64,000 nt of DNA from contig NZ_JACJPI010000010.1 of assembly GCF_014695975.1 (NCBI RefSeq), positions 1-64,000 on the forward strand, read 5' to 3'. Shown piece by piece: positions 1-64,000 of the stretch. The notes beneath the pieces are model-generated. The model ran no database searches. It had not been told where the DNA came from and saw only the letters and a program-made list of their open reading frames with translations. This DNA comes from Leptolyngbya sp. FACHB-321 (GTDB taxonomy: Bacteria > Cyanobacteriota > Cyanobacteriia > Leptolyngbyales > Leptolyngbyaceae). Position 1 is the stretch's first letter; every line of letters starts with the position of its first letter. Both the position numbers and the translations under genes were made by a program.

Positions 1-348
1 TTTGGGGGTGCAGTGACATGGACAAAGCCCCTGATATCAACGCTACTCTGTCATCCTAGTCACTCTTTAGCGAGCAGAGTCTTGTATTAAGCAATGTTTC
101 GCCAGCAGTATCAAAACCTGGGAAGAACCCAGATCTCTTGCTCATTCACACCAAGGTACAGACGATGATGACTCCATCCACTCAATACAGCCATCACTAA
201 TGGCAGATACAGATGGCCCACCTGTACTCTTGTTGCACCGCCAAGGCACTTTACAGCTGTTCAAGCGCACCCTTTAGCGTTGGCAAGGCTCGTTAGTCTT
301 GTACCTCTGAACAATGAGAAAGGGCTAGCGAAACTCGGTGGTTTTTAC
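1..348. other. No intact gene; decayed sequence
   Basis: I see no open frame with a ribosome binding site here. Around 136-150 the sequence contains a TTGCTCATTCACA motif that recurs, extended, at 53562-53577 (reverse) and 54555-54571 (forward). In one frame all three encode a short LLIH-type peptide, so they may be scraps of one old gene family. The rest shows nothing I can name. Confidence 0.4.
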
Positions 349-516
349 ATGAATAATCAAGAACAGAAGAACCAAAAACAGTCAGCATTTTTTGGCAAAG
401 AGCAGGCTTCGTCTTATGAACAGCAATGGGCAAAATCAGCCCCTATTCGTGATGCGCTTCATCTCCTTCTTCGCATCAGGCTTTCAGAACTTCCCAAGGA
501 CGCTCTCGTTCTCTGT
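349..516 (+). pseudogene. N-terminal fragment of a class I SAM-dependent methyltransferase
   Basis: From the ATG at 349 the frame reads MNNQEQKN, then FGKEQASSYEQQWAKSAPIR, then IRLSELPKDALVLCV. This matches, from memory, the opening of a bacterial family of class I methyltransferases (Tyr-x-x-x-Trp, PIRDALH, then the LCVG-type first strand of the SAM-binding fold). The reading stops being methyltransferase-like exactly where the glycine-rich SAM loop should begin, around 516, and runs into a different relic gene that starts at 523. The frame ends at a TGA at 538-540. Only about 56 of the usual roughly 200-250 residues remain, so the enzyme cannot work. What is seen is the truncated frame; the family call is from recognition of the motif and is moderately sure. 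Confidence 0.6.
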
Positions 517-522
517 GTCGAC

Positions 523-699
523 ATGGTATACAACCAATGAAGAGGGCGTGCTCAACAACTAGGCTGTTAAACCCAAAGTTTATTCAGCTACCTATCCCTC
601 ACCTAAAGATCAGCAACACTACACCATCCAAGCCGTAATCGAAGCTGGTCTCGTTTCCTCAGTTTATTGACTGCCTTCTCTATGGGCGCAAGCGACTAG
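523..699 (+). pseudogene. Decayed Ssl1498-type light-harvesting-like protein
   Basis: Starting at the ATG at 523, and allowing frame changes, the sequence reads MVY, then TTNEEGVLNN, a TAG stop, AVKPKVYSATYPSPKDQQHY, TIQAVIEAGLVSS, and finally LLTAFSMGASD before a TAG at 697-699. This is the layout of the small cyanobacterial Ssl1498-family proteins: a short soluble part with an (N)GVLNN(Y/F)A motif, then one hydrophobic helix. There are at least three lesions. A 2-base loss lies after codon 3, the Tyr after LNN has become a stop, and one base is missing near 664. The gene abuts the methyltransferase relic, so the two look like joined debris from a cyanobacterial chromosome. Confidence 0.6.
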
Positions 700-751
700 G
701 AGTAGTCTTCTCTACTCCGGCTGTCTTAAAAACTGTCTGCACTGTATGTTT

Positions 752-778
752 GCCCTAGCTTTACGGCTGGGGCTTTTG
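752..778 (+). terminator. Probable rho-independent terminator
   Basis: GCCCTAGC (752-759) pairs with GCTGGGGC (766-773) over a short loop, with one G-T wobble, and is followed by TTTTGT. It sits about 50 bases past the Ssl1498-type relic and is likely its old terminator. Confidence 0.6.
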
Positions 779-1289
779 TCGTTTAATTAGGCAATCACAG
801 TGGGCTCATGCATTCAAGCTTTAAGAGAGCCGCACCTTGAAAGTGCGGCATCATATACAGACTCTCATGTAACGATCAATAAAAGCTTTGTTTCAGCCCC
901 TGTAAAGGTTTCAGGCTGCTCACTTTTTGAAACGCATTTGTTGCTAACAGAGGCTTCCCACCCTGCACGTTTTTCCTGTACTAGCTCAAGAGTCATTTTG
1001 TTAGAGTAGCTGGCTGGACAAAAAGTCATTCTGTAACAATATTTTTGCCCAGTATTTTGTGTTTGAACGCCTCTTTGCTTTCTGTTACAAAATGTCTAAC
1101 TCTTGTTTGCTAATTAATGCTCCGTAATAACAGCTAAACCCTCAAAAAGCGCTCTCCTTTTTGGGTGATAGTCCTCGGTACAAAAGTATAAGGAAGACCT
1201 TATGGTCTTTGGAAAGCGGCTGTTACAGGCTTTGTTCTGCTCTTTCAGCGCTTCTTCTATATCTTTTGTGTTACTGAGGAAATTCTTCT
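779..1289. other. Spacer upstream of the transfer genes
   Basis: No supported gene; a 69-codon frame at 800-1009 has no ribosome binding site and no recognisable content. The spacer holds a perfect 7-bp hairpin (829-835 with 843-849) without a T-run and a 6-bp hairpin AAGACC/GGTCTT (1194-1209). It also has two related motifs, TTCTGTAACA (1029-1038) and TTCTGTTACA (1080-1089). The promoter of the transfer operon must lie here or further upstream, but I cannot place its boxes with confidence. Confidence 0.4.
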
Positions 1290-1898
1290 ATGACGACTTC
1301 TCTTAGTCCTGCTTCTTCAAGTAGCTGTTTTTGGCTCGATGCCTTTCAGGCTCCTCGTACTCGTTTCTTAATTACGAATGCAGCGTTTCTACTAACAATT
1401 AAGTTTGGCATTGAAGGGTTTTTCTTTAATGCGCTTTGTGTGCTGCTTGCCTGGGGTCATGTCTACCCTCACCAACTGCTTAGAATGTCCCGCTCCGCTG
1501 AGCGGTTCCTCAACCGGCGTCGTTGGAGCCCGATCGGTTCAATGACTCTGCTGCTTTGTGCCGTTGTGGCAGTTATCGCGCTGGTTGGTCATACCGAACC
1601 TGCAAGCGCTCAGTTCTTTAATCAAACCGAGACCTGGATGAAATCAACACTGGGCAAAGGTGCAGCTGGTTCCGGTGGCAACGTTGCCGACATGATTGCT
1701 TTAACCTTCAACGTGCTGCGTGGTCTGTTCGTGATTTACCTGGGCATTTCCCTAGTCAAGGTGATCCAAAACGCACGTGACGGTGAAGACTGGCAAACCC
1801 TGGCAAAGACACCGTTGATCATTCTCGTGACGGTCACGCTAGGCGATGTCTTGGGTGGGCTGATCACTGGTGGCGGTAGCGGTTCAGCGAAAGCTTAA
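1290..1898 (+). CDS. VirB2/TrbC-like T4SS pilin candidate
   Basis: This is a 202-aa membrane protein at the head of the transfer gene run. Its distal half is typical of a conjugative pilin subunit. A hydrophobic signal stretch (about residues 84-100) ends in the signal-peptidase-like site ASA/Q at residues 105-108. The mature part of about 95 residues has two hydrophobic helices (about 130-150 and 172-188) and ends in a Gly/Ser tail. VirB2/TrbC pilins have this plan and build the pilus. The first 80 residues are extra: they contain another hydrophobic stretch and a basic loop. Met66 (base 1485) would give a more usual-length pilin, but the GAGGA at 1276-1280 supports the upstream start. Only 30 bases separate it from the next gene. 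The family call rests on topology and position, not on strong sequence identity. Confidence 0.55.
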   Translation: MTTSLSPASSSSCFWLDAFQAPRTRFLITNAAFLLTIKFGIEGFFFNALCVLLAWGHVYPHQLLRMSRSAERFLNRRRWSPIGSMTLLLCAVVAVIALVGHTEPASAQFFNQTETWMKSTLGKGAAGSGGNVADMIALTFNVLRGLFVIYLGISLVKVIQNARDGEDWQTLAKTPLIILVTVTLGDVLGGLITGGGSGSAKA

Positions 1899-1928
1899 GC
1901 CAGTTTCACTTACGGAGGTAGAGCTTTT

Positions 1929-2321
1929 ATGACCGAACGTCACCGCACTGTAAACCAAGCGTTGGGATTGCAACCACGCTTTGGCCCTATTCCTTCCGAT
2001 CAACTGTTCCCCTGGCTAGCGATCGCGTTCACCTTCTACTTGGTCTTTAATCAAGCGTTGCGCTTTTCCTGGCTTTGGACAGGACTGCTGATTGTTTGGG
2101 CGTGTGGTACCTGGTGGCTGCTGACGGGTTCGCGTTCTTACCGCTTTCTAGGCAAGTTCATTGCCGCTCCGCATTGGACACGAGGGCGGGAACGGTACTG
2201 CCCTCTCCAATCAATCATTGCTGAGCAAGAGCGTTTAGTCCTCGAACGACACGCACTCCGTTCTCAAAAGAAGACCCCAGCAAAACAGAAAGCGGGCAGT
2301 ACCCACAAAAAACGTTCTTAA
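1929..2321 (+). CDS. VirB3/TrbD-like inner-membrane protein
   Basis: A 130-aa protein with a short cytoplasmic N-terminus and a hydrophobic hairpin at about residues 30-68 (LAIAFTFYLVF, then WTGLLIVWACGTWWLL). A basic tail rich in Lys and Arg follows. VirB3/TrbD proteins have this form and lie between the pilin gene and the VirB4 ATPase gene, exactly as here. In known systems they assist VirB4 and pilus assembly at the inner membrane. The start is supported by GGAGG at 1914-1918, ten or so bases before the ATG. The sequence is not conserved enough for a firm call without a profile search. Confidence 0.55.
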   Translation: MTERHRTVNQALGLQPRFGPIPSDQLFPWLAIAFTFYLVFNQALRFSWLWTGLLIVWACGTWWLLTGSRSYRFLGKFIAAPHWTRGRERYCPLQSIIAEQERLVLERHALRSQKKTPAKQKAGSTHKKRS

Positions 2322-2355
2322 GTTAATTCCTTCTTATTTGCTGTGAGCGCCCCGT

Positions 2356-5300
2356 ATGAAAACTCAAAAACGTCTTGGTAAGCAAAAGGTGACGGCACCT
2401 ACCGGTGGGAAAGCGGTCAGCCTGACTGCCATGGAGGATTCGTTAGACCTCCAATTCCCATTGCATTACAACTTACGCGGTCGGTCAACTGGTGCCTTAG
2501 TCTTGGGTAAAGGTCAAGCCAAAGATCGTCTCAAGTTCGTTTTTGGGTTTGAGTGCAAGGGGATCCACTCTACTTTGAGGGACAGCCAGATCGAGACTGC
2601 CTTTGACAAGCTGGAATCGGGTCTGAAAGACTTGCCACCGGGTGAAACGCTAACGATTCATTTTGGTTCCTTCTCGTCTGACGCTAGCCGTCAACGACGA
2701 CTCACGGAAATTGCAGCCGGTGCGTCGTCTGACGCTTTAAAGTTCTTGCTTTATAGCGAAAAGCAACGGATTCAAGAACTGACTCAAACGGGCATGCGTA
2801 AGCCCAAGTTCTTGAAGCTCTACGTTACTTACACGATTGACCCAAATACCCACGGAGCGACTGACCCAATTGAGCGGCTCACCAAACGTGGGTTGTCGTG
2901 GTGGAACAAGTTTACCGGGCAACTGGAAGAAGTTGAACAAGTGCGCTTTGAAGACTTGTTCACGAAAGCCTTTACAGACGGGTTCCAGATCTGGGAGCAG
3001 CTACTCGGTAACAAGCTCGGTCTGGATGTGCGTCCTATGGACGAAACCATGTTGTGGAAAAACCTTTGGAGTCGACTCAACCAGACCGACGCACCCCCAT
3101 TGCCTCAAGTAGTGACCATGAGTGAGCAGGGCTTGTCAGAAGTTGTACGTTCTGACATTCACCCTACAACCCTGCTGCTGGAGTCACAAGAAACAATGCC
3201 GGTTGCTGATCGTGCCTGGGCACACGTCAACGGTAAGTTTGTCGGTGCTTTGACCTTCGTTGACAAACCTGCGGGTTGGGCCAGCAAAGACGACCAATTA
3301 CGTTACTTGTGGGACTTGCTGTCACGCGACAACGTGACTGACACCGAAGTGTTTTGCCAACTACAGCGAGCAAATGAGGCGTTAGTCAAAACCAATATGC
3401 AGCGACTGACCAAGCAATCGATCGTGTCGTCGAATTTGGCGACGTCTAAGAATTCGGTTGACGTAGCTGCCCTCTCTAAAGTGCGGAAGGCAGTGGCAGC
3501 TCAAGAACAACTCTATGAAGGTTCAGTGCCACTGCACACGGCTGTAGTGATTCTGGTGCACCGTGACTCGCTGGACGACCTTGATGAGGGTTGCCGTTAC
3601 CTGCAGTCGTGTGTGCGTCGTCCTGCCTGGATTGACCGTGAGCTGGAATATGCCTGGTTGATTTGGCAGCAGACGTTACCTGTCTGTTGGGACTCGATGC
3701 TAATCCGTCCCTTCAATCGCCGTTTATGCTACCTCACAGGCGAAGCACCAGGCTTCATGTCATTGGTACTACCCCAAGCAGCGGACGAAGACGGCTTTGA
3801 GCTGATCTCAGACGAAGGTGGCGTACCGCTTTACATTGACCTCTTCAACCAGCATCGTCACCTGGCTGTCTTTGGTACCACCCGTTCAGGGAAGTCGGTC
3901 ATGATTTCAGGCTGGCTGACTCAAGCTCTGAGCCGCAAAATTCCGATTGTGGTCTTAGATTTCCCGACAGACGGAGCTAGTACGTTTAAGGACTACGCAG
4001 CCTTCCTGGGTCCTGAGACTGGGGCATATTTCGACATTGGTACAGAGCGAAACAACCTTTTTGAAATTCCCGACTTGCGATCGCTCTCCATGGAGCAAGC
4101 GCAGAACCGCATGCAGGACTACATTGCCTTCCTTGAATCAGCGCTCATGACGATGATTTTGGGCGGCGACAGCACGACACCAGAAATGCTGGTGCTGAAG
4201 CGGACGATTCGGGCACAAATTAACCTGCTGCTGGGCAAGTTCTTCAACGACCCTGGAATTGACCGTCGTTACCTTGACGCCATGAATGCCGGTGTTGGCA
4301 CTGCACTGTGGAAGCAAATGCCCACCATGCGTGACTTTCTCGGCATTTGCACTTTAGACAATGTTGGTTCTGGGGTAGCAGACGACCCAGACATTCGACG
4401 GGCAATGGGCTTCATTAAGCTACAGCTAGAGTTCTGGTTGAACTCCCGTGTGGGTCGAGCCATTTCGGAACCGTCAACGTTCCGCACTGACGCACCGCTG
4501 CTTGTGTTCGCTTTGCGGAACCTGACTGAAGACGACGACGCAGCCATTCTTGCCCTTTCGGCTTACTCTGCTGCTCTACGTCGGGCACTCTCGTCACCAG
4601 AGTCCATTTTCTTCATAGACGAGTCACCCATTCTGTTTGAGTTCGACCAAATTTCAGAGTTAGTCGCTAGGTTGTGCGCTAACGGTGCGAAAGCCGGTGT
4701 ACGGGTGATCTTGTCTGCTCAAGACGTCGACACGATCGCTCAGTCACCGTCTGCCTCCAAAATTCTACAAAACCTTTCAACACGGCTGGTCGGGCGCATT
4801 CAGCCGAATGCTGTCGCTAGCTTTGTCAAATACCTGAACTACGACGAGTCGATTATTGCGCGGAATGCGACAGCTTCATTCTTCCCCAAGCGCGAGGGCA
4901 TTTACTCACAGTGGTTGCTGGACAACAATGTCACCTTCACCTTTTGCCGCTACTACTCGCCGTACTTCCAACTCGGCATTGTAGCAAACAACCCACATGA
5001 ACAACGGGCTCGCGATGCGTTCGCCGCTGCTTACTCTGATCGCTTTACAGCCGTAGCCAAGTTTGCGACTGAGCTTTGTGCAAGCCTGCGTGACGGTCGT
5101 AAAATGCGCCTCCCTAAACCACGTACTGCGATCGCAGCCGCTCCAACCACTCTAAAAGTTGCACCTGAAATTGCAGTTGCTCCGGTCGCTGTAAACGTCC
5201 CGCCTGAAGCGGTGGTGGAAGCTCCTGGCAGTCAAGCGGTGGTGGTAACAACGTTGGTGTCTGAGTCTTCCCTGTCTTTAGAGGCAACAGAACCAGAGGT

Positions 5301-5481
5301 CGAAGTTGAAGCCGCCCAGGAGGAACAGCTAGTTGCACTTGAGCCAACCTGGTCGGTCATCACAGCGCCTCCCTTTAACGGTAATGCGGTCACGTTCATA
5401 CCGTCTGTTACCCCGTCAGATTCTAATGCTTCCGTGCCTGAGCCAGTTCCAGATTTGACCAGTGTTGGTAGCGCCGTTTAG
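2356..5481 (+). CDS. VirB4/TraC-type conjugation ATPase
   Basis: A 1041-aa P-loop ATPase that powers pilus assembly and substrate translocation at the inner face of the membrane. The Walker A motif GTTRSGKS is at about residues 507-514. The Walker B stretch IFFIDE is at about 751-756, followed by GVRVILSAQD, the usual VirB4/TraC C-terminal block. The N-terminal 450 residues are the variable VirB4/TraC domain. Residues from about 920 to the end form a Pro/Val/Ala-rich acidic extension not typical of the family. It follows the VirB3-like gene by 34 bases, and its last 20 bases lie before the upstream start option of the next frame. The Asp codons are mostly GAC, as in its neighbours. This is the surest gene of the transfer block. 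Confidence 0.9.
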   Translation: MKTQKRLGKQKVTAPTGGKAVSLTAMEDSLDLQFPLHYNLRGRSTGALVLGKGQAKDRLKFVFGFECKGIHSTLRDSQIETAFDKLESGLKDLPPGETLTIHFGSFSSDASRQRRLTEIAAGASSDALKFLLYSEKQRIQELTQTGMRKPKFLKLYVTYTIDPNTHGATDPIERLTKRGLSWWNKFTGQLEEVEQVRFEDLFTKAFTDGFQIWEQLLGNKLGLDVRPMDETMLWKNLWSRLNQTDAPPLPQVVTMSEQGLSEVVRSDIHPTTLLLESQETMPVADRAWAHVNGKFVGALTFVDKPAGWASKDDQLRYLWDLLSRDNVTDTEVFCQLQRANEALVKTNMQRLTKQSIVSSNLATSKNSVDVAALSKVRKAVAAQEQLYEGSVPLHTAVVILVHRDSLDDLDEGCRYLQSCVRRPAWIDRELEYAWLIWQQTLPVCWDSMLIRPFNRRLCYLTGEAPGFMSLVLPQAADEDGFELISDEGGVPLYIDLFNQHRHLAVFGTTRSGKSVMISGWLTQALSRKIPIVVLDFPTDGASTFKDYAAFLGPETGAYFDIGTERNNLFEIPDLRSLSMEQAQNRMQDYIAFLESALMTMILGGDSTTPEMLVLKRTIRAQINLLLGKFFNDPGIDRRYLDAMNAGVGTALWKQMPTMRDFLGICTLDNVGSGVADDPDIRRAMGFIKLQLEFWLNSRVGRAISEPSTFRTDAPLLVFALRNLTEDDDAAILALSAYSAALRRALSSPESIFFIDESPILFEFDQISELVARLCANGAKAGVRVILSAQDVDTIAQSPSASKILQNLSTRLVGRIQPNAVASFVKYLNYDESIIARNATASFFPKREGIYSQWLLDNNVTFTFCRYYSPYFQLGIVANNPHEQRARDAFAAAYSDRFTAVAKFATELCASLRDGRKMRLPKPRTAIAAAPTTLKVAPEIAVAPVAVNVPPEAVVEAPGSQAVVVTTLVSESSLSLEATEPEVEVEAAQEEQLVALEPTWSVITAPPFNGNAVTFIPSVTPSDSNASVPEPVPDLTSVGSAV

Positions 5482-5542
5482 TGCGCCTGTTTTGTCGGTG
5501 TTTGGAGTCCAGTTCTTGTCCTTAGTCTTTTTGGAGGTTGCG

Positions 5543-6622
5543 GTGGTACGTCAGGTTTCAGTTCCCTTTTCAGTCAAGCAAAACCCGGTTTCCCTGCCGC
5601 CATCGGTGCGGTCTCAACGCCGGACAGGTCTTAAAGCAGCGGCAGCCGTTGTATCAGGCGCTTTGTTGTCAGCGTCATTAGGTTTAGCGTCTCCTGGCTT
5701 AAGTCAAACATCGTTCAACCCTGGTGCTTCTAGCCCTACTGTTACGTCCACTTCTACTTCTAGTGCCTCGTCTGTGGGCAGCATTGGTGGTATGCAGCAG
5801 CAAGTCGAGCAAATTCAGGGGTTCGTAGGCGGCTACCTGAAGCGATTTGAAGCGTTAAAAGGTCAAATTGAAGGCGTTGTTCAAGACTACATTGGCGCTC
5901 TTGGAGACGACGTTTCCGAAGCCATTAAGAATGCACTTGGGGACTTGAACTTACCTGATCCTAACAAGCTGCTGAAGGGCCTTTTGGGCGATAAGGATCA
6001 AGAGGGCAAACCCGTTGTTCAAGCTGAACTAAACAACGTTAGTGGTGTAATGCCTTCCATTTTGAAAAACAATGCTGCGGCCCCTTTGCTAGCAGACCTT
6101 TGGGGACAAGCAAACTTCTCTACGGAAGCCCAGAAGGCAACCAAAGAAGACCTTCAGAACATTGAGAAGCAAGTCAAAGCCTCTCAGCAGGTCGCCTCTG
6201 CTTCCGAAAAGCTCACGACTCAGTCTACTCAAGCGTCAAGCACTTCTGGTCAGGCGGCGACAAAAGCGCAACAGCAGGCACAACAGGCACAGAAACGGGT
6301 TTCAACACAGGACGCGATTAAAGACCTCAACCTGACAGCTGCTACCTTGTCCAGCCAGTTGGCGGACGAGTCAAAACAGCTTGCGTCTCAGTCTAGTCAA
6401 CTCGCTAGCTTGTCTCAACTGAACGCTACTCAAGTGGCTCTACTCGGTGATGCGTCTGCCAAGTTGAGCCAAGTCAATTTGGGTGTTGCGGCAGCGGTTA
6501 CGCAGTTGTCCGACATGAACTCCCAAATGCACGGTGCTGAACAGCAACGCATTATTCAAGAAAACAGCCTGGTTGCTCAAACAGCTGAAGCCAGTGCCAA
6601 AGCCTTTCACCTCATTCGTTAG
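5543..6622 (+). CDS. Exported coiled-coil protein in VirB5/TrbJ position
   Basis: I choose the GTG at 5543, because TTGGAGG (5531-5537) lies five bases upstream; the longer frame from 5462 overlaps the VirB4 gene and has no such signal. The 359-aa product has a signal peptide (about residues 28-54, VVSGALLSASLGLASPGLSQ). Low-complexity Ser/Thr follows, then Gln/Ser/Ala-rich heptads for about 200 residues, predicted to form long coiled coils. VirB5 and TrbJ, minor pilus-tip or periplasmic proteins, are helical, exported and lie between the VirB4 and VirB6 genes, as this one does. There is no clear sequence motif, so the role is inferred from position and shape. Confidence 0.55.
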   Translation: MVRQVSVPFSVKQNPVSLPPSVRSQRRTGLKAAAAVVSGALLSASLGLASPGLSQTSFNPGASSPTVTSTSTSSASSVGSIGGMQQQVEQIQGFVGGYLKRFEALKGQIEGVVQDYIGALGDDVSEAIKNALGDLNLPDPNKLLKGLLGDKDQEGKPVVQAELNNVSGVMPSILKNNAAAPLLADLWGQANFSTEAQKATKEDLQNIEKQVKASQQVASASEKLTTQSTQASSTSGQAATKAQQQAQQAQKRVSTQDAIKDLNLTAATLSSQLADESKQLASQSSQLASLSQLNATQVALLGDASAKLSQVNLGVAAAVTQLSDMNSQMHGAEQQRIIQENSLVAQTAEASAKAFHLIR

Positions 6623-6632
6623 AGCCAAAATT

Positions 6633-7793
6633 ATGCTGCCTTTTGTTTCCTTGTTCAGCCAGGTTAACTCCAATGCGGCTAGTGCCGGCATTCTCGGTGG
6701 TGCCGAAGTTATTAGCAAAAACGTGTCTGAAGCCTGGGACCGTACCTGGGACGTTGCCCTAAGTGGCGGTCTTTACGGTGCCATTAACAACATTGGGATT
6801 TTTCTTGCTGCTGGAGCATTGGTTTTCTGGTTGTTGGACTTTGTCCGTAAGTGGCTCTCAGACGAAGTAAATGGGCTTTGGGCTTTGCAAGACCTGGTCT
6901 GGCCGATCGTCATCATTCTGTTCACTGCCAATAACGGTGCCATGCTCTCTGGCTTCAGTCGTGGATTACGGGACACCTTGAACGACTTCACTCTCCAGGT
7001 AGTCCGTGTGGTTGCGGCAGAGCAAAACCTGGAGAAAACGCTCAACGAACTGGGTGATTACTCCATTATTCACGCGAAGTTGGTGACAGCTAGAGGTCAG
7101 TGCAACACGATCGTTGAGAATAACAAGTTGACTCAATGCTTAGAAGAGCAAAACAAAGCATTACAAGGCATTCTTTCCGAGTACCAAAACACCTACGGCG
7201 CGACTCTGAAGCTGAAGCAGTTGCAGCAAATAGCGTCTGATAACTTCGGTACTCCGGGTAAGGCAATCAGCACTGTGTCTGGTCTTACACCGCCTGCATT
7301 GATCCTTAAAGGCGGCAGTGCCCTGGCTTCTAGTGCCACGGTAGGGGTAATTATTCTGTTCATGGCGGCATGCCAGTACTGCTTCCAGCAACTGATTGAA
7401 GTCTCCATGCTACTGACAGCGCTTATGGCTCCATTAGCCTTGTCGGCTTCGCTGCTGCCCTTCGGTGCCAAGCCAATTTTTGCATGGTTAACGGCGTTCT
7501 GGTCTCTCAGCCTTCTCAAGCTCTCCTACAACATTATTGCGGGTCTGACAGCGCTTTCAATTTACGAAATCTCTGGTACAGAAACGCTCGGTTCTGCCGT
7601 GTTCTTTGGTCTGTTTTCCCCTCTGCTAGCAATCGCTATGGCAGCCGGTGGCGGGTTAGCAGTTTTTAACGGCATTCTGGCTGCTTCCGGTGCTGGTAGT
7701 GCTTTAGCAGTCAGCAAAATAGCCGCTGTTGGTGGTGGCGGTGGTAGTGCGGCAGCGGCAGCAGCTAGCAAGGTCATTGGAGCTGCTGACTGA
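6633..7793 (+). CDS. VirB6/TrbL-like polytopic channel protein
   Basis: Start chosen at the ATG at 6633, ten bases after the previous stop; the longer frame from 6534 would overlap that gene. The 386-aa product has about seven hydrophobic segments. A pair lies in the first third (INNIGIFLAAGALVFWLL and a following one near LVWPIVIILF). A soluble middle of about 110 residues with two Cys follows, then a cluster of four to five helices. The tail is Gly/Ala-rich. This arrangement is that of VirB6/TrbL, which forms part of the inner-membrane translocation pore. The gene order supports the call. The Gly/Ala tail resembles the one that precedes the shared tail of the Calx-beta protein at 11219-15520. 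Confidence 0.65.
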   Translation: MLPFVSLFSQVNSNAASAGILGGAEVISKNVSEAWDRTWDVALSGGLYGAINNIGIFLAAGALVFWLLDFVRKWLSDEVNGLWALQDLVWPIVIILFTANNGAMLSGFSRGLRDTLNDFTLQVVRVVAAEQNLEKTLNELGDYSIIHAKLVTARGQCNTIVENNKLTQCLEEQNKALQGILSEYQNTYGATLKLKQLQQIASDNFGTPGKAISTVSGLTPPALILKGGSALASSATVGVIILFMAACQYCFQQLIEVSMLLTALMAPLALSASLLPFGAKPIFAWLTAFWSLSLLKLSYNIIAGLTALSIYEISGTETLGSAVFFGLFSPLLAIAMAAGGGLAVFNGILAASGAGSALAVSKIAAVGGGGGSAAAAAASKVIGAAD

Positions 7794-7871
7794 GGTTTAC
7801 CCGCTTTGGTTTACCTGTTTTGGTTGTTCCTTGTTTAGTCCCACAATCCAACACTCATTTCTGGAGTCCTT

Positions 7872-8615
7872 ATGCGTTCGCTTTCCATTAGCAGGTCTGG
7901 TACTAAAGACGCCCGTAGCACTCTCGGCTTTTTCGTGCTTGCGTCTCTAGGCATACAAGGTTTTACTCTCCTTGCTCTTTTGCTACTGTTTGGTGCCTAC
8001 ATGGGCTTGTCCCGTAAAGCACCATCGTCTTTAGTGCAACTGGAGTCCGGCAAGACCATTGCAACGGCTCCTATGGACTCTGGTGAACGGACACCTGCGG
8101 TCATTCAGAAGTTTGTGCAAGACGAACTCACAATGCTCACCTCTGCAGTGGGTACGTTGCCTCCTTTAGACCCAAAAGTGCCGTTAGCCCCAGACCCAGG
8201 GGTTGTTATTAAGCTTCCGTCTGGCACTGCCAAAATTACCACGTTAGCAAGCTATGCCAGTTTCGGGCTTTCCGAAGACTTTCGGACGACCTACTTACAA
8301 AGGCTGGCTGAACTGACCCCTCGCAACGTGTTCAACCAGACAGAACGCCTGGTGTTGGTGGTACAGGACGTCAGCACACCGCAACTACTCAAAGATGGTC
8401 AATGGAAAGTGGTTGTGGTTGCCAACCTCGTGCGGTTTACGGCTGACAACCAAATTGGTGCGGGCATTCCCTACAACCGTGAAGTCTTTGTGCGTGCGAT
8501 CACCCCTCCAACGGTGCTGCCTGTGACTTCCGAAGTTGAGCGCCAAATTGCACAGGTGCGATCGGCTGGTCTAGAAATTTATGCCATGCGTGACTTTGAC
8601 GCCCCTAACCTCTGA
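7872..8615 (+). CDS. VirB8-like inner-membrane assembly factor
   Basis: A 247-aa bitopic protein: short basic cytoplasmic N-terminus, one membrane helix (about residues 25-45) and a periplasmic domain of 190 residues. VirB8/TraE proteins have this topology, with an NTF2-like periplasmic fold, and nucleate channel assembly. They normally precede VirB9 and VirB10 genes, as here. GGAG at 7862-7865 lies six bases before the ATG at 7872. The periplasmic part ends with a strand-rich region (WKVVVVANLVRFTADNQIG, then NREVFVRAI) compatible with that fold. The family assignment is by topology and context; no diagnostic residue can be pointed to. Confidence 0.55.
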   Translation: MRSLSISRSGTKDARSTLGFFVLASLGIQGFTLLALLLLFGAYMGLSRKAPSSLVQLESGKTIATAPMDSGERTPAVIQKFVQDELTMLTSAVGTLPPLDPKVPLAPDPGVVIKLPSGTAKITTLASYASFGLSEDFRTTYLQRLAELTPRNVFNQTERLVLVVQDVSTPQLLKDGQWKVVVVANLVRFTADNQIGAGIPYNREVFVRAITPPTVLPVTSEVERQIAQVRSAGLEIYAMRDFDAPNL

Positions 8616-8670
8616 CGTGACTAACCGCTAACGACTGTTTGCTGACTACCAACACTACGACTCGACTGAC

Positions 8671-10350
8671 ATGACTACTTTATTAGAGCTGAACAATAAA
8701 CACGCCACAGACACGGACACAGACACAGAACCTGACTTTGAGTACGCACAGCCCGACGGAAACAGTTTCGGTAATGGCTTTGACTCTCAAGCGGAGTTTG
8801 ACGAGGCTGGCGAAGAAGAATTACCACCGCCAGTTTCACAGGTTGAAGACGACGACGAAGCGTTTGCGCCGTCTTTAAACCTGTCTCAATTAGCAGGCTA
8901 TGACATAAGCAGCGAGGTACAGACATTACCTGCCTCTGCTCTACTGGACGACGACTCAGACGAGCTGCCTGATGCTGGTAAAGCTGCAGTAATTGCCTCT
9001 GGTGAAGAGGACGACGAGGAGGACATTGTTGATCCTCGTGCCGTAAAAACGAAACACGGCATTATTGGCAGTCCGTTCACTAAGTTAGCGGTCGTTGGGT
9101 CAGGCACGCTGGTCGTGATTCTGATGCTGGGTGCGTTTCTCTCTAGTGTTATGGGCGGTAAGGACGCTAAAGCACCGCTTGTGGTGACGTCTCCTTCTCT
9201 GGTGGCTGAAACGGTGACAGCGGACTCGCAGGCAGACGAAGTTGCTAAATACAAGACTCAATCAGCCCTGACGCGTCAAAAAGAGTTGCTGAATGGTGCG
9301 TCTAGCCCGAAACCGCTACCAACGACGCAACCGTCACCAGCGGCACCACAGAGAGTGAGTGAAGCTCCGGCACCTATACCTCTGGCTAGCCCAATGCCCA
9401 TGCCAGCCGCTCCAGAAGCATTTGTCATGTCGTCACCAGTGCCAGCACCGTCACCAATTGCCACACCTGTTGATCCAATGGAGAAGTGGCGCATGGCCGC
9501 GACTATGGGTAGCTACGGTAATGTCCCCCCTGGTAGTGCTACTGGCGGTTCTAGCTTCAACAATGCACCGGTTAGTGCCCCAGCTTCAGCACCTCTAGCG
9601 TCTGTGTTGCCTGCTGCAACTCCGTCACCTGCTGCTACTGGTGGCGCTCGACCGTTGAGCCAACTGCGTGCTAGCTCCAGCACTCCTGGTTTGCGTGACC
9701 GTCCCTTGAGCGCTGTGCTTGTAGGTACAACAGCACTGGCTCAGACAACCACAGGTGTGGTTATGACGGGTGACAACACAACGCCTGTTAGCCCTGACAG
9801 CCCTTCCGCTATTAAGTACTTGGTGCAACTAAAATCGGGTCTGAATGACGCGAACGGAGCGGTAGCAATTCCGGCTGGTTCCACTCTGGTCATGGTACCG
9901 CGTTCGTTCAGCCCTCAAAATGGACTGGCTGAATTTGTGGTGAGTTCAGTGCTCGTTGACAACAAGGAGTACACCGTACCGAAGGACACGCTTGTGGTGC
10001 GCGGCTCTGACGGTGGGTTAGTCGCCTTTGGCAAGCGCAACTCTGGTGGGGGCAGTTTAATCAAGTCGATTCTGCCATCCTTCTTTGCTGGTGTCAGCCA
10101 AGCCGGTCAAATTTTGAACCAACCGTCTTCTTCAGCCACCGTGTCAGGCGGCAATGTTAGCGCTACAACCACGTCCAGTAAGGCCAGTCCGTTGGCAGGT
10201 TTTGCTCAAGGGTTTGGTAGCAACCTGGCTCAGTCTCTACAGCAAAAAGCACAAGCAGCAAACCAAGCGGCGGCGAATGCCCCAGCGTCTTGGCAGCTCG
10301 GTGCTGGTACGGAAGTCAAGGTCTTTGTCAACGCTTCGTTTGAAATGTAG
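8671..10350 (+). CDS. VirB10/TrbI-like channel scaffold
   Basis: A 559-aa protein spanning inner membrane and periplasm. An acidic cytoplasmic part (residues 1-130) is followed by one membrane helix (LAVVGSGTLVVILMLGAFL, about 138-156). A long Pro/Ala-rich linker (about 200-340) comes next, then a C-terminal beta domain of about 200 residues. The beta domain holds the VirB10 signature pattern: RPLSAVLVGTTALAQTTTG, then AIPAGSTLVMVP, then FVVSSVLVDN. VirB10/TrbI proteins bridge the inner and outer membranes and gate the channel. Here VirB10 precedes the VirB9-like gene by eight bases, the reverse of the A. tumefaciens order. The C-terminal motifs make this call firm. Confidence 0.8.
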   Translation: MTTLLELNNKHATDTDTDTEPDFEYAQPDGNSFGNGFDSQAEFDEAGEEELPPPVSQVEDDDEAFAPSLNLSQLAGYDISSEVQTLPASALLDDDSDELPDAGKAAVIASGEEDDEEDIVDPRAVKTKHGIIGSPFTKLAVVGSGTLVVILMLGAFLSSVMGGKDAKAPLVVTSPSLVAETVTADSQADEVAKYKTQSALTRQKELLNGASSPKPLPTTQPSPAAPQRVSEAPAPIPLASPMPMPAAPEAFVMSSPVPAPSPIATPVDPMEKWRMAATMGSYGNVPPGSATGGSSFNNAPVSAPASAPLASVLPAATPSPAATGGARPLSQLRASSSTPGLRDRPLSAVLVGTTALAQTTTGVVMTGDNTTPVSPDSPSAIKYLVQLKSGLNDANGAVAIPAGSTLVMVPRSFSPQNGLAEFVVSSVLVDNKEYTVPKDTLVVRGSDGGLVAFGKRNSGGGSLIKSILPSFFAGVSQAGQILNQPSSSATVSGGNVSATTTSSKASPLAGFAQGFGSNLAQSLQQKAQAANQAAANAPASWQLGAGTEVKVFVNASFEM

Positions 10351-10358
10351 GTGTCACT

Positions 10359-11129
10359 ATGCTGATCCGCTCTGGGCGTTTGCCCTGGTTGGTTACGTTG
10401 TTGGTTGGGCTGTCTGCACTCCCGGTGGTGGTCACTGCGTCACCGTCCTTAGCTGAGACAGCAGCAGTGCTCCGTGTCTCGTCTCAGACTGCTGAAGGTA
10501 CGACCCAGACAGGTATGCAACGTCTGGTTTTAGGTACACAAGGTTTGAATCTGTCGTTCCTGCGTCTGAACGAGTCTGTGCAGAAAGTGTGGTTAGACAA
10601 CCCTAGTCGTGTCGTGATCGATTTCGACGGTTGCCTCTCGAGTGGCGGCTTGGGTGGTGGAGACAACAGCCGTATCGCTTCTTGTAGCGGTGCTTCAATT
10701 ATGCGCTTGCGTCAGTTACCGCAGGCGATCGACTTCCCCAAGGGCATTTTTGCTGACGGTAACAGCACTCAGCTCACCGTGATTACAACAGCCAGCGGCG
10801 CTCGTAAGGTGTACCTGTTTCAGTTGGTGTTAGCCGGTGGCACGCCACCCTACAGCATGGTGGAGATCGTTCCTAGCCCGCCTCCAGCGCCGGCACAATT
10901 GGTCTCAATTTCTCAAGAGTACCAACAAAAAGTTTTGAGTCAGTTGAGTCAAGGTCTAGCGATCGCTGAGACCAGAAACCAAATTGACAAAACAAGTTTG
11001 GCTTACCAGCAGTTGACCGCAACGATTGCACTTATGCAGTCTGGTAAGCCTTTTGCTGAAGCGATGCAACAGACTGGCGTACCTAGTGCGCTAGTTGATC
11101 GCTTGCGTGGTTATAGCAATGCACCCTGA
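10359..11129 (+). CDS. VirB9/TraK-like outer-membrane channel component
   Basis: A 256-aa exported protein. The signal peptide is at residues 1-32 (LVTLLVGLSALPVVVTA, with SLA/E nearby). A beta-rich domain follows: LSFLRLNESVQKVWLDNPSR, then VVIDFDGC. That resembles the N-terminal domain of VirB9/TraK secretin-like proteins and also the AMIN fold of cyanobacterial envelope proteins. The last 70 residues are helical and Gln-rich. Located eight bases downstream of the VirB10-like gene, it is the natural candidate for the outer-membrane core component. The usual VirB9 C-terminal VirB7-binding domain is not obvious, so a different periplasmic role is possible. Confidence 0.5.
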   Translation: MLIRSGRLPWLVTLLVGLSALPVVVTASPSLAETAAVLRVSSQTAEGTTQTGMQRLVLGTQGLNLSFLRLNESVQKVWLDNPSRVVIDFDGCLSSGGLGGGDNSRIASCSGASIMRLRQLPQAIDFPKGIFADGNSTQLTVITTASGARKVYLFQLVLAGGTPPYSMVEIVPSPPPAPAQLVSISQEYQQKVLSQLSQGLAIAETRNQIDKTSLAYQQLTATIALMQSGKPFAEAMQQTGVPSALVDRLRGYSNAP

Positions 11130-11218
11130 GGATGCGGCTTGACTACATCTCCTGACAGTTCGATTCCTTCCTGTTCCTTCTGTTTCGTTTTTGTACTTTT
11201 ACTCTTTGGACGCCTCTC

Positions 11219-14200
11219 ATGCTTCAGTCTTCTTCCGCTACGGTCTCTAAGCCAAAACCCGCTCGTGGTGGTCAAGGTTTCGCTCCCGACAAACAACGCC
11301 AACGTCTCAAAGCAGCCGCGCTTGTTTTAGGAACAACTGTTTCAGTTCTGCTTTCCCCAGGTTGGTTGACTGCTGCTCTGTCCGCACCGAAACTTAGCGA
11401 TTACCCACTGCCACCAAGTTATGACAACAAGTTCATTAATGACATTGTCGGTGCCCAGCTTACAGGTCCGACCTTTCAAAGTTTGGTGGGAGACCTGACT
11501 GGCATTACTTACTTCAACGCTTCGGCTCAGACAGGCGGTATTAATGAGTACAACGGGTTTGAACTCTTGGCAATTTCAACCAACGACCCGTTGTTTTACT
11601 CCAACACCACACCCCGGTTTTACAAGTACAAGTTTTGCAACTCTGACCCAACCTCTTACTTCATTGTCGGGAATGTCTTGGTGCAATCGGGCGATCAACG
11701 ACCCGAAGCGAAGAGTGCTTGGTATGGCAGGGACTCAGTGCAACCAACGCCTGACGTGACATTTGACCTGTGTACGCAGCCGAAAGTGCCGTTTGTTTAC
11801 CCTGCTGGGTTTGTACCAGCAGCGGTAAACGGGAACTACGTTTTTGTTCGTCACTCCTTCGAGCAGAAACTTTCTGACACCGTACCGCAAAACTCACAGG
11901 ACCCAACCTTTGCAAGAAACGGACTGGCAGTGGTTGTCACACGGACTAATCCTTCGACTCCTTTTGCCATGTCTTACACTCAGCAAGGAACTGCTGTAGT
12001 TGGTACTGACTACTCTACAAGTTCAAACAATGGCGTTGTTTTAACTGCAAACACGCTCACTCTTCCCGCTTCAAACCAAATTGAATACGTGCCAATTGGG
12101 ACGCAAGTGCCGGTCTTCTTCAACCAAAACAATCACCCTCAATCAACCCTGCAATGGGTGTTTACGCCTCCAGCAGCTTACACTTTTCTGGGTCAGTCAA
12201 CTTGGAACGCACGCATTCTTGAACTGAATAACTCAACAGTGTCAGTCACTCCCGTTAATAGTCAGTCAACCATTACACCTGGTAGCACGGCTGGCGGCTT
12301 TGTCTTAACGCGCCTCAATGGTGATCAGTCTAAACCTCTGACTGTAACTTACGGTGTGGCTGGTACAGCCGTTAATGGGACTGACTACGGCTACCTGTCA
12401 GGCACAGCAACCATACCTGCAGGTCAAAGTACGTTGAACGTGCCGATTATTGCTCAAGCTCCTTCTGGCTCGACAGCAGTACCTCAGAAAGACGTCCAAA
12501 TTTCTCTGTCGCCCCCTACTGACTTCAATTACCTGACTCCCGCTTCAGGCGCCGCTGCTCAGTCTCAATCCTTTGTGATCCCTGCCTATAACCCTTCCAC
12601 TGTGAGCTTCACTCAAGGTACTGGTGGTGGCACACTGACTCCCGGTCAGACCCAACCGTTCACTGTGACTCGTGCGGGTGGTGACACCACGCAACCGCTC
12701 ACCGTGAACTACATAACAGGCGGTACCGCTCAACCAGGCGTTGACTACCAACCGTTGTCAGGTTCAGTCACGATTCCAGCGGGTCAAACCTCTGCTACTG
12801 TACCGCTCTCAGCAATCCAGAAGACAGGAACGACTGCTGCTCCTGCCACGACGCTTAGCCTCACCCCTGCTGCTGGGACGGGGTATGACGCAACGGGCGC
12901 AACACCGATTAGCTACGACATTCCGGCGTACACCCCCTCTACAGTAAGCGTGTCGTCACCGTCTAATGGCGGCGCGATTCCAGCAGGCGGTTCGGTGCCT
13001 TTCACTGTGACCCGCACAGGCGATACGTCGCAGCCTTTAACGATTCCTTACACCATTGGTGGTACAGCGACTCCTGGTACGGACTATAGCCAGCTTCCTG
13101 GCAGCATTACGATCCCTGCTGGTGCAACGTCTGCGACTCAGACGATTACGACTCCTACGAAGAACGGCTCCACGGCTGAACCGTCTGAGACGATCGTTCT
13201 GACTCCACAATCAGGTACGGGCTACAGTGTTGACCTGACTGGTGGAACTATAACCTACCAGACAGCTGCTTACACTCCTTCGTCTGTGAGTGCAACTCCT
13301 GGTACTGGCGGCAGCACAATTCCTCAAGGCACAACAGGTGGCTTCACGATTTCCCGTACGGGCGACACGAGTCAGCCATTGCCTGTTTCCTATACATTAG
13401 GCGGCACAGCTCAAAACGGGACTGACTACAATTCTCTACCTGGTTCTGTGACCATTCCAGCTGGTCAAGCGAGTGTAACTGTACCTGTGACAGTACCAGC
13501 AGCAACCGGTTCAGCTGCAACCCCTGCTAAAGACATTCAAGTTGCGGTCAGCCCTGGTAATGGCTATGCGCCTGACGCCACAACACCGACAACCACACTG
13601 ACGATTCCTGCCTTTGCACCTTCAATGGTAGACTTTGGTACTGGAAACGGTGGGACATTGACACCTGGTAGCACTTCTGACGGTTTCACCGTGACACGCT
13701 CAGGTGACACAACAAAACCGTTGACTGTGGGTTATACCGTGGGTGGTACTGCAACGCCTGGTGTTGACTACGGTCAACTGCCTGGGACTGTGACCATTCC
13801 TGCTGGCGCAACCTCTGCCACTGTGCCACTTTCAGCCTTCCCTCAAAGCGGTACTGCTGCCGAAGGTGAGGAAGACGTGCAGATCACCCTACAGCCTGGT
13901 AATGGCTATGCTCCTAGCAGCACAGCTCCAGCGGTCTACACCATTCCCGCTTATTCACCTAATGCTAACGGTAATTCTGCGGTGACGGTTTCGGTGCCTG
14001 CTGGTCAGGACACAATTCTGACTCCTGGCACCAGCACAGACGGCTTTACCGTGACCCGTACAGGTGACACAAGTGCGCCTCTGCCTATTAACTACACTGT
14101 GGGCGGTAGCGGTGTCTCTGGTACTGACTACAATCCACTTTCGGGCACCGTAACGATTCCAGCAGGTGCTACGAGCGCTACAGTGCCGCTTGGTATACCT

Positions 14201-15520
14201 GCTGGTGCAACTCCAGGTCGTACCGTAGCGATCGCTGTTACGCCTGGGTCTGGTTATGACCAGGGGACTAACTCGACTGTTACCTACACGGTCGAACCCC
14301 AAACAGCAGTAGCACCGACAGAAGGTGTCATTGGCATTGGCTTCGACTCGTCGATTCCTGCCTTTGTGCTCACCCGCGACGGTGGTGATTTGACTCGCCC
14401 ACTGACAGTGCCAGTTGATTTCAGCGGCACAGGTGTCTCGGGTGTGGACTACGCTCAGTTGCCCAACGCAGTGACTTTTGGCTCAGGTCAAAAGTCCGCA
14501 ACGGTGCCTGTACGCTTACTGCCAACGGCGACGACTGGTAAAACACTGGCGGCAACCGTGCCCCCTGGCAGTGGTTACATGGTCGGTGGTGGTAATGGTA
14601 CTACCTTCACTGTCCCCGCAGGCTACAACGACAAGGTTGCAGTGGCAACGCCTAAACCCGTTCCAGCTACACCTGCTCCGACGACCTCTGGTAAGAAAGG
14701 CGGCAACGGTGGTGCTGTTGGGTTTGTAGCGGCTGCTGGTGCTGTGGGTGGTTCAATCGCCCTTGGGAGTGGTGCTTTCGGTGGTGCTGCTGCTGGCGCT
14801 GCTGGTGCTGCTGGTAGTGCTTTAGCAGTCCCTGGTCTCCTGGCAAGTGCTGCTTTCGGCATGATGCCTCAGTCCTGCTCTACAACTGGTGAAACCCCAA
14901 CTGAGCTGGTGCGTTTGATTCCTCAGCTTAAAGAGAGTCAGCCGAACTGGAGTGCAATCACCTTCCGTAGTTTGCCTGCTCCGTCCCAAGCCGGTTCAAT
15001 GAAATTCGGTGGCAACCGGCGCGATTGGAAAGCCGGTCAAAATGTTGCCGACATTGTCCGCGTCAGCGACACAATAGGCAGCTTCAACCTGCATTGTTTA
15101 GGCTTGTCCAGGCTTGCCTCAATGGGTCAAATGGGCATAGCAACGAAGCCGCTCAGCACACTCAACCTGGTATCTGACACGTCTATTCAAGGCTTGAGCA
15201 AGACCTTGTACCTCCGTGCTAAGAAGATCGGTGACGTTAAAGGCATGGCTGAATGGCTTGCCTCAAAGTCTAGCGGTAAGGTCACGGCTGAACAGCTTTC
15301 AGGCATGAGTTTTGCTGACGCGATCAAGTCTAATCCGTCTTTGGGTGGGCTGCAAATGGGTTCAATGCCTTTGAGTGAGCTACCTGGCTATAACGACATT
15401 CTTTTAGGTGACATTCCTAACTGGAAAACGTCGACTGTCTCTCAGGTGTCGGGTTTGGCAAATGTGCCTTTCAGCCAATTTCCCTCACAACCAAAACCGT
15501 TGAACGCCCTCAACAAATAG
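11219..15520 (+). CDS. Giant Calx-beta repeat surface protein in the transfer operon
   Basis: A 1433-aa exported protein. A signal-like helix lies at about residues 35-58 (LVLGTTVSVLLSPGWLTAAL). A unique region of about 180 residues with Cys pairs follows. Then come seven clear and one degenerate Calx-beta-type repeats (about residues 240-1115), each of 105-120 residues. Each repeat holds GFTVTRTGDTSxPLxVxY, GTAxxGxDY and a strand ending TIPAGxTSATVP. Calx-beta domains bind calcium and act in adhesion. After the repeats comes a Gly/Ala-rich hydrophobic stretch (about 1160-1217). A 215-residue tail follows, whose motifs (W-K-A/P-G-Q-x-x-A-D, L-x-Q/R-x-P-x-Y/L, N-W-x-x, F-x-Q-F-P-S) also occur in the adjacent hydrolase at 15689-18541. 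A role in mating-pair contact is inferred from context. A terminator follows directly. Confidence 0.75.
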   Translation: MLQSSSATVSKPKPARGGQGFAPDKQRQRLKAAALVLGTTVSVLLSPGWLTAALSAPKLSDYPLPPSYDNKFINDIVGAQLTGPTFQSLVGDLTGITYFNASAQTGGINEYNGFELLAISTNDPLFYSNTTPRFYKYKFCNSDPTSYFIVGNVLVQSGDQRPEAKSAWYGRDSVQPTPDVTFDLCTQPKVPFVYPAGFVPAAVNGNYVFVRHSFEQKLSDTVPQNSQDPTFARNGLAVVVTRTNPSTPFAMSYTQQGTAVVGTDYSTSSNNGVVLTANTLTLPASNQIEYVPIGTQVPVFFNQNNHPQSTLQWVFTPPAAYTFLGQSTWNARILELNNSTVSVTPVNSQSTITPGSTAGGFVLTRLNGDQSKPLTVTYGVAGTAVNGTDYGYLSGTATIPAGQSTLNVPIIAQAPSGSTAVPQKDVQISLSPPTDFNYLTPASGAAAQSQSFVIPAYNPSTVSFTQGTGGGTLTPGQTQPFTVTRAGGDTTQPLTVNYITGGTAQPGVDYQPLSGSVTIPAGQTSATVPLSAIQKTGTTAAPATTLSLTPAAGTGYDATGATPISYDIPAYTPSTVSVSSPSNGGAIPAGGSVPFTVTRTGDTSQPLTIPYTIGGTATPGTDYSQLPGSITIPAGATSATQTITTPTKNGSTAEPSETIVLTPQSGTGYSVDLTGGTITYQTAAYTPSSVSATPGTGGSTIPQGTTGGFTISRTGDTSQPLPVSYTLGGTAQNGTDYNSLPGSVTIPAGQASVTVPVTVPAATGSAATPAKDIQVAVSPGNGYAPDATTPTTTLTIPAFAPSMVDFGTGNGGTLTPGSTSDGFTVTRSGDTTKPLTVGYTVGGTATPGVDYGQLPGTVTIPAGATSATVPLSAFPQSGTAAEGEEDVQITLQPGNGYAPSSTAPAVYTIPAYSPNANGNSAVTVSVPAGQDTILTPGTSTDGFTVTRTGDTSAPLPINYTVGGSGVSGTDYNPLSGTVTIPAGATSATVPLGIPAGATPGRTVAIAVTPGSGYDQGTNSTVTYTVEPQTAVAPTEGVIGIGFDSSIPAFVLTRDGGDLTRPLTVPVDFSGTGVSGVDYAQLPNAVTFGSGQKSATVPVRLLPTATTGKTLAATVPPGSGYMVGGGNGTTFTVPAGYNDKVAVATPKPVPATPAPTTSGKKGGNGGAVGFVAAAGAVGGSIALGSGAFGGAAAGAAGAAGSALAVPGLLASAAFGMMPQSCSTTGETPTELVRLIPQLKESQPNWSAITFRSLPAPSQAGSMKFGGNRRDWKAGQNVADIVRVSDTIGSFNLHCLGLSRLASMGQMGIATKPLSTLNLVSDTSIQGLSKTLYLRAKKIGDVKGMAEWLASKSSGKVTAEQLSGMSFADAIKSNPSLGGLQMGSMPLSELPGYNDILLGDIPNWKTSTVSQVSGLANVPFSQFPSQPKPLNALNK

Positions 15521-15534
15521 TGTTGGTAGATCAT

Positions 15535-15572
15535 GACTGGGAGTCTTTCGGCGCTCCCAGTCTTCCTTTTTA
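15535..15572 (+). terminator. Strong rho-independent terminator
   Basis: A perfect 9-bp stem GACTGGGAG (15535-15543) with CTCCCAGTC (15554-15562) around a ten-base loop is followed by TTCCTTTTT. It lies 15 bases past the Calx-beta gene stop and should end the first transfer transcript. Confidence 0.85.
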
Positions 15573-15581
15573 GTTAGTAAT

Positions 15582-15636
15582 CCAGTGGTAAAGCCCAGTC
15601 AGTTGACTTAACTCTGACTCGCCGCTTTACCGCTGG
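15582..15636. repeat. Nested inverted repeat after the terminator
   Basis: CCAGTGGTAAAGC (15582-15594) is inverted at 15624-15636 with one mismatch (T against C in the arms). Inside it AGTCAG (15597-15602) pairs with CTGACT (15614-15619). Together they could extrude a long cruciform. It lies ten bases past a terminator and 50 bases before the hydrolase gene. It may be a regulator site, a second terminator without a T-run, or a transfer-related structure; the sequence does not decide. Confidence 0.6.
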
Positions 15637-15688
15637 TGTTGCTTTCGTCCCTCGCTGTCTTCTTCACTCTCTTCATAAGTGATCGCTC

Positions 15689-18541
15689 ATGGACTCATTT
15701 ACACCGGAGTCATTTGCTCTTGGCATTGAAATTATTGTTTGTTTAGGGTTGCTGTACGGCACGTTCTACGTGGGTCAGTCACAGCACAGCGTCAAGGTAT
15801 CAGCCCTGGTCATTGTGCTGTGGTTTTTGTTGTCTGGTTCTGAGAACGCGCTCGCGCAGACGACTCAGACAACGTCTACAGTAACCGCCCCTTCAACGTT
15901 TCCGTCCATTCTGAAAGACGGTGTGACGCTGCCTGACTGGTCGAAGATCAGCTTCGACTCTATGGCTCCTTTTACAGAGGGTGGCGCTGTCGCCATGCCA
16001 CCCGAGGCTGCCGGGTCTCTAGGTTTTGACAAAATTGAGTGGAAACCAGGACAGAAAATTGCGGACGCTTTACCTTTAGGTGCCATTCAGGGTTGCCTGG
16101 GCTTTGAGTCGTTGACCCAGAAGGGTATTGACGGCATTACAGGTCAGGTTTCCAGTACTGTCGGTCTCGACAAGTTTCTCCCAACTGGACTACAAAGTAT
16201 TAAGTCGTTAAACGACATTGTGCCGAACTTGTCTCAAAAGCTTGTGGGAGAAGTGAAGCCGATCGCTGACTTGCTGACTGCTGGCTTATCTGGTAAATTA
16301 CCAGGTTTTGACCTTAACAGCCTACAAGGTTTTGCAGGGCAGCTTACAGGCGGCGGCGCTCAACAAATTCTTGACTCTGCTGGTGGCTTGGTAGGTAGCC
16401 TCTCCAAGGGTCAATTTCTCGACACAGCGGGCAACCTGGTTGGTCAGGTCAATGGCTCTGGTCAGGTGCTTGACATGGCTGGCAACGCTCTCGGTTCTTT
16501 GAACCAAGCCGGTCAGTTTGTGAACCAGGCAGGGCAGGTTGTTGGTGCGTTGTCAAACCCTACAGGTGCGATCACCCAGGCAGCAACCCAGACTGTGGGC
16601 CAACAGTTAGGACAGGTAACAGGACAGCTTCCTGGTGGGGCAGGTCAACTGCTGAACGGGGTTAGCCTTCAGTCCCTCACGGTGGGTCAACTGACTGAGA
16701 AGTTCCCACAGTTAGCGGCACTAGGCATGAAAAACCTGGATTTGTCGCAGTACATCATGTCCCAAATTCCGGGACTGGAGAACACTCCGCTTAAACAGTT
16801 TGCCAACTGGGAACAAGTGCTCATGAAAGGCATTCCTGGGCTGGACAAAGTTCCTTTTAACCAATTTCCCAGTCCTTTGAAAGAAGCCGCTGACGCCTTT
16901 GTGGCGCGAGTTGACGTACCGCTGGACAGCGAAGAACAAAACCGCGATCGCTCACTTTCTGGTAGCTACAAAGAAGGTTTCCGCGTTGCCTGCACCGAGA
17001 ACTGCGAACACGCTGAGCTGTCGCCTATTCAAGGGTCTCAAATGGACGCGGCAAGCGTCGGCGCCTTTGCTAACGGCAAGTCTTGGATGAGCAAAAAGCA
17101 AATGGTACAGGGCGGTGAAGGCATTTTGGGTCGTGTCAATGGTGGCAAAGAACCAACCGGTCGTCACCCTTATTGTTCCATGTTCAAGCAGGTGGTCACG
17201 AAAGTTGACCAACCGGCTGGGAAGGTAGGCACGTCCATGTACCTACGCCTTTGTAAGCGCGGTGTGCCTGACCTGGGCTGCACACCCTACTTCATTGGTC
17301 CACTTCCCTTCCTGACCTACAACGAGAAGCAGTTTATTTACCTCGGTGCTGGCAACCCGAAAGACGACGGTAGCGGCATTGGGTTTCCTGGCAGCGACGA
17401 TCCGCTGTCCGCTACAGACGGCTTTGACGACTGCGGTGGAACGAAGTTGAGTGGTGAGTCAGTCACTAAAGCGACTGGTGCGGTAGAAAAAGTAGCGAAA
17501 ACATTGGGTGCTGGGACTGCAAATAACGACGGTGCCTTTAGTACCAGCAGTGCCAATGGCTCTAAACACATTCCACGCATTCTAGCGGCACTAAAAGAAG
17601 AGGGGATTACAGACCCTAACCAGGTGGCGTATGTCCTGGCTACAGTCCACCGTGAGACAAGCTTCGTCAACCTGGAAGAAGGCGCTACTCGCCTTGAGTC
17701 CTCGGGTGGTTCTCAGTACTGGGGGCGGGGTTACGTGCAACTAACCCACAAAGCGAACTACCAGGCGGCGACAACTTACCTGAAGTCCAAAGGTATGAAT
17801 GTCGATTTAGTAGCTAATCCTGAGCTTGCTAAACGCCCTGACATTGCGGCGAAGGTGCTGGCTTACGGCATGAGAACCGGGAAGCTGTATGGCAACGGTA
17901 CGACTTTGAATAGTTGTGCGGGTGGTGGTCGGGTTAACTGGGTGAAGTGTCGGTGGATCGTCAATGACGGCGCTGAAGCAGAGTCCATTGCTCAAGCAGC
18001 CAAAATTTACCGCGACGCGATCGCCACTTCTAATTTGGCTGACGCTAAGTCCGAGGCGGGCAACTGTACCGCTCCTAAAGGCGGTAAACCGTGTCCACCT
18101 GGTCAAAAGTGTCTGTTGCAAAACCCCCTCCCCGGCGGTCAGAGAACCAGTCCTTTTGGTCCACGTAATGGCAGACTTCATGCAGGCGTAGACCTTCAGA
18201 CCGCAAAAGGCTATAACGCACACCCAACGGGTCCTGGGGGACAGGTATTGGCAGCAGCTGACGGTCGAGTGACTGAATACACACCTGTAGGCGGACGTTG
18301 CGGTGGGGTGATTAGCATTTCTCACCCGCAACTAAAACTTGAAACCCGCTACTTGCATATGGTCAAGCTGCTGGTGTCAAAAGGAGCAACCGTTGCACGT
18401 GGACAACCGATTGGGTTGGAAGGTAACGAAACACCCGGTTCCTGTTCTGGTGGTGTTCACCTTCACTATGAGATTTACGCCGGTGGTGGTGGAGCAGTCG
18501 ACCCAATGCAGTTTGAACACTCACCCCCTCTCGGTCGTTAA
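15689..18541 (+). CDS. Bifunctional peptidoglycan hydrolase (GH19 plus M23), VirB1-like role
   Basis: A 950-aa envelope protein. Residues 1-57 hold two hydrophobic helices, the second ending like a signal peptide (NALA/Q). Residues 65-160 and 330-400 carry the module shared with the Calx-beta protein. Residues 220-290 are short Gly/Gln/Ala repeats (LVGQVNGSGQVLDMAGNALG). A GH19 chitinase/lysozyme-like domain spans about 626-770: VAYVLATVHRETSF with the probable catalytic Glu, then WGRGYVQLTHKANY. An M23 endopeptidase domain spans about 805-945, with zinc-site motifs HAGVD (near 830) and HLHYE (near 922) and GRVTEY between. It would cut both glycan and peptide bonds to let the T4SS pass through the wall, the job of VirB1 elsewhere. 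Two catalytic domains in one protein is unusual for that role. The start has no clear Shine-Dalgarno sequence. Confidence 0.8.
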   Translation: MDSFTPESFALGIEIIVCLGLLYGTFYVGQSQHSVKVSALVIVLWFLLSGSENALAQTTQTTSTVTAPSTFPSILKDGVTLPDWSKISFDSMAPFTEGGAVAMPPEAAGSLGFDKIEWKPGQKIADALPLGAIQGCLGFESLTQKGIDGITGQVSSTVGLDKFLPTGLQSIKSLNDIVPNLSQKLVGEVKPIADLLTAGLSGKLPGFDLNSLQGFAGQLTGGGAQQILDSAGGLVGSLSKGQFLDTAGNLVGQVNGSGQVLDMAGNALGSLNQAGQFVNQAGQVVGALSNPTGAITQAATQTVGQQLGQVTGQLPGGAGQLLNGVSLQSLTVGQLTEKFPQLAALGMKNLDLSQYIMSQIPGLENTPLKQFANWEQVLMKGIPGLDKVPFNQFPSPLKEAADAFVARVDVPLDSEEQNRDRSLSGSYKEGFRVACTENCEHAELSPIQGSQMDAASVGAFANGKSWMSKKQMVQGGEGILGRVNGGKEPTGRHPYCSMFKQVVTKVDQPAGKVGTSMYLRLCKRGVPDLGCTPYFIGPLPFLTYNEKQFIYLGAGNPKDDGSGIGFPGSDDPLSATDGFDDCGGTKLSGESVTKATGAVEKVAKTLGAGTANNDGAFSTSSANGSKHIPRILAALKEEGITDPNQVAYVLATVHRETSFVNLEEGATRLESSGGSQYWGRGYVQLTHKANYQAATTYLKSKGMNVDLVANPELAKRPDIAAKVLAYGMRTGKLYGNGTTLNSCAGGGRVNWVKCRWIVNDGAEAESIAQAAKIYRDAIATSNLADAKSEAGNCTAPKGGKPCPPGQKCLLQNPLPGGQRTSPFGPRNGRLHAGVDLQTAKGYNAHPTGPGGQVLAAADGRVTEYTPVGGRCGGVISISHPQLKLETRYLHMVKLLVSKGATVARGQPIGLEGNETPGSCSGGVHLHYEIYAGGGGAVDPMQFEHSPPLGR

Positions 18542-18576
18542 GCAAATTCACTTTCAACTCATTTTGGAGGTTCGCT

Positions 18577-19272
18577 ATGTCTCGTTGGTTATGTTGGGTC
18601 TTTTTAGTTTTAGTGGGATTCGTTCTGGCTTCGCTGTTGCATTTTGGCTTAGGTACCGTAGCTCATGCTACTGACGGAGCGGAAAGCCCTGTAGAAGAGT
18701 CGGCTCCTGCTGTTGGCAACGACTCAGAGTTTTACCCCATTGCCATGTCCGAAGCTGTGGACTTCCTGAATGGTCAGAGCACTCCGACTTTACAGTCGAT
18801 CGTGTCTTGCCTACCGCAGCGTCCGGCACATTTACCTGTGCCTAAATTCAGTCTCCTGGCTTCCCGTGAACTGAACGGTGGAACTTACCACTACCTCAAT
18901 GTCTACGTCGATCACGGCTTCGGGGGTCAAGCAGAACCTTGGCAGACGTTGGTCAAACAAGCAGGTGAAGCCTGTGTGAACTTGATCGGTCTACCTTCAC
19001 TGCAAAGCCTGACTCAATATGTCGATTTACCAACTGCTGTGTCGTTTGCTGTTGCTCGTTACCAGGAGCTGAAGCGGCAGAACCCGACTGAGTTTCAGTC
19101 ACTGACGCGAGCCATTACTTCTGGTGGTGGTTTGTTTGTTGGCACCACACGAGCGTCATTCGGTAGCCCTATGGACGATGAACATGGTTGTGAACTCTTT
19201 CAAGAGGACAAGTCAGCCTTGGAAAATCTTGGTGTCGCGGTTTCCTCAAAATGCCGCGCCCCTAGTCGTTGA
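18577..19272 (+). CDS. Exported protein of unknown function in the transfer region
   Basis: A 231-aa protein that I do not recognise. It has a signal anchor or signal peptide (residues 1-30, LCWVFLVLVGFVLASLLHFG, then VAHA). An acidic linker and a soluble domain of about 170 residues with four Cys follow. GGAGG at 18566-18570 lies six bases before the ATG, so the start is firm. It follows the hydrolase by 35 bases and is closely followed by two other small exported proteins, so the three probably form part of the same envelope complex. GAC-rich codon use is that of the transfer block. Confidence 0.65.
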   Translation: MSRWLCWVFLVLVGFVLASLLHFGLGTVAHATDGAESPVEESAPAVGNDSEFYPIAMSEAVDFLNGQSTPTLQSIVSCLPQRPAHLPVPKFSLLASRELNGGTYHYLNVYVDHGFGGQAEPWQTLVKQAGEACVNLIGLPSLQSLTQYVDLPTAVSFAVARYQELKRQNPTEFQSLTRAITSGGGLFVGTTRASFGSPMDDEHGCELFQEDKSALENLGVAVSSKCRAPSR

Positions 19273-19283
19273 GGTGAATTGCA

Positions 19284-19439
19284 ATGAAACGTCGAGTTTT
19301 ACTGTCTCTCGGTCCTGTTTTGCTGTCAGCACTGTTGAAACCAAGCCGCTTGGCACCCTGCCCCTCCTGTGGTGAATTTCATTTGAGTACTTGTGTTAAC
19401 GCTGAAAACGCCGGAGGTAAGCCCCATGTCCAGGCTTAA
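19284..19439 (+). CDS. Small exported Cys-rich protein (51 aa)
   Basis: A short gene that is easily missed: ATG at 19284, GAGGTG at 19271-19276 seven bases upstream, stop TAA at 19437-19439. The product begins MKRRVLLSLGPVLLSALLKP, a classic short signal peptide (basic, then hydrophobic). It then has a C-P-S-C pair and a third Cys before a polar tail. The gene begins 11 bases after the previous stop and its last 14 bases overlap the start of the next gene, which suggests translational coupling. A small disulfide-bonded or lipoprotein-like role such as VirB7 is conceivable, but there is no lipobox, so the function is open. Confidence 0.55.
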   Translation: MKRRVLLSLGPVLLSALLKPSRLAPCPSCGEFHLSTCVNAENAGGKPHVQA

Positions 19440-20040
19440 AGTACTGCTAACCGTCTGTTTGTCACTCGTTCTTATCTGCCTGCTGGCGATCGCCCCTGCG
19501 TTTGCTCAGTCCAACCAGGTTGCTTCAGCACCGATTGACTACCAGCGTGTCACTCCTGACTTGCAACAGTTGGGAGTGCCGCTACACTTGCCAACTAAAC
19601 TCGTCTACCGCAATACGTTGGTCGGTCCAAACACCTTTTTTGCAGTGGGTGGTGTCATGACTGATCCCAACACAGAACAGCAAGGCTACAGAGTACAAAT
19701 TACGAACAGTCAGAACTGCTTGAATGGTTCGCTGTCTTGCATTATTGCCTACGCCAATGCTGAACCACTGCGTGCTGATCAGGTAGACATTGAGTCAATG
19801 TATACCTGGTTTAGAGCGCCTGGTGCTCTCGATCGCTACGTGCGGGTTTCCTCTGACCCCATTGGTTGGGTGCGGCTCTCTAACGGTCAGTCGGTCTACT
19901 TTGTGCCGTGGGTAATGGGTGCTGGCATGGGCTTTGCTCAGGCAATGTGGGACGAAGGTGGCTACCGTTACACCATGGGTCTGAAAGGCGGCGCTCGTGC
20001 GTGGTTGCTACCAATGGCAGAAACTGCGTTTGGTCGCTAG
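19426..20040 (+). CDS. Exported protein of unknown function
   Basis: The start is set at the ATG at 19426, with GGAGGT (19413-19418) seven bases upstream; the frame extends back to a GTG at 19393 but without a ribosome site. The 204-aa product has a clear signal peptide (residues 1-27, LTVCLSLVLICLLAIAPAFA/Q). A soluble beta-rich domain with one Cys pair (NCLNGSLSC) and several aromatic residues follows. I cannot assign a family. It overlaps the preceding 51-aa gene by 14 bases and shares GAC-rich codon use with the transfer genes, so it most likely acts in the periplasm or outer membrane with them. Confidence 0.65.
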   Translation: MSRLKVLLTVCLSLVLICLLAIAPAFAQSNQVASAPIDYQRVTPDLQQLGVPLHLPTKLVYRNTLVGPNTFFAVGGVMTDPNTEQQGYRVQITNSQNCLNGSLSCIIAYANAEPLRADQVDIESMYTWFRAPGALDRYVRVSSDPIGWVRLSNGQSVYFVPWVMGAGMGFAQAMWDEGGYRYTMGLKGGARAWLLPMAETAFGR

Positions 20041-20191
20041 CCACGCTGCACTCTTCTGACCCGTACTCCCGTACTCACGCTTTCTAGCGGTTCTGTTTGC
20101 TGTGTCGTTGGTCTTAATTGTTTTGTTTGCCGTTTTGACTGTTTTGGCTCTGCTGTGGTTTTGTTAGCTCTTTGCGCTCGGAGTGGTTACT

Positions 20192-20407
20192 GTGTCGAGT
20201 CCTGATCTGCCTACCCCTTCAACACCACCTGATCCCTTAGTTGACGACTCGGATCAGGTGGAACCGTCTTTACCCGCTGCCTGCTTTCAGAAGGCGTTGG
20301 AAGACCTCAAAGCAATGGCTCAGACCCCTGGTCGTAGAGAGTCGTTGTTGTGTCAAATGCACTCCTATCTTCACGTGGCTTATGGCGGAGTAGAGGCTTC
20401 TCTGTAG
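20192..20407 (+). CDS. Small soluble protein of unknown function
   Basis: A 71-aa frame opening with a GTG at 20192; GGAG at 20180-20183 lies eight bases upstream, which favours it over the GTG at 20183. The N-terminal third is Pro/Asp-rich and disordered-looking. The rest (FQKALEDLKAMAQ, then ESLLCQMHSYLHVAY) is an amphipathic helical pair. There is no membrane segment. It sits between the exported proteins and the coupling ATPase, on the same strand, with about 130 bases on its 3' side. I do not recognise it. Confidence 0.45.
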   Translation: MSSPDLPTPSTPPDPLVDDSDQVEPSLPAACFQKALEDLKAMAQTPGRRESLLCQMHSYLHVAYGGVEASL

Positions 20408-20540
20408 CCGTCTTCTACTGATTTATAAGCCGATCGTGATCTTTGAAATGAACGCCCTGTAAAGCGGCTGCGACCTGTCTGGAGCGAGATCACTAAAGCA
20501 AGCGTTTACCTTCCACACTCTCTGCACTGGGTTAGTTCTT

Positions 20541-22424
20541 ATGTCCCCTCAAGACCTCTCTGCAACGACACATACTTTAATCCTGGCTGCGAATCCAGTA
20601 CCGGCTCCGCTGGAAGCCCTGCCTGCGTTTCTTATGTCTCGGTCTGGTCTTACACTTCTGGCTTGCGCTGCTGGTCTTGCTGTCATGTCCTTTTTCAGCC
20701 AGGACACGAAGTCTGGGAGTACCAAAGCCAACGAGAAAGCACGCGCTAAGTGGGCTTCAAAGCGCGAAATCAGTGCAGCCCGCAAGCTAGCCGTTAAGCA
20801 GTTGAACGGACGTTCCCGCAAAGCCGCCTGTGTTTGGATTGTGCGACCAGAAACACTGGTTTACCCAGAGTGCGTCCTGAAGCGACGTACAACCAGAAAT
20901 GGTAAGCCGACTGCTTTTCCACCGGCTCCTGAACTCGGCTCAATCCCCAAGGAGACGCCAGTGCAGTTGAAGGGCGACGCTAAAACCATTTGGATTCCTG
21001 ACACTCAGCGATCGGTTATGGTGGTGGGTGCTCCTGGGTCTGGTAAGACATTCTCAGCGATCGACCCTGCGATTCGTTCAGTGGTGGAACAGGGCTACCC
21101 GCTAGTGCTTTATGACTTCAAATACCCCACTCAGACCAGCGCTGTCGCCTGGTATGCCGAACAACTAGGGTACAAAATTCATGTGTTTGCCCCAGGCTTC
21201 CCTGAGAGTGACGTATTGAACCTCATGGACTTCTTGTGTGGCGACCCCAACCGCGACTCAGCCGACGCGCGGCAGTTGGCAAACACCATGAACAAGAACT
21301 TTAAGATTGGCGCTTCTGGTGGTGGTGATCCGTTCTTCGACTCAGCTGGTGACCAATTTACACAAGCGGTCATGATGCTGACCAAGCAAATGAAGTGCGC
21401 AGACGTGCTCATGACGTCTGTGATCATGTCTGCCCCTCAGCTGATTGAACGGCTCTACCCCGAAAGCTCTGGCATTGACCCCTGGATTCGGCAGGCGTTC
21501 GGTCAAATTTTCAGCGTGAAGGACTCTGAAAAGACCGTCAGTTCGATTATTGGTACAGCGTCCTTGAACTTCGGTAAATTGGTCATGCCCAAAATTCTGG
21601 CAGCCTGTATTGGCGAGACGACGCTTCCCCTCGATCTGGACGGTAAAACAATGGTTGTCTTTGGTCTTAACCGGGAACTACGGGACGTCATGGGTCCGAT
21701 TGTGGCAACAGCGATCCACATGCTGATCAACCGCAACCTGTTCCGTACAGGTGGACGAAAAGACCCGCTCTTTTGTGTGCTGGACGAACTGCCCACGCTC
21801 TACTTACCGCAGTTAGTGAACTGGGAAAACGAGTCCCGGTCAGACGGGTTTAACGGAATTATTGGCTTTCAAAACAAGTCGCAGCTGAAGAAAATTTACG
21901 GTGACGAAATGAGCCTCGCCATTATGGGCGGCTGTGCCACCAAATTCATTTTCAACCCTGGTGAAGTGGAGTCAGCAGAGTATTTCAGTAAGTTCTTTGG
22001 GGACGAAGAAATTGTCCGTAAGAACAAGAGTAAGACGCTTGGTGGTGGTAAGCCGTCCACCAGTCACTCCCTTGAAGTGGGCACCCGTAAACTCGTCTCG
22101 CCAGAAGAGTTCATTTGCCTGCCGCCTGGCACTTGTGTCATGACCAACCCAGCGTATGAGAACAAAGAAATGTCTTACTTGCCACGCCGCATCAAAATGG
22201 TCATTCCTCCGGCTGAAATCGAGCTAGCAGGGCTGATTGAGCGTAAATGGTCTGCTGTCCAGTCTCGGTTAGTGGGACGCGCTGCTGGCTCCTTCCGCAT
22301 GCCGACTCAGGAAGACGTGAACGTGCGTGTCGCCGAGTTTAACGAGCGGTTCCCAGTGCCCGTCGAAGGCGAGGCAGCGGAAGCGCCGCCACCGGTAGAC
22401 GTACTGGCAGGTCTCTTTGGTTAA
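20541..22424 (+). CDS. VirD4/TraD-type coupling ATPase (T4CP)
   Basis: A 627-aa membrane-anchored ATPase that would bring the relaxase-DNA complex to the transfer channel. One hydrophobic segment (about residues 32-52, SGLTLLACAAGLAVMSFF) anchors it. Walker A is GAPGSGKT (163-170). Walker B is CVLDELP (about 412-418, Asp415, Glu416), and a motif block GIIGFQNKSQLKKIYG follows, as in VirD4/TraG/TraD proteins. The usual second N-terminal helix is not clear. It pairs logically with the relaxase at 62042-63652. After its stop a 10-bp-period repeat array fills the spacer. Confidence 0.88.
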   Translation: MSPQDLSATTHTLILAANPVPAPLEALPAFLMSRSGLTLLACAAGLAVMSFFSQDTKSGSTKANEKARAKWASKREISAARKLAVKQLNGRSRKAACVWIVRPETLVYPECVLKRRTTRNGKPTAFPPAPELGSIPKETPVQLKGDAKTIWIPDTQRSVMVVGAPGSGKTFSAIDPAIRSVVEQGYPLVLYDFKYPTQTSAVAWYAEQLGYKIHVFAPGFPESDVLNLMDFLCGDPNRDSADARQLANTMNKNFKIGASGGGDPFFDSAGDQFTQAVMMLTKQMKCADVLMTSVIMSAPQLIERLYPESSGIDPWIRQAFGQIFSVKDSEKTVSSIIGTASLNFGKLVMPKILAACIGETTLPLDLDGKTMVVFGLNRELRDVMGPIVATAIHMLINRNLFRTGGRKDPLFCVLDELPTLYLPQLVNWENESRSDGFNGIIGFQNKSQLKKIYGDEMSLAIMGGCATKFIFNPGEVESAEYFSKFFGDEEIVRKNKSKTLGGGKPSTSHSLEVGTRKLVSPEEFICLPPGTCVMTNPAYENKEMSYLPRRIKMVIPPAEIELAGLIERKWSAVQSRLVGRAAGSFRMPTQEDVNVRVAEFNERFPVPVEGEAAEAPPPVDVLAGLFG

Positions 22425-22433
22425 ACCTGAGAG

Positions 22434-22622
22434 TTTTTGCGAAGGTTTGCAAATCGCTATCTTTGACCCATTTCGCCCCGTTTTGTCCTGTTTTACCCTA
22501 GTATTGCCCAGTATTGCCCAAGCTTGACCATAAGTGACCCAGCTAGACCCAGGCTTGCCCTTAAGTGCCCCGTTCTAGCCTGGGCCTGTCTTGTTCTTGT
22601 GGTTCTGAAGCTTTTTTGCGAA
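22434..22622. repeat. 10-bp-period direct repeat array between flanking 10-bp repeats
   Basis: From about 22461 to 22590 the spacer is built of about 12 ten-base units with a pyrimidine-rich core like TTGCCC or TTGACC (for example GTATTGCCCA twice at 22501-22520, then AGCTTGACCA). The register slips by one base midway. The period of ten places each core on the same DNA face. TTTTTGCGAA flanks the array on both sides (22434-22443 and 22613-22622). Next to them GAAGGTTTGC and GCGAACCTTC form an inverted pair with one mismatch. It may be a multi-copy protein-binding site such as an operator, partition site or oriT accessory site. Confidence 0.6.
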
Positions 22623-22670
22623 CCTTCATAGTTAGTTTTAATCGGCGTGCGATCGCACAAGGAGTCTGAC

Positions 22671-25340
22671 ATGGTTAAAGCTCAGTCTTTGGACAACTAC
22701 CACCCTGACGCTTATGGTAAGGACGCGGCTACTATCGCTTCTGTAGTGGCTTTAGGGTCCCACGCAGAGTTGTTTGACCGTGACACGTCTGACGAAGAGA
22801 TCGTTGAGTCCTACTTTTTGAAAGTGCCAAACTCAACGCTGATTGTGAACCGAGTGGACACCCATGATCAGTATGGATTGTCCAAAAGTTTCACAGTGCT
22901 GAACGGCGAGGAGCCGTTGTTACAGCTTGATTCTGGACATATTGTCTTCAATCACCTGTCACTGTCACAAGCAGCAGCGTTACAGACAGGGCAACGAGCG
23001 GTTGCCAATCCGTTACTGGTGTCTGAGCTTTTCTTTCAAGCGGACGTGGCGCAGGCAATGACCAGGAGCGGGGAAGCTCAAGCACGCGTCATTCTCAGCC
23101 AGGGTGACGCTATTACGCCTGCAATAGTAGCTGAGTTGAATGACCTTCTAGCAGCAGAGGAAGCCATTCGGGGCGAAGACCAGTCGTCAAGCGGTCTGAC
23201 TGGACACGTGTCGTACTCCCGATTTACAGAGTATGAGCTAAATCAGAACCTCTCCATCGACACGATCGCTCGTCAGTTGAGTGCTCAGTCCCCAGTGGTA
23301 GAAGTCCAGCTAATCCAGGAACCGCCCATGCAGTCAGTGTCTGACTACCTAGAGGCTACGACACCCGAAGCGTTGGGTTCGACAGTCTACTCTACTTACT
23401 ACCGTTGGGCTGACCGTAACTATGAGCGGGACAAACCAGAAGCTGACCTTGTAGTGAATGGTTACCGAGTTGACAATCTTGGTGACCGACTGGGCGGTAC
23501 TGAAGCTATGCAGTTCCAGGTCGTTGACGTAGCGGCTGAACGTGTGGTCATGGACTTCACCTTTCAGAGCGGGGACTGGGTAGAACGTCCGCAGACAGAA
23601 CCTGGTGAGCAACCCAGGAGTGAATACACAGGCGACACAGTGGTCGTTAGCGCTTTGGACGATCGGTTTAAGACGCAGTTAATAGCGGCGTTTGAGTTCC
23701 CTGTTAAGAAAGCCGGTCTTGTTGCTTCGACGTACCTGAATGAGGCAGGTGTAGACGAGTTGTCACTACCGAATGGTCTGGTCTTTCAACGCGAATACCA
23801 TGACGACAGCTCACTTTGGCGTGACCTGGTGTTCTCTGGTGACGCTGTTTCAAGTGAAGGAAACGCTTACGCGATCGCTCAGGCCTTTCCTGACGGTGAC
23901 GGTATGGGCATAGGAATGCCTGCCAGCGTTGAGCTTGTGATTCAAAAAGAGTTTGCTCAGTTGGTGGAGCAATACGAACAAGCCCAACAAAAGCAACCGG
24001 TAGTTGCTAGGGGCGCTGAGCAGGTACAACCCTCACAACAATCTCAGAAATCGGTCACGCAAAGTGTTTATGACCGTCCAAAGCCTGAACTGGAGCGTAT
24101 GGAGACGCTTGCTATGACGCTCTTAAAGTCAGGGAAGACCCTTGTTAGCCCAGCGACATTCACTGAAAACGGTAGACCGCTCTTACCACCCATGCAGTTG
24201 TCGTTAAGTGACCAGGTTAGCCAGGGTCAACCGTTAATCCAACGGGTCTACGAAGAGACTGAGTATAGTCCTGGTCAACAGTCGTTGCACTTGTCTACTG
24301 TCTTGCATGACGGTGTACTACAAGCCATGCAGGACGACACTCTAAAGACCGCTGACGGTCAGCGTGTGTCTTTACCAAGCTTTGATCAAGAGCGTCCTCA
24401 GGCTGTGGTGCAAAAGCCGCCTGTGGTGGGTTACGAGTCCAATGCAAACTTACATTTAGAACAAGAGTCCAACGTTATGGTAGTCGTAGAAACACAAGTC
24501 GAAACTGAAATTGATTTACGCGATCTCATGAGTCAGAAGACTCTGGGGATTATGGAGACCGGCAAAGTTCCTCAACAGCGTGTGGAGGTAGAGGGTAAGC
24601 CCCAACTGGTTGGTCGTACACCTGCAGAAGGTTTCACTATGGTGGCTCGGGCTGCTTATGGCGCACAGAACTTCTGTCAGGAACACAACTTACCGCATAC
24701 GCCTGCTACTGAGGTGATTGCGACAGCAGCTGATCGGTTGTCACTAGATGGTTTGGCAGTCACAGGCGTTCTGAACTCGATTGATAAAGCTAAGTGTAGA
24801 CCTAGCATGGAGGTTGCCACTCAATCTCAGTCTGGTGTTTGGGCACGGATTGAAGCGAAGTACCCTGAGTACGCTGGCAAAGTGCCTGAAGCACTTAAAA
24901 CGGAACGTGCGGCGGCACAGGCAGCTGTGGCACCTGCTCAAGCAGCCTTAGTTGCAGCGACAACTCGTCAGGTCAAGGCTCCTGTCCTTAAACAGAGCGT
25001 GCCAGCACAACAACCGTCTCAGTTTGAAATGGCTGTTGTTGTTGCGGCGTATCGTCTCCAGGAAGCTGGAACTGACCGCTGGGGTCACGACAATGAAAAG
25101 TCGACTTTAATCTTCAATCGGTCGAAAGAAGGCAACATTTCAGTTATTAACAAGGCTGACAACGTGGTGATTGCAACTCGCAATGCCGTCACAAGTGAGG
25201 TGATTCCAGGTGTCCTGCCTCCAGGTCAAGACTACTCCCAAGCTTTCAAGACTGTGGTGGAAAAGCAAACTGAAAAGTACGCGGCTAAGACTGCGGCAGC
25301 AACTCCGAAAGCGAAAGTAGTGGCGGGCGATGGTCGTTAG
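22671..25340 (+). CDS. Large plasmid protein of unknown function with repeated module
   Basis: The start is the ATG at 22671 with AAGGAG at 22659-22664; a longer frame from 22647 has no such signal. The 889-aa soluble acidic protein has no membrane helix and no motif I can name. Residues about 60-115 contain SFTVLNGEEPLLQLDSGHIV followed by FNHLSLSQAAALQTGQR. The same pattern, Y-Q-V-T-x-x-D-G-E-P-L-L-x-F, is seen in the protein at 25944-26789. A third, weaker copy lies near residues 270-340 (MQFQVVDVAAERVVMDF). The C-terminal 90 residues (FNRSKEGNISVINKADNVVI) again resemble that protein. It is probably a plasmid-specific protein linked to transfer or establishment, which is inference. Confidence 0.6.
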   Translation: MVKAQSLDNYHPDAYGKDAATIASVVALGSHAELFDRDTSDEEIVESYFLKVPNSTLIVNRVDTHDQYGLSKSFTVLNGEEPLLQLDSGHIVFNHLSLSQAAALQTGQRAVANPLLVSELFFQADVAQAMTRSGEAQARVILSQGDAITPAIVAELNDLLAAEEAIRGEDQSSSGLTGHVSYSRFTEYELNQNLSIDTIARQLSAQSPVVEVQLIQEPPMQSVSDYLEATTPEALGSTVYSTYYRWADRNYERDKPEADLVVNGYRVDNLGDRLGGTEAMQFQVVDVAAERVVMDFTFQSGDWVERPQTEPGEQPRSEYTGDTVVVSALDDRFKTQLIAAFEFPVKKAGLVASTYLNEAGVDELSLPNGLVFQREYHDDSSLWRDLVFSGDAVSSEGNAYAIAQAFPDGDGMGIGMPASVELVIQKEFAQLVEQYEQAQQKQPVVARGAEQVQPSQQSQKSVTQSVYDRPKPELERMETLAMTLLKSGKTLVSPATFTENGRPLLPPMQLSLSDQVSQGQPLIQRVYEETEYSPGQQSLHLSTVLHDGVLQAMQDDTLKTADGQRVSLPSFDQERPQAVVQKPPVVGYESNANLHLEQESNVMVVVETQVETEIDLRDLMSQKTLGIMETGKVPQQRVEVEGKPQLVGRTPAEGFTMVARAAYGAQNFCQEHNLPHTPATEVIATAADRLSLDGLAVTGVLNSIDKAKCRPSMEVATQSQSGVWARIEAKYPEYAGKVPEALKTERAAAQAAVAPAQAALVAATTRQVKAPVLKQSVPAQQPSQFEMAVVVAAYRLQEAGTDRWGHDNEKSTLIFNRSKEGNISVINKADNVVIATRNAVTSEVIPGVLPPGQDYSQAFKTVVEKQTEKYAAKTAAATPKAKVVAGDGR

Positions 25341-25468
25341 TCTGCACGAACGGTTAAACCAATTGGCTTTGTCATTTTCACGGTGCGGCTTGGTGGTTAG
25401 TTCAACCGTTTCGCTGCTTTGTCCTTTGATGACTCTGTTTTTTGTTCTTTTATCTCAAGGTTCTTACT

Positions 25469-25861
25469 ATGCTTTCGACTCCAGTTCAATCGGTTCCGAC
25501 ATCAGGCAATGGTACGGTAACGTCTCCGTCCCACCGTGCCATGTCAATTTGTTTGCACGACCTTCAGTCGTTGCCGTTAGAGATTCGCCCAGATAGCGTC
25601 AAGATTTGTTTTGGTCAGACTCCCGCTTACACTATTCATGTCGAAGAAGGCGTGGAAGCACCTAATCCTGAGTTCCGTTCCACGCCTAAAACGTTGGCAT
25701 CTGATCTGACGGTGTTATTTGAATACATGCTTTACGCTGACTCAGATTCAGAAGACGCAAAACGGCTTTCTCAAGTCGTTTTTCAACGTGATTCCGGTGG
25801 CCGTGTAGTCACCGACAAGCTACTCGATCTTTTTTCGCAGGTTCCGGTGATGGGCATCTGA
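25469..25861 (+). CDS. Small soluble protein of unknown function
   Basis: The start is placed at the ATG at 25469 (130 aa), with AAGG (25458-25461) seven bases upstream; the frame is open back to 25442. The product is soluble, with a hydrophilic N-terminal stretch and a domain of mixed charge (LPLEIRPDSVKICFGQTPAY, then ASDLTVLFEYMLYADSDSED). No family is recognised. It sits between two proteins that share a module (22671-25340 and 25944-26789), which suggests a common function. An overlapping 88-codon frame at 25330-25596 has no ribosome site and is not annotated. Confidence 0.5.
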   Translation: MLSTPVQSVPTSGNGTVTSPSHRAMSICLHDLQSLPLEIRPDSVKICFGQTPAYTIHVEEGVEAPNPEFRSTPKTLASDLTVLFEYMLYADSDSEDAKRLSQVVFQRDSGGRVVTDKLLDLFSQVPVMGI

Positions 25862-25943
25862 AGATCAGTTGGTCTGAGTGATTAGCTGGTTGCTCAGACC
25901 AATTCTCTGTTGTTTTACACCATGTTTTTTAGGAGTTAGTTCA

Positions 25944-26789
25944 ATGCCATTTGTTAATGCTGGAGAAGCTTCAGAGGCGGGTCGTCATGCTCAGTCCCAC
26001 ATGCAAACGCTCATGGAAATGCTGTTTAAATTAGCTGAAGCAGCAGCTTTGCGGAACAAAGACGAGCCAGAGCCAAAAGCTGCTGACAAGACATTACAGG
26101 ACGCTGAACCTTCACTCTCAGACTCGCTAGAGTCGCATGTAGAGCGAGACGCTCTGCATGACTCGGTGTCTCGTTTGTCCGATGGCAAGGGCGAGGGACT
26201 GGTCTACCGGGCAGAAGGTTTCTCTGTCTTTCGTCACACCGAGACAATGGGCACCACTTACCAGGTGACCACTCCAGACGGTGAGCCGCTATTGACGTTT
26301 GAGCAAGTTGGTAATGACTTGTATTTAATTGAAGACCGTTTGTCACTGGAGCTGAAGCAGGACTTATTGGCAGCTGGTGAACGGTTGCAGACGAGTGACT
26401 TAGCGTCTGTGCTGCACCACCCAAACCCAAAAGTCGTGATGACCACTATGGGTGAAGCTGCCCCCGCAGGCACTCGTGCTGCCTGGGTGACTCAGCAAAT
26501 GTTGCAGGGTCGTAATTCGTTCACCCCCGACCACAGCAATTTCCAGTTTGACCGCGACACTTGTGGAAACCTCTCGGTCACAGATCGCACGAATCAGCAG
26601 GTCTTGTTGTATATGACTCCTAGCGGTCAGGTGACTTGCACGATGAACGTTGAACAACTGGAACAGTTTAAGCCTGCATTTAATAGGCTGCAGTCATACG
26701 AAACGCAACAAGCAGCAGCGAAAGGAGTGGGTCAGGCGGCCCAGTCATCGAAAGGATCGAAGACAGTTCAATTGGCTCTTGAACGTTAA
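25944..26789 (+). CDS. Plasmid protein sharing a module with the 889-aa protein
   Basis: The start is chosen at the ATG at 25944, with AGGAG (25931-25935) eight bases upstream; the longer frame from 25878 gives an odd Cys-rich hydrophobic head. The 281-aa product has a helical N-terminal third. A region YQVTTPDGEPLLTF then LYLIEDRLSLELKQDLLAAG follows, which parallels the 889-aa protein. The C-terminal part, FQFDRDTCGNLSVTDRTNQQ, parallels that protein's C-terminus (FNRSKEGNISVINKADN). The pair thus appears to come from one gene by duplication or to contain the same binding module. Function unknown. It is the last gene of the GAC-rich block. Confidence 0.6.
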   Translation: MPFVNAGEASEAGRHAQSHMQTLMEMLFKLAEAAALRNKDEPEPKAADKTLQDAEPSLSDSLESHVERDALHDSVSRLSDGKGEGLVYRAEGFSVFRHTETMGTTYQVTTPDGEPLLTFEQVGNDLYLIEDRLSLELKQDLLAAGERLQTSDLASVLHHPNPKVVMTTMGEAAPAGTRAAWVTQQMLQGRNSFTPDHSNFQFDRDTCGNLSVTDRTNQQVLLYMTPSGQVTCTMNVEQLEQFKPAFNRLQSYETQQAAAKGVGQAAQSSKGSKTVQLALER

Positions 26790-27707
26790 TCACTCATGCT
26801 TTGCCCATTCAGCCACCTATCGCCTCTGTGGTACCGTCTTTGAAAGCTGATCAATTGGGGCTTCGCTGGGTCTGTGACGTAAGCTGAGTGCTTCTTTCAG
26901 ATCCCGACCTATGGTCGTAGCAGTTTCAAAAACCGCTGCAAACGATCGTGGTTAGAGATTGGTTGCTGCTTCTACACCCCGACGATTGCTCGTTAGTCAT
27001 TGCTTGCTTTTTACCCTTGTTTAGTGCATTTGATTCCACAACTCAAGCAGCGCGATTGAGAGAGCCAAGATTGCTCAAGCTTCGGTTTGCATCAGCTAAC
27101 CCTAACAAAGCTGGAAAGCGGCTCGATCTAGCACTAGAAACAGGACAAATTCTTATGTACAGACACCTTTTCTTATGTACAAAGCATTTTTTTGACTGAG
27201 GTGATACCAGAAAGGTTGCGGCAACCCAGTGATGGCTGTTGCTCTAACTCGTTTTAGCTGTTCGAAGTTCGCGAAACACCGTTTGGGGATGTGCTCAAGC
27301 TAAGGCTTTCTTGTCCTGGTTGTCCAAAGACGCAGGCTGAGATTTGTTAGGTTCAAGCGACCGACCTTAAGGGTACGCTGCTCGCTAAGCGCTCTGTACA
27401 TAAGAATTTAAGTTTTGTACATAAGATGAAAACTCTGCTTAACGCTAGCTCAATCAGGAGCAGAAGCAACATTGAGGTACTTTATTCACCACTACATATA
27501 TCCTTACTTGGGGTTGGGTCGATATACGCTCAATTTAGTGCAGGAAAGGGCTAGAAGCCTGATTCTGGCGTAGATTTTTGACGCTTTTTCCCTTGCTTAG
27601 GGCTTGATCCAGAAGCTCAACGTAGCAAGCCTTTCCACCCCATGTTGCACCTTCTTAGTCTCATGTCGGCTCAATCTCTTGAGTCTTTCCCCTATACCCC
27701 ACACCCT
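26790..27707. other. Long spacer with convergent TTCTTATGTACA site pairs
   Basis: There is no gene I can support here. Two direct copies of TTCTTATGTACA lie at 27150-27161 and 27170-27181. Two inverted copies, TGTACATAAGA(A), lie at 27395-27406 and 27416-27426. The copies in each pair are spaced 20-21 bases, about two helical turns, and the pairs face each other over 213 bases. The same arrangement occurs at 61669-61931. The rest of the spacer, up to the end of the NACHT gene, shows nothing further. Confidence 0.6.
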
Positions 27708-30700
27708 TTATCCCTCCCCTTCTACAATCTCCCACAGTGCATCAATTCCGGCTCCTACACATTCCTTATCCTGATGCTGCCCAATCCACTGAACTAATGT
27801 AGGGGTAACCCAACCAACTTTTCTCCCTATGTTGCCTATTGCATCAGCCGCGCTGGAACGCACAAAAAGTGTTTCGTCTTTAAGCAAAGGTAATAGCGCT
27901 TGCACTGTTGGTTCTGAAGCAATACCTAAATTACCTAAAACTTTAGTTGCACTGTAACGTACACGAGAATGCTCACTTTTGAGTAATGCCAGAAGCTTTT
28001 GTGTTAGTGCTTCTGAAGCGATGCTTAACTTTCCCAGAGCTTCAATTGCGCAATAACGCACTCGATAGTGTTCACTGTTAAGCGATTCTAAAAGGCTTTG
28101 CACGATGACATCCGAGGTGGTACCCATCTTGCCTAAAGAACAAACTGCCCAAAACCGTACATCAGAATTCTCATCGTTGAGCAATAGAAGCAGTGCTTCT
28201 ATTACAGTAGGCGGCGCATTAGATAAACTTCCCAGCGAGTTAGCAGCCCTGAGACGTATAAAAGAATCTTCATCATTAAGTAAAGTCAGCAGTACTTGCA
28301 CTACATTGTCCGAAACATGACCTAAACTGACTAATGTATTTGCTGCTCCAAGACGTATATAGGAATTTTCATCATGAATTAGAATTAGAGTCGCTTGTAC
28401 TAACGAATCTGACGCAATACCCATCTTGCTTAAAGCATTGGCAGCTCTAAGAAAGACAAAAGAATCTTCATCCTTGAGCAATGCAAGCAATGCATTAATT
28501 ACAGGGTTTGTTACATAATCTAAATTCCTTAAAGCATTGGCAGCACTGAGGCATACGAAAGAATTTTCGTCATTAAGAAGTGCTAAAAGTGACTGCACTA
28601 TCGACTCTGATGCATTACCTAAGCTACCTAAATCTTTTGCTGCGCTAGCGCGCACAAGGTAATCTTCACTGTTGAGAGATGCCATTAAATTACTAACAAC
28701 AACTTCTACCTCTCCTAAATCAGCTTGATATTTCTGTAATCTTTTGTGATCAATTCGATCTACTCTATCCTTCAAACGCTGAAGCACTTCAGTTTCAAAG
28801 ACGCTTTCCTTTAAGCTGCAAAGAATCTGCAATACCTCTCCTCGAATTTTGTCTCCGATTTGCTTTGATTCAGCCAGCTCTAATGCAATCAACCCATTCA
28901 AAACTTTGCTGACGAGCACAGTATCGGTTGCTTGCAATCCCTTTGGATCTTCTGCCAAGCAACGACCTGCAAATAATAGATCGCGGTGGAGCCATTGTTC
29001 ATAGAGACTGTTGGCAGTGAGGACTTTACGGATGGCTCTCGCGGCTTTTTTGGGGCTTTGTTGGGCGATGAGGAGGAGCAGCACCTCGCGCCAGTGGGGG
29101 GCGTGGAGGTGTTGCTCAATGTGGGTAAGGACAATCTCGAAGTCGTCTTCGTTGTCTGCCTGGTAATTGATGTCTTGCGCGGCGAGGTATTCCTGAAAGG
29201 TTTTGTGGACGAAGGCGTAGCAGTCCTGTCCCTGTTCGTTGAGGAGTCCGGTTCTGTCGCGAATGAATTTCACGAATCGTTCCGCTTCTGCTTTTGCTTC
29301 GTAGTGCTGGAGTTGTTTGAGCGTTTTAATTTCCTGGGTCAGTTTTTGGATCAGTTCATCTTTGTCAATGAGCGTGCCGCCTTCGGTGTCGCCCGTCGTT
29401 CCCTGAGTATGAATCCAGTACGCTAGACTTTCCATTAATCGGCGCAGGTCATCCAGTTGTAGGTATTTGAGAACGGTCTGATTGCTCAGTTCTTTGTTGT
29501 CATCCCAAGCAGTGAGCAGCGTTTCCACCGCTTTGTCATAGAGTTTGTAGCGTTCGCGGGGCAGTCGTGCCTGATAGCGATGAATCAGGGCAATGATGGT
29601 CAGCAGTAAGGGGTTTCGCGCCAACAGCTTGATGCGATCCTGCTGATTCAGCGCTTTTTGCAGGCTTTCTTTGCGGCGTTGCGCCTCTGCTTTGTCTGGT
29701 ACGCGGCTAGTGTACCAGCGATCGCAAAACTCCTCAATCTTCCCATCATCAAAGGACTGCAACTCGTAGTGCGGAAACTCCTCCGTGCGGAAAAAGTCGC
29801 GCTTGTACCCGGCAGGACGCGACGTGATGATGGCGCGATTCTGCGGATACTGTCCCAGAAAGTTTTCGATGCACTGCACGAGATGGTAACGCTTCGATTC
29901 TTCTGCGACTTCGTCTAATCCATCCAGGAGGATGAGCGCCCGTCCATTGTTGAGCCAGTGTTCAAAGAAGCCCTTCGGCAACCGCTTGCAAGACATGGTG
30001 GTTTCTGCAAACTGTCGAGCATACTCAGGAATGGTGACAGCGGGAGTTCGCGCCCAATCGCGAATGCGAATCAAGATCGGCAGCGGCAATGCGTCTGCAT
30101 CGGTCTGCAACTCTTGTGTATCGCGATCAATGCCTTCTGCATTCGGATACATTTGTGTTCGATCTCGTTGCCTTTGAGATCGAACACAATCGGTTCCTTG
30201 CGTAAGTCGAACAATTTGAGCTTCATCGTAATCGGTTCCTTCTGCATGGCGATCAATTCCTTGTGTCGAGGCATCACTTGCTGGTGCGATCGCTCCTTGC
30301 CTCTCTGCCCCCCGTTGCTCTGCCAGCGTCACTGCAAAGAAACTCATGAGCGTTGTTTTTCCTGATCCGGGTGCACCCAACAGCACGACCCTTTTCTGAT
30401 GCTGGTTGAGGAGTTGCCGTGCCGAAAATTTTCGACCAGAGCGTTCTAGCTGTGCTCTCAAGCGTTGCTCCTGCAAAAGCTCCCTCTGCCGCCCCTGTTC
30501 CCCTGGCTCCCCTGGCGCTTCAAAGAACGATCGCTTAAACGCCCCCCGCGAGCGCCGCCCCACGTCCTCCTCCACATCGGGCATCACAAAGATCTGCGCC
30601 AAACGCTCAGCGCATTCTACATCCTGTCCCGGCACCGCGACGCCTGCGAACTTGACATCATCAAACCAGTTGGCTAATTGCTCTAGGTAATCGGACTTTG

Positions 30701-31127
30701 CCACCTGAAACCGAATCGCGGTAATAGCATTAAAGTAAGCATTGGCAAAGGTCTTCAGCCAGGGTTCTAGAGTGTCGTATGGAATGTCAAGAGTGCGATC
30801 GACGGCAATGTGTTTAGCAACCTGCACCACCATGGCGACATCAGGCGCACCATCTTGCTCCAACGGTTTCTGCAATTCGCGCTGTACTTCTGGATGTTCG
30901 AGCAGTGCGGCTAGAAACGTATCGGCATCTTTATCAGTACAGCGATAGAACACCGCATTGTTGACCTTTTGCCTACGCTCAAAGGCACCCGATTTCTGCA
31001 AGCCAACGTTCAGCGCTTTTTCAAGCTCAGTAGGATTTAATTTGTGTTTTACGGCAGTGGCGATCGCGCTTGCCACTTTTGGCAATGCTGCTTTGACCAA
31101 TCCACCTGTGATCGACTCAAATACCAT
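27708..31127 (-). CDS. NACHT-HEAT STAND NTPase
   Basis: A 1139-aa protein of the signal-transduction NTPase class. Domain order: an N-terminal helical region of about 230 residues with no known family; a NACHT domain with Walker A GAPGSGKTT (about 249-257) and the NACHT Walker B ILLDGLDE (about 397-405); a helical wing region with FVHKTFQEYLAAQ (typical of NACHT proteins); then about nine HEAT/PBS-type repeats (about 830-1125) of 31 residues with pattern LLALLNDENSFVRxxAAxAL. Such proteins sense a ligand with the repeats and in several bacteria act in phage defence. The N-terminal effector, if any, is not identifiable. A low-complexity insertion of roughly 65 residues lies in the NACHT domain just after Walker A. 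Confidence 0.85.
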   Translation of the reverse strand: MVFESITGGLVKAALPKVASAIATAVKHKLNPTELEKALNVGLQKSGAFERRQKVNNAVFYRCTDKDADTFLAALLEHPEVQRELQKPLEQDGAPDVAMVVQVAKHIAVDRTLDIPYDTLEPWLKTFANAYFNAITAIRFQVAKSDYLEQLANWFDDVKFAGVAVPGQDVECAERLAQIFVMPDVEEDVGRRSRGAFKRSFFEAPGEPGEQGRQRELLQEQRLRAQLERSGRKFSARQLLNQHQKRVVLLGAPGSGKTTLMSFFAVTLAEQRGAERQGAIAPASDASTQGIDRHAEGTDYDEAQIVRLTQGTDCVRSQRQRDRTQMYPNAEGIDRDTQELQTDADALPLPILIRIRDWARTPAVTIPEYARQFAETTMSCKRLPKGFFEHWLNNGRALILLDGLDEVAEESKRYHLVQCIENFLGQYPQNRAIITSRPAGYKRDFFRTEEFPHYELQSFDDGKIEEFCDRWYTSRVPDKAEAQRRKESLQKALNQQDRIKLLARNPLLLTIIALIHRYQARLPRERYKLYDKAVETLLTAWDDNKELSNQTVLKYLQLDDLRRLMESLAYWIHTQGTTGDTEGGTLIDKDELIQKLTQEIKTLKQLQHYEAKAEAERFVKFIRDRTGLLNEQGQDCYAFVHKTFQEYLAAQDINYQADNEDDFEIVLTHIEQHLHAPHWREVLLLLIAQQSPKKAARAIRKVLTANSLYEQWLHRDLLFAGRCLAEDPKGLQATDTVLVSKVLNGLIALELAESKQIGDKIRGEVLQILCSLKESVFETEVLQRLKDRVDRIDHKRLQKYQADLGEVEVVVSNLMASLNSEDYLVRASAAKDLGSLGNASESIVQSLLALLNDENSFVCLSAANALRNLDYVTNPVINALLALLKDEDSFVFLRAANALSKMGIASDSLVQATLILIHDENSYIRLGAANTLVSLGHVSDNVVQVLLTLLNDEDSFIRLRAANSLGSLSNAPPTVIEALLLLLNDENSDVRFWAVCSLGKMGTTSDVIVQSLLESLNSEHYRVRYCAIEALGKLSIASEALTQKLLALLKSEHSRVRYSATKVLGNLGIASEPTVQALLPLLKDETLFVRSSAADAIGNIGRKVGWVTPTLVQWIGQHQDKECVGAGIDALWEIVEGEG
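30155..30187. repeat. Perfect 12-bp palindrome inside the NACHT coding region
   Basis: GTGTTCGATCTC (30155-30166) is perfectly inverted at 30176-30187 around a nine-base loop. Nearby blocks (30060-30270) carry further partial copies with ATCGGTTCCTT or ATCAATGCCTT cores. The coding frame passes through it, making a low-complexity insertion of Asp/Gln/Glu-rich peptide just after Walker A. It looks like a short palindromic repeat element that has lodged in the gene in frame. Confidence 0.65.
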
Positions 31128-31199
31128 AGGGCGAGACCTGTTTGCTCTGACCGTATTATGGCTTAGTAGTCTGTCTTAGTAGTTTGAGAGGTACCTTCA

Positions 31200-31830
31200 A
31201 CTTAACCATGTCTGTTCAAAATTAAGCACAGTAATCCTTGAACATGCAAGTGTTGCTCAATGTTACACAGCAGCTTTCACACAAGCAATATATTGCCACT
31301 CCTCAAAGCCTTGGCATAGCTGTGCTCCTTCGCCTTGCTCTCACTCTGGGTTGATGCGAGTTTGCCGCCCGATGATTCAATCCCTCGTGCTGCCGATGTT
31401 CTATGCTCGGTCTCACTCGTTTCTTTGCGGCTTTGTCACGCTTCAATTTGTTGGTGACCATTACCCGTGGCATGCACCCTTGTCTCTTCAACCGTATCCT
31501 GATGTCGTTGTAGCAATACCTTCAGTACGTTGCCCTCAGAAGCCACCGCCCGTCATAGATAATATGGGCTGCCCTTTGAGCTGCACCACCGCTGCATCGA
31601 GATGCCACTTAGCCGCAATGTACAGACGTTGACATCGCCTTTGGCTGGCAGACTGCTGCCGGCACATCTAACACCCTTCCCGCATCGTTTCGTCAGTCAC
31701 TACAAGCCCTCGCTACAGTGGCATCTTCGCAAGATCCCGGTCGCTCAGCGGCAAGGTGTAATCAAGCCAACAAACACAGTAGTCGTTAATCATTTCCGGG
31801 GGAACCGATAACGAGAGTGCAGGGACAAGC
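31200..31830 (-). pseudogene. Decayed IS6-family transposase
   Basis: Reading the minus strand from about 31830 gives, with frame changes and stops, FPPEMINDYCVCWLDYTLPL followed by SDRDLAKM, then RGLVVTDETMR. It continues RLYIAAKWHLDAAVVQLKG, GNVLKVLLQRHQDT, CMPRVMVTNKLK and HRQHEGLNHRAANSHQP. These are the successive blocks of IS6/IS240-type transposases: the N-terminal block, the first DDE Asp region, the DKL block, and the NRAENSHQP block with the catalytic Glu, here Ala. At least four frame changes or stops occur. It lies between the NACHT gene and devA. Ends are not defined, and no intact terminal inverted repeats are seen. Confidence 0.75.
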
Positions 31831-31849
31831 AGTCGCGCACGCAGTGGCA

Positions 31850-32557
31850 TCAGTACGATGATTCTAATTTCTGATTAAGCTGACAACACCCTAATATGCC
31901 ATCTTCCATGTGAATGATCCGATCAGCAACATCTAAAATTCGATTGTCATGAGTTACCAACAAAATTGTGCAGCCTTGCTCTTTGGCAAGAGCTTGCATC
32001 AGGTTGACCACATCCCGACCCGATTTGCGATCTAAAGCGGCAGTGGGTTCATCTGCCAGCACCAGTTTGGGACGGTTGACCAGCGCTCGGGCGATCGCCA
32101 CTCTTTGCTTCTGTCCACCCGATAACGCATCAGGATAGTAATTAATGTGCTCTCCTAAGCCGACCTGTTCTAGCATTGCGATTGAGCGCGCTTTCATCTC
32201 TGCAGGGGCTAACTCTCGATGCAATTCCAAACCCATTTTGACGTTTTGCAGTGCGGTCAAACTGCCATGCAGGTTGTGTGCCTGAAAGATGTAGCCGTGA
32301 TGTTTGCGGGCTTGCGTTAGTTGTTGAGGGGTTGCTCCACGAAATTCTTGCCCCAGGACTTGTAGACTGCCAGATTGGACAGACCGCAACCCCCCGACCA
32401 GCGTCAGCAAGGTTGTTTTTCCAGAGCCGGAAGGCCCTGTCATGATCACAATCTCACCTGTGTTGATGGCGAGCTTAAGCTCGAATAAGACTTGCCTACG
32501 CAGTTGACCTTGACCAAAGTAGTGATCAAGCTTTTGAACCGAAATAGCGATCACCAT
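31850..32557 (-). CDS. devA: DevA-type ABC exporter ATPase
   Basis: A 235-aa ATPase with the full set of ABC motifs: Walker A GPSGSGKTT (about residues 40-48), signature LSGGQKQR, Walker B VLADEPTAALD and the His switch LLVTHD. Sequence details (YIFQAHNLHGSLTALQNV) match DevA, the ATPase of the DevBCA glycolipid exporter that lays down the heterocyst envelope and its relatives. AGGAA lies six bases before the ATG. It begins nine bases after the permease stop, so it is the last gene of a devB-devC-devA operon on the minus strand. The call as DevA-like is firm; whether its substrate is a heterocyst-type glycolipid is inferred from the neighbouring synthase. Confidence 0.9.
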   Translation of the reverse strand: MVIAISVQKLDHYFGQGQLRRQVLFELKLAINTGEIVIMTGPSGSGKTTLLTLVGGLRSVQSGSLQVLGQEFRGATPQQLTQARKHHGYIFQAHNLHGSLTALQNVKMGLELHRELAPAEMKARSIAMLEQVGLGEHINYYPDALSGGQKQRVAIARALVNRPKLVLADEPTAALDRKSGRDVVNLMQALAKEQGCTILLVTHDNRILDVADRIIHMEDGILGCCQLNQKLESSY

Positions 32558-32566
32558 TGTTTGTTC

Positions 32567-33742
32567 CTAAAACATATCTGCTGGATCAGCGGACTGTAGT
32601 TTGCGAGTAGCGATCACTCCTGAAAGCGCACACATCACAACCGTGAGCACGAAGACAAACACCGCCCTTGAGGCCGTCATATAAATCGGTAAAGCGGTTG
32701 CGTTCGCAGCTAAGGCATACAGTCCTAACGGCAAAATGGCACCGGGAATAAAGCCGAGAAAGGCCAGGATAACTGCTTCTTCAAACACGATGCTCAGTAA
32801 ATAGACATTGCTATAGCCCATCGCTTTGAAGGTGGCATACTCCTTCAGGTGTGCATTCACGTCGGTCGATAACACTTGATAGACAATCACAACGCCGACC
32901 ACAAACGCCATGGTGGTGCCGAACCCAAAGACAAAGCCAATGGGGCTGGTAGTTTTCCAATAGTTTTCCTCAAATTGCACATACTCCTGAGCCGTTAGCA
33001 CACGCACATCTTCGGGTAAATGAGCTTTCAAGGCAGCGGCGACTTGTAGTGGATTAGAACCCGGTCTGATCCGAATTAGCCCCAGGCTAATACTGGCGGC
33101 ATCGCGTCGCGGAAACAGACGGAGAAAGGTTTGATCGCTCACCATCAAGTTAGCATCGGCACCAAACGAAGCTCCTAAGCGAAACAATCCGGCAATCGTG
33201 AGGGTGCGGCGATCAACTTCGGCAGTGACTGGTTTTCCTTGATTTACTTGGGCGATCACCTCGGCATACTGACCTTTGGCACCACGATCGAACAGCGCTG
33301 TGTCCGGTAACTTTAGTTTGTTAAGTTGTTGATGGACTTCCGGTAGGTTAAAGGTTGGCTGCTCGGGCGCAAAGCCGAACACTCGCACATTGGCGTTGAG
33401 GCGCGTTTGAGGATTTTTCCAAGCGATGCTGTTGACGTACAATGCAGTTGATGTTTGGACACCCGGAACATCCTTTGCCTGGAGCAACCGTCGCCGTGCA
33501 AAGGTCGATGGATTTTGTAAATTCAGGGCTTTGGGACTGAGCAAGACAATGTCAGCTAACATAGCGCGAATAACACGAGTATTGCTGTCATACAGCGCAT
33601 TCTGAAAGCCAAGCTGCATAAACATCAGTACATCGGCAAAGGCAATCCCTGCTAGTGCCACCAGCAAGCGACCTTTTTCATGACGCAGTTGCAGCCACCC
33701 GAGGGGAGTACGGCGCTGGAGTTGTTGCAGCAATCCCATCAT
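32567..33742 (-). CDS. devC: DevC-type ABC exporter permease
   Basis: A 391-aa MacB/FtsX-like permease. Membrane helices are at about residues 21-45, then three in the last third (FGTTMAFVVGVVIVYQVL, LLSIVFEEAVILAFLGF, and one near ASRAVFVFVLTVVMCALSG). A periplasmic domain of about 200 residues lies between the first and second. The sequence START (TPLGWLQLRHEKGRLLVALAG) and the closing SADPADMF are typical of DevC. Its ATG overlaps the devB stop by four bases, the sign of translational coupling. Together with devB and devA it forms the inner-membrane part of a type I-like exporter. A TolC-type outer-membrane protein is not present in the window. Confidence 0.9.
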   Translation of the reverse strand: MMGLLQQLQRRTPLGWLQLRHEKGRLLVALAGIAFADVLMFMQLGFQNALYDSNTRVIRAMLADIVLLSPKALNLQNPSTFARRRLLQAKDVPGVQTSTALYVNSIAWKNPQTRLNANVRVFGFAPEQPTFNLPEVHQQLNKLKLPDTALFDRGAKGQYAEVIAQVNQGKPVTAEVDRRTLTIAGLFRLGASFGADANLMVSDQTFLRLFPRRDAASISLGLIRIRPGSNPLQVAAALKAHLPEDVRVLTAQEYVQFEENYWKTTSPIGFVFGFGTTMAFVVGVVIVYQVLSTDVNAHLKEYATFKAMGYSNVYLLSIVFEEAVILAFLGFIPGAILPLGLYALAANATALPIYMTASRAVFVFVLTVVMCALSGVIATRKLQSADPADMF

Positions 33743-34923
33743 TGTGCAATCACCACCTGCACTTGCAGATTTGTGAATTTAGCAGCTTTTTGACTGGAGG
33801 TATTGTCTAAGTTGATCTGCACCTCAACGACCCTGGCATCAATATTAGCGCTGGGATCGGTATTGACGATCGCTTGTCGGCGTACTTGAGACCCTACTCG
33901 CTCAACCGTTCCGGTTAATTCACCCGGAATTGAATCACTTGTGACCCGCACTCGTTGCCCAACCCGAACTTGACTGACATCGCTTTGATAGACTTCTGCG
34001 ATCGCTTGCATTTGCTGCGTTTGCCCAAGCTCGGCAATGCCATCCGTCGAGACAACTTCGCCCGCTCGCGTGTGAACATCCAGCACTTCACCATTGGCAG
34101 GAGCACGCACTAAGGCTTGCTCAAAACTTGCCTTTGCCTGTTTGCGGGCTGCGATTACACGCTTCAATTCTGCTTGAGCCGAACGCACATCGACAGGGCG
34201 CACTGCAGCAATTTGATCCAGCGTTGCTCTAGCTTTGTTCAATTCCTGCGGAGCGGTAGAACGAATCTGATCGAGAGTGAATTGCGCTTCTTGGACAGAC
34301 TTTTGAGCCGTGTCTAATGCTAAACGCCTGCTGTCACGTTCAGACGCTGAAATTGCGCCTGCCTGATACAGCAATTGATAACGATTGAACTCAGTTTGGG
34401 CATTTTGCCACTCTGCTTGCAGCCGAGCGACAGTTGCTACTTGTGCGGCAATACTGCCCTGGTGTTCTGCACTCAAGCGCTCAATTTCTGCTTGCTGGGT
34501 CTTGATTTCACCTTGTTTCGCACCGGCTTGAACCACGTCCAGTTTGGCGTGCGCCACGTTCACTTGTCCCTCAGCTTCTTCGAGGGCAGCTTGGCGCTGA
34601 TCATACGAGTCCAGAATCGCAATCACTTGACCGGCTTTAACGCGATCGCCTTCTTGCACTAGCAAGCGATCGACTCGATTGCCTTGACTTGACATTGGAG
34701 CGGAGAGCTTCACGACTTCACCCTCTGGCTCTAACCGTCCCAATGCCGTCACAGTCTGAATAACAGGGGTGACCACAGGTGTAACAGCCGCCTGTTGCAC
34801 TGATGCCATTCTCAAGCCATACACCGTGGCACCGACGCCTAGCAAGAATACCCCAGCGAACGCAACGCCCCGCTGTGGTATCACCTTGATGAACTGCTTC
34901 CTGTCCTGAGTCGTACCTTGCAT
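33739..34923 (-). CDS. devB: DevB-type membrane fusion protein
   Basis: I set the start at the ATG ending at 34923 (394 aa), which has AGGAG about ten bases upstream; an in-frame ATG at 34974 has none. The product has an N-terminal anchor (RGVAFAGVFLLGVGATVYGL). A lipoyl-like half (ALGRLEPEGEVVKLSAP, DRLLVQEGDRVKAGQVIAIL) follows, then a long coiled-coil hairpin (about 85-230) rich in Gln/Ala, and the second lipoyl and beta-barrel parts (GEVLDVHTRAGEVVS). This is the HlyD/DevB adaptor plan. It would link the DevC permease to an outer-membrane channel. It is the first gene of the devBCA operon. Its upstream region is shared, divergently, with the PfaD-like gene 1.3 kb away. Confidence 0.9.
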   Translation of the reverse strand: MQGTTQDRKQFIKVIPQRGVAFAGVFLLGVGATVYGLRMASVQQAAVTPVVTPVIQTVTALGRLEPEGEVVKLSAPMSSQGNRVDRLLVQEGDRVKAGQVIAILDSYDQRQAALEEAEGQVNVAHAKLDVVQAGAKQGEIKTQQAEIERLSAEHQGSIAAQVATVARLQAEWQNAQTEFNRYQLLYQAGAISASERDSRRLALDTAQKSVQEAQFTLDQIRSTAPQELNKARATLDQIAAVRPVDVRSAQAELKRVIAARKQAKASFEQALVRAPANGEVLDVHTRAGEVVSTDGIAELGQTQQMQAIAEVYQSDVSQVRVGQRVRVTSDSIPGELTGTVERVGSQVRRQAIVNTDPSANIDARVVEVQINLDNTSSQKAAKFTNLQVQVVIAQ

Positions 34924-35088
34924 AAATGAGGGACTCCTGAAAATGTAGAAATTAACCCAGTTCAACAACCTCATGGCAGTAAGCTTTGGGATCGTTTAGG
35001 GAACAACTGGGAGAGGGCAAGGCCATGTCGTTAGCGGATCAGCAAGCCCTTGAGCAATTTGTGGTTTGAACCGTGTCCTTTTGCATTG

Positions 35089-35140
35089 TTTGGAGCCCTA
35101 CCAAGCTAGGCTAATCGGCTTAGCTCAGTAGGGCTCCAAA
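35089..35140. repeat. 13-bp perfect inverted repeat upstream of devB
   Basis: TTTGGAGCCCTAC (35089-35101) is perfectly inverted at 35128-35140 with 26 bases between. The middle holds a smaller pair (GCTAGGC and GGCTTAGC, imperfect). It may be a small MITE-like element or a strong hairpin. It lies about 165 bases upstream of the devB start, in the region between devB and the transposase relics. Confidence 0.65.
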
Positions 35141-35199
35141 TGTAATGATGAAGGAGTAGAGTTTTTTACTTTTCTAATCCCGTGCCAGCCTGCCCCCTT

Positions 35200-35295
35200 T
35201 GTAAGTCTTCCCAAATGGTCAAGCATGGTCACTCCATACTGGAAAACTGTAAGTCTTCCCAAATGGTCAAGCATGGTCACTCCATACTGGAAAAC
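35200..35295. repeat. Exact 48-bp tandem duplication
   Basis: The unit 35200-35247 is repeated without a gap or mismatch at 35248-35295. It begins TGTAAGTCTTCCC and ends CTGGAAAAC. No gene covers it. It could have arisen by slippage or by repeated insertion next to the transposase relics that follow. Confidence 0.85.
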
Positions 35296-35364
35296 AACGG
35301 TTCAAAGGCCAAAATTGCGGACACTAATGCGTTGAGCGACCAACGAAAAAAGTAATCCACCCAG

Positions 35365-35660
35365 CGACACTTGCTCTTATCGATCAGTTGTTGCTGAAAC
35401 GTCTTTCACTGGTTGGCATCGCTCGTGCTGCTCAGGTTTCTGAGCCATGGCTGCAAACCTATGTGAATGAGAAGGTGCGCCGCCAAGTGCAGGTAACACT
35501 AAAAAAAGGGTCGGCTAACGCTTCAAGGTGATGAATAATTGTCGTTTGTCGGCAATAAAGGCAACAAGCAGTGGGTTTGGTTAGCACTTGCTATAGACAC
35601 ACGTGAGACTGTGGGTGTCTACATGGGTGCACGCGATGAAGCGGCGACTCACAAACTATG
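35365..35660 (+). pseudogene. Decayed IS1-family transposase
   Basis: With frame changes the plus strand reads LLLKRLSLVGIARAAQVSEP then WLQTYVNEK, RRQVQVT, FVGNKGNKQWVWLALAIDTR and ETVGVYMGARDEAATHKLW. These are the helix-turn-helix and first catalytic blocks (W-x-F-V-G-x-K and D-x-x-T/R) of IS1-family (InsAB-type) transposases common in cyanobacteria. There is a double stop in the middle and the second half of the gene is missing, replaced at about 35660 by part of another transposase. Confidence 0.7.
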
Positions 35661-35867
35661 GGCAGTGGTAGAAAGACTCCGAAACGGGAACGTAAACTGA
35701 TGTTCGACCCAGCTATCTTTCAGGAACGCTTTCGCACCATTGAGCGAGTGTTTGCTTGGGAAGATAAATTCAAGCGCTTACTGCTGCGCTTTGAGCGGAT
35801 CAGCAAGCTGCACTATGCCCTAAAAACCCTAGCTTACACGATGATCAATTTTCGGCATTTCTGCTAG
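35658..35867 (+). pseudogene. C-terminal fragment of an IS4/IS5-type transposase
   Basis: A short frame of 69 codons contains FQERFRTIERVFAWEDKFKR then LLLRFERISKLHYALKTLAY and TMINFRHFC. This is the C-terminal block around the catalytic Glu (ERxFAWxxKFKRLLxRFE) of IS4/IS5-type DDE transposases. The N-terminal two thirds are missing. It is fused to the IS1-type relic at its 5' side, so two insertion events met here. Confidence 0.7.
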
Positions 35868-36306
35868 GGCTAATCCTTTTGTTTGTCCTTCATCCTCTTG
35901 GAGGTCTCTGCGACAGAGACCCAGATTTGTCATGCTTTGAAAACCGGACTCGGGGCAAAAGCCGTAGCAAACGATTCAACTCGATCGTTCTGGTGCTTTA
36001 AAGGCTCAATTTGACCTTGCTGTTCATTACTTCAACTCAACTTTGGAGCAAAACCCGCTACCAGTTGAGAGCCGCCGCCGCTTGGTTACGATCACTCTCG
36101 GTTTAAATCTCGACAATCAGTCCATGATGTACCAACCAGACATGGTGCTGATACTGACCATCGTCATGTATCTGATTTCTGGCGCGAGCGCAACTTGCAA
36201 CCTGTAATCTGCCAACCCTGCTGATATGTTTTGGTCAGAATTTTGGTTAGAAGATAAACACGTATGGTGTTAGTAAGAGTATTTTGGGCAAACTAAACAC
36301 AAGAAA
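35868..36306. other. Spacer upstream of the PfaD-like gene
   Basis: No supported gene. A perfect 8-bp hairpin GGTCTCTG/CAGAGACC (35903-35921) has no T-run. AACAC/GTGTT (36257-36271) forms a 5-bp inverted repeat with a five-base spacer about 36 bases before the PfaD-like start, a possible small operator. A stretch around 36010-36210 can be read for about 65 codons but has no start or ribosome site and I do not recognise it. Confidence 0.35.
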
Positions 36307-37968
36307 GTGCATTACCACCCTAAATCTATGGCATCAGTACTGCTTTGCGATAAGCACCTCCATTGGGCGACAAAGCAATCCCAATGCACATTCAGGTGGT
36401 TAGGTTCCTTAGAGACAGTTTCTTGGGACATTGCGGGAATTCAAACAAAGCTGAATACGATCAAGAAGCCTTGCTATATTGTTCGACAGAATGGGGACAT
36501 TGGAGTAACCCATGAAGGCACAATTCAAGAAACTGATTCACATCAAGCCATCGAAATTCTAACTGCTGTATCACCTATCCATACACATCAACTGGGTGAT
36601 TCACGGTTCTGTTCCGCTCATGGTACTAAATACGCCTACATGGCTGGTGCCATGGCGAACGGTATTGCCTCAGAAGAACTTGTGATTGCTCTAGGTAAGA
36701 CTGGAATCCTCAGCTCTTTTGGCGCTGGAGGCTTGGTGCCCGATCGCATCGAAGCAGCCATCCATCGAATTCAACAGGCATTACCGTCAGGACCTTATGC
36801 CTTCAACCTAATTCATAGCCCGAGTGAAGCCGCGATCGAACGCCGTACTGTTGAACTCTATATCAAGCATGGCATCAAAACAATTGAAGCATCTGCATTT
36901 CTGGGTCTGACTCCCAGCGTTGTACATTATCGGGTCAGCGGTTTGCAGTTAAGTTCCGCTGGGCACATTGAGATCAACCACAAAATCATTGCGAAAGTGT
37001 CGCGGGCAGAGGTTGCGACCAAGTTTATGAGTCCGGCTCCTACGAAAATTTTGCAGCAATTATTAGAACAGGGGCTCATTTCAGAACAACAGGCAAAACT
37101 GGCTGAAACCGTGCCCATGGCAGACGATATTACTGTGGAAGGGGATTCCGGTGGGCATACTGATAATCGTCCGATAGTTGCCTTATTGCCAACCATTTTG
37201 CAACTAAGACACGAGATTCAGGAGAAATACCGATATGAAACGCCTATTCGCGTGGGCGCTGCGGGTGGGATTGGCACGCCTCACTCAGTTCTAGCCGCGT
37301 TTATGATGGGAGCAGCATACGTCGTCACGGGCTCGGTGAACCAAGCTTGCGTGGAGGCAGGAACCTCCGCACAGGTGAAGCAGCTACTTGCCCAAGCCAG
37401 TATTACGGATATGGCGATGGCACCTGCCGCCGACATGTTTGAGATGGGTGTGAGACTTCAAGTCTTGAAACGGGGCAGTTTCTTTCCCATACGGGCGCAA
37501 AAGCTGTTTGCTTATTACCAGAAATATGAAGCCATTGAAGAGATTCCTTTAAACGAACGGCAACAACTGGAACAACAGATTTTCAGGAAAGACTTGGATA
37601 CTGTTTGGCAGGAAACTGTTGCTTATTTCCAACAGCGCGATCCCGATCAAATTGCCCGATCGATCGATCATCCCAAACGTAAAATGGCGCTAATTTTTCG
37701 ATCGTATCTAGGGCAGGCTTCCCGTTGGGCGATCACGGGAGATGAATCCCGGGAAGCAGACTATCAAATCTGGTGTGGTCCGACGATGGGGACCTTTAAT
37801 ACTTGGGTAAAAGGCACTTATCTGGAACAGCCAGAGAATCGTCGAGTTGTCGATGTGGCAACTCATTTGATGCAGGGAGCCGCAATTCTATACCGCTTGC
37901 AAATGCTGAAATTGCAAGGGTTAGAACTGGCACCTCACTACTTCCAGTATTTACCAGAACCCTTCTAG
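36307..37968 (+). CDS. PfaD-like enoyl reductase (PUFA/polyketide synthase component)
   Basis: A 553-aa flavoenzyme of the nitronate monooxygenase/PfaD family. The TIM-barrel motifs are plain: MAGAMANGIASEELVIALGK near the start and FNLIHSP. The FMN-site loop GDSGGHTDNRP is at residues 279-289, and RVGAAGGIGTPHSVLAAFMM follows. In PUFA synthases PfaD is the separate enoyl reductase that saturates or isomerises the growing chain using NADPH and FMN. The C-terminal extension (WCGPTMGTFNTWVKGTYLEQ) is characteristic of PfaD-like proteins. The start is either GTG at 36307 or ATG at 36328; neither has a good ribosome site. The next synthase gene starts 11 bases after its stop, so the two are one operon. 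Confidence 0.85.
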   Translation: MHYHPKSMASVLLCDKHLHWATKQSQCTFRWLGSLETVSWDIAGIQTKLNTIKKPCYIVRQNGDIGVTHEGTIQETDSHQAIEILTAVSPIHTHQLGDSRFCSAHGTKYAYMAGAMANGIASEELVIALGKTGILSSFGAGGLVPDRIEAAIHRIQQALPSGPYAFNLIHSPSEAAIERRTVELYIKHGIKTIEASAFLGLTPSVVHYRVSGLQLSSAGHIEINHKIIAKVSRAEVATKFMSPAPTKILQQLLEQGLISEQQAKLAETVPMADDITVEGDSGGHTDNRPIVALLPTILQLRHEIQEKYRYETPIRVGAAGGIGTPHSVLAAFMMGAAYVVTGSVNQACVEAGTSAQVKQLLAQASITDMAMAPAADMFEMGVRLQVLKRGSFFPIRAQKLFAYYQKYEAIEEIPLNERQQLEQQIFRKDLDTVWQETVAYFQQRDPDQIARSIDHPKRKMALIFRSYLGQASRWAITGDESREADYQIWCGPTMGTFNTWVKGTYLEQPENRRVVDVATHLMQGAAILYRLQMLKLQGLELAPHYFQYLPEPF

Positions 37969-37979
37969 AGGGATGCCCT

Positions 37980-40900
37980 ATGAATCGAGGTGTCGAGTGT
38001 TCCTTTCCCTCGCCGGTTCTACAACGACTACTGCAACTGCACCAAGACATTAATCAATTACAAACACAGATCGAACAAGGTATTGGACATCAGTCTATGC
38101 AACCGGAACAATCATCAGAAATGGAAGTTTTGAGTACGAAAATGAACCAAACACCGATCGCGATTGTTGGTATGGCAAGTCTTTTCCCGCAATCGAAGGA
38201 CTTGCAAGCATACTGGACTAATATTGTTCAAAAAGCTGATTGCATTACAGACGTTCCTGCTTCTCGCTGGAATATTGATGATTACTATGATCCAGACCCA
38301 ACTGCACCTGACAAAACCTATTGCAAACGGGGTGGCTTTCTTCCTGACATTGACTTTAACCCAATGGAATTTGGCTTGCCGCCGAATATTTTAGAAGTCA
38401 CCGATATTGCCCAAATTCTTTCTCTGGTGGTTGCTAAGCAAGCCCTGAAAGATGCAGGCTGTGACCAGGCAACGGAAGCGGTGCGCGATCGCATCGGTGT
38501 GATTTTGGGAGTTGGCGGTGGGCAGAAGCTAATCACTCCCTTAACGGCACGGTTGCAGTCTCCCATTCTGGAAAAAGTTTTGATCAGCAGTGGCTTATCG
38601 CAAGAAGAAACTCAAACCATTGTAGAAAAAGTCAAGCTGGCCTACATTGGCTGGGAAGAAAATTCCTTTCCTGGCATGTTAGGAAATGTGATTGCTGGAC
38701 GAATTGCTAATCGTTTAGATCTTGGTGGCATTAATTGCGTGGTTGATGCGGCCTGTGCAGGGTCACTCAGCGCCTTGCAGATGGCACTCGATCAACTCTC
38801 CAGTGGACGGAGCGACATGATGATTACGGGCGGGGTTGATGCTGACAACTCTCCCTTCATGTATCTCTGCTTTAGTAAAACCCCCGCCTTTACTAAACAG
38901 GATCAAATGCGCCCGTTTGATGCAGCATCCGATGGCATGCTCGTCGGTGAAGGGATTGGCATGATGGTGCTGAAGCGGTTGGCAGATGCAGAGCGGGATG
39001 GCGATCGCATCTATGCCGTCATTAAAGGCATGGGCGCGTCGAGCGATGGCAAATATAAAAGTATTTATGCACCACGTCCCTCCGGACAGGCAAAAGCCTT
39101 GCGTTGTGCCTATGAGAATGCGGACTGTGACCCCAGTAGTGTGCGGTTAATCGAAGCGCACGGTACGGGGACTGCAGCCGGAGATCCCGTTGAGTTTGCG
39201 GCTCTACAAGAGGTATTGAGTGAGGCGAACGCAGAGGTACAGGCGATCGCTTTAGGGAGTGTCAAGTCACAAATTGGTCATACCAAAGCTGCTTCTGGAG
39301 CTGCCGGCCTAATTAAAGCTGCATTGTCTCTGCACCACAAAATCTTACCGCCCACGCTGAATGTCACTCAGCCCAATCCCAAACTCAATATCGAACAATC
39401 GCCCTTCTACTTGAACACTGAGCCACGCCCCTGGATGCGAAGTGAAGCGGACCCACCCAGACGAGCCGGGGTTAGTTCCTTTGGGTTTGGTGGCACCAAT
39501 TTTCACGTAGTGCTGGAAGAATACACAGGCAAACAACCGCAAGCTTATCGGTTACATCAAGTGCCTGCAATTCTCCTATTTGCAGCCAATGATCCTGCTC
39601 AATTACTGACCCAATGTGAAACAGTCTGGACAAAATGGCAAACTGATGCAGCGGAGAAACACTACCAGGAATGGGTCCTCGCCAGTCGGGTAATCGCGAT
39701 TCCCGCCACATCTGCCCGTCTAGGCTTTGTTGCAGCTAGCTTGAGTGAAGCCAGACAACTGTTACAAACCGCGATTCAGACTCTGAAACATCAGATGGCG
39801 GTTGATTTTTGGCAGCATCCTCAAGGGATTTGTTATCGCAAGGCGGGCATGGATACGGCAGATAAAGTGGTGGCGCTATTTCCTGGTCAAGGATCGCAAT
39901 ATCTCAATATGGGACGAGAGTTAGCGCTCAATTTCCCCGCTGTCCAACAGAGTTTTGCCACTATGGATTTGTTGTTCCAACGGGATCAGCTATCTCCCAT
40001 TTCTCAGGTTGTCTATCCGCGCCCTGTCTTTACCACTGCTCAACAGCAACAGCAGACCGAGTCCTTGCAGAAAACAGAACATGCCCAACCTGCGATTGGG
40101 GCATTAAGCATGGGACTGTACAAAATCTTGCAACAAGCTGGCTTTCAGGCGGATTTTGTCGCTGGACATAGTTTTGGCGAAGTCACAGCCCTATGGGCAG
40201 CAGGTGCCTTAAGTGATGCGGATTACTGCTTCCTAGTGAAAGCTCGCGGTCAAGCATTGGCAGCACCCGCACATCCCAATTTTGATGCCGGTGCCATGTT
40301 ATCCATCACGGGCGATTTAGAAACTATTCAAAATGTGGCCAAAAACTTTCCCAATGTACTGATTGCGAATTGGAATTCCAATCAACAAATTGTCTTAGCT
40401 GGAGCCACGCCAGAAATTGCCAACATTGAGCAACGGTTTACCGAGTTTGGCTGTTCCGTCACCCGCCTACCTGTTTCTGCGGCATTCCATACGCCGTTGG
40501 TGAGTCACGCCTATCAACGGTTTGCTCAAGCACTGCGAATTGTCAACTTTAACCGTCCGAGTGTACCTGTTTACTCCAATGTGACTGCCGAGCCTTATCC
40601 AAATAATGCAACCGAGATCGGACAAACGCTGGCTTCTCAATTACTCAATCCCGTACACTTCAAGCAGGAGATCGAAAAGATTTATGCCGCTGGTGGTCGC
40701 ATTTTTGTGGAGATTGGTCCTAGAAGCGTTTTGACTCACCTGACGCAAAATATTCTGGAGGGTCAACCCCATCTGGCGATCGCATTGAATCCCAGCCGCA
40801 CCGGAGATAGTGATCGTCAGTTCCGCACCGCAGTAATGCAGCTGCAAGTTGCTGGATTGCCCCTGAAAGATTTCGACCCCTACGGATTGGAACCAGAACC

Positions 40901-43900
40901 CGCTGTACCCACCACCAAGAATGGGATGACCGTTCGCGTAAATGGAGGCAACTATGTCAGCGAAAAGACCAGAACCGCGTTTGAGCAAACCTTGCAGGAT
41001 GGCTATCAAATCTCAAGACAGCCCCAACTTCTGACGCAACCTGTTACCCCATCAGTAGTGCGTCCTACTGTTGCAGTCCCGATCATGGTACAGCAAGTGG
41101 TAGAGCTACAAATTGAGCCGCAGCTCGTTCCATCTGTGCGATCGCCAAGGGAGGAACCTAAGAGAGCTTTATCTCAGCCACAGATCGATGTTACTCAGTT
41201 CATCGCACCAATGCTGCAAATTGTGAGCGAGAAAACGGGCTATCCTGCTGAGATGTTGAGCCTGAGTATGGATATGGAGGCTGATCTTGGCATTGATTCG
41301 ATTAAGCGAGTCGAAATTCTGGGTGCGATGCAGGATCAATACCCTGAGTTGCCACCTATGCAGCCAGAAATTCTCTCAGAATTGCGGACGTTAGAGCAAA
41401 TTGTGGACTATCTAGGTCAGCAAAAAGTTAATTGTGAAAACTCAGAGTCACCCACAATCGTTCCAGTCAACAAAGCAGTTCCATCAATTTCAACGCCTTC
41501 GGTAGGAAACTCTCCAAGCACTGTAAGTGTAAAGCCACAAAAAATATCGTTTGACTTGTCTCTGATGCAGACCTTACTCGCGATCGTCAGTGAGAAAACA
41601 GGATATCCAGTTCAACTGCTGACGCTTGAGATGGATATGGAGGCGGACTTAGGGATTGATTCCATTAAGCGGGTGGAAATTCTGGGCGCAATGCAAGATC
41701 AGTTTGCTTCCCTATCGTCTGTAGAACCAGAAGCACTGGCTGAGTTGCGCACCTTAAGTCAAATTGTGCAACATCTGGGACAACAACCAGAAAGCACCAC
41801 AATGATGAGGGCAACTGAAGCACAGTCTGTTGCCGTTGAGACCAGTGTTCCCTCGCTATCAGCGCAGCCTCTGGTCGCCCAGTCAGCTCTCTTAGGACCC
41901 GCGCTTGCTAGTGTCACAACCGCTCCTGAATTAATCGCCACTCCTGCTTCAGCGTTGGAACCTAGTCAATTGGTCTCACCGTTATTAACCATTGTTAGTG
42001 AGAAGACAGGGTATCCATCTGAGATGCTGTCTCTTGAGATGGATATGGAAGCCGACTTGGGAATTGATTCGATTAAGCGAGTCGAAATTCTAGGCGCGAT
42101 GCAAGATCAATTCCCAGATCTACCGGCTGCAAATCCTGAAACCTTGGCGGAGATGCGTACGCTAGCACAGATTGTCGAATACATGGGGCAGTCCCAAGTT
42201 GCCGGATCACATCCAGTTAGCAGTTTGGCTCCTGTTGCGTTCGCAGCACCGACGATGCCAGTCACAATTCCAGCGATCGCTCCAGAGCCGTTTGAAGTGG
42301 CTGCATCGACGATCGTCCTCAAGCAACTTATTGCAGACCTGTTAAACATCGTTAGTGAGAAAACGGGTTATCCGGCTGCCATGCTGAATCTGGCGATGGA
42401 TATGGAAGCCGACCTAGGAATTGATTCGATTAAGCGAGTCGAAATTTTGGGCGCAGTTCAGGATGCGTTCCCAGATTTGCCCGCTGTTGATCCGGAAGCA
42501 TTAGCTGAGATGCGAACGCTAGAGCAGATTGTGCAATACATGGGGCAACAAGCTGCTACAACTGAAAAAAAAAAGGCCATAGTCTCTGAAGCACCTCCTG
42601 TATTCAAGTTGCCAGAAGAGACTTTGATCCAGCGGGGAAAAGCGACCTTAACCCCGCTACCTCCACCCGATTGGTTAGACTTTTCCCTGCCAATTCAATC
42701 TGTGTGTTTAGTTACGGATGATGGTAGCCCGTTAACAGGGCAATTGGTGCAGAAATTAACGACCCAGGGCTGGCAGGTTGTTGTATTGAGTTTCCCAGAA
42801 ACGTTGGTAGCACAGCTACAACCTTCCACTTTGCCCATTCCGCGCATTGTGCTGAAGGATTTGAGTGAAGCCCATTTGAAACAGCAACTTGATGCCGTTA
42901 CTCAACAGTATGGTTCTATTGCCGTATTTATTCATCTGCAGCCACGATTCGAGACTAGTTCTATAGCTGCCATACCAAAGCGATCGCAAATAATGCTGCA
43001 TCATCCAGCAGCAACGGCGACTTTAAAGCACCTGTTTTTCATTGCAAAATACCTGAAGCGATCGCTGACGGAAGCGGCTAAAGATCATCGCAGTTGTTTC
43101 CTAACGGTGACACGCTTGGATGGCGAATTTGGATTAAAGTCTGCATCGTTAAACAGTGCAGATATGCTCAGTGGTGGACTCTTTGGTCTGACCAAAACTT
43201 TGAATTTAGAATGGTCTCAGGTCTTTTGTCGGGCGATTGATATTGCACCAGATTATTCAGTCACCACTGCAGCACAACAGATTGTGCAGGAATTGCATGA
43301 CCCCAATCAATTAATTGCGGAAGTGGGCTATGGTGCTGCGGGTCGAGTCACGTTAACCTGTGGGCAAGCGATCGAATTGGCATCCACCAGACCTATGACG
43401 ATTGATCGCCACCCCGTGTTTTTAGTCAGTGGCGGTGGTAAGGGCATTACGGCTCAATGTATTACCCACCTTGCCTGTTATACCCACTGCAAGTTCATCC
43501 TAGTGGGACGCTCTGAACTCATTGCAGAACCCAACTGGGCAGAGGGGGTCGAGCCAGCCTCAGAACTCAAGCAGCGCGCGATCGCTGCACTGATGGCAGA
43601 AAACCCTAAAACAACCCCTGCTCAAATCCAAAAAGCGGTAAATGCGGTATTGTCACATCGGGAAATTACAGCCACGTTGCAGGCGATTCAGCAGGCGGGT
43701 GGTGAAGCTGAGTATCTAAGTGCCGATCTGACTCAAGTGACGGATTTACGCCCTCGCCTTGATACAATCATCCAACGATTTGGATCCATTACAGGAATCA
43801 TCCACGGTGCAGGCACTCTTGCGGATAAGCTGATTGAAAATAAGTCAGAACGGGATTTTGATCGGGTTTACACGACCAAAATTGTGGGTTTAAACACGCT

Positions 43901-45158
43901 TTTGGCTAGTGTGGATAATAACCAACTCAAACATCTGGTTTTGTTCTCCTCAGCAGCAGGATTCTACGGCAATATTGGTCAGTCTGACTACGCGATCGCC
44001 AATGAAATCTTGAATAAGTTTGCCCATCAGTTCAAACGCCAGCACCCGGACTGCCATGTGGTTTCCTTCAACTGGGGACCCTGGGACAGTGGCATGGTTA
44101 CACAAGAAGTGAAGCAGATCTTTGCTCAGCGCAAGATTGAGGTGATTCCGACAGAAATCGGCACTCAGGTGTTTGCGTATCAACTCCTACAAGGCAATCC
44201 CGAAACCGTACAGGTTCTGGTGGGTAGCCCTTTAGCCGTCCTGGCTGCCAGTATGGGTGGAGACCTCAAAACCTACTGCATTCGCCGTCGCCTGTGTCTA
44301 TCAGATAATTCATTTCTGGCTGATCACACTATTGGTCAACAGGTTGTGTTGCCAGTCGTTTGTAGTGCTGCCTGGGTCGCCAATACCTGCGAACAACTGT
44401 ATCCCGGCTATCGCTTTTTTCGCTGTGGGCAGCACAAAGTCTTCAAGGGAATTGTGTTTGATCAATCCTTGGCATCTGAATACATCCTCAGTGTCGAAGA
44501 AGTGAACACGGACCAACCGGGCGAGATTCAATTGAAGACCATGATTTGGAGTCAATTACCCAGTGGTCAACCCCGCTATCATTACAGCACAGACATTACT
44601 CTGGTGCGGACGCTGCCCCCGGCTCCACGCTATAAATCCTTTGATTTCACCCCCGATCCGGCGATCGCCAAACTCGCAGCATATCAGGATGGCACGTTGT
44701 TTCATGGTCCCAGCTTTCAGGGCATTCAGCGCGTTCTCAACCTAACCCCGCAACGACTGACCCTGGAATGTGTGTTGCCTACAGTCAGTTTTGACCAGCG
44801 GCAGCAGTTTAGTGATCAGGCGCTGGATGCGATCGTCCAGGATATGTCCTATCAGGGCCTCCTCATCTGGGTACGCCAGTTTCATCAAGCGGGCAGCTTA
44901 CCACTCAGTTGTCAAAAGAGTGAGCAGTTTGAGGCTGTACCGGTCGGGCAACCATTCTACGTCTCCATAGAGATTGTATCCAGTACATCTACGAAGCTGG
45001 TAGCAAATGCTGTGACCCATGATGCCGAAGGGAAAGTCTATTCCCAAATATTCGGTGCAGCAGTAACGATTAGCCAACAGTTGAATCGGTTATTTGGCGT
45101 GCCGGATACAACTTCTGCTGGTTTCCCCCCTGCACTCCATCCCAGCTTATTCAGCTAG
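37980..45158 (+). CDS. PfaA-like multidomain synthase KS-AT-4xACP-KR-DH
   Basis: Start at ATG 37980, with AGAGGGA just upstream; the frame extends back over the pfaD-like gene but without support. 2392 aa. KS: TPIAIVGMASLFP from about 58, active-site Cys259 in DAACAGS, then HGTGTAAGD. AT: PGQGSQ and GHSFGE with Ser731. Four ACPs, each with LGIDSIKR, phosphopantetheine Ser at about 1107, 1228, 1364 and 1483, joined by Pro/Ala linkers. KR: GGGKGIT at about 1818-1824, a catalytic Ser near 1990 and Tyr2004 (QSDYAIAN). C-terminal hotdog/PS-DH domain: DHTIGQQVVLP with His2116. The LGIDSIKR motif in tandem ACPs is a hallmark of Pfa/Hgl-type synthases. It should build a long acyl chain with PfaD- and PfaC-like partners. 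No PPTase gene is in the window. Confidence 0.9.
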   Translation: MNRGVECSFPSPVLQRLLQLHQDINQLQTQIEQGIGHQSMQPEQSSEMEVLSTKMNQTPIAIVGMASLFPQSKDLQAYWTNIVQKADCITDVPASRWNIDDYYDPDPTAPDKTYCKRGGFLPDIDFNPMEFGLPPNILEVTDIAQILSLVVAKQALKDAGCDQATEAVRDRIGVILGVGGGQKLITPLTARLQSPILEKVLISSGLSQEETQTIVEKVKLAYIGWEENSFPGMLGNVIAGRIANRLDLGGINCVVDAACAGSLSALQMALDQLSSGRSDMMITGGVDADNSPFMYLCFSKTPAFTKQDQMRPFDAASDGMLVGEGIGMMVLKRLADAERDGDRIYAVIKGMGASSDGKYKSIYAPRPSGQAKALRCAYENADCDPSSVRLIEAHGTGTAAGDPVEFAALQEVLSEANAEVQAIALGSVKSQIGHTKAASGAAGLIKAALSLHHKILPPTLNVTQPNPKLNIEQSPFYLNTEPRPWMRSEADPPRRAGVSSFGFGGTNFHVVLEEYTGKQPQAYRLHQVPAILLFAANDPAQLLTQCETVWTKWQTDAAEKHYQEWVLASRVIAIPATSARLGFVAASLSEARQLLQTAIQTLKHQMAVDFWQHPQGICYRKAGMDTADKVVALFPGQGSQYLNMGRELALNFPAVQQSFATMDLLFQRDQLSPISQVVYPRPVFTTAQQQQQTESLQKTEHAQPAIGALSMGLYKILQQAGFQADFVAGHSFGEVTALWAAGALSDADYCFLVKARGQALAAPAHPNFDAGAMLSITGDLETIQNVAKNFPNVLIANWNSNQQIVLAGATPEIANIEQRFTEFGCSVTRLPVSAAFHTPLVSHAYQRFAQALRIVNFNRPSVPVYSNVTAEPYPNNATEIGQTLASQLLNPVHFKQEIEKIYAAGGRIFVEIGPRSVLTHLTQNILEGQPHLAIALNPSRTGDSDRQFRTAVMQLQVAGLPLKDFDPYGLEPEPAVPTTKNGMTVRVNGGNYVSEKTRTAFEQTLQDGYQISRQPQLLTQPVTPSVVRPTVAVPIMVQQVVELQIEPQLVPSVRSPREEPKRALSQPQIDVTQFIAPMLQIVSEKTGYPAEMLSLSMDMEADLGIDSIKRVEILGAMQDQYPELPPMQPEILSELRTLEQIVDYLGQQKVNCENSESPTIVPVNKAVPSISTPSVGNSPSTVSVKPQKISFDLSLMQTLLAIVSEKTGYPVQLLTLEMDMEADLGIDSIKRVEILGAMQDQFASLSSVEPEALAELRTLSQIVQHLGQQPESTTMMRATEAQSVAVETSVPSLSAQPLVAQSALLGPALASVTTAPELIATPASALEPSQLVSPLLTIVSEKTGYPSEMLSLEMDMEADLGIDSIKRVEILGAMQDQFPDLPAANPETLAEMRTLAQIVEYMGQSQVAGSHPVSSLAPVAFAAPTMPVTIPAIAPEPFEVAASTIVLKQLIADLLNIVSEKTGYPAAMLNLAMDMEADLGIDSIKRVEILGAVQDAFPDLPAVDPEALAEMRTLEQIVQYMGQQAATTEKKKAIVSEAPPVFKLPEETLIQRGKATLTPLPPPDWLDFSLPIQSVCLVTDDGSPLTGQLVQKLTTQGWQVVVLSFPETLVAQLQPSTLPIPRIVLKDLSEAHLKQQLDAVTQQYGSIAVFIHLQPRFETSSIAAIPKRSQIMLHHPAATATLKHLFFIAKYLKRSLTEAAKDHRSCFLTVTRLDGEFGLKSASLNSADMLSGGLFGLTKTLNLEWSQVFCRAIDIAPDYSVTTAAQQIVQELHDPNQLIAEVGYGAAGRVTLTCGQAIELASTRPMTIDRHPVFLVSGGGKGITAQCITHLACYTHCKFILVGRSELIAEPNWAEGVEPASELKQRAIAALMAENPKTTPAQIQKAVNAVLSHREITATLQAIQQAGGEAEYLSADLTQVTDLRPRLDTIIQRFGSITGIIHGAGTLADKLIENKSERDFDRVYTTKIVGLNTLLASVDNNQLKHLVLFSSAAGFYGNIGQSDYAIANEILNKFAHQFKRQHPDCHVVSFNWGPWDSGMVTQEVKQIFAQRKIEVIPTEIGTQVFAYQLLQGNPETVQVLVGSPLAVLAASMGGDLKTYCIRRRLCLSDNSFLADHTIGQQVVLPVVCSAAWVANTCEQLYPGYRFFRCGQHKVFKGIVFDQSLASEYILSVEEVNTDQPGEIQLKTMIWSQLPSGQPRYHYSTDITLVRTLPPAPRYKSFDFTPDPAIAKLAAYQDGTLFHGPSFQGIQRVLNLTPQRLTLECVLPTVSFDQRQQFSDQALDAIVQDMSYQGLLIWVRQFHQAGSLPLSCQKSEQFEAVPVGQPFYVSIEIVSSTSTKLVANAVTHDAEGKVYSQIFGAAVTISQQLNRLFGVPDTTSAGFPPALHPSLFS

Positions 45159-45179
45159 CGTTCTACCCAGAGAAAAATT

Positions 45180-46013
45180 ATGAGACCCTTGTTTTCCAAA
45201 CGCACGCTATCCGACAGCGATGATCTCACACTCGTCGTCGAGAGACTTCGCCTCAGAGCCTATGCCAGCTTCTTGGTCGTTGTGCTTGTCGGCATTCTAC
45301 TGACGAATTTATTCGCCAATATTGACTTGAATGACAGCCTACTCATGCAAGTGTTTGGGTTCAACAATATCTGTGTGTATTTCGACTACCCACCGTCTAC
45401 TTACGTCCTTCCCTTTTTATGGGCGATTACGCTCGTCTTGATGCTCCAGTACATGGTGGCGCACTGGCTACAAATGAATGCACAAGTTGAGCAAGGCACC
45501 TTAAATCGGAAGCTATATAGAATCTTGACCCGCATGAAATTATTCGAGGCATTCACAGTGGTGAGCTTCTCGACGATCTTTGCGGTTAGTCCTGAGGGGT
45601 GGAACCACACGTTATTCATCCATACAGCGCCATTCTTTCTCTTGCAGGTCGGTCTTGTTTCGCAGGCTATATCCAACACGCTTCACGGCACAAAATCAGG
45701 TTACTGGCGTCGGCTAGGGCTTCCTGCTTGGTTCAACAGGGCCGCGATCATGTATTGCATCCTTTTCAGCATCATTGTTTTTTTCAAGATTCTCTCAGCA
45801 ACGAACGCAATGGCAGGCAGCCCATGGTGGCATCAAACTGACATGTTGAAGAGGGTTGCCCAAGGCTTTGATCGCATGTTCTTTTTCCTCGCGGTCGTTG
45901 TGCCAATGGTCAAGATGGCGTACTTAGCGTACTACAGAAGCGAAAAGCTGGAAGTCGTACACCTAACGGTAAATTCAATCAAACAAGCATTGTTGCGTAA
46001 ATCAATTCAGTAA
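45180..46013 (+). CDS. Six-helix membrane protein inside the synthase operon
   Basis: A 277-aa integral membrane protein with six hydrophobic segments (about residues 27-50, 75-97, 118-136, 145-165, 190-208 and 230-250). The C-terminal tail is basic. I do not recognise the family. It has no transporter or acyltransferase motif that I can see; a few His and Asp residues lie in loops (HWLQMNAQ, HTLFIHTAP). It starts 21 bases after the PfaA-like stop, on the same strand, so it is likely co-transcribed. A role in handling the lipid product at the membrane is inference from position. It could also be a host gene inserted by chance. Confidence 0.65.
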   Translation: MRPLFSKRTLSDSDDLTLVVERLRLRAYASFLVVVLVGILLTNLFANIDLNDSLLMQVFGFNNICVYFDYPPSTYVLPFLWAITLVLMLQYMVAHWLQMNAQVEQGTLNRKLYRILTRMKLFEAFTVVSFSTIFAVSPEGWNHTLFIHTAPFFLLQVGLVSQAISNTLHGTKSGYWRRLGLPAWFNRAAIMYCILFSIIVFFKILSATNAMAGSPWWHQTDMLKRVAQGFDRMFFFLAVVVPMVKMAYLAYYRSEKLEVVHLTVNSIKQALLRKSIQ

Positions 46014-46094
46014 GATCAAGGGTTTCAGCGATTTAAAACCGATAAAAATCAAAATTGTGGCTTCTTAAACGTCTGAAATCTTTATCTAGTAGCG

Positions 46095-46285
46095 AGCATT
46101 CATGCAACAACGTTGATCAAACGTGAGATCAATCATGTGCTTGGTGTGAAGATGGGGTTACTCAACACGAACTAAATCGAATTCTTAACAATAAGTTGAT
46201 GAACAATGTTCAGTTTTCAATTGAAGAAGTAGATTCTTTTAGTGTTAATGAGAAATCGGGAAAGTTTCAGCTTGTCGTCGTTTAA
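46095..46285 (+). pseudogene. C-terminal remnant of a possible adenylate-forming ligase
   Basis: From 46095 the frame reads SIHATTLIKREINHVLGVKM, and after a frame change at about 46150 it continues DGVTQHELNRILNNKLMNNV then QFSIEEVDSFSVNEKSGKFQ LVVV and a stop at 46283-46285. The closing pattern (N/D-E-K-S-G-K-F with a preceding VxxVD) resembles the C-terminal end of adenylate-forming enzymes of the CapK/PaaK type. No more than about 60 residues remain, so it is a relic. It lies between the membrane-protein gene and the PfaC-like gene, which suggests that an extra enzyme of the pathway was once here and has been lost. The family call is tentative. Confidence 0.35.
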
Positions 46286-46312
46286 AAATCTTTTTGCAAC
46301 TGCCAAATAGCT

Positions 46313-49300
46313 ATGATGGAACCGATCGCGATCGTTGGCTTATCCTGTCTATTTCCCGGTGCCGAAACACCGGAACAATATTGGCAAAACCTGGTTGCTC
46401 AGAAAGATCTCACGTCTCTGGCAACGACAGAACAGATTGGGGTCGATCCCGATTGGTTCTATCATCGCCAAAAGGGCAAAGCGGATACGTTTTACTGTCA
46501 GCGGGGCGGCTATATCCGCGATTTTCAGTTTGATCCGACAGGCTATCGTTTAGATGCTGAATTGCTCCAGAGTCTCGATTCGATGCATCAATGGTCACTC
46601 TATGTGGCAAAGCAGGCATTACAAGATAGTGGCTATTTAGGAAGCGCAGAAACCCTGGCACAGTGTGGCGTGATTCTGGGCAACCTGTCCTTCCCGACCC
46701 GCCGTTCTCATCCCCTATTTGCCCAGATGTATCACCGGGCGTTGCAGCCCTCCCTGCAAGCGTTACTAAACTGTGATCATTTCAGATTCAATGAGAATAC
46801 GAATCTACCCAATCCATTAAATGGCTTATTAGCTGGCTATCCTTCGGCATTGATTGCCCAGGCACTATCGCTATCGGGCCTGAACTTCTCTTTAGATGCG
46901 GCATGTGCGTCATCGCTATATGCTATCAAACTCGCCTGCCATTATCTTCAGACCGGTAAAGCGAACCTAATGCTGGCGGGTGCTGTGAGTGCTGCCGATC
47001 CCTTGTTTATCCACATCGGCTTTTCGATTTTTCAAGCCTATCCAGAAAACGATCGCACCTCTCCGCTTGATCGCTCCTCGCAAGGGCTGGTCGCCGGGGA
47101 AGGAGCCAGCATGGTGGTACTCAAGCGCTATGCCGATGCCGTGAAAGATGGCGATCGCATCTATGCAGCCATTCAGGGCGTTGGTCTTTCCAACGATGGC
47201 AGCGGGAAATTTGTGCTCAGTCCCAATCCTAAAGGCCAGATTTTAGCCTTCGAACGGGCATACAGCGAGGCTCAGATCAACCCCAGCCAGATTGAGTATG
47301 TGGAATGCCATGCTACGGGCACACCACTGGGAGATCGCACTGAACTCAACTCCATGGAGGCATTTTTTGGACGCACGAATACTACACCTTTGATTGGTTC
47401 AGTCAAATCGAATTTGGGGCATTTATTGACCGCAGCAGGGATGGCAAGTCTGCTGAAAGTGATTCTGGGTATGAACCATCACTCCATTCCGGCGACCCTG
47501 AATCTCACACAGCCTTTAAATTCAGAGCGAGGGAGGTTTACAGGGGAGCAAATGGTGCGATCGCTTATACCCTGGACAACCCCGATTAAACAGGCGGCGA
47601 TCAGTGCCTTTGGGTTTGGCGGCACCAATGCCCATTTAATTCTGACCTCTGAGTTACTTGCGGTCGCACCTCAATCCACATCTGGTTCATCCTCTATCTC
47701 ACCAAAACATTCACCTAAGAATTCACCCACTTTCAATCCAACGACCATTTTGCCGCTGGCGATCGTGGGAATGGATGCCCATTTTGGTGAATATGGCAGT
47801 CTGGATACCTTTGATCGTGCCATCTACAGCGGTATCCAATGTTTCAAACCTGTTCCCCCTCAGCGCTGGAAAGGAGTGGAATCCGATCCGGACTTGCTCA
47901 AAGTCTATGGCTTTACCAATGGTGAAGCGCCCCAGGGTGCTTATATTCAAGACTTTGAACTCGATTTTCTCCGGTTTAAGCTGCCTCCCCGTCAACAGGA
48001 TCAGTTGATTCCACAACAACTCCTCGCCCTCAAGGTAGCTGATCGGGCAATTCAAGATGCCGGGTTACAACCCAGCCGTCCGGTCGCGGTGATTGTGGCC
48101 ATGGGGACAGAGCTATCGCTACATCAGTATCGTGGACGTTGCGATTTGGTCTGGCAACTACAACAAAGTCTGGAACAAGCCGGACTAACGTTGACGGAAG
48201 CCCAACAAATTGAACTGGAAAAAATCACCAAAGACAGCCTCCATTCGGCAGCTGAGGTAAATCAATACACCAGTTTTATTGGGAATCTGATTGCTACCCG
48301 AATTGCCGCCCTGTGGGATTTCTCTGGGCCTGCGTTTACTCTATCGGCAGAAGAGAACTCAACCTTTCGTGCTCTGGAAGTGGCGCAATTGCTGTTAGCG
48401 GCTGGCGAAGTCGAAGCGGTGGTGATTAGTGCAATCGACCTGGCTGGAAGCTTTGAACATGTGCTCCTGAGGCAGTCCCAAAATCCGATTAATTGCGGCA
48501 GTCACACCCTCAGCTTTGATGGAAACGCGAACGGTTGGATGCTTGGTGAAGGCGCAGGCGCGGTTGTGGTCAAATCCCTGCCCACGGCACAACAGCAGGA
48601 TGATCGCATCTATGCCATAGTTGACGCGATCGCCCTTGCTACCCAATCCACCCCAACGCAAGGGCAGGATGCCCCCATTGCACCGACTGCCGCAACCGTG
48701 ACCCAGGCTTGCCAGCTTGCGCTGGACAATGCCGCGATCGAACCTGAACAGATTGGCTATCTGGAAGTCTGTGGGAGCGGTGTTGCGTCCACTGATACAG
48801 CGGAAATGGTTGGTCTTCTCGCTGCTTATGGTGCTGTGTCTGGAAGTACACAACCAACCTTAAGCTGTGCCTTGGGCAGTGTTAAAGCCAATATCGGACA
48901 CACTTTCGTGGCAGCAGGCATGGCGAGTTTGATCAAAACCGCATTGTGTCTCCACCATCGCTATATCCCGGCGGTTCCAGCCTGGACAGCGCCCAAAGAG
49001 GGTGATCGCTGGCAGGGCAGCCCGTTCTATGTTGCCACCGACTCGCAATGCTGGTTCCTGACCCCTGAAACACCCAGACGAATCGCTGCTATCAACGGTA
49101 TGGGGAACGATGGCACGGTTGCCCATTTGATTTTGTCGGAAGTCGCAAACTCAGCGCCACGTCCCAATTCTCATCTGACCCATACACCGGGCTACTTGTT
49201 ACCCATCGCTGCACAAAATCAGTCTGATCTGCGATCGCGTCTGCAATCCTTACAGCAGGTGATCGTGCAAACCGCTTGCTTGAAAGCAGTGGTTCACCAA

Positions 49301-52300
49301 ACCCTGTACCAATTCCAAACTCAGGTTCAATCCTCTCCAGCAGAGGCGCTTTACCGATTGGCGATCGTCGGTACCAGTCAGGAGACGATACTTCAGGAAA
49401 TTCATCTAGCATTTGCAGGCATCACAGCAGCGTTTGAGCAGGACACCGATTGGAAGACCCCATCCGGTAGCTACTTCACAGCAAAGCCGCTGGCAAACCA
49501 AGGGCAGATTGCCTTCGTTTATCCTGGCATGGCGAGTTCTGATCTAGGCTTAGGGCGAGATCTGTTTCGGCTATTTCCTTCTCTCTACGATCGCTTCTCT
49601 GGTCTAACCAATGAAGTGACTCAGGCGATGCAGACGGATTTGATCTATCCTCGTAGCTTAGAAAAGCCAACGAATCAGGTGCTGTCTCAACAGCACGCAA
49701 CATTTTTCGGGAATGGAGCCGCCATGTGTTTAAGCGGCATCAGCCTAGCGGTACTGCACAGCCTGGTTCTGCGCGAATATTTTCAGATCCAGCCCCAGGC
49801 AGCATTTGGCTACAGTCTAGGTGCTGCCAGTAGTATGCTCTTTGCGTTAGGCGTTTGGCGCGATGACCACAATCTGAGTCAAACCCTGCATGCCTCTCCG
49901 CTGTTCACCACTGACCTCTGCGGTCCCTGCGAAACCGGACGACAGGCATGGCGGGTGCCGAATTATCAGACACAATTTTGGCAATCCTATGTATTAAAGG
50001 CATCCGTCACAGAGGTTGAAGCGCTTCTCCAAGATGATCAGCGAGTCTTTATTACCTTTATCAATACTCCTAAAGAACTGGTGATTGCGGGCGATCCGGT
50101 GAAGTGCCAGCAAGTGATTCAGACCCTTCAATGTCTTGCCTTTCCAGTAAGCTTTGAGAGCGTATTGCATAGCTCGATCGTACAGTCCCAATATAACGAT
50201 CTGGTGCAGCTACACCAAATTCCGGTTCATCCGGTGACCGATATTCGGTTTTATTCAGGGGTCAGTCACGCGCCAATGCCTTTGGAGCAGAATGCGATCG
50301 CACATAATTCTGCCCAGATCTGCTGTCAGGTTGTTGATTTTCCAGCACTGGTGCAGCGTGTATATGCAGATGGCGCGCGCATATTCATTGAATTGGGCAC
50401 GGGAAATTCCTGCTCACGCTGGACTTCGGAAATTTTACAGGCGCAGCCTCATGTAGCACTGTCGGTCAGTCTCAAGAAAAACGATGATCAGACAGGGCTG
50501 TTGCGCCTGTTGGCGCAGTTGATCAGTCATGGTGTAGCCCTCGATCTAGCACCGCTTTATGCAACTTCAAGCACAGAAAGCGATTTGACGCGATCGCTAA
50601 TCAAAACCGTGACACTCGGCGGCGAGCGCCTCAGTGATACTCTTTTGAGCACAGACCATCGCCAATTCTTTCAATCTACCCAAACACCTTTGGAACCCCC
50701 AAAATTCACCATTATGCAACCACAAGATCCGCACCTAAAAAACTTTAGAATTCTGCAATTGCAACTGGTGAATGCCCAACAATTCACATCAAATCAATCA
50801 GCAACTACTGGCTTATTATCACAGAGTCAAGACCCTCAGATTGATCTGAGTCAAACCAATGCAGACGGAAACCAAGCAGCGGTGGTGAACGCACTGGAAA
50901 CCCTGACCCAGAAACCTGAAAAAGCCAAAGATGCCATTTGGGATGAAGCAGATCTTCTGGAATTTGCTGAGGGGAACATTGCGAATGTGTTTGGCGCAGA
51001 TTATGCCATTATCGATACTTACTCCCGACGGGTTCGATTGCCCATGCCACCGTATTTGCTGGTTAGTCGCGTGACTCAACTGAAGGCACAGCGCGGAGAG
51101 TTTAACCCCTCCTCCATGACTACCGAATACGATATTCCCCTGAATGCACAGTATTCTGTTGATGGTCAGATTTCCTGGGCAGTGGCGGTGGAATCTGGGC
51201 AGTGTGATTTGTTGTTGATTAGCTATCTAGGAATTGATTTTGAGAACAAAGGCAATTTAGTGTACCGCTTGTTAGATTGCACTATCACCTTCCTGGATGA
51301 TTTGCCCAAAGACGGAGAAACGCTCCGTTACGATATTCAAATTAATTCTTTTGCTCGTAACGGTAAGAACCTGTTGTTCTTCTTCAGCTACAACTGTTTT
51401 GTCGGTGACAAGATGGTGATCAAAATGGATGGTGGCTGTGCTGGCTTCTTCTCTAATGAACAATTGCAGCAGGGGAAAGGAGTCATCTACTCGGCAAAAG
51501 AATTACACCAGCGCCAGCAAATCCAAAAGCAGTATTTCAATCCATTATTGATTTGCCAGAAGACGACGTTCAATTACAGCGATTTACTCAATCTATCAAG
51601 CGGTAACATTGCCGCTTGCTTTGGCAAACACTACTGGCAAGATCAACGCAATCCATCCCTCCGGTTGCCTGGAGGGAGTTTTCTTATGCTCGATCGGATT
51701 GCTTCGGTGGAGCCAACGAGCGGTGCCTGGGGCTTAGGGATAGTTGTTGGAGAGAAGGATTTGCATCCTGAGGATTGGTATTTTCCCTGCCATTTTAAGG
51801 ACGATCAGGTGATGGCTGGCTCTCTGATGGCGGAGGGTTGTGGGCAACTTTTGCAGTTTTACATGCTGTATTTAGGCTTGCAACTCTGCACACTCGACGC
51901 TCGCTTTCAACCGCTGCCAGGAGTGGGTCAGGTGGTGCGCTGTCGTGGACAGGTCACCCCCACAACAGGAGTGCTCACCTACCGGATGGAAGTGACCGAG
52001 ATTGGCTTTAACCCCAAACCGTTTATCCGTTGCGATGTTGAAATTATTCTTAACAGCAAGGTGATCGTTCACTTCAAAGATCTGGGTTTGCAACTGTCTG
52101 AGAAAAATTCTGCCCAGGCGATCGCTCCAGAGCAATTCTTGAGTTTAGCGCCCTATCCAGCCCAAGCACCCCGCAAACCGGCATTGCTCACTGAAGACCA
52201 AATTGCGGAATTCTGTACTGGGGAATTAGCCAAGTGCTTCGGGTCAGAATATGCCATTTACGACCAAGGAACTGTTAAAGCATCACGGATGCCGAACACA

Positions 52301-53320
52301 CACTTGAATGTCGTCAGCCGCATTCTTGCAGTGGAAGGTGCACGGCATCAGATTACGAAAGGTTCGGCGATCGTGACGGAATATGATGTTCCGCTCAACC
52401 CCTGGTACTATCGCCAAAACGCTGCCCCAACATTGCCCTATTCAATTTTGATGGAAATGGCATTGCAACCCTGTGGGTTTCTCTCGGCATATCTGGGCAC
52501 GACGTTGATGTTCCCAGATAAGAGTCTTTATTTTCGCAATCTGGATGGTAAAGGGCATGTGCTGAAGGACATTGATCTGAGAGGAAAAACGATTACCAAC
52601 CGATCGATATTGCTCTCCTCCAGCAATGTTCAGGGCATGATTATTCAAAACTTTGAGTTTCAAATGCACTGTGAAGGGGAGTTGTTTTATACAGGCACTG
52701 CCGCTTTTGGACACTTCAGCCCTGAAGCATTGGCAAATCAGGTGGGACTTGATCGCGGTCAAACAGTGTCTCCCTGGCATGAAGTAACGGATCATCATCT
52801 GCCTGTGATTATGCGATCGCTTGAAACTCCTGAAAGTCGAGCTAAGTTTTATCGCGTTGATCTCGAACGCCCGCACTATCGTCTCGCAGCGCACCAACTG
52901 GATCTCTTGCACCAAGTGACGCTGATCCCCAATGGTGGTTTGCACAATAAGGGGTATATTTTTGCCCAGAAGCAAGTACACCCCAGTGATTGGTTTTTCA
53001 AGTGCCACTTCAAAGATGATCCAGTTATGCCAGGTTCTCTGGGGATTGAAGCCATGCTACAAGCCATGCAGGTCTATGCCTTAGAGATGGATCTCGGGAA
53101 ACATCTGAAATCACCCACCTTTAAACCATTAATCGATCATGCAACCATCTGGCGATATCGCGGGCAAATTCTCCACGGGCAAATAGACATGAGCCTGGAA
53201 GTTCATCTAACACAAGTTGAGACAGCCTCTGATCACGTCATCATAGTGGGTGATGCGAGTTTATGGAGATCAAAACTGAGAATCTATGAGGTGAAAAATC
53301 TTGCTATCATGCTGTGTTAA
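46313..53320 (+). CDS. PfaC-like multidomain synthase KS-CLF-AT-DH-DH
   Basis: 2335 aa, starting MMEPIAIVGLSCLFPG. KS: Cys198 in DAACASS, then CHATGTPLGD. CLF: a second KS-like domain (about 480-955) in which the Cys position reads SAEENST, so it is a chain-length factor without a nucleophile. AT-like: FVYPGMASSDLGLGRDLF at about 1065 and GYSLGA with Ser1168. Then two FabA-like dehydratase regions, each a pair of hotdog folds. Each second fold carries CHFKDDxVMxGSL, with catalytic His at 1827 and 2232. PfaC in marine bacteria is KS-CLF-DH-DH and the acyltransferase is a separate PfaB; here AT lies between CLF and DH. The same KS-CLF-AT arrangement is known from the Hgl-type proteins, to my recollection. 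No good ribosome site is seen. Confidence 0.88.
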   Translation: MMEPIAIVGLSCLFPGAETPEQYWQNLVAQKDLTSLATTEQIGVDPDWFYHRQKGKADTFYCQRGGYIRDFQFDPTGYRLDAELLQSLDSMHQWSLYVAKQALQDSGYLGSAETLAQCGVILGNLSFPTRRSHPLFAQMYHRALQPSLQALLNCDHFRFNENTNLPNPLNGLLAGYPSALIAQALSLSGLNFSLDAACASSLYAIKLACHYLQTGKANLMLAGAVSAADPLFIHIGFSIFQAYPENDRTSPLDRSSQGLVAGEGASMVVLKRYADAVKDGDRIYAAIQGVGLSNDGSGKFVLSPNPKGQILAFERAYSEAQINPSQIEYVECHATGTPLGDRTELNSMEAFFGRTNTTPLIGSVKSNLGHLLTAAGMASLLKVILGMNHHSIPATLNLTQPLNSERGRFTGEQMVRSLIPWTTPIKQAAISAFGFGGTNAHLILTSELLAVAPQSTSGSSSISPKHSPKNSPTFNPTTILPLAIVGMDAHFGEYGSLDTFDRAIYSGIQCFKPVPPQRWKGVESDPDLLKVYGFTNGEAPQGAYIQDFELDFLRFKLPPRQQDQLIPQQLLALKVADRAIQDAGLQPSRPVAVIVAMGTELSLHQYRGRCDLVWQLQQSLEQAGLTLTEAQQIELEKITKDSLHSAAEVNQYTSFIGNLIATRIAALWDFSGPAFTLSAEENSTFRALEVAQLLLAAGEVEAVVISAIDLAGSFEHVLLRQSQNPINCGSHTLSFDGNANGWMLGEGAGAVVVKSLPTAQQQDDRIYAIVDAIALATQSTPTQGQDAPIAPTAATVTQACQLALDNAAIEPEQIGYLEVCGSGVASTDTAEMVGLLAAYGAVSGSTQPTLSCALGSVKANIGHTFVAAGMASLIKTALCLHHRYIPAVPAWTAPKEGDRWQGSPFYVATDSQCWFLTPETPRRIAAINGMGNDGTVAHLILSEVANSAPRPNSHLTHTPGYLLPIAAQNQSDLRSRLQSLQQVIVQTACLKAVVHQTLYQFQTQVQSSPAEALYRLAIVGTSQETILQEIHLAFAGITAAFEQDTDWKTPSGSYFTAKPLANQGQIAFVYPGMASSDLGLGRDLFRLFPSLYDRFSGLTNEVTQAMQTDLIYPRSLEKPTNQVLSQQHATFFGNGAAMCLSGISLAVLHSLVLREYFQIQPQAAFGYSLGAASSMLFALGVWRDDHNLSQTLHASPLFTTDLCGPCETGRQAWRVPNYQTQFWQSYVLKASVTEVEALLQDDQRVFITFINTPKELVIAGDPVKCQQVIQTLQCLAFPVSFESVLHSSIVQSQYNDLVQLHQIPVHPVTDIRFYSGVSHAPMPLEQNAIAHNSAQICCQVVDFPALVQRVYADGARIFIELGTGNSCSRWTSEILQAQPHVALSVSLKKNDDQTGLLRLLAQLISHGVALDLAPLYATSSTESDLTRSLIKTVTLGGERLSDTLLSTDHRQFFQSTQTPLEPPKFTIMQPQDPHLKNFRILQLQLVNAQQFTSNQSATTGLLSQSQDPQIDLSQTNADGNQAAVVNALETLTQKPEKAKDAIWDEADLLEFAEGNIANVFGADYAIIDTYSRRVRLPMPPYLLVSRVTQLKAQRGEFNPSSMTTEYDIPLNAQYSVDGQISWAVAVESGQCDLLLISYLGIDFENKGNLVYRLLDCTITFLDDLPKDGETLRYDIQINSFARNGKNLLFFFSYNCFVGDKMVIKMDGGCAGFFSNEQLQQGKGVIYSAKELHQRQQIQKQYFNPLLICQKTTFNYSDLLNLSSGNIAACFGKHYWQDQRNPSLRLPGGSFLMLDRIASVEPTSGAWGLGIVVGEKDLHPEDWYFPCHFKDDQVMAGSLMAEGCGQLLQFYMLYLGLQLCTLDARFQPLPGVGQVVRCRGQVTPTTGVLTYRMEVTEIGFNPKPFIRCDVEIILNSKVIVHFKDLGLQLSEKNSAQAIAPEQFLSLAPYPAQAPRKPALLTEDQIAEFCTGELAKCFGSEYAIYDQGTVKASRMPNTHLNVVSRILAVEGARHQITKGSAIVTEYDVPLNPWYYRQNAAPTLPYSILMEMALQPCGFLSAYLGTTLMFPDKSLYFRNLDGKGHVLKDIDLRGKTITNRSILLSSSNVQGMIIQNFEFQMHCEGELFYTGTAAFGHFSPEALANQVGLDRGQTVSPWHEVTDHHLPVIMRSLETPESRAKFYRVDLERPHYRLAAHQLDLLHQVTLIPNGGLHNKGYIFAQKQVHPSDWFFKCHFKDDPVMPGSLGIEAMLQAMQVYALEMDLGKHLKSPTFKPLIDHATIWRYRGQILHGQIDMSLEVHLTQVETASDHVIIVGDASLWRSKLRIYEVKNLAIMLC

Positions 53321-54025
53321 CGTGATTCTCCAACGAAAGCGCACTAACGGCAAAGGCGCAAGAAACGAGAGACAGAGGGCAATCGGTTGTAGTGTAAGTA
53401 GCAAGGCAATGCTCTTACAGCCAAAACCGCTAGAACAATGGTGCGCGTTCGCCCGTTGTGAGTTTGGTTCTAGAAGCTTGAGTGAAAGGCACTGGTGAAA
53501 AGGGGCAGTTCCTTTATTCCGTTTTGGAGAATCCAACATTCGCTGCTTCCGGGTGAGGCATTTGTGAATGAGCAAAAGCTCTAGTGCCACTGGCAAATGA
53601 GTGGCGTCAGCTTGCAAGGCTAGAACGCTGGTCTAGAGGGATACTGACCCATGGCACTACTCGTTTGCTAATAGCGCTACATCTTCGGCTCATGCACAGG
53701 TATTGAGTGCTTTAGTTCAACTTGGCTCTGCTGCCTTTACCCAGTTGTTGGAGGCAGCATGGTTGATGAAGTGCTATCGTGCAACAATGAGCACTGTATG
53801 GCGGAGCGTCGACCGATGGGCTCAAGGCAGCGAGTTCGCAAGCAAATAGACGAAGTCTCCAGTCGTTACCGCCATGAGATGAATCGGCAGTTGAAACTTG
53901 AACTACACAGCCTTGAGGAAAGGCCAGACTTGAACCAGGGTAGCAAGTAGGCACCCTAACGGAGAAGTACCAAGCAGCAAGAGTGAAGCTGAAGCCTGAA
54001 GCCTTTGAAGCGTGACACTGACACT
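53321..54025. other. Spacer with decayed sequence
   Basis: I see no supportable gene here. Frames of about 60-65 codons occur at 53301-53498 and 53759-53950, but without a ribosome site or known motif. A broken reading at about 53700-53940 (two frames that would join near 53849) may be a relic. Part of an inverted repeat shared with 54532-54571 lies at 53562-53622. This junction separates the synthase cargo from the RNase and replication genes. Confidence 0.35.
53562..53622. repeat. Left arm of a divergent inverted repeat pair
   Basis: TTGTGAATGAGCAAAA (53562-53577) is inverted exactly at 54556-54571. The 21 bases at 53602-53622 are inverted at 54532-54552 with one mismatch. The two blocks are nearly adjacent in the right copy but 24 bases apart in the left. 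The two arms, about 1 kb apart, flank a small gene (54026-54337). They may be two relics of one older gene. Confidence 0.6.
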
Positions 54026-54337
54026 ATGAATCGTTCTTTTCCACCAGAGCTTCAACGAGCAATTCTGCAAAGCTTGCAGGCAAGCGCTGCTCAAATGGGG
54101 CAGCCGCTGCCCGATGTTATAGCAGAACAGCTGTATCAAGACGCCAAGGCCCTGCTGGCTCATCTCTCCCATGAGCCTCTCACCTTAGCGCGGGTAGCAG
54201 GCACACTGCTCGTGTACCGCGTGCAGGACACCGAACTGGAAGAATTAGAGTGGTTCAAAGCTCAAGTGCAGCAATGCTCCAGTGATGAAGCGATTGAGGA
54301 ACTCATCGAGTCCATGCATCGGGTTGACGCGCTGTAG
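54026..54337 (+). CDS. Small soluble protein of unknown function
   Basis: A 103-aa protein (from ATG 54026; the frame is open back to 54005). It is all-helical by appearance, with an amphipathic N-terminal part (FPPELQRAILQSLQASAAQM), a middle with LTLARVAGTLLVYRVQ, and an acidic C-terminal helix ending SMHRVDAL. No family is recognised and no strong Shine-Dalgarno is present. It lies alone between decayed DNA on both sides, within the inverted repeat pair 53562-53622/54532-54571. Being intact at 103 codons in such a region is modest support for a real gene. Confidence 0.45.
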   Translation: MNRSFPPELQRAILQSLQASAAQMGQPLPDVIAEQLYQDAKALLAHLSHEPLTLARVAGTLLVYRVQDTELEELEWFKAQVQQCSSDEAIEELIESMHRVDAL

Positions 54338-54955
54338 CCCAAGGTTCTTTGCCTTACAAGTGAATGTCCTGGCAAGCCTCATCCTGCCATAGTACCGTCA
54401 ACTTAACGGAGCAGCATCGGCATGAAGCACGATCGTCTTTAAAGCTTCAGCGTGGCTCAAGACCATGAAGCAGGTTTCGTGCCAGCGCTTGCTCGCCCAT
54501 CGACGAGTTGTTGGCGTTGCTGTGCTCGGTATAGCCTTGCAAGATGACGCCAGATTTTTGCTCATTCACAACAGTACGGTACTCTGGTAGAGCAAAGTTG
54601 CCAGTACTAACTAGCGCACGGACATAACAGGGGAGGAAACAAGAGCCGCTTCATTGGCACATAAACCGGGCGTGGCCAACGGAGCAAGCGGTAACGACCA
54701 CAGAAGCAGCAAGCCAGTGGTTCTCAGTGTGACGAGCCAACTGAGGCAGAAGCACTTTTGTTCCATTGTGTTGTTTCCGCAATCGGTGTGGTGACCAAAC
54801 CAAAGGCTTTAACGGTAATTGCATTGTAAGGCGCTAGCAGTAGCCGTTATGGTGAAACTTGAGTAGCAACAAGCGAGCACTCTGATCGTTACTCAGCAGT
54901 ACCTAAAAGTGAACCAAACAGCGTTGGTCGTAAGAGTCATGCTGTCCTTTCTACT
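54338..54955. other. Spacer upstream of the RNB-dsRBD gene
   Basis: Nothing clearly coding. The right arm of the inverted repeat lies at 54532-54571. There is no convincing ribosome binding site directly upstream of the following gene's ATG at 54956. I see no promoter I would defend. Confidence 0.35.
54532..54571. repeat. Right arm of the divergent inverted repeat pair
   Basis: This is the partner of 53562-53622 in opposite orientation: 54532-54552 matches the 21-base block with one mismatch and 54556-54571 matches the 16-base block exactly. A shorter version of the second block occurs near 136-150 in the same orientation. Confidence 0.6.
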
Positions 54956-56734
54956 ATGAACACAGTGACGGGTTTCACCATTGACGGTGCCAGCTCTACA
55001 GACCTAGACGACGCGGTTTGGGTCGAGGCAGACGGCAACAACACGCGCGTGCAAGTACACATTGCTGACGTCGCGAGCAAAGTGCCACAGGATAGCTTTC
55101 TCGACCGTCAGGCACTCAAGCGTGGCGAAACAGCGTACCTGCCAACGACCCGTAAACCACTGTTCCCACACAGCCTGGAAGCGTCGCTGAGTCTGTTGCC
55201 GTTGGTGGAACGAGCCGTACTTACGGTAGACATACTCGTTGACCCACAGGGCGAACTGCTGGACATGCAGCTCAGTGAAAGCGTGTTGGTGAGTCAGGAG
55301 CAGTTCAGCTACGAAGCCGTTGAGGGCGTACTGAGAGGCGCACCACATCACTTGCAACCCCAATTGCAACTGTTAGAACGTGTGACGGGACTACTAGCCT
55401 TGCAACGGCAGCAGCAGGGGGCTGTGTTTGGTCGCACCGTCGGGACCAACTACGTTGACGAAGACGGTCGCGTGGTCACGCAAAGTCTGCGGTCACAGCA
55501 AATCATTGCCGAACTCATGATCTTGACCAACCGGGTCGTTTCAGAATTTATGCGTGATCACAAGTACGAGTGGCTCTACCGCACACACGACTACCGTGAC
55601 TTGAGCGAGCTACCGGCTGAGCGACAGCAGTTTGTGCAGGAGTTGAAGGCAATCGCTGACGACGAGCAACTGAGACGAGCACTCGCAAGCCACTACGACC
55701 GTGCGCGGTACAGTCCTGAAGCAAAGCCACACGTGGGACTAGGTTTAGCGGTTTATGCACATACGACCTCGCCCATTCGACGGTACGCTGACCTGGTGAA
55801 CCAACGGTTGTTGAAGGCAGCGTTACACGGTCAACCAGTGCCGTACACGCCTGCGGTGCTGACTGACATAGCCACGCAACTGACAGCGCTGCAACACGAC
55901 AAGCGTGACCAGAAAAACGCGTGGTACAGAGAGCAACGACGCACTGAAGTCGCGCAACAAGTGCAGCAGACTGACCTGTCAAAGTTGTCGCCAGAGTTGT
56001 TTAGTAAGGCCTTGAAGCAGGGTGTGCTTGACGGTCAGTGGCAGGCGTTAGAACAGACGCTACTGCAACGGCTAGCAGACGGCACGCTCACTACGGTGGA
56101 CTTCTACCAGGTGTTGGTAGTCATACCCAACACGCCTGAGAGCGTGAGCTTCAAGCTGCAAGTTTGGGCAGCGATCGCTGACAACTCCATGAGCCTGCAA
56201 GTCCTGAACCTGGTCCGTACTCACTGGAAGCCAACGACTACAGTTGAGTTCCAAGAGCAAAGTACACCAGACGGTTGGGCAGCGCTCTGTGTGGTGACCC
56301 AGGAAGGCAAAGAGCAGTGTGCGACTGTCTGGTCAGTGGCTCAACGTAAAGCGTTGGCACAGCAGGAGTCTGCGTACCGCTGGCTAGAGGCGTGGGTCTG
56401 GGGCGAGCTGGTGACACCAGCACAGGCAGCGTTACCAGAGGCAAAACCAGTCTTGCCGGTTGAGACCGGACGTCCCGCACCAGAACTGTTACTATCCACG
56501 CACCAGACACCGGACTACGTCAGTGCGCTTAACCAATACGCCCAGCGCTTGGGTGTGCCGTTGCCGTCGTACAGCTTTGCACCAGCCTGCGCGCCCAACG
56601 GTTTGTTCCAATGCGTCTGTGAGTGCCTTGACCTTGTGGGCAAGGGCGAGGGCACAAGCAAAAAGCAAGCCAAACACAAAGCGGCTCAGAGTGTGTGGGT
56701 GCAGGTGGAGAGCAGTGCTGCGACAGAACGATAG
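54956..56734 (+). CDS. RNB-domain ribonuclease fused to dsRNA-binding domains
   Basis: A 592-aa protein. Residues 1-340 are an RNB 3'-5' exoribonuclease domain as in RNase II/R. The start FTIDGASSTDLDDAV holds D10, D16, D18 and D19 in the spacing of the four catalytic Asp of E. coli RNase II (D201, D207, D209, D210). YAHTTSPIRRYADLVNQR is at about 266-284. The usual two cold-shock domains before it and the S1 domain after it are absent. Residues about 420-485 look like a degenerate dsRBD. Residues about 520-588 are a clear one (YVSALNQYAQRLG, then GKGEGTSKKQAKHKAAQSVW). It should bind double-stranded RNA and degrade it from the 3' end; this is inference. Its GAC-rich codon use is that of the transfer genes. 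Confidence 0.8.
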   Translation: MNTVTGFTIDGASSTDLDDAVWVEADGNNTRVQVHIADVASKVPQDSFLDRQALKRGETAYLPTTRKPLFPHSLEASLSLLPLVERAVLTVDILVDPQGELLDMQLSESVLVSQEQFSYEAVEGVLRGAPHHLQPQLQLLERVTGLLALQRQQQGAVFGRTVGTNYVDEDGRVVTQSLRSQQIIAELMILTNRVVSEFMRDHKYEWLYRTHDYRDLSELPAERQQFVQELKAIADDEQLRRALASHYDRARYSPEAKPHVGLGLAVYAHTTSPIRRYADLVNQRLLKAALHGQPVPYTPAVLTDIATQLTALQHDKRDQKNAWYREQRRTEVAQQVQQTDLSKLSPELFSKALKQGVLDGQWQALEQTLLQRLADGTLTTVDFYQVLVVIPNTPESVSFKLQVWAAIADNSMSLQVLNLVRTHWKPTTTVEFQEQSTPDGWAALCVVTQEGKEQCATVWSVAQRKALAQQESAYRWLEAWVWGELVTPAQAALPEAKPVLPVETGRPAPELLLSTHQTPDYVSALNQYAQRLGVPLPSYSFAPACAPNGLFQCVCECLDLVGKGEGTSKKQAKHKAAQSVWVQVESSAATER

Positions 56735-57037
56735 CCCAGCCGTTGCAAAGCTTTGAGCCACACCAACACGCTGAGTTGTCTGCTGCCCGTGCAGGCTTCA
56801 GCTTGAGCAAAGGCTACTGCAGTAGCCCTTGGCGTATACAGTGCGTCCCATTCTATTGATGTCAGTGAAGACTTGAAAGTGGGATAAGCTGTGTGTTCTA
56901 GTGCGTGTCTTAAAATTCCAGCAAAAGCTCTGGAGGCAAATCGAGAATGCCAATAACCCTCTCATCTCTATGAGAAGGAAGCCGCTCAGGTACGCTCTGC
57001 ATCATGAGTCGGTGCATTCACACACAACCATAGATTT
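56735..57037. other. Spacer between RNase and rep genes
   Basis: No gene. It carries the perfect 16-base palindrome GGCTACTGCAGTAGCC at 56812-56827, which lacks a T-run. The genes on the two sides converge here. I see no other clear signal. Confidence 0.4.
56812..56827. repeat. 16-bp perfect palindrome
   Basis: GGCTACTGCAGTAGCC is self-complementary over all 16 bases, centred on a PstI-type CTGCAG. It sits about 80 bases after the RNase gene. It could be a dimeric-protein operator or a hairpin that ends transcription; nothing nearby decides. Confidence 0.6.
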
Positions 57038-58138
57038 TTAAGTACAATCACTCAAGTTCGATTTCAGCTTTTCAGGATTGATTTGAAATTGAATGCTCGG
57101 TGTTTTTCTTTTCCCAGATAGCTCTTGCGCACCAAGAACATACCCCTCTTGCTGCAATTCCTCAACAGTGCGCCAGAAAATTTGATTATTTCGTGAGGAA
57201 TTACTTCCTAGCAAATCAAGATTTTTGAACAAGTATTGTTTAGAAATCGCTAGATACTGACCCTCTCGCGGGGAATCCCACTTGAGTCGGCTTGCAAGAT
57301 AAATCAATAGTTTGGTTCTATAGTCATTTTTAGTATTACTACCAAGTTTTTGAGTCACTTCGACATCGCCAGCAAACAAGACGTAATCACCAGTACGGCT
57401 CGGTCCTTCAAAGAACTCTAAAGAGACTGTGTAAGAATCAGCTAATTCATAAGTGTAGTCAGCAGCTTTTACGAGATCAAAGTCGCGTGAGAGGTTTTCG
57501 ATCTTGTAGCTTCGGATACGCAAGATACTCTTGATAATTACCTCTGCTCCAATTTTATTGCCTTCCCTAAGAGACTTCGCTAAAACTAATTCGACTCGAT
57601 GCAGCGCCACAAGGTCACGGTTTAATTGCGAGCGCACTTTGGCATGAAAACTACCACCCTTGGCACGTGAATAACCGAGGCTTTCCAGTAAGTCATTTGA
57701 GCGGAAAGTCACTACTGGGCCATTGTTTTGCTCAGCTGCGAGCTTGTAGAGATACAGTACAATCCCAACCTGCCGAGGGTTGAGAAAAGTCAAAAGTGCC
57801 ATGAAGAGGCGCTGAATCCGACGATCCTGTATTTTTTCAAGCCCTTTACCAATGCCTTGAGCGACCAGAGCCGGAAGGTCAAGGCTATCATACTGCTGCT
57901 TTAGTTCTTCCCACTCGTCAATCGTCAGATCCTCAAGTGGAACCCGCCGCGTCACTGCAACTTCACCAGCATCATTCGCATCTGCCTCAACCCGCATCTC
58001 TAGATAGTACCCATCCCCATCGGAACGTAGAATGGGCAATCGGACATCTGGATTATTGACTGATGCTGCAGCTCTAGGCAGGACCATGAGCAACTGTCCA
58101 TCGACTGGGAAAGTCAGATCTTTTTCACTCAAAGTCAT
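57038..58138 (-). CDS. Plasmid replication initiator (Rep)
   Basis: A 366-aa protein encoded divergently from an iteron array that starts 80 bases upstream of its ATG, the usual layout for iteron-binding initiators. Residues about 95-210 and 215-350 look like two winged-helix-type regions (RIQRLFMALLTFLNPRQVG, then SNDLLESLGYSRAKGGSFHA; then YLASRLKWDSPREGQYLAIS, YVLGAQEL). I infer initiator function from location and fold-like pattern; no catalytic motif is expected for this class. It differs in detail from the RepA/Rep_3 proteins I know. The start has no Shine-Dalgarno sequence on the minus strand. Confidence 0.7.
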   Translation of the reverse strand: MTLSEKDLTFPVDGQLLMVLPRAAASVNNPDVRLPILRSDGDGYYLEMRVEADANDAGEVAVTRRVPLEDLTIDEWEELKQQYDSLDLPALVAQGIGKGLEKIQDRRIQRLFMALLTFLNPRQVGIVLYLYKLAAEQNNGPVVTFRSNDLLESLGYSRAKGGSFHAKVRSQLNRDLVALHRVELVLAKSLREGNKIGAEVIIKSILRIRSYKIENLSRDFDLVKAADYTYELADSYTVSLEFFEGPSRTGDYVLFAGDVEVTQKLGSNTKNDYRTKLLIYLASRLKWDSPREGQYLAISKQYLFKNLDLLGSNSSRNNQIFWRTVEELQQEGYVLGAQELSGKRKTPSIQFQINPEKLKSNLSDCT

Positions 58139-58219
58139 AAGGATAGAGGAGTAAGCATGGAGGAATTCTACTAGAGATACCGAGTTTCGATCCGATACAC
58201 CTTAGATCTGTTTTACAGG

Positions 58220-58532
58220 TTCTATCACTCCGGCGTATGTTTTTGCTCTCATGTTCTATCACTCCCACGTATAGATTGGTCTATCACGCCGACGTATTGT
58301 TTAAGCAAGATCTATCACTCCGGCGTACAAAAGGGTCTATCACTCTCGCGTATAAATCTGGGCGGGGCTACCTATGCAAACCTACTTTCTGTAGTTACTA
58401 AGAGAACTGTTCTATCACTCTCGCGTATCAATTGGTCTATCACACCGAAGGAGACAGCAGCTCTGTCCTATCACTCCCGCGTATAGATAGCTCTATCACT
58501 CCTGCGTATTGCTGTTCTATCACTCCCGCGTA
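58220..58532. repeat. Ten iterons, probable replication origin
   Basis: Ten direct copies of a 17-18-base unit, consensus T(C/T)CTATCACTCCCGCGTA, all in one orientation. They start at about 58220, 58254, 58279, 58310, 58335, 58410, 58435 (degenerate at its 3' half), 58465, 58490 and 58515. Spacings are mostly 25 or 31, with one gap of 75. They lie directly upstream of the divergent rep gene. This is the pattern of iteron-controlled origins, where Rep binds each copy to start and limit replication. Confidence 0.9.
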
Positions 58533-58884
58533 AAGTGCTGGTATGAATAAATTCAGCACGTTTTGTGAAGAGAGTTTCGGTGTTTAATGAATGGCATCTA
58601 CCTCCAATGCGTCTGTTTCTAGAGGTAGCAAAGAAGGTTAAGTTCAGTTGCGTGGAGGTTTACATGCCATGATCCATGGCTGCACCTAAATCATATAGAA
58701 GTGAATTTGGTTTAATCCGCCAAGGAATATCGTTTTAAAGTCACGAAGAAACCGGGACAGAGCCTCGCCAAAGTCTCAATTATCCCGGCTTCCTGCGCTT
58801 TAGTTGAAGAAACAGCCATTTCTTCAGCTAAGTTTGTGTATCTGCATCATAGCAGTTCTGATGATTTACCAAGCAATAGTGTTT

Positions 58885-58920
58885 GCCAGAGATATTAAGA
58901 ATACCTCTGGCAGGATTTTG
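58885..58920 (+). terminator. Possible terminator hairpin
   Basis: TGCCAGAG (58885-58892) pairs with CTCTGGCA (58906-58913), separated by 13 bases, and GGATTTT follows. It lies about 120 bases before the AEP-primase-like gene, with no gene known before it on this strand, so it may work as attenuator rather than terminator. Confidence 0.4.
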
Positions 58921-59010
58921 TTGGCTTACTAAGCAATCATTTTGTTGCAGTAAATTTTCAGGTAAGCAGGAAACCGTGGTGAAGCGGGTCTAAAGAGAGT
59001 TATCTGAACC

Positions 59011-59033
59011 GGTTCCATTGAAATGGAGCCGTT
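59011..59033 (+). promoter_or_regulatory. Hairpin masking the Shine-Dalgarno of the primase-like gene
   Basis: GGTTCCATT (59011-59019) pairs with AATGGAGCC (59022-59030), eight canonical pairs and one wobble, around a two-base loop. The right arm contains GGAG (59025-59028), the ribosome site for the ATG at 59034. Folded, the mRNA would hide that site, so translation should depend on melting the hairpin by a protein, an RNA or temperature. Confidence 0.6.
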
Positions 59034-61010
59034 ATGACCATTGCTCAATCAACTACCTGTTTTCGCTACATCCAGGATTGGAGTGATCACTTCCTGCGAC
59101 TCTTTCCGCATCGTTTCGATTTCATTTGGGCAGAACATTCAAGTCCGAGTGCTGAAGTTGAGTGGAAAACTGAAAGTCGTCATCCCTTAAGTGATCGTCT
59201 CATCCAACAAGGTGCTTATCTCTTTGGTGTTCGCTTTGGTGCAGAGACAAGCTACTGCTTGCTTGACGTTGACACTGGCAGCGCCTATCACCCTAACAAT
59301 GATCCATTTGCCCTTTCCCGTATTGTTGCGGCACTAGAACCATTGGGACTAGTAAGTCCTGTAGCTTGCACGTCTAGTTACAGCGGTGGTTTACATCTCT
59401 ACTTTCCCTTTCAGTACCCTCAGAGTTCTTGGCAATTGGCGATCGCGCTTGCCTGTCTACTCGAAAATGCTGGCTTCAAACTCCAACCGGGACAACTCGA
59501 AGTCTTTCCCAATCCCAAACCCTACTCAACTGATAACGTTCCTAGTCTCTTCAACGCCCATAGACTTCCACTTCAAGCAGGCTCCTACTTACTCAATGAA
59601 GCATTTGAGCCAATCTGGAGTGATACCTGCACATTCACTAGCCAATGGCAGCTGGCACAACAGCGGAATGATCTTGCTAGCAGAACACTCAAACAAATCC
59701 TGAAGCAAGCTAAACGCAAGCATTTTGGCGTTTCAGGCAAAGCAGAGAAGTTTGTCAATGACTTGAACGCTGAGATTGAACTTGGTTGGACTGGCAGTGG
59801 TCAAACCAATCGGCTCTTAGGGCGCATTACGATGCGAGCCTACATTTTTCACCATGTGCTTTCGGGTGGAGCACCCTTAGTAGGCACGGCACTGGTGAGT
59901 GAGATTGTCGAAACGGCACAAGCACTCCCAGGTTATAGCGAGTGGTGCCGTCATCAACATGAAATTACACACCGTGCTGAGGAATGGGCACACTGCATTG
60001 AGGGGAGCCACTACTTCCACTTTGGCGATCAACTGAAAAAACCAAAGCCAGATTTTCAAGATCCAGTACTCACAGCCGCGATCGAGCAAGCTCCGTCTTG
60101 GAATCAACGCCGAGCGGCAGCAACCAGAGACCTCATCCGCCGAGCCATAGCAACTTTACTAGAGCAAAATGCTCTGCCAGTGAGACCTACCGCCCGCTTT
60201 CAAGCACTATTGAAATTTGGCATCGGTGGAGCATCCCTGTATCGACACCGTGACCTATGGCATCCCAGTCATTTTGGACTTGACTCAAACCAAACGGTAG
60301 CAGATGTCTTTACCGTGCCTGTGGAAAACCCCCCAGACCCCCCAAGCAGCAAAACGGACAGCCAGTTAGATTGCTTTGATGAAGCATCTAACTGGCTCAG
60401 TCCTCCAAGCTTATTATCTGACAATGATGGTAATAAGCCTTCTGGCAAGGCTTTGAGCGATCTTTGCACCATGCTTACTTCTGTAGTGGACAGTAATCAC
60501 TCGGTAGAACCTGACGTCTATCAGGTCATTGCAGAGGCACAGCAAGTTGTACGAGATGCTCAGCCACTTTCACTGAACGACAGCGGACAACAAGAACCCT
60601 TTCAAGCAGTGGCTCGAAGTGCTCGAGCACAGCAGCTTAAAGCTGAGGCAGCTAACCAAAGGCAAAGAACCCGGATGCAGGCATTCTTAAACTCGGGCGA
60701 TCCTATTTTGGTGGCAGAGGCACTGGCATGGATACAAGTGAATCCAGGTGTCTTGGAGGTTAGTCAGCTACAGCTTGATCTGTTAACCAAACACCAGTCA
60801 GAAGCGACATTCATCGAGCGCTCCGTCTTGCTGGCTGCGGTCGAATCACAAAGGCAGCGCTTGACTTGGTCAGAGCAACAAGTAGTGCATGATCTCCAGC
60901 AGCGTTTCGGCAAGAGCAGTTTAGCTACGCTGAGTGATCTGGAGTTACAGCACTGGTTAAAGCTGTTGAAGCAGACACCAATTGATCAACGAAGGCGAAC
61001 GGTTGATTAA
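59034..61010 (+). CDS. AEP-superfamily primase-like plasmid protein
   Basis: A 658-aa protein. Three motifs of archaeo-eukaryotic primases are in order: LLDVD (Asp78 and Asp80), SGGLHLYF (His121) and QLEVFPNP (Glu156). So the N-terminal 200 residues should be a primase/polymerase fold. Residues about 230-400 are helical and could be a PriCT-type domain. The C-terminal part is helical and Gln-rich, with no P-loop, so no helicase is fused. Such proteins are common on cyanobacterial plasmids, where they probably help replication or establishment. Placed about 500 bases beyond the iterons, it fits a replication helper. The start is decided by GGAG at 59025-59028, inside a hairpin. Confidence 0.65.
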   Translation: MTIAQSTTCFRYIQDWSDHFLRLFPHRFDFIWAEHSSPSAEVEWKTESRHPLSDRLIQQGAYLFGVRFGAETSYCLLDVDTGSAYHPNNDPFALSRIVAALEPLGLVSPVACTSSYSGGLHLYFPFQYPQSSWQLAIALACLLENAGFKLQPGQLEVFPNPKPYSTDNVPSLFNAHRLPLQAGSYLLNEAFEPIWSDTCTFTSQWQLAQQRNDLASRTLKQILKQAKRKHFGVSGKAEKFVNDLNAEIELGWTGSGQTNRLLGRITMRAYIFHHVLSGGAPLVGTALVSEIVETAQALPGYSEWCRHQHEITHRAEEWAHCIEGSHYFHFGDQLKKPKPDFQDPVLTAAIEQAPSWNQRRAAATRDLIRRAIATLLEQNALPVRPTARFQALLKFGIGGASLYRHRDLWHPSHFGLDSNQTVADVFTVPVENPPDPPSSKTDSQLDCFDEASNWLSPPSLLSDNDGNKPSGKALSDLCTMLTSVVDSNHSVEPDVYQVIAEAQQVVRDAQPLSLNDSGQQEPFQAVARSARAQQLKAEAANQRQRTRMQAFLNSGDPILVAEALAWIQVNPGVLEVSQLQLDLLTKHQSEATFIERSVLLAAVESQRQRLTWSEQQVVHDLQQRFGKSSLATLSDLELQHWLKLLKQTPIDQRRRTVD

Positions 61011-61116
61011 AGGCAACGGTCTAATGCCTTTTCCTGCGGGCTGGGGGGAGGCATCCAGCTGTTGACAGAAGCACCGCACTTTTGTCCTGGCAAAACGACT
61101 TTTTACCGAAGAAACT

Positions 61117-61458
61117 ATGCCTAAGCGTCTCAACTTCGACAAACTCCGTGAGTCACTCCAGCAACTTAGCTTGGAACAGGCAAGGCAACTCCACACAGAT
61201 CTAAGCGCCATCGTGCAAGCTCTAGAGCAGAAAGCTGCAAGCTCAGCAACGGTTACGGCAAACAGGCAGGAGGTTCTGGAAACCAGAAATATAGGCGATC
61301 GCCTTTATCAGTTAGAGCGCATACGCTGTGGCAAAGTCGGCTGTAAGTGTGCTGGCGAGCATGGCGAGTTGCATGGTCCCTACTGGTATGCCTATTGGCG
61401 AGATAATGAGAAGCTGAGAAGTCGTTATGTGGGTAAGCGATTGCGGCAAGTGGAATGA
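61117..61458 (+). CDS. DUF6788-like small zinc-binding-type protein
   Basis: A 113-aa protein. The first 65 residues form a helical Leu/Gln-rich stretch (FDKLRESLQQLSLEQARQL, possible coiled coil). The C-terminal half has RCGKVGCKCAGEHGELHGPY followed by WYAYWRDNEKLRSRYVGK. The R-C-G-x-x-G-C-x-C and HGPYWYxYWR pattern is that of DUF6788-type domains seen next to transposase and plasmid genes. Its three Cys and a His could bind a metal. It starts about 105 bases after the primase-like stop and has only a weak ribosome site. Function is not known. Confidence 0.6.
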   Translation: MPKRLNFDKLRESLQQLSLEQARQLHTDLSAIVQALEQKAASSATVTANRQEVLETRNIGDRLYQLERIRCGKVGCKCAGEHGELHGPYWYAYWRDNEKLRSRYVGKRLRQVE

Positions 61459-62041
61459 AGTCAGCACCCCGCACTGAAGTGACGGGGCTTCGTGCCTCTA
61501 ACGACAGTTAGCTGACCAGCCTCAGTCTTTACTGACTACGTTTTCAGGGTCATGACACCGATAGATGCTTTCCAGTCTGTTGCTCTGTCGTCAGCCGTCA
61601 AACAGCTTTACGAGGGGTAAGGCAGTGCGGCTGACCGAACAAGCGACTGCCCTTAGTCGAGTAATTAGTTCTTATGTACAAACCGTTGTTTCTTATGTAA
61701 GTACCGTTGCAGAAGTGGAACAGTAGGAGTACATCACTTTGTACATAAGATTTTGTTGTTTGTACATAAGAAACGTGTAAGCAGCTTTGGCGACAGCACT
61801 TGACGTGGAAACCCTCAAAACAATGATGAATGCTGCTAATTTCTTATGTACAAAGGGTCTTTTTCTTATGTACAGAGGGTCTTTTCTTGCAGTCAACTTG
61901 TACATAAGATTTTGTTTTTTGTACATAAGAAAATTTGTCACTCACGCAGCGCCAAGCCACCGCCAAGCTCACAAATTAGTTTTGGCAACCATTCCCTGCT
62001 CCCGGAGACTGCTGGCAAAACTCTACAGTGGCTCAACCTAA
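61459..62041. other. Spacer with eight TTCTTATGTACA sites
   Basis: No gene is supported; frames here are made by the repeats. A hairpin at 61467-61487 (CCCCG-CACT paired with AGTGA-CGGGG) lies just after the DUF6788-like stop and may end that transcript. It also resembles hairpins at IS200/IS605-type ends. The array of convergent sites is described in a separate entry. The relaxase gene ends at 62042 on the other strand. Confidence 0.45.
61669..61931. repeat. Two convergent units of paired TTCTTATGTACA sites
   Basis: Forward copies are at 61669-61680, 61690-61700 (weaker), 61841-61852 and 61863-61874. Reverse copies are at 61740-61750, 61761-61772, 61899-61909 and 61920-61931. Each direct pair is spaced 21 or 22 bases, about two helical turns, and a forward pair always precedes a reverse pair. 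This gives two complete units here; a third stands at 27150-27426. They look like binding sites for a protein that contacts pairs. Confidence 0.75.
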
Positions 62042-63652
62042 TTACATTTTTCCGTCCTGTGCTCTCCGTGTTTGAGCCCGCCGCGCTTCTCGCTGCCGTT
62101 TCTCCAATGCCTGTTGTATTTGCACCACGTTTTGCGTCAACGTCGTCTTCACGGTATGCCACGGGTATGTTCGCAACGCCCGCTGCACCCTGGGCGACTG
62201 CTGCAAAAGCCCCACGATCGCCTCCGTCTTATACCCCTGCTGACATGCTAACGCTGTCACCGCAGACTCAATTTGCTGTACGTCCGTCAGCCCTCGCTGT
62301 TGGGTCTGTGCTGACAACACTTCCCACCGTTCCTGGTCACTCGCATTCTGTAAGCCCACCCAAACCGCTCGTTGCTCCAGCGCTTCAATGTGGTTTTGTG
62401 TCCACTGGAGCATAGCCTTAAGGCTCTCTGCTTGCACTTGCTCATTCGTGCCTACTGACCAACCATCTCTTAAGCCGTCTTCTTGCTCTGCGTCAGCGAT
62501 CGCCACTGGTGGCAGGTTTAAGGTACCCTCACTTAGTACGACTGCGGCGGCTTCTGGGGCTAAGGCTGATTCTGTTACAGCATGAGCGTTACTTGGCTCT
62601 ATGCCCTGCTGCGGTTTAGGCTCAATGAATGCTGTAACAGAAACCGTTTCTACTGCAATTGATTCTGTTACAGCATGTTTGACTAAGCAATCTCGTTCCG
62701 GTGGCACGACCGCAAAAGCTCTTCCTGTGTCGGTTTCAGTCGCTTCTGATTCTGTTACAGAATGATCTGAGCCTGCGTTTAACTCAGTTTGTGTTGGCTC
62801 AGTTGCTACGTCTATAGGTAGCGCTGCTAATCGTGCAGCATCTACCTGAGCCTCTACCGTTACCTCGTCTGCCCCAAAGCTGATCCCAAAGGTGGACTCT
62901 AAGCCCCGTTTCGTGTAACGCTTGCCCAACTTAGTGGCTGAAAAGGTGCGCACTTTATTGTTTTCTATTGCTAGCTGGTAGAGCAGTGCCCAACTCCCAT
63001 CGTCTCTAGGTGTGGCTATGAGCGTCACTCCTGCCTGCTGCAGCTTATTTTGTAAGTCCTCCAGCGTCTCTGTCCCTACGACACAACGTTCAATGCTCTC
63101 CTGTATGACCCGTCGGGGTATGGGTTTTCCCGTCTCACGAGACTGCCTAACTTCCGCCACACTGGGCGCTTTGACGTCCACCTCCCAACTGTTCTTGAGC
63201 CTCGGTAGGTCAAACTCTTCCTCCAGCGTGCGCATAGCAACTTCGGTGCGGCGTTTCTGGAAGCTGTCGTTGACCACTTGCCCGTCCAGCCGGATACGAT
63301 TTTCAATTAAATGAAGATGGCAGTCATCAGTGTCGTTGTGTTTGGCTAACACAAACTGGTTCATGACTGGATCAAAACCCATGAGATCCATGAACCGGTG
63401 CGCGATCGCTCGTAGTTGAGGCGGTTCTAACTCAGAGGAAAAGGCAATGGAGAAGTGCGCCACATAGTTTTCAGTGTGCCGTTTTGCCCCATTGCGGTGA
63501 TGGGGTTGAAAGGCGACCTCAAACTCGCGTGCCATCACGGCTGGTGTGTCTGCTGCGCAATTGGTGTCCAGCAGTTCTGCTTTGTCTTTCGTCAGCACAT
63601 AGTTGAGACAGCCGTAGGCACTTTTGCCCACCGTCACTTTAGCAATTGGCAT
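62042..63652 (-). CDS. MOBP/VirD2-like relaxase
   Basis: The start is put at the ATG ending at 63652 (536 aa, MPIAKVTVGKSAYGCLNYVL); the frame extends to a TTG at 63787, but that part looks like a pentapeptide-repeat remnant. Residues about 1-200 form the relaxase: a Tyr-containing start (SAYGCLNY), then HNDTDDCHLHLIENRI with His105, Asp107, His112, His114 and Asn118. These are the metal-binding and catalytic histidine motif III of MOBP-class enzymes. It should nick the plasmid at oriT, stay on the 5' end and be taken up by the coupling protein. The C-terminal half is acidic, with HAVTES-type repeats, then a helical Gln-rich part. The oriT itself is not identified. Confidence 0.8.
   Translation of the reverse strand: MPIAKVTVGKSAYGCLNYVLTKDKAELLDTNCAADTPAVMAREFEVAFQPHHRNGAKRHTENYVAHFSIAFSSELEPPQLRAIAHRFMDLMGFDPVMNQFVLAKHNDTDDCHLHLIENRIRLDGQVVNDSFQKRRTEVAMRTLEEEFDLPRLKNSWEVDVKAPSVAEVRQSRETGKPIPRRVIQESIERCVVGTETLEDLQNKLQQAGVTLIATPRDDGSWALLYQLAIENNKVRTFSATKLGKRYTKRGLESTFGISFGADEVTVEAQVDAARLAALPIDVATEPTQTELNAGSDHSVTESEATETDTGRAFAVVPPERDCLVKHAVTESIAVETVSVTAFIEPKPQQGIEPSNAHAVTESALAPEAAAVVLSEGTLNLPPVAIADAEQEDGLRDGWSVGTNEQVQAESLKAMLQWTQNHIEALEQRAVWVGLQNASDQERWEVLSAQTQQRGLTDVQQIESAVTALACQQGYKTEAIVGLLQQSPRVQRALRTYPWHTVKTTLTQNVVQIQQALEKRQREARRAQTRRAQDGKM
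62568..62764. repeat. Three direct GATTCTGTTACAGCATG repeats within the relaxase gene
   Basis: Direct copies lie at 62568-62584, 62661-62677 and 62748-62764 (the last with one mismatch), and a related inverted copy, GCTGTAACAGAAAC, at 62631-62644. On the coding strand they make the HAVTES-type repeats of the linker. Related TTCTGTTACA motifs lie upstream of the transfer operon (1029-1089). Confidence 0.65.
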
Positions 63653-64000
63653 GGGAGGAGGAAGCGGAAGGAGGGAGCGTGTCCCTTCTAGTGTTCCCTC
63701 CAATGGTGGGGTGATTGTAAGGTCAACACGTTTAAGACTGGCATCTTGAAGGTCAACACCGCTGAAGTTGGCTTGGCTAGAGTCCAACAGTCCCTGAGCA
63801 GGACTTATGTTTCGTTACCCGATTGCTTTTAAAGTCCTTTTCACCTCAGGAGACAAACTCTGTTTTATATACGGCTGTCTAGTGCCTGGCAGCTTTGTTT
63901 GATTCCGTATAAAAAGCGCCAGTAGGGTCATAGTTGGCTAGATAGCTTGTGGTAATTTTTATGCGGTTGCATTTAAAACAGCCAGCATGAAGGTGGCAGT
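63653..64000. other. Region upstream of the relaxase; pentapeptide-repeat remnant
   Basis: On the minus strand 63653-63787 encodes SQANFSGVDLQDASLKRVDL in the relaxase frame, two to three A(D/N)LXX-type pentapeptide units. A stop lies upstream at about 63815-63817, and a TTG is the only start. It may be a scrap of a pentapeptide-repeat gene. The remaining 200 bases hold nothing I can name; the window ends here. Confidence 0.4.

Follow-up and report, generated by a model that had tools for sequence, protein, structure and literature searches.

The locus at positions 27150 to 27427 of the window (the whole stretch analysed here, 64 kb at the start of a 96-kb contig) raises the question of which protein would recognize a 12-mer that occurs there in doubled and opposed copies. 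Two forward copies of TTCTTATGTACA, both exact, lie at 27150..27161 and 27170..27181 on the plus strand and face two copies on the minus strand, the first exact (27395..27406) and the second, ATCTTATGTACA at 27416..27427, with one mismatch. The preliminary description had reported this arrangement, and its two forward and two reverse copies, 20 and 21 bp apart within the pairs, are confirmed. The start positions that it gave are also correct, though the unit ends at 27427 rather than 27426 and the copy at 27416 is not exact. The inner sites of this first unit start 225 bp apart, which leaves a gap of 213 bp. Unit 1 is contained in the interval (26790..27707) where two convergent reading frames, 25878-26789 (+) and 27708-31127 (-), end, and no convincing gene start was found near it. 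Similarity of this interval to the compared loci is confined to the arms of the unit (30-46 bp). The adjoining reading frame 27708-31127 (-) encodes a NACHT protein with an NNH2 N-terminus and HEAT repeats (STAND-type, with a possible role in defence).

The same plan had been said to recur 34 kb away, and it does, but the second locus consists of two units (61669-61772 and 61841-61931) rather than one. Unit 2 comprises an exact forward site (61669..61680), a forward site with two mismatches (TTCTTATGTAAG, 61690..61701), a reverse site with one mismatch (ATCTTATGTACA, 61740..61751) and an exact reverse site (61761..61772). Unit 3 has two exact forward sites (61841..61852 and 61863..61874), followed by a reverse site with one mismatch (ATCTTATGTACA, 61899..61910) and an exact reverse site (61920..61931). 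The window holds 8 exact 12-mers versus about 0.008 expected (both strands, 64 kb, equal base frequencies). When up to 3 mismatches are allowed there is no excess in the window (49 found versus 45.2 expected), and therefore weight is given only to copies that are near-exact and clustered. The genome's 8 exact 12-mers are all located on the plasmid contig C2, which makes up 96,074 of 6,715,002 bases, and positions 64001-96074 of C2 have no further copy with 2 or fewer mismatches. Several putative operators are present per replicon, with three units at two loci in the window and up to 6 exact pairs on one contig in relatives.

The contig is very likely to be a cyanobacterial plasmid, conjugative or mobilisable, since it encodes a TrwB/TraG-like coupling protein, a TrbI-like protein (below the cut-off) and a MobA/VirD2-like relaxase (62042..63787, minus strand; Pfam 79.3 bits, cut-off 24.6). 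Elsewhere in the window, a gene with PfaD/FabD-like domains is followed by two very large frames of 2451 and 2335 aa (36307-53320), and together they probably form a synthase cluster for polyunsaturated fatty acids or polyketides. The second locus of 12-mers ends a run of genes in the order 366-aa gene, divergent 658-aa replication-related gene, DUF6788 gene and units. The 366-aa gene (57038..58138, minus strand) is a conserved plasmid gene with similarity to loci L009, L027 and L061; its product has no Pfam family above the cut-off and is 92-95% identical among three cyanobacteria (the window's protein is 93% identical to L009 and 92-93% to the G038 copy, L027/L061), and the neighbouring replication-related gene is 66-74% identical. 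The 658-aa gene (59034..61010, plus strand) has matches on 66 plasmid records, and two of the 20 matches listed are named 'replication-related protein'; in a relative (L001), a match to Prim-Pol stays under the cut-off (E 0.017). The divergent gap between these two genes contains three copies of a 24-25 bp tandem repeat (58463..58539), unrelated to the 12-mer, which are probable replication iterons, and the gap around them is matched in L009 and L061 at 69-70%.

The third gene of this run encodes a 113-aa DUF6788 protein (PF20586; 61117..61458, plus strand; Pfam 32.5 bits, cut-off 27.2), which is proposed here as the reader of the sites. A HEARO RNA of the IsrB type (61460..61672, plus strand; 107.8 bits, cut-off 83), the only RNA family above the cut-off in the window, occupies the space between the DUF6788 stop codon and unit 2. 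The ATGA at the DUF6788 stop is on one side of it and the first site of unit 2 on the other; of 12 loci searched, L033 alone has it, and L033 is the window's stretch itself. Immediately upstream of the DUF6788 start codon lies a degenerate site (TTCTTCGGTAAA, 61102..61113, minus strand) whose 3 mismatches are within chance for the window as a whole; it may be a decayed operator, and many relatives have an intact reverse site at this position.

The reading favoured here, with a probability of roughly two in three, is that the DUF6788 protein encoded by the plasmid itself binds the 12-mers. It would be a site-specific DNA-binding autoregulator for which the unit at 27150 is a remote site. Protein and sites are connected here through linkage and co-variation, and a gene and a site in tight linkage would be co-inherited anyway. 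Across 13 genomes, the window's own included, 65 of 68 exact 12-mers share a contig with a close DUF6788 gene, the figures being 41 of 43 in 8 genomes chosen for a close DUF6788 gene and 24 of 25 in 5 others chosen for their sites. A DUF6788 match is present in 15 of 42 genomes of the family, and the direct-pair pattern in 5 of the 42, all 5 of which have a close DUF6788 gene. Eight of the ten genes with E below 1e-30 adjoin a clear unit; the others are L040, which has an in-frame stop and two degenerate half-sites, and L036, with a unit 1.6 kb away. The loci L010 and L003 were found through their sites and had no DUF6788 gene in the initial stretch, yet each has one, at 63-64% identity, on the same contig, 15.2 and 5.3 kb, respectively, from the units first seen. 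Exact sites also occur close to these two genes. The prediction was borne out twice, in a test that could have failed. L017 behaves like L010 and L003, but the presence of the gene on its contig was known beforehand (L018).

Since the window's DUF6788 protein has a match in only 3 of 386 genomes of a phylum-wide sample, its own genome included, the close form of the protein is rare. More distant cyanobacterial DUF6788 genes have single convergent pairs (CTTGTGTAA..TTACACAAG), mostly directly before the start codon. A scan of the 42 genomes by site alone placed 49 of 58 exact convergent CTTATGTA..TACATAAG or CTTGTGTA..TACACAAG pairs on contigs with a DUF6788 match, which amount to about 1% of the DNA (sum of listed lengths), and a control pattern read backwards occurred 4 times in the same genomes. 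The 9 exceptional pairs are in G006, G007, G021 (contig C97), G022 (two), G023 (contig C10), G030 and G034 (two). Agreement at the level of contigs is loose, as some pairs are tens to over 100 kb from the DUF6788 gene. The very distant relatives L044, L046, L047 and L055 have, as judged by eye, inverted repeats of the CTTGTAC..GTACAAG type on the upstream side, which are perhaps a third form of the site.

The preliminary description took the regular spacing to mean that one protein binds paired sites on the same face of the DNA. Spacing is indeed conserved in related loci. A set of 17 loci of the window's clade contains 129 clustered sites, selected for their similarity to the 12-mer, and among them 47 same-strand spacings of at most 30 bp. 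These all measure 18-22 bp, with a mean of 20.3 bp, or two helical turns; the mean leaves out three same-strand neighbours at 40, 76 and 80 bp. A single protein on one face fits this mean, and DUF6788 is the candidate for it. Convergence is the rule within units, in that 36 neighbouring sites run forward then reverse (18-72 bp) and the 6 that run reverse then forward (68-80 bp) all fall between units. Unit 1 is absent from the 36 because clustering at 80 bp split it. Site positions 3-5 and 9 are invariant in the 129 sites, partly through the way the sites were selected. Doubled units, with two forward sites before two reverse ones, recur in relatives alongside single forward..reverse pairs. 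When genome contigs were scanned for two direct copies, 20 stretches were obtained, of which 7 are cyanobacterial (6 genomes, five of them with DUF6788; L008 matches a G023 contig by sequence). The 13 others have no DUF6788 motif in the stretch examined and are taken as other systems. One stretch on a Flavobacterium contig (L013, 4587-5025) has two pairs with 21-bp spacing, both in one orientation and with a mismatch in one copy; it lacks a DUF6788 motif and is another system or a chance occurrence.

Iterons and handcuffing sites of theta plasmids are direct repeats spaced by about 20 bp near replication genes, and the 20-21 bp direct spacing of the 12-mers resembles theirs. The sites cluster near replication genes, and the 658-aa gene is found in 9 site-bearing loci (the window, L001, L009, L018, L061-L064 and L067), so that it is almost as closely linked to the sites as DUF6788; by resemblance it is also present in the G-form locus L151. 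Several of the 13 non-cyanobacterial stretches, moreover, are tandem arrays, some of them on contigs of less than 5 kb. These features would suit binding by a replication protein, whether the 658-aa, the 366-aa or an HTH-ended one, with the sites acting as iterons or in handcuffing. That reading is nevertheless unlikely. The 658-aa gene is accompanied by one of several divergent initiator-like genes, which vary between site-bearing plasmids (366-aa; 646-680-aa HTH-ended; 486-aa and 695-aa types that are only 27-31% alike), whereas the 12-mer does not change. L065 and L066 have DUF6788 and none of these genes, which is a weak point given contigs of 10.5 and 15.9 kb, and the annotated haloarchaeal regions with a pair name no such gene. 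The units are also convergent and dispersed rather than tandem, and it is a different repeat, that of 24-25 bp, which lies between the replication genes.

The plasmids that carry DUF6788 genes come from cyanobacteria, haloarchaea, a methanogen and other bacteria, and convergent pairs accompany many of these genes. An exact convergent pair is present within 250 bp of 39 of 65 DUF6788 genes, upstream in 34 of them, while shuffled flanks (200 per gene) contain a pair in at most 4% of cases even with 1 mismatch per half. By group, the count is 23 of 30 closer cyanobacterial genes, 0 of 5 very distant cyanobacterial genes, 12 of 16 other plasmid genes and 4 of 14 viral-contig genes. The 26 genes with no exact pair within 250 bp include all 5 very distant cyanobacterial genes, 10 of the 14 from viral contigs and all 4 from other bacterial plasmids. 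The window's own gene counts as a miss because of the HEARO insert; L058 was missed owing to a start set too far upstream and L054 owing to a pair at the edge of the 250 bp, and in both the pair is visible. The 65 genes leave out L079 (fused in a 623-aa frame), L089 (overlapping L090), L095 (protein identical to L043), L033, L069, L072 and L073 (the same genes as the window, L001, L018 and L009), second places in some records, the plasmid matches H34, H37-H39, H45 and H48, and H31 and H32, which are duplicates under other names.

All 11 haloarchaeal plasmid genes fetched have a CTTATGTAA- or CTTGTGTAA-type pair before the start codon, in a set drawn from the best place of each of 12 records listed and containing several near-copies. 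The arms are at about -50 and -14 in most of them, and L133 has the G form. In Methanothermobacter tenebrarum a TCTTATGTAACA..TGTTACATAAGA pair is downstream of the DUF6788 gene. Pairs of the CTTATGTAA or CTTGTGTAA type with perfect arms of 13-17 bp precede the start codon in 4 of 16 viral-contig DUF6788 genes. The plasmid genes of Tunicatimonas, Chlorohelix, Rhodothermus and Myxococcus have no pair, and in the first three a single half-site occurs within 250 bp. A scan of viral contigs by site alone yielded 34 stretches (35 places), several of them near-copies, and a recognisable DUF6788 in 4 stretches (5 places), all 4 of which had already been found through the protein; the other 30 stretches with a palindrome have no recognisable DUF6788 in the stretch examined. 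Extended symmetrical TTCTTATGTAAC..GTTACATAAGAA palindromes were seen on viral contigs L103, L104, L110, L113, L117-L120, L124-L126 and L130, imperfect in L126, and the stretches examined there hold no recognisable DUF6788 gene.

The form of the site follows the clade of the protein. On a tree of 41 proteins, picked for having a readable site, the three site forms require 3 changes, compared with a mean of 11.0 after shuffling, and none of 200 shuffles was as low. Linked inheritance may explain part of this co-variation.

The frequent position of the pair in the 50-60 bp before a start codon, with the reverse arm near the ribosome-binding region, would also suit inverted repeats that act as RNA hairpins, either translational operators or terminators, instead of as DNA sites. 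Such a role is scarcely probable for an arrangement that includes same-strand pairs at 18-22 bp, the 213-nt gap of unit 1 and copies far from gene starts. The core letters themselves are conserved (positions 3-5 and 9, partly a selection effect), and many pairs are flanked by T-rich sequence 5' and A-rich sequence 3', the opposite of what an intrinsic terminator would show. The signal for a promoter -10 element within the pairs fell short of significance (P 0.065).

DUF6788 often adjoins replication or partition genes. Units, DUF6788, ParA and ParB follow one another in L063 and L066, as well as in L065 with more distant ParA/ParB, and the G-form locus L151 has an HTH-ended gene, pairs, DUF6788 and ParA-like and ParB-like genes. 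A CyRepA1-family gene is nearby on pLBX of L. boryana. Outside cyanobacteria, a replication or partition gene is named in 6 of 16 regions (ParA in L094, L138 and L140; RepL in L094; Orc1/Cdc6 in L136 and L143; replication initiator A in L134), and the other 10 name none. The gene orders of L063, L066, L065 and L151 could be explained if the sites were parS-like centromeres of ParA/ParB and DUF6788 a mere neighbour. This is very improbable, considering that eight ParA/ParB proteins of relatives have no match on C2, the window's contig (tblastn, E 0.01), and that ParB proteins with the same first 25 residues stand beside both A-form (L062, L064) and G-form (L151) sites. Of the roles that the preliminary description listed for such a protein, partition, copy control and silencing are compatible with many of the neighbours, namely replication genes and ParA/ParB, and sequence does not settle the choice among the three.

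The same list included transposon ends, a suggestion that is not supported, as flanking duplications of 4 bp or more were found in none of 16 units. It is highly unlikely that the units are transposon ends or a non-autonomous mobile palindrome (MITE-like or REP-like) spread by DUF6788 or another protein. They do resemble mobile elements in being dispersed, inverted and mostly between reading frames, some of them between convergent frames, and DUF6788 genes are often flanked by them on both sides. The units at 61.7-61.9 kb are 70-79% alike to those of L010 and L035/L062 over 71-105 bp, the reverse arms of units 2 and 3 are 97% alike over 35 bp, and the L003 and L010 units have common flanks. 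The mean length of flanking duplications, however, is 1.44 versus 1.31 in mismatched controls. Unit 1 is alike to the searched loci at its arms only, the gap between forward and reverse sites ranges from 6 to 213 bp, copies are few per replicon and the 113-aa protein matches no transposase or nuclease family above the cut-off.

The favoured reading, binding by DUF6788, may be set against what can be said of the protein. Pfam gives no function for PF20586. For the 113-aa protein only DUF6788 exceeds the Pfam cut-off, NCBIfam has no match at E 0.01, and no KorA, KfrA, ParB, transposase or nuclease family is matched above the Pfam cut-off. Residues C71, C76, H86, P88, Y89, W90, Y91 and Y104 are invariant in both a 26-row and an 18-row alignment, and the shared core of Cys/His and HGPYWY, defined from the alignments made here and not from the Pfam text, is present in the 61117-61458 protein. 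The predicted structure (pLDDT 82.6, pTM 0.48) has helices at 7-15 and 19-42 and four strands, and the conserved residues fall in the C-terminal beta sheet. Foldseek gave no match at E <=0.001 and the best VIA-align Z was 4.4; in the absence of a significant fold match, the fold alone does not say DNA binding. A search of open-licence PMC text for DUF6788 and the 12-mer found no paper, nor did a search with combined terms, and among the matches listed for shorter core strings the papers look unrelated by title.

If DUF6788 does bind the sites, a dimer would span a convergent forward/reverse pair, formed through the helices and with each sheet reading one half-site. The doubled arms of the window's clade, two helical turns apart, would then take two dimers. 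A pair before its own start codon would allow the protein to repress its own gene, and such autorepression is most likely because that is where the pair mostly lies in the family. In the window itself autorepression is doubtful, as the site before the DUF6788 start appears decayed, with 3 mismatches. Units elsewhere on the replicon, that at 27150 among them, would serve as remote operators or as anchoring sites. With their help DUF6788 could couple plasmid expression or folding to the replication/partition locus, extending control or bridging DNA.

The unit at 27150 is accordingly read as a remote binding site of the predicted binder and not as an operator of the adjoining gene. Remote pairs on other replicons follow no single rule, being placed between convergent frames in L147 and L149 and before genes in L145 and L154, and no consistent gene neighbour of remote units was found. 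Helicase and NERD genes, some of them defence-like, adjoin remote pairs in four loci tested, from which no pattern is claimed.

According to PMC11790492, KorA and KorB of the IncP-1 plasmids (RK2) are plasmid-encoded regulators with several operators on the backbone that act at a distance, and the reach of KorB is up to 1.5 kb. DUF6788, the binding of which is inferred, would resemble them in being a plasmid-encoded regulator with several operators on the plasmid backbone and action at a distance. It differs in having no KorA or ParB family match, in its doubled 12-mers and in a unit 34 kb from its gene, and no co-repressor for it was found. KfrA of the IncU plasmid RA3, as presented in PMC7783346, is an oligomerising DNA-binding protein that binds a repetitive operator as a dimer, aids plasmid maintenance and is an alpha-helical coiled coil. 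Both are plasmid proteins with DNA binding to a repetitive operator, predicted in the case of DUF6788, but in DUF6788 two helices are predicted at the N-terminus and the conserved residues belong to a C-terminal sheet, and the protein lacks a KfrA family match.

A broader interpretation, which is tentative and rather doubtful, is that DUF6788 is a site-specific DNA-binding family of bacteria, archaea and mobile elements, not homologous to ParB, KorA or KfrA, with a readable protein-to-site code (CTTRTGTA, and CTTGTAC in a distant branch). In Leptolyngbya-type plasmids the protein would, by this interpretation, bridge doubled convergent sites tens of kilobases apart and so organize or partition the plasmid. 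PMC10899382 describes what is known about replication proteins in cyanobacterial plasmids as limited, and an accessory replicon protein would therefore be new ground there. The candidate sites described here are a first proposed DNA target, with a testable role, for PF20586, a protein family of no known function. A small protein with a clade-dependent site would also offer a compact system for the evolution of DNA specificity, and DUF6788 may serve as an orthogonal repressor for cyanobacterial vectors.
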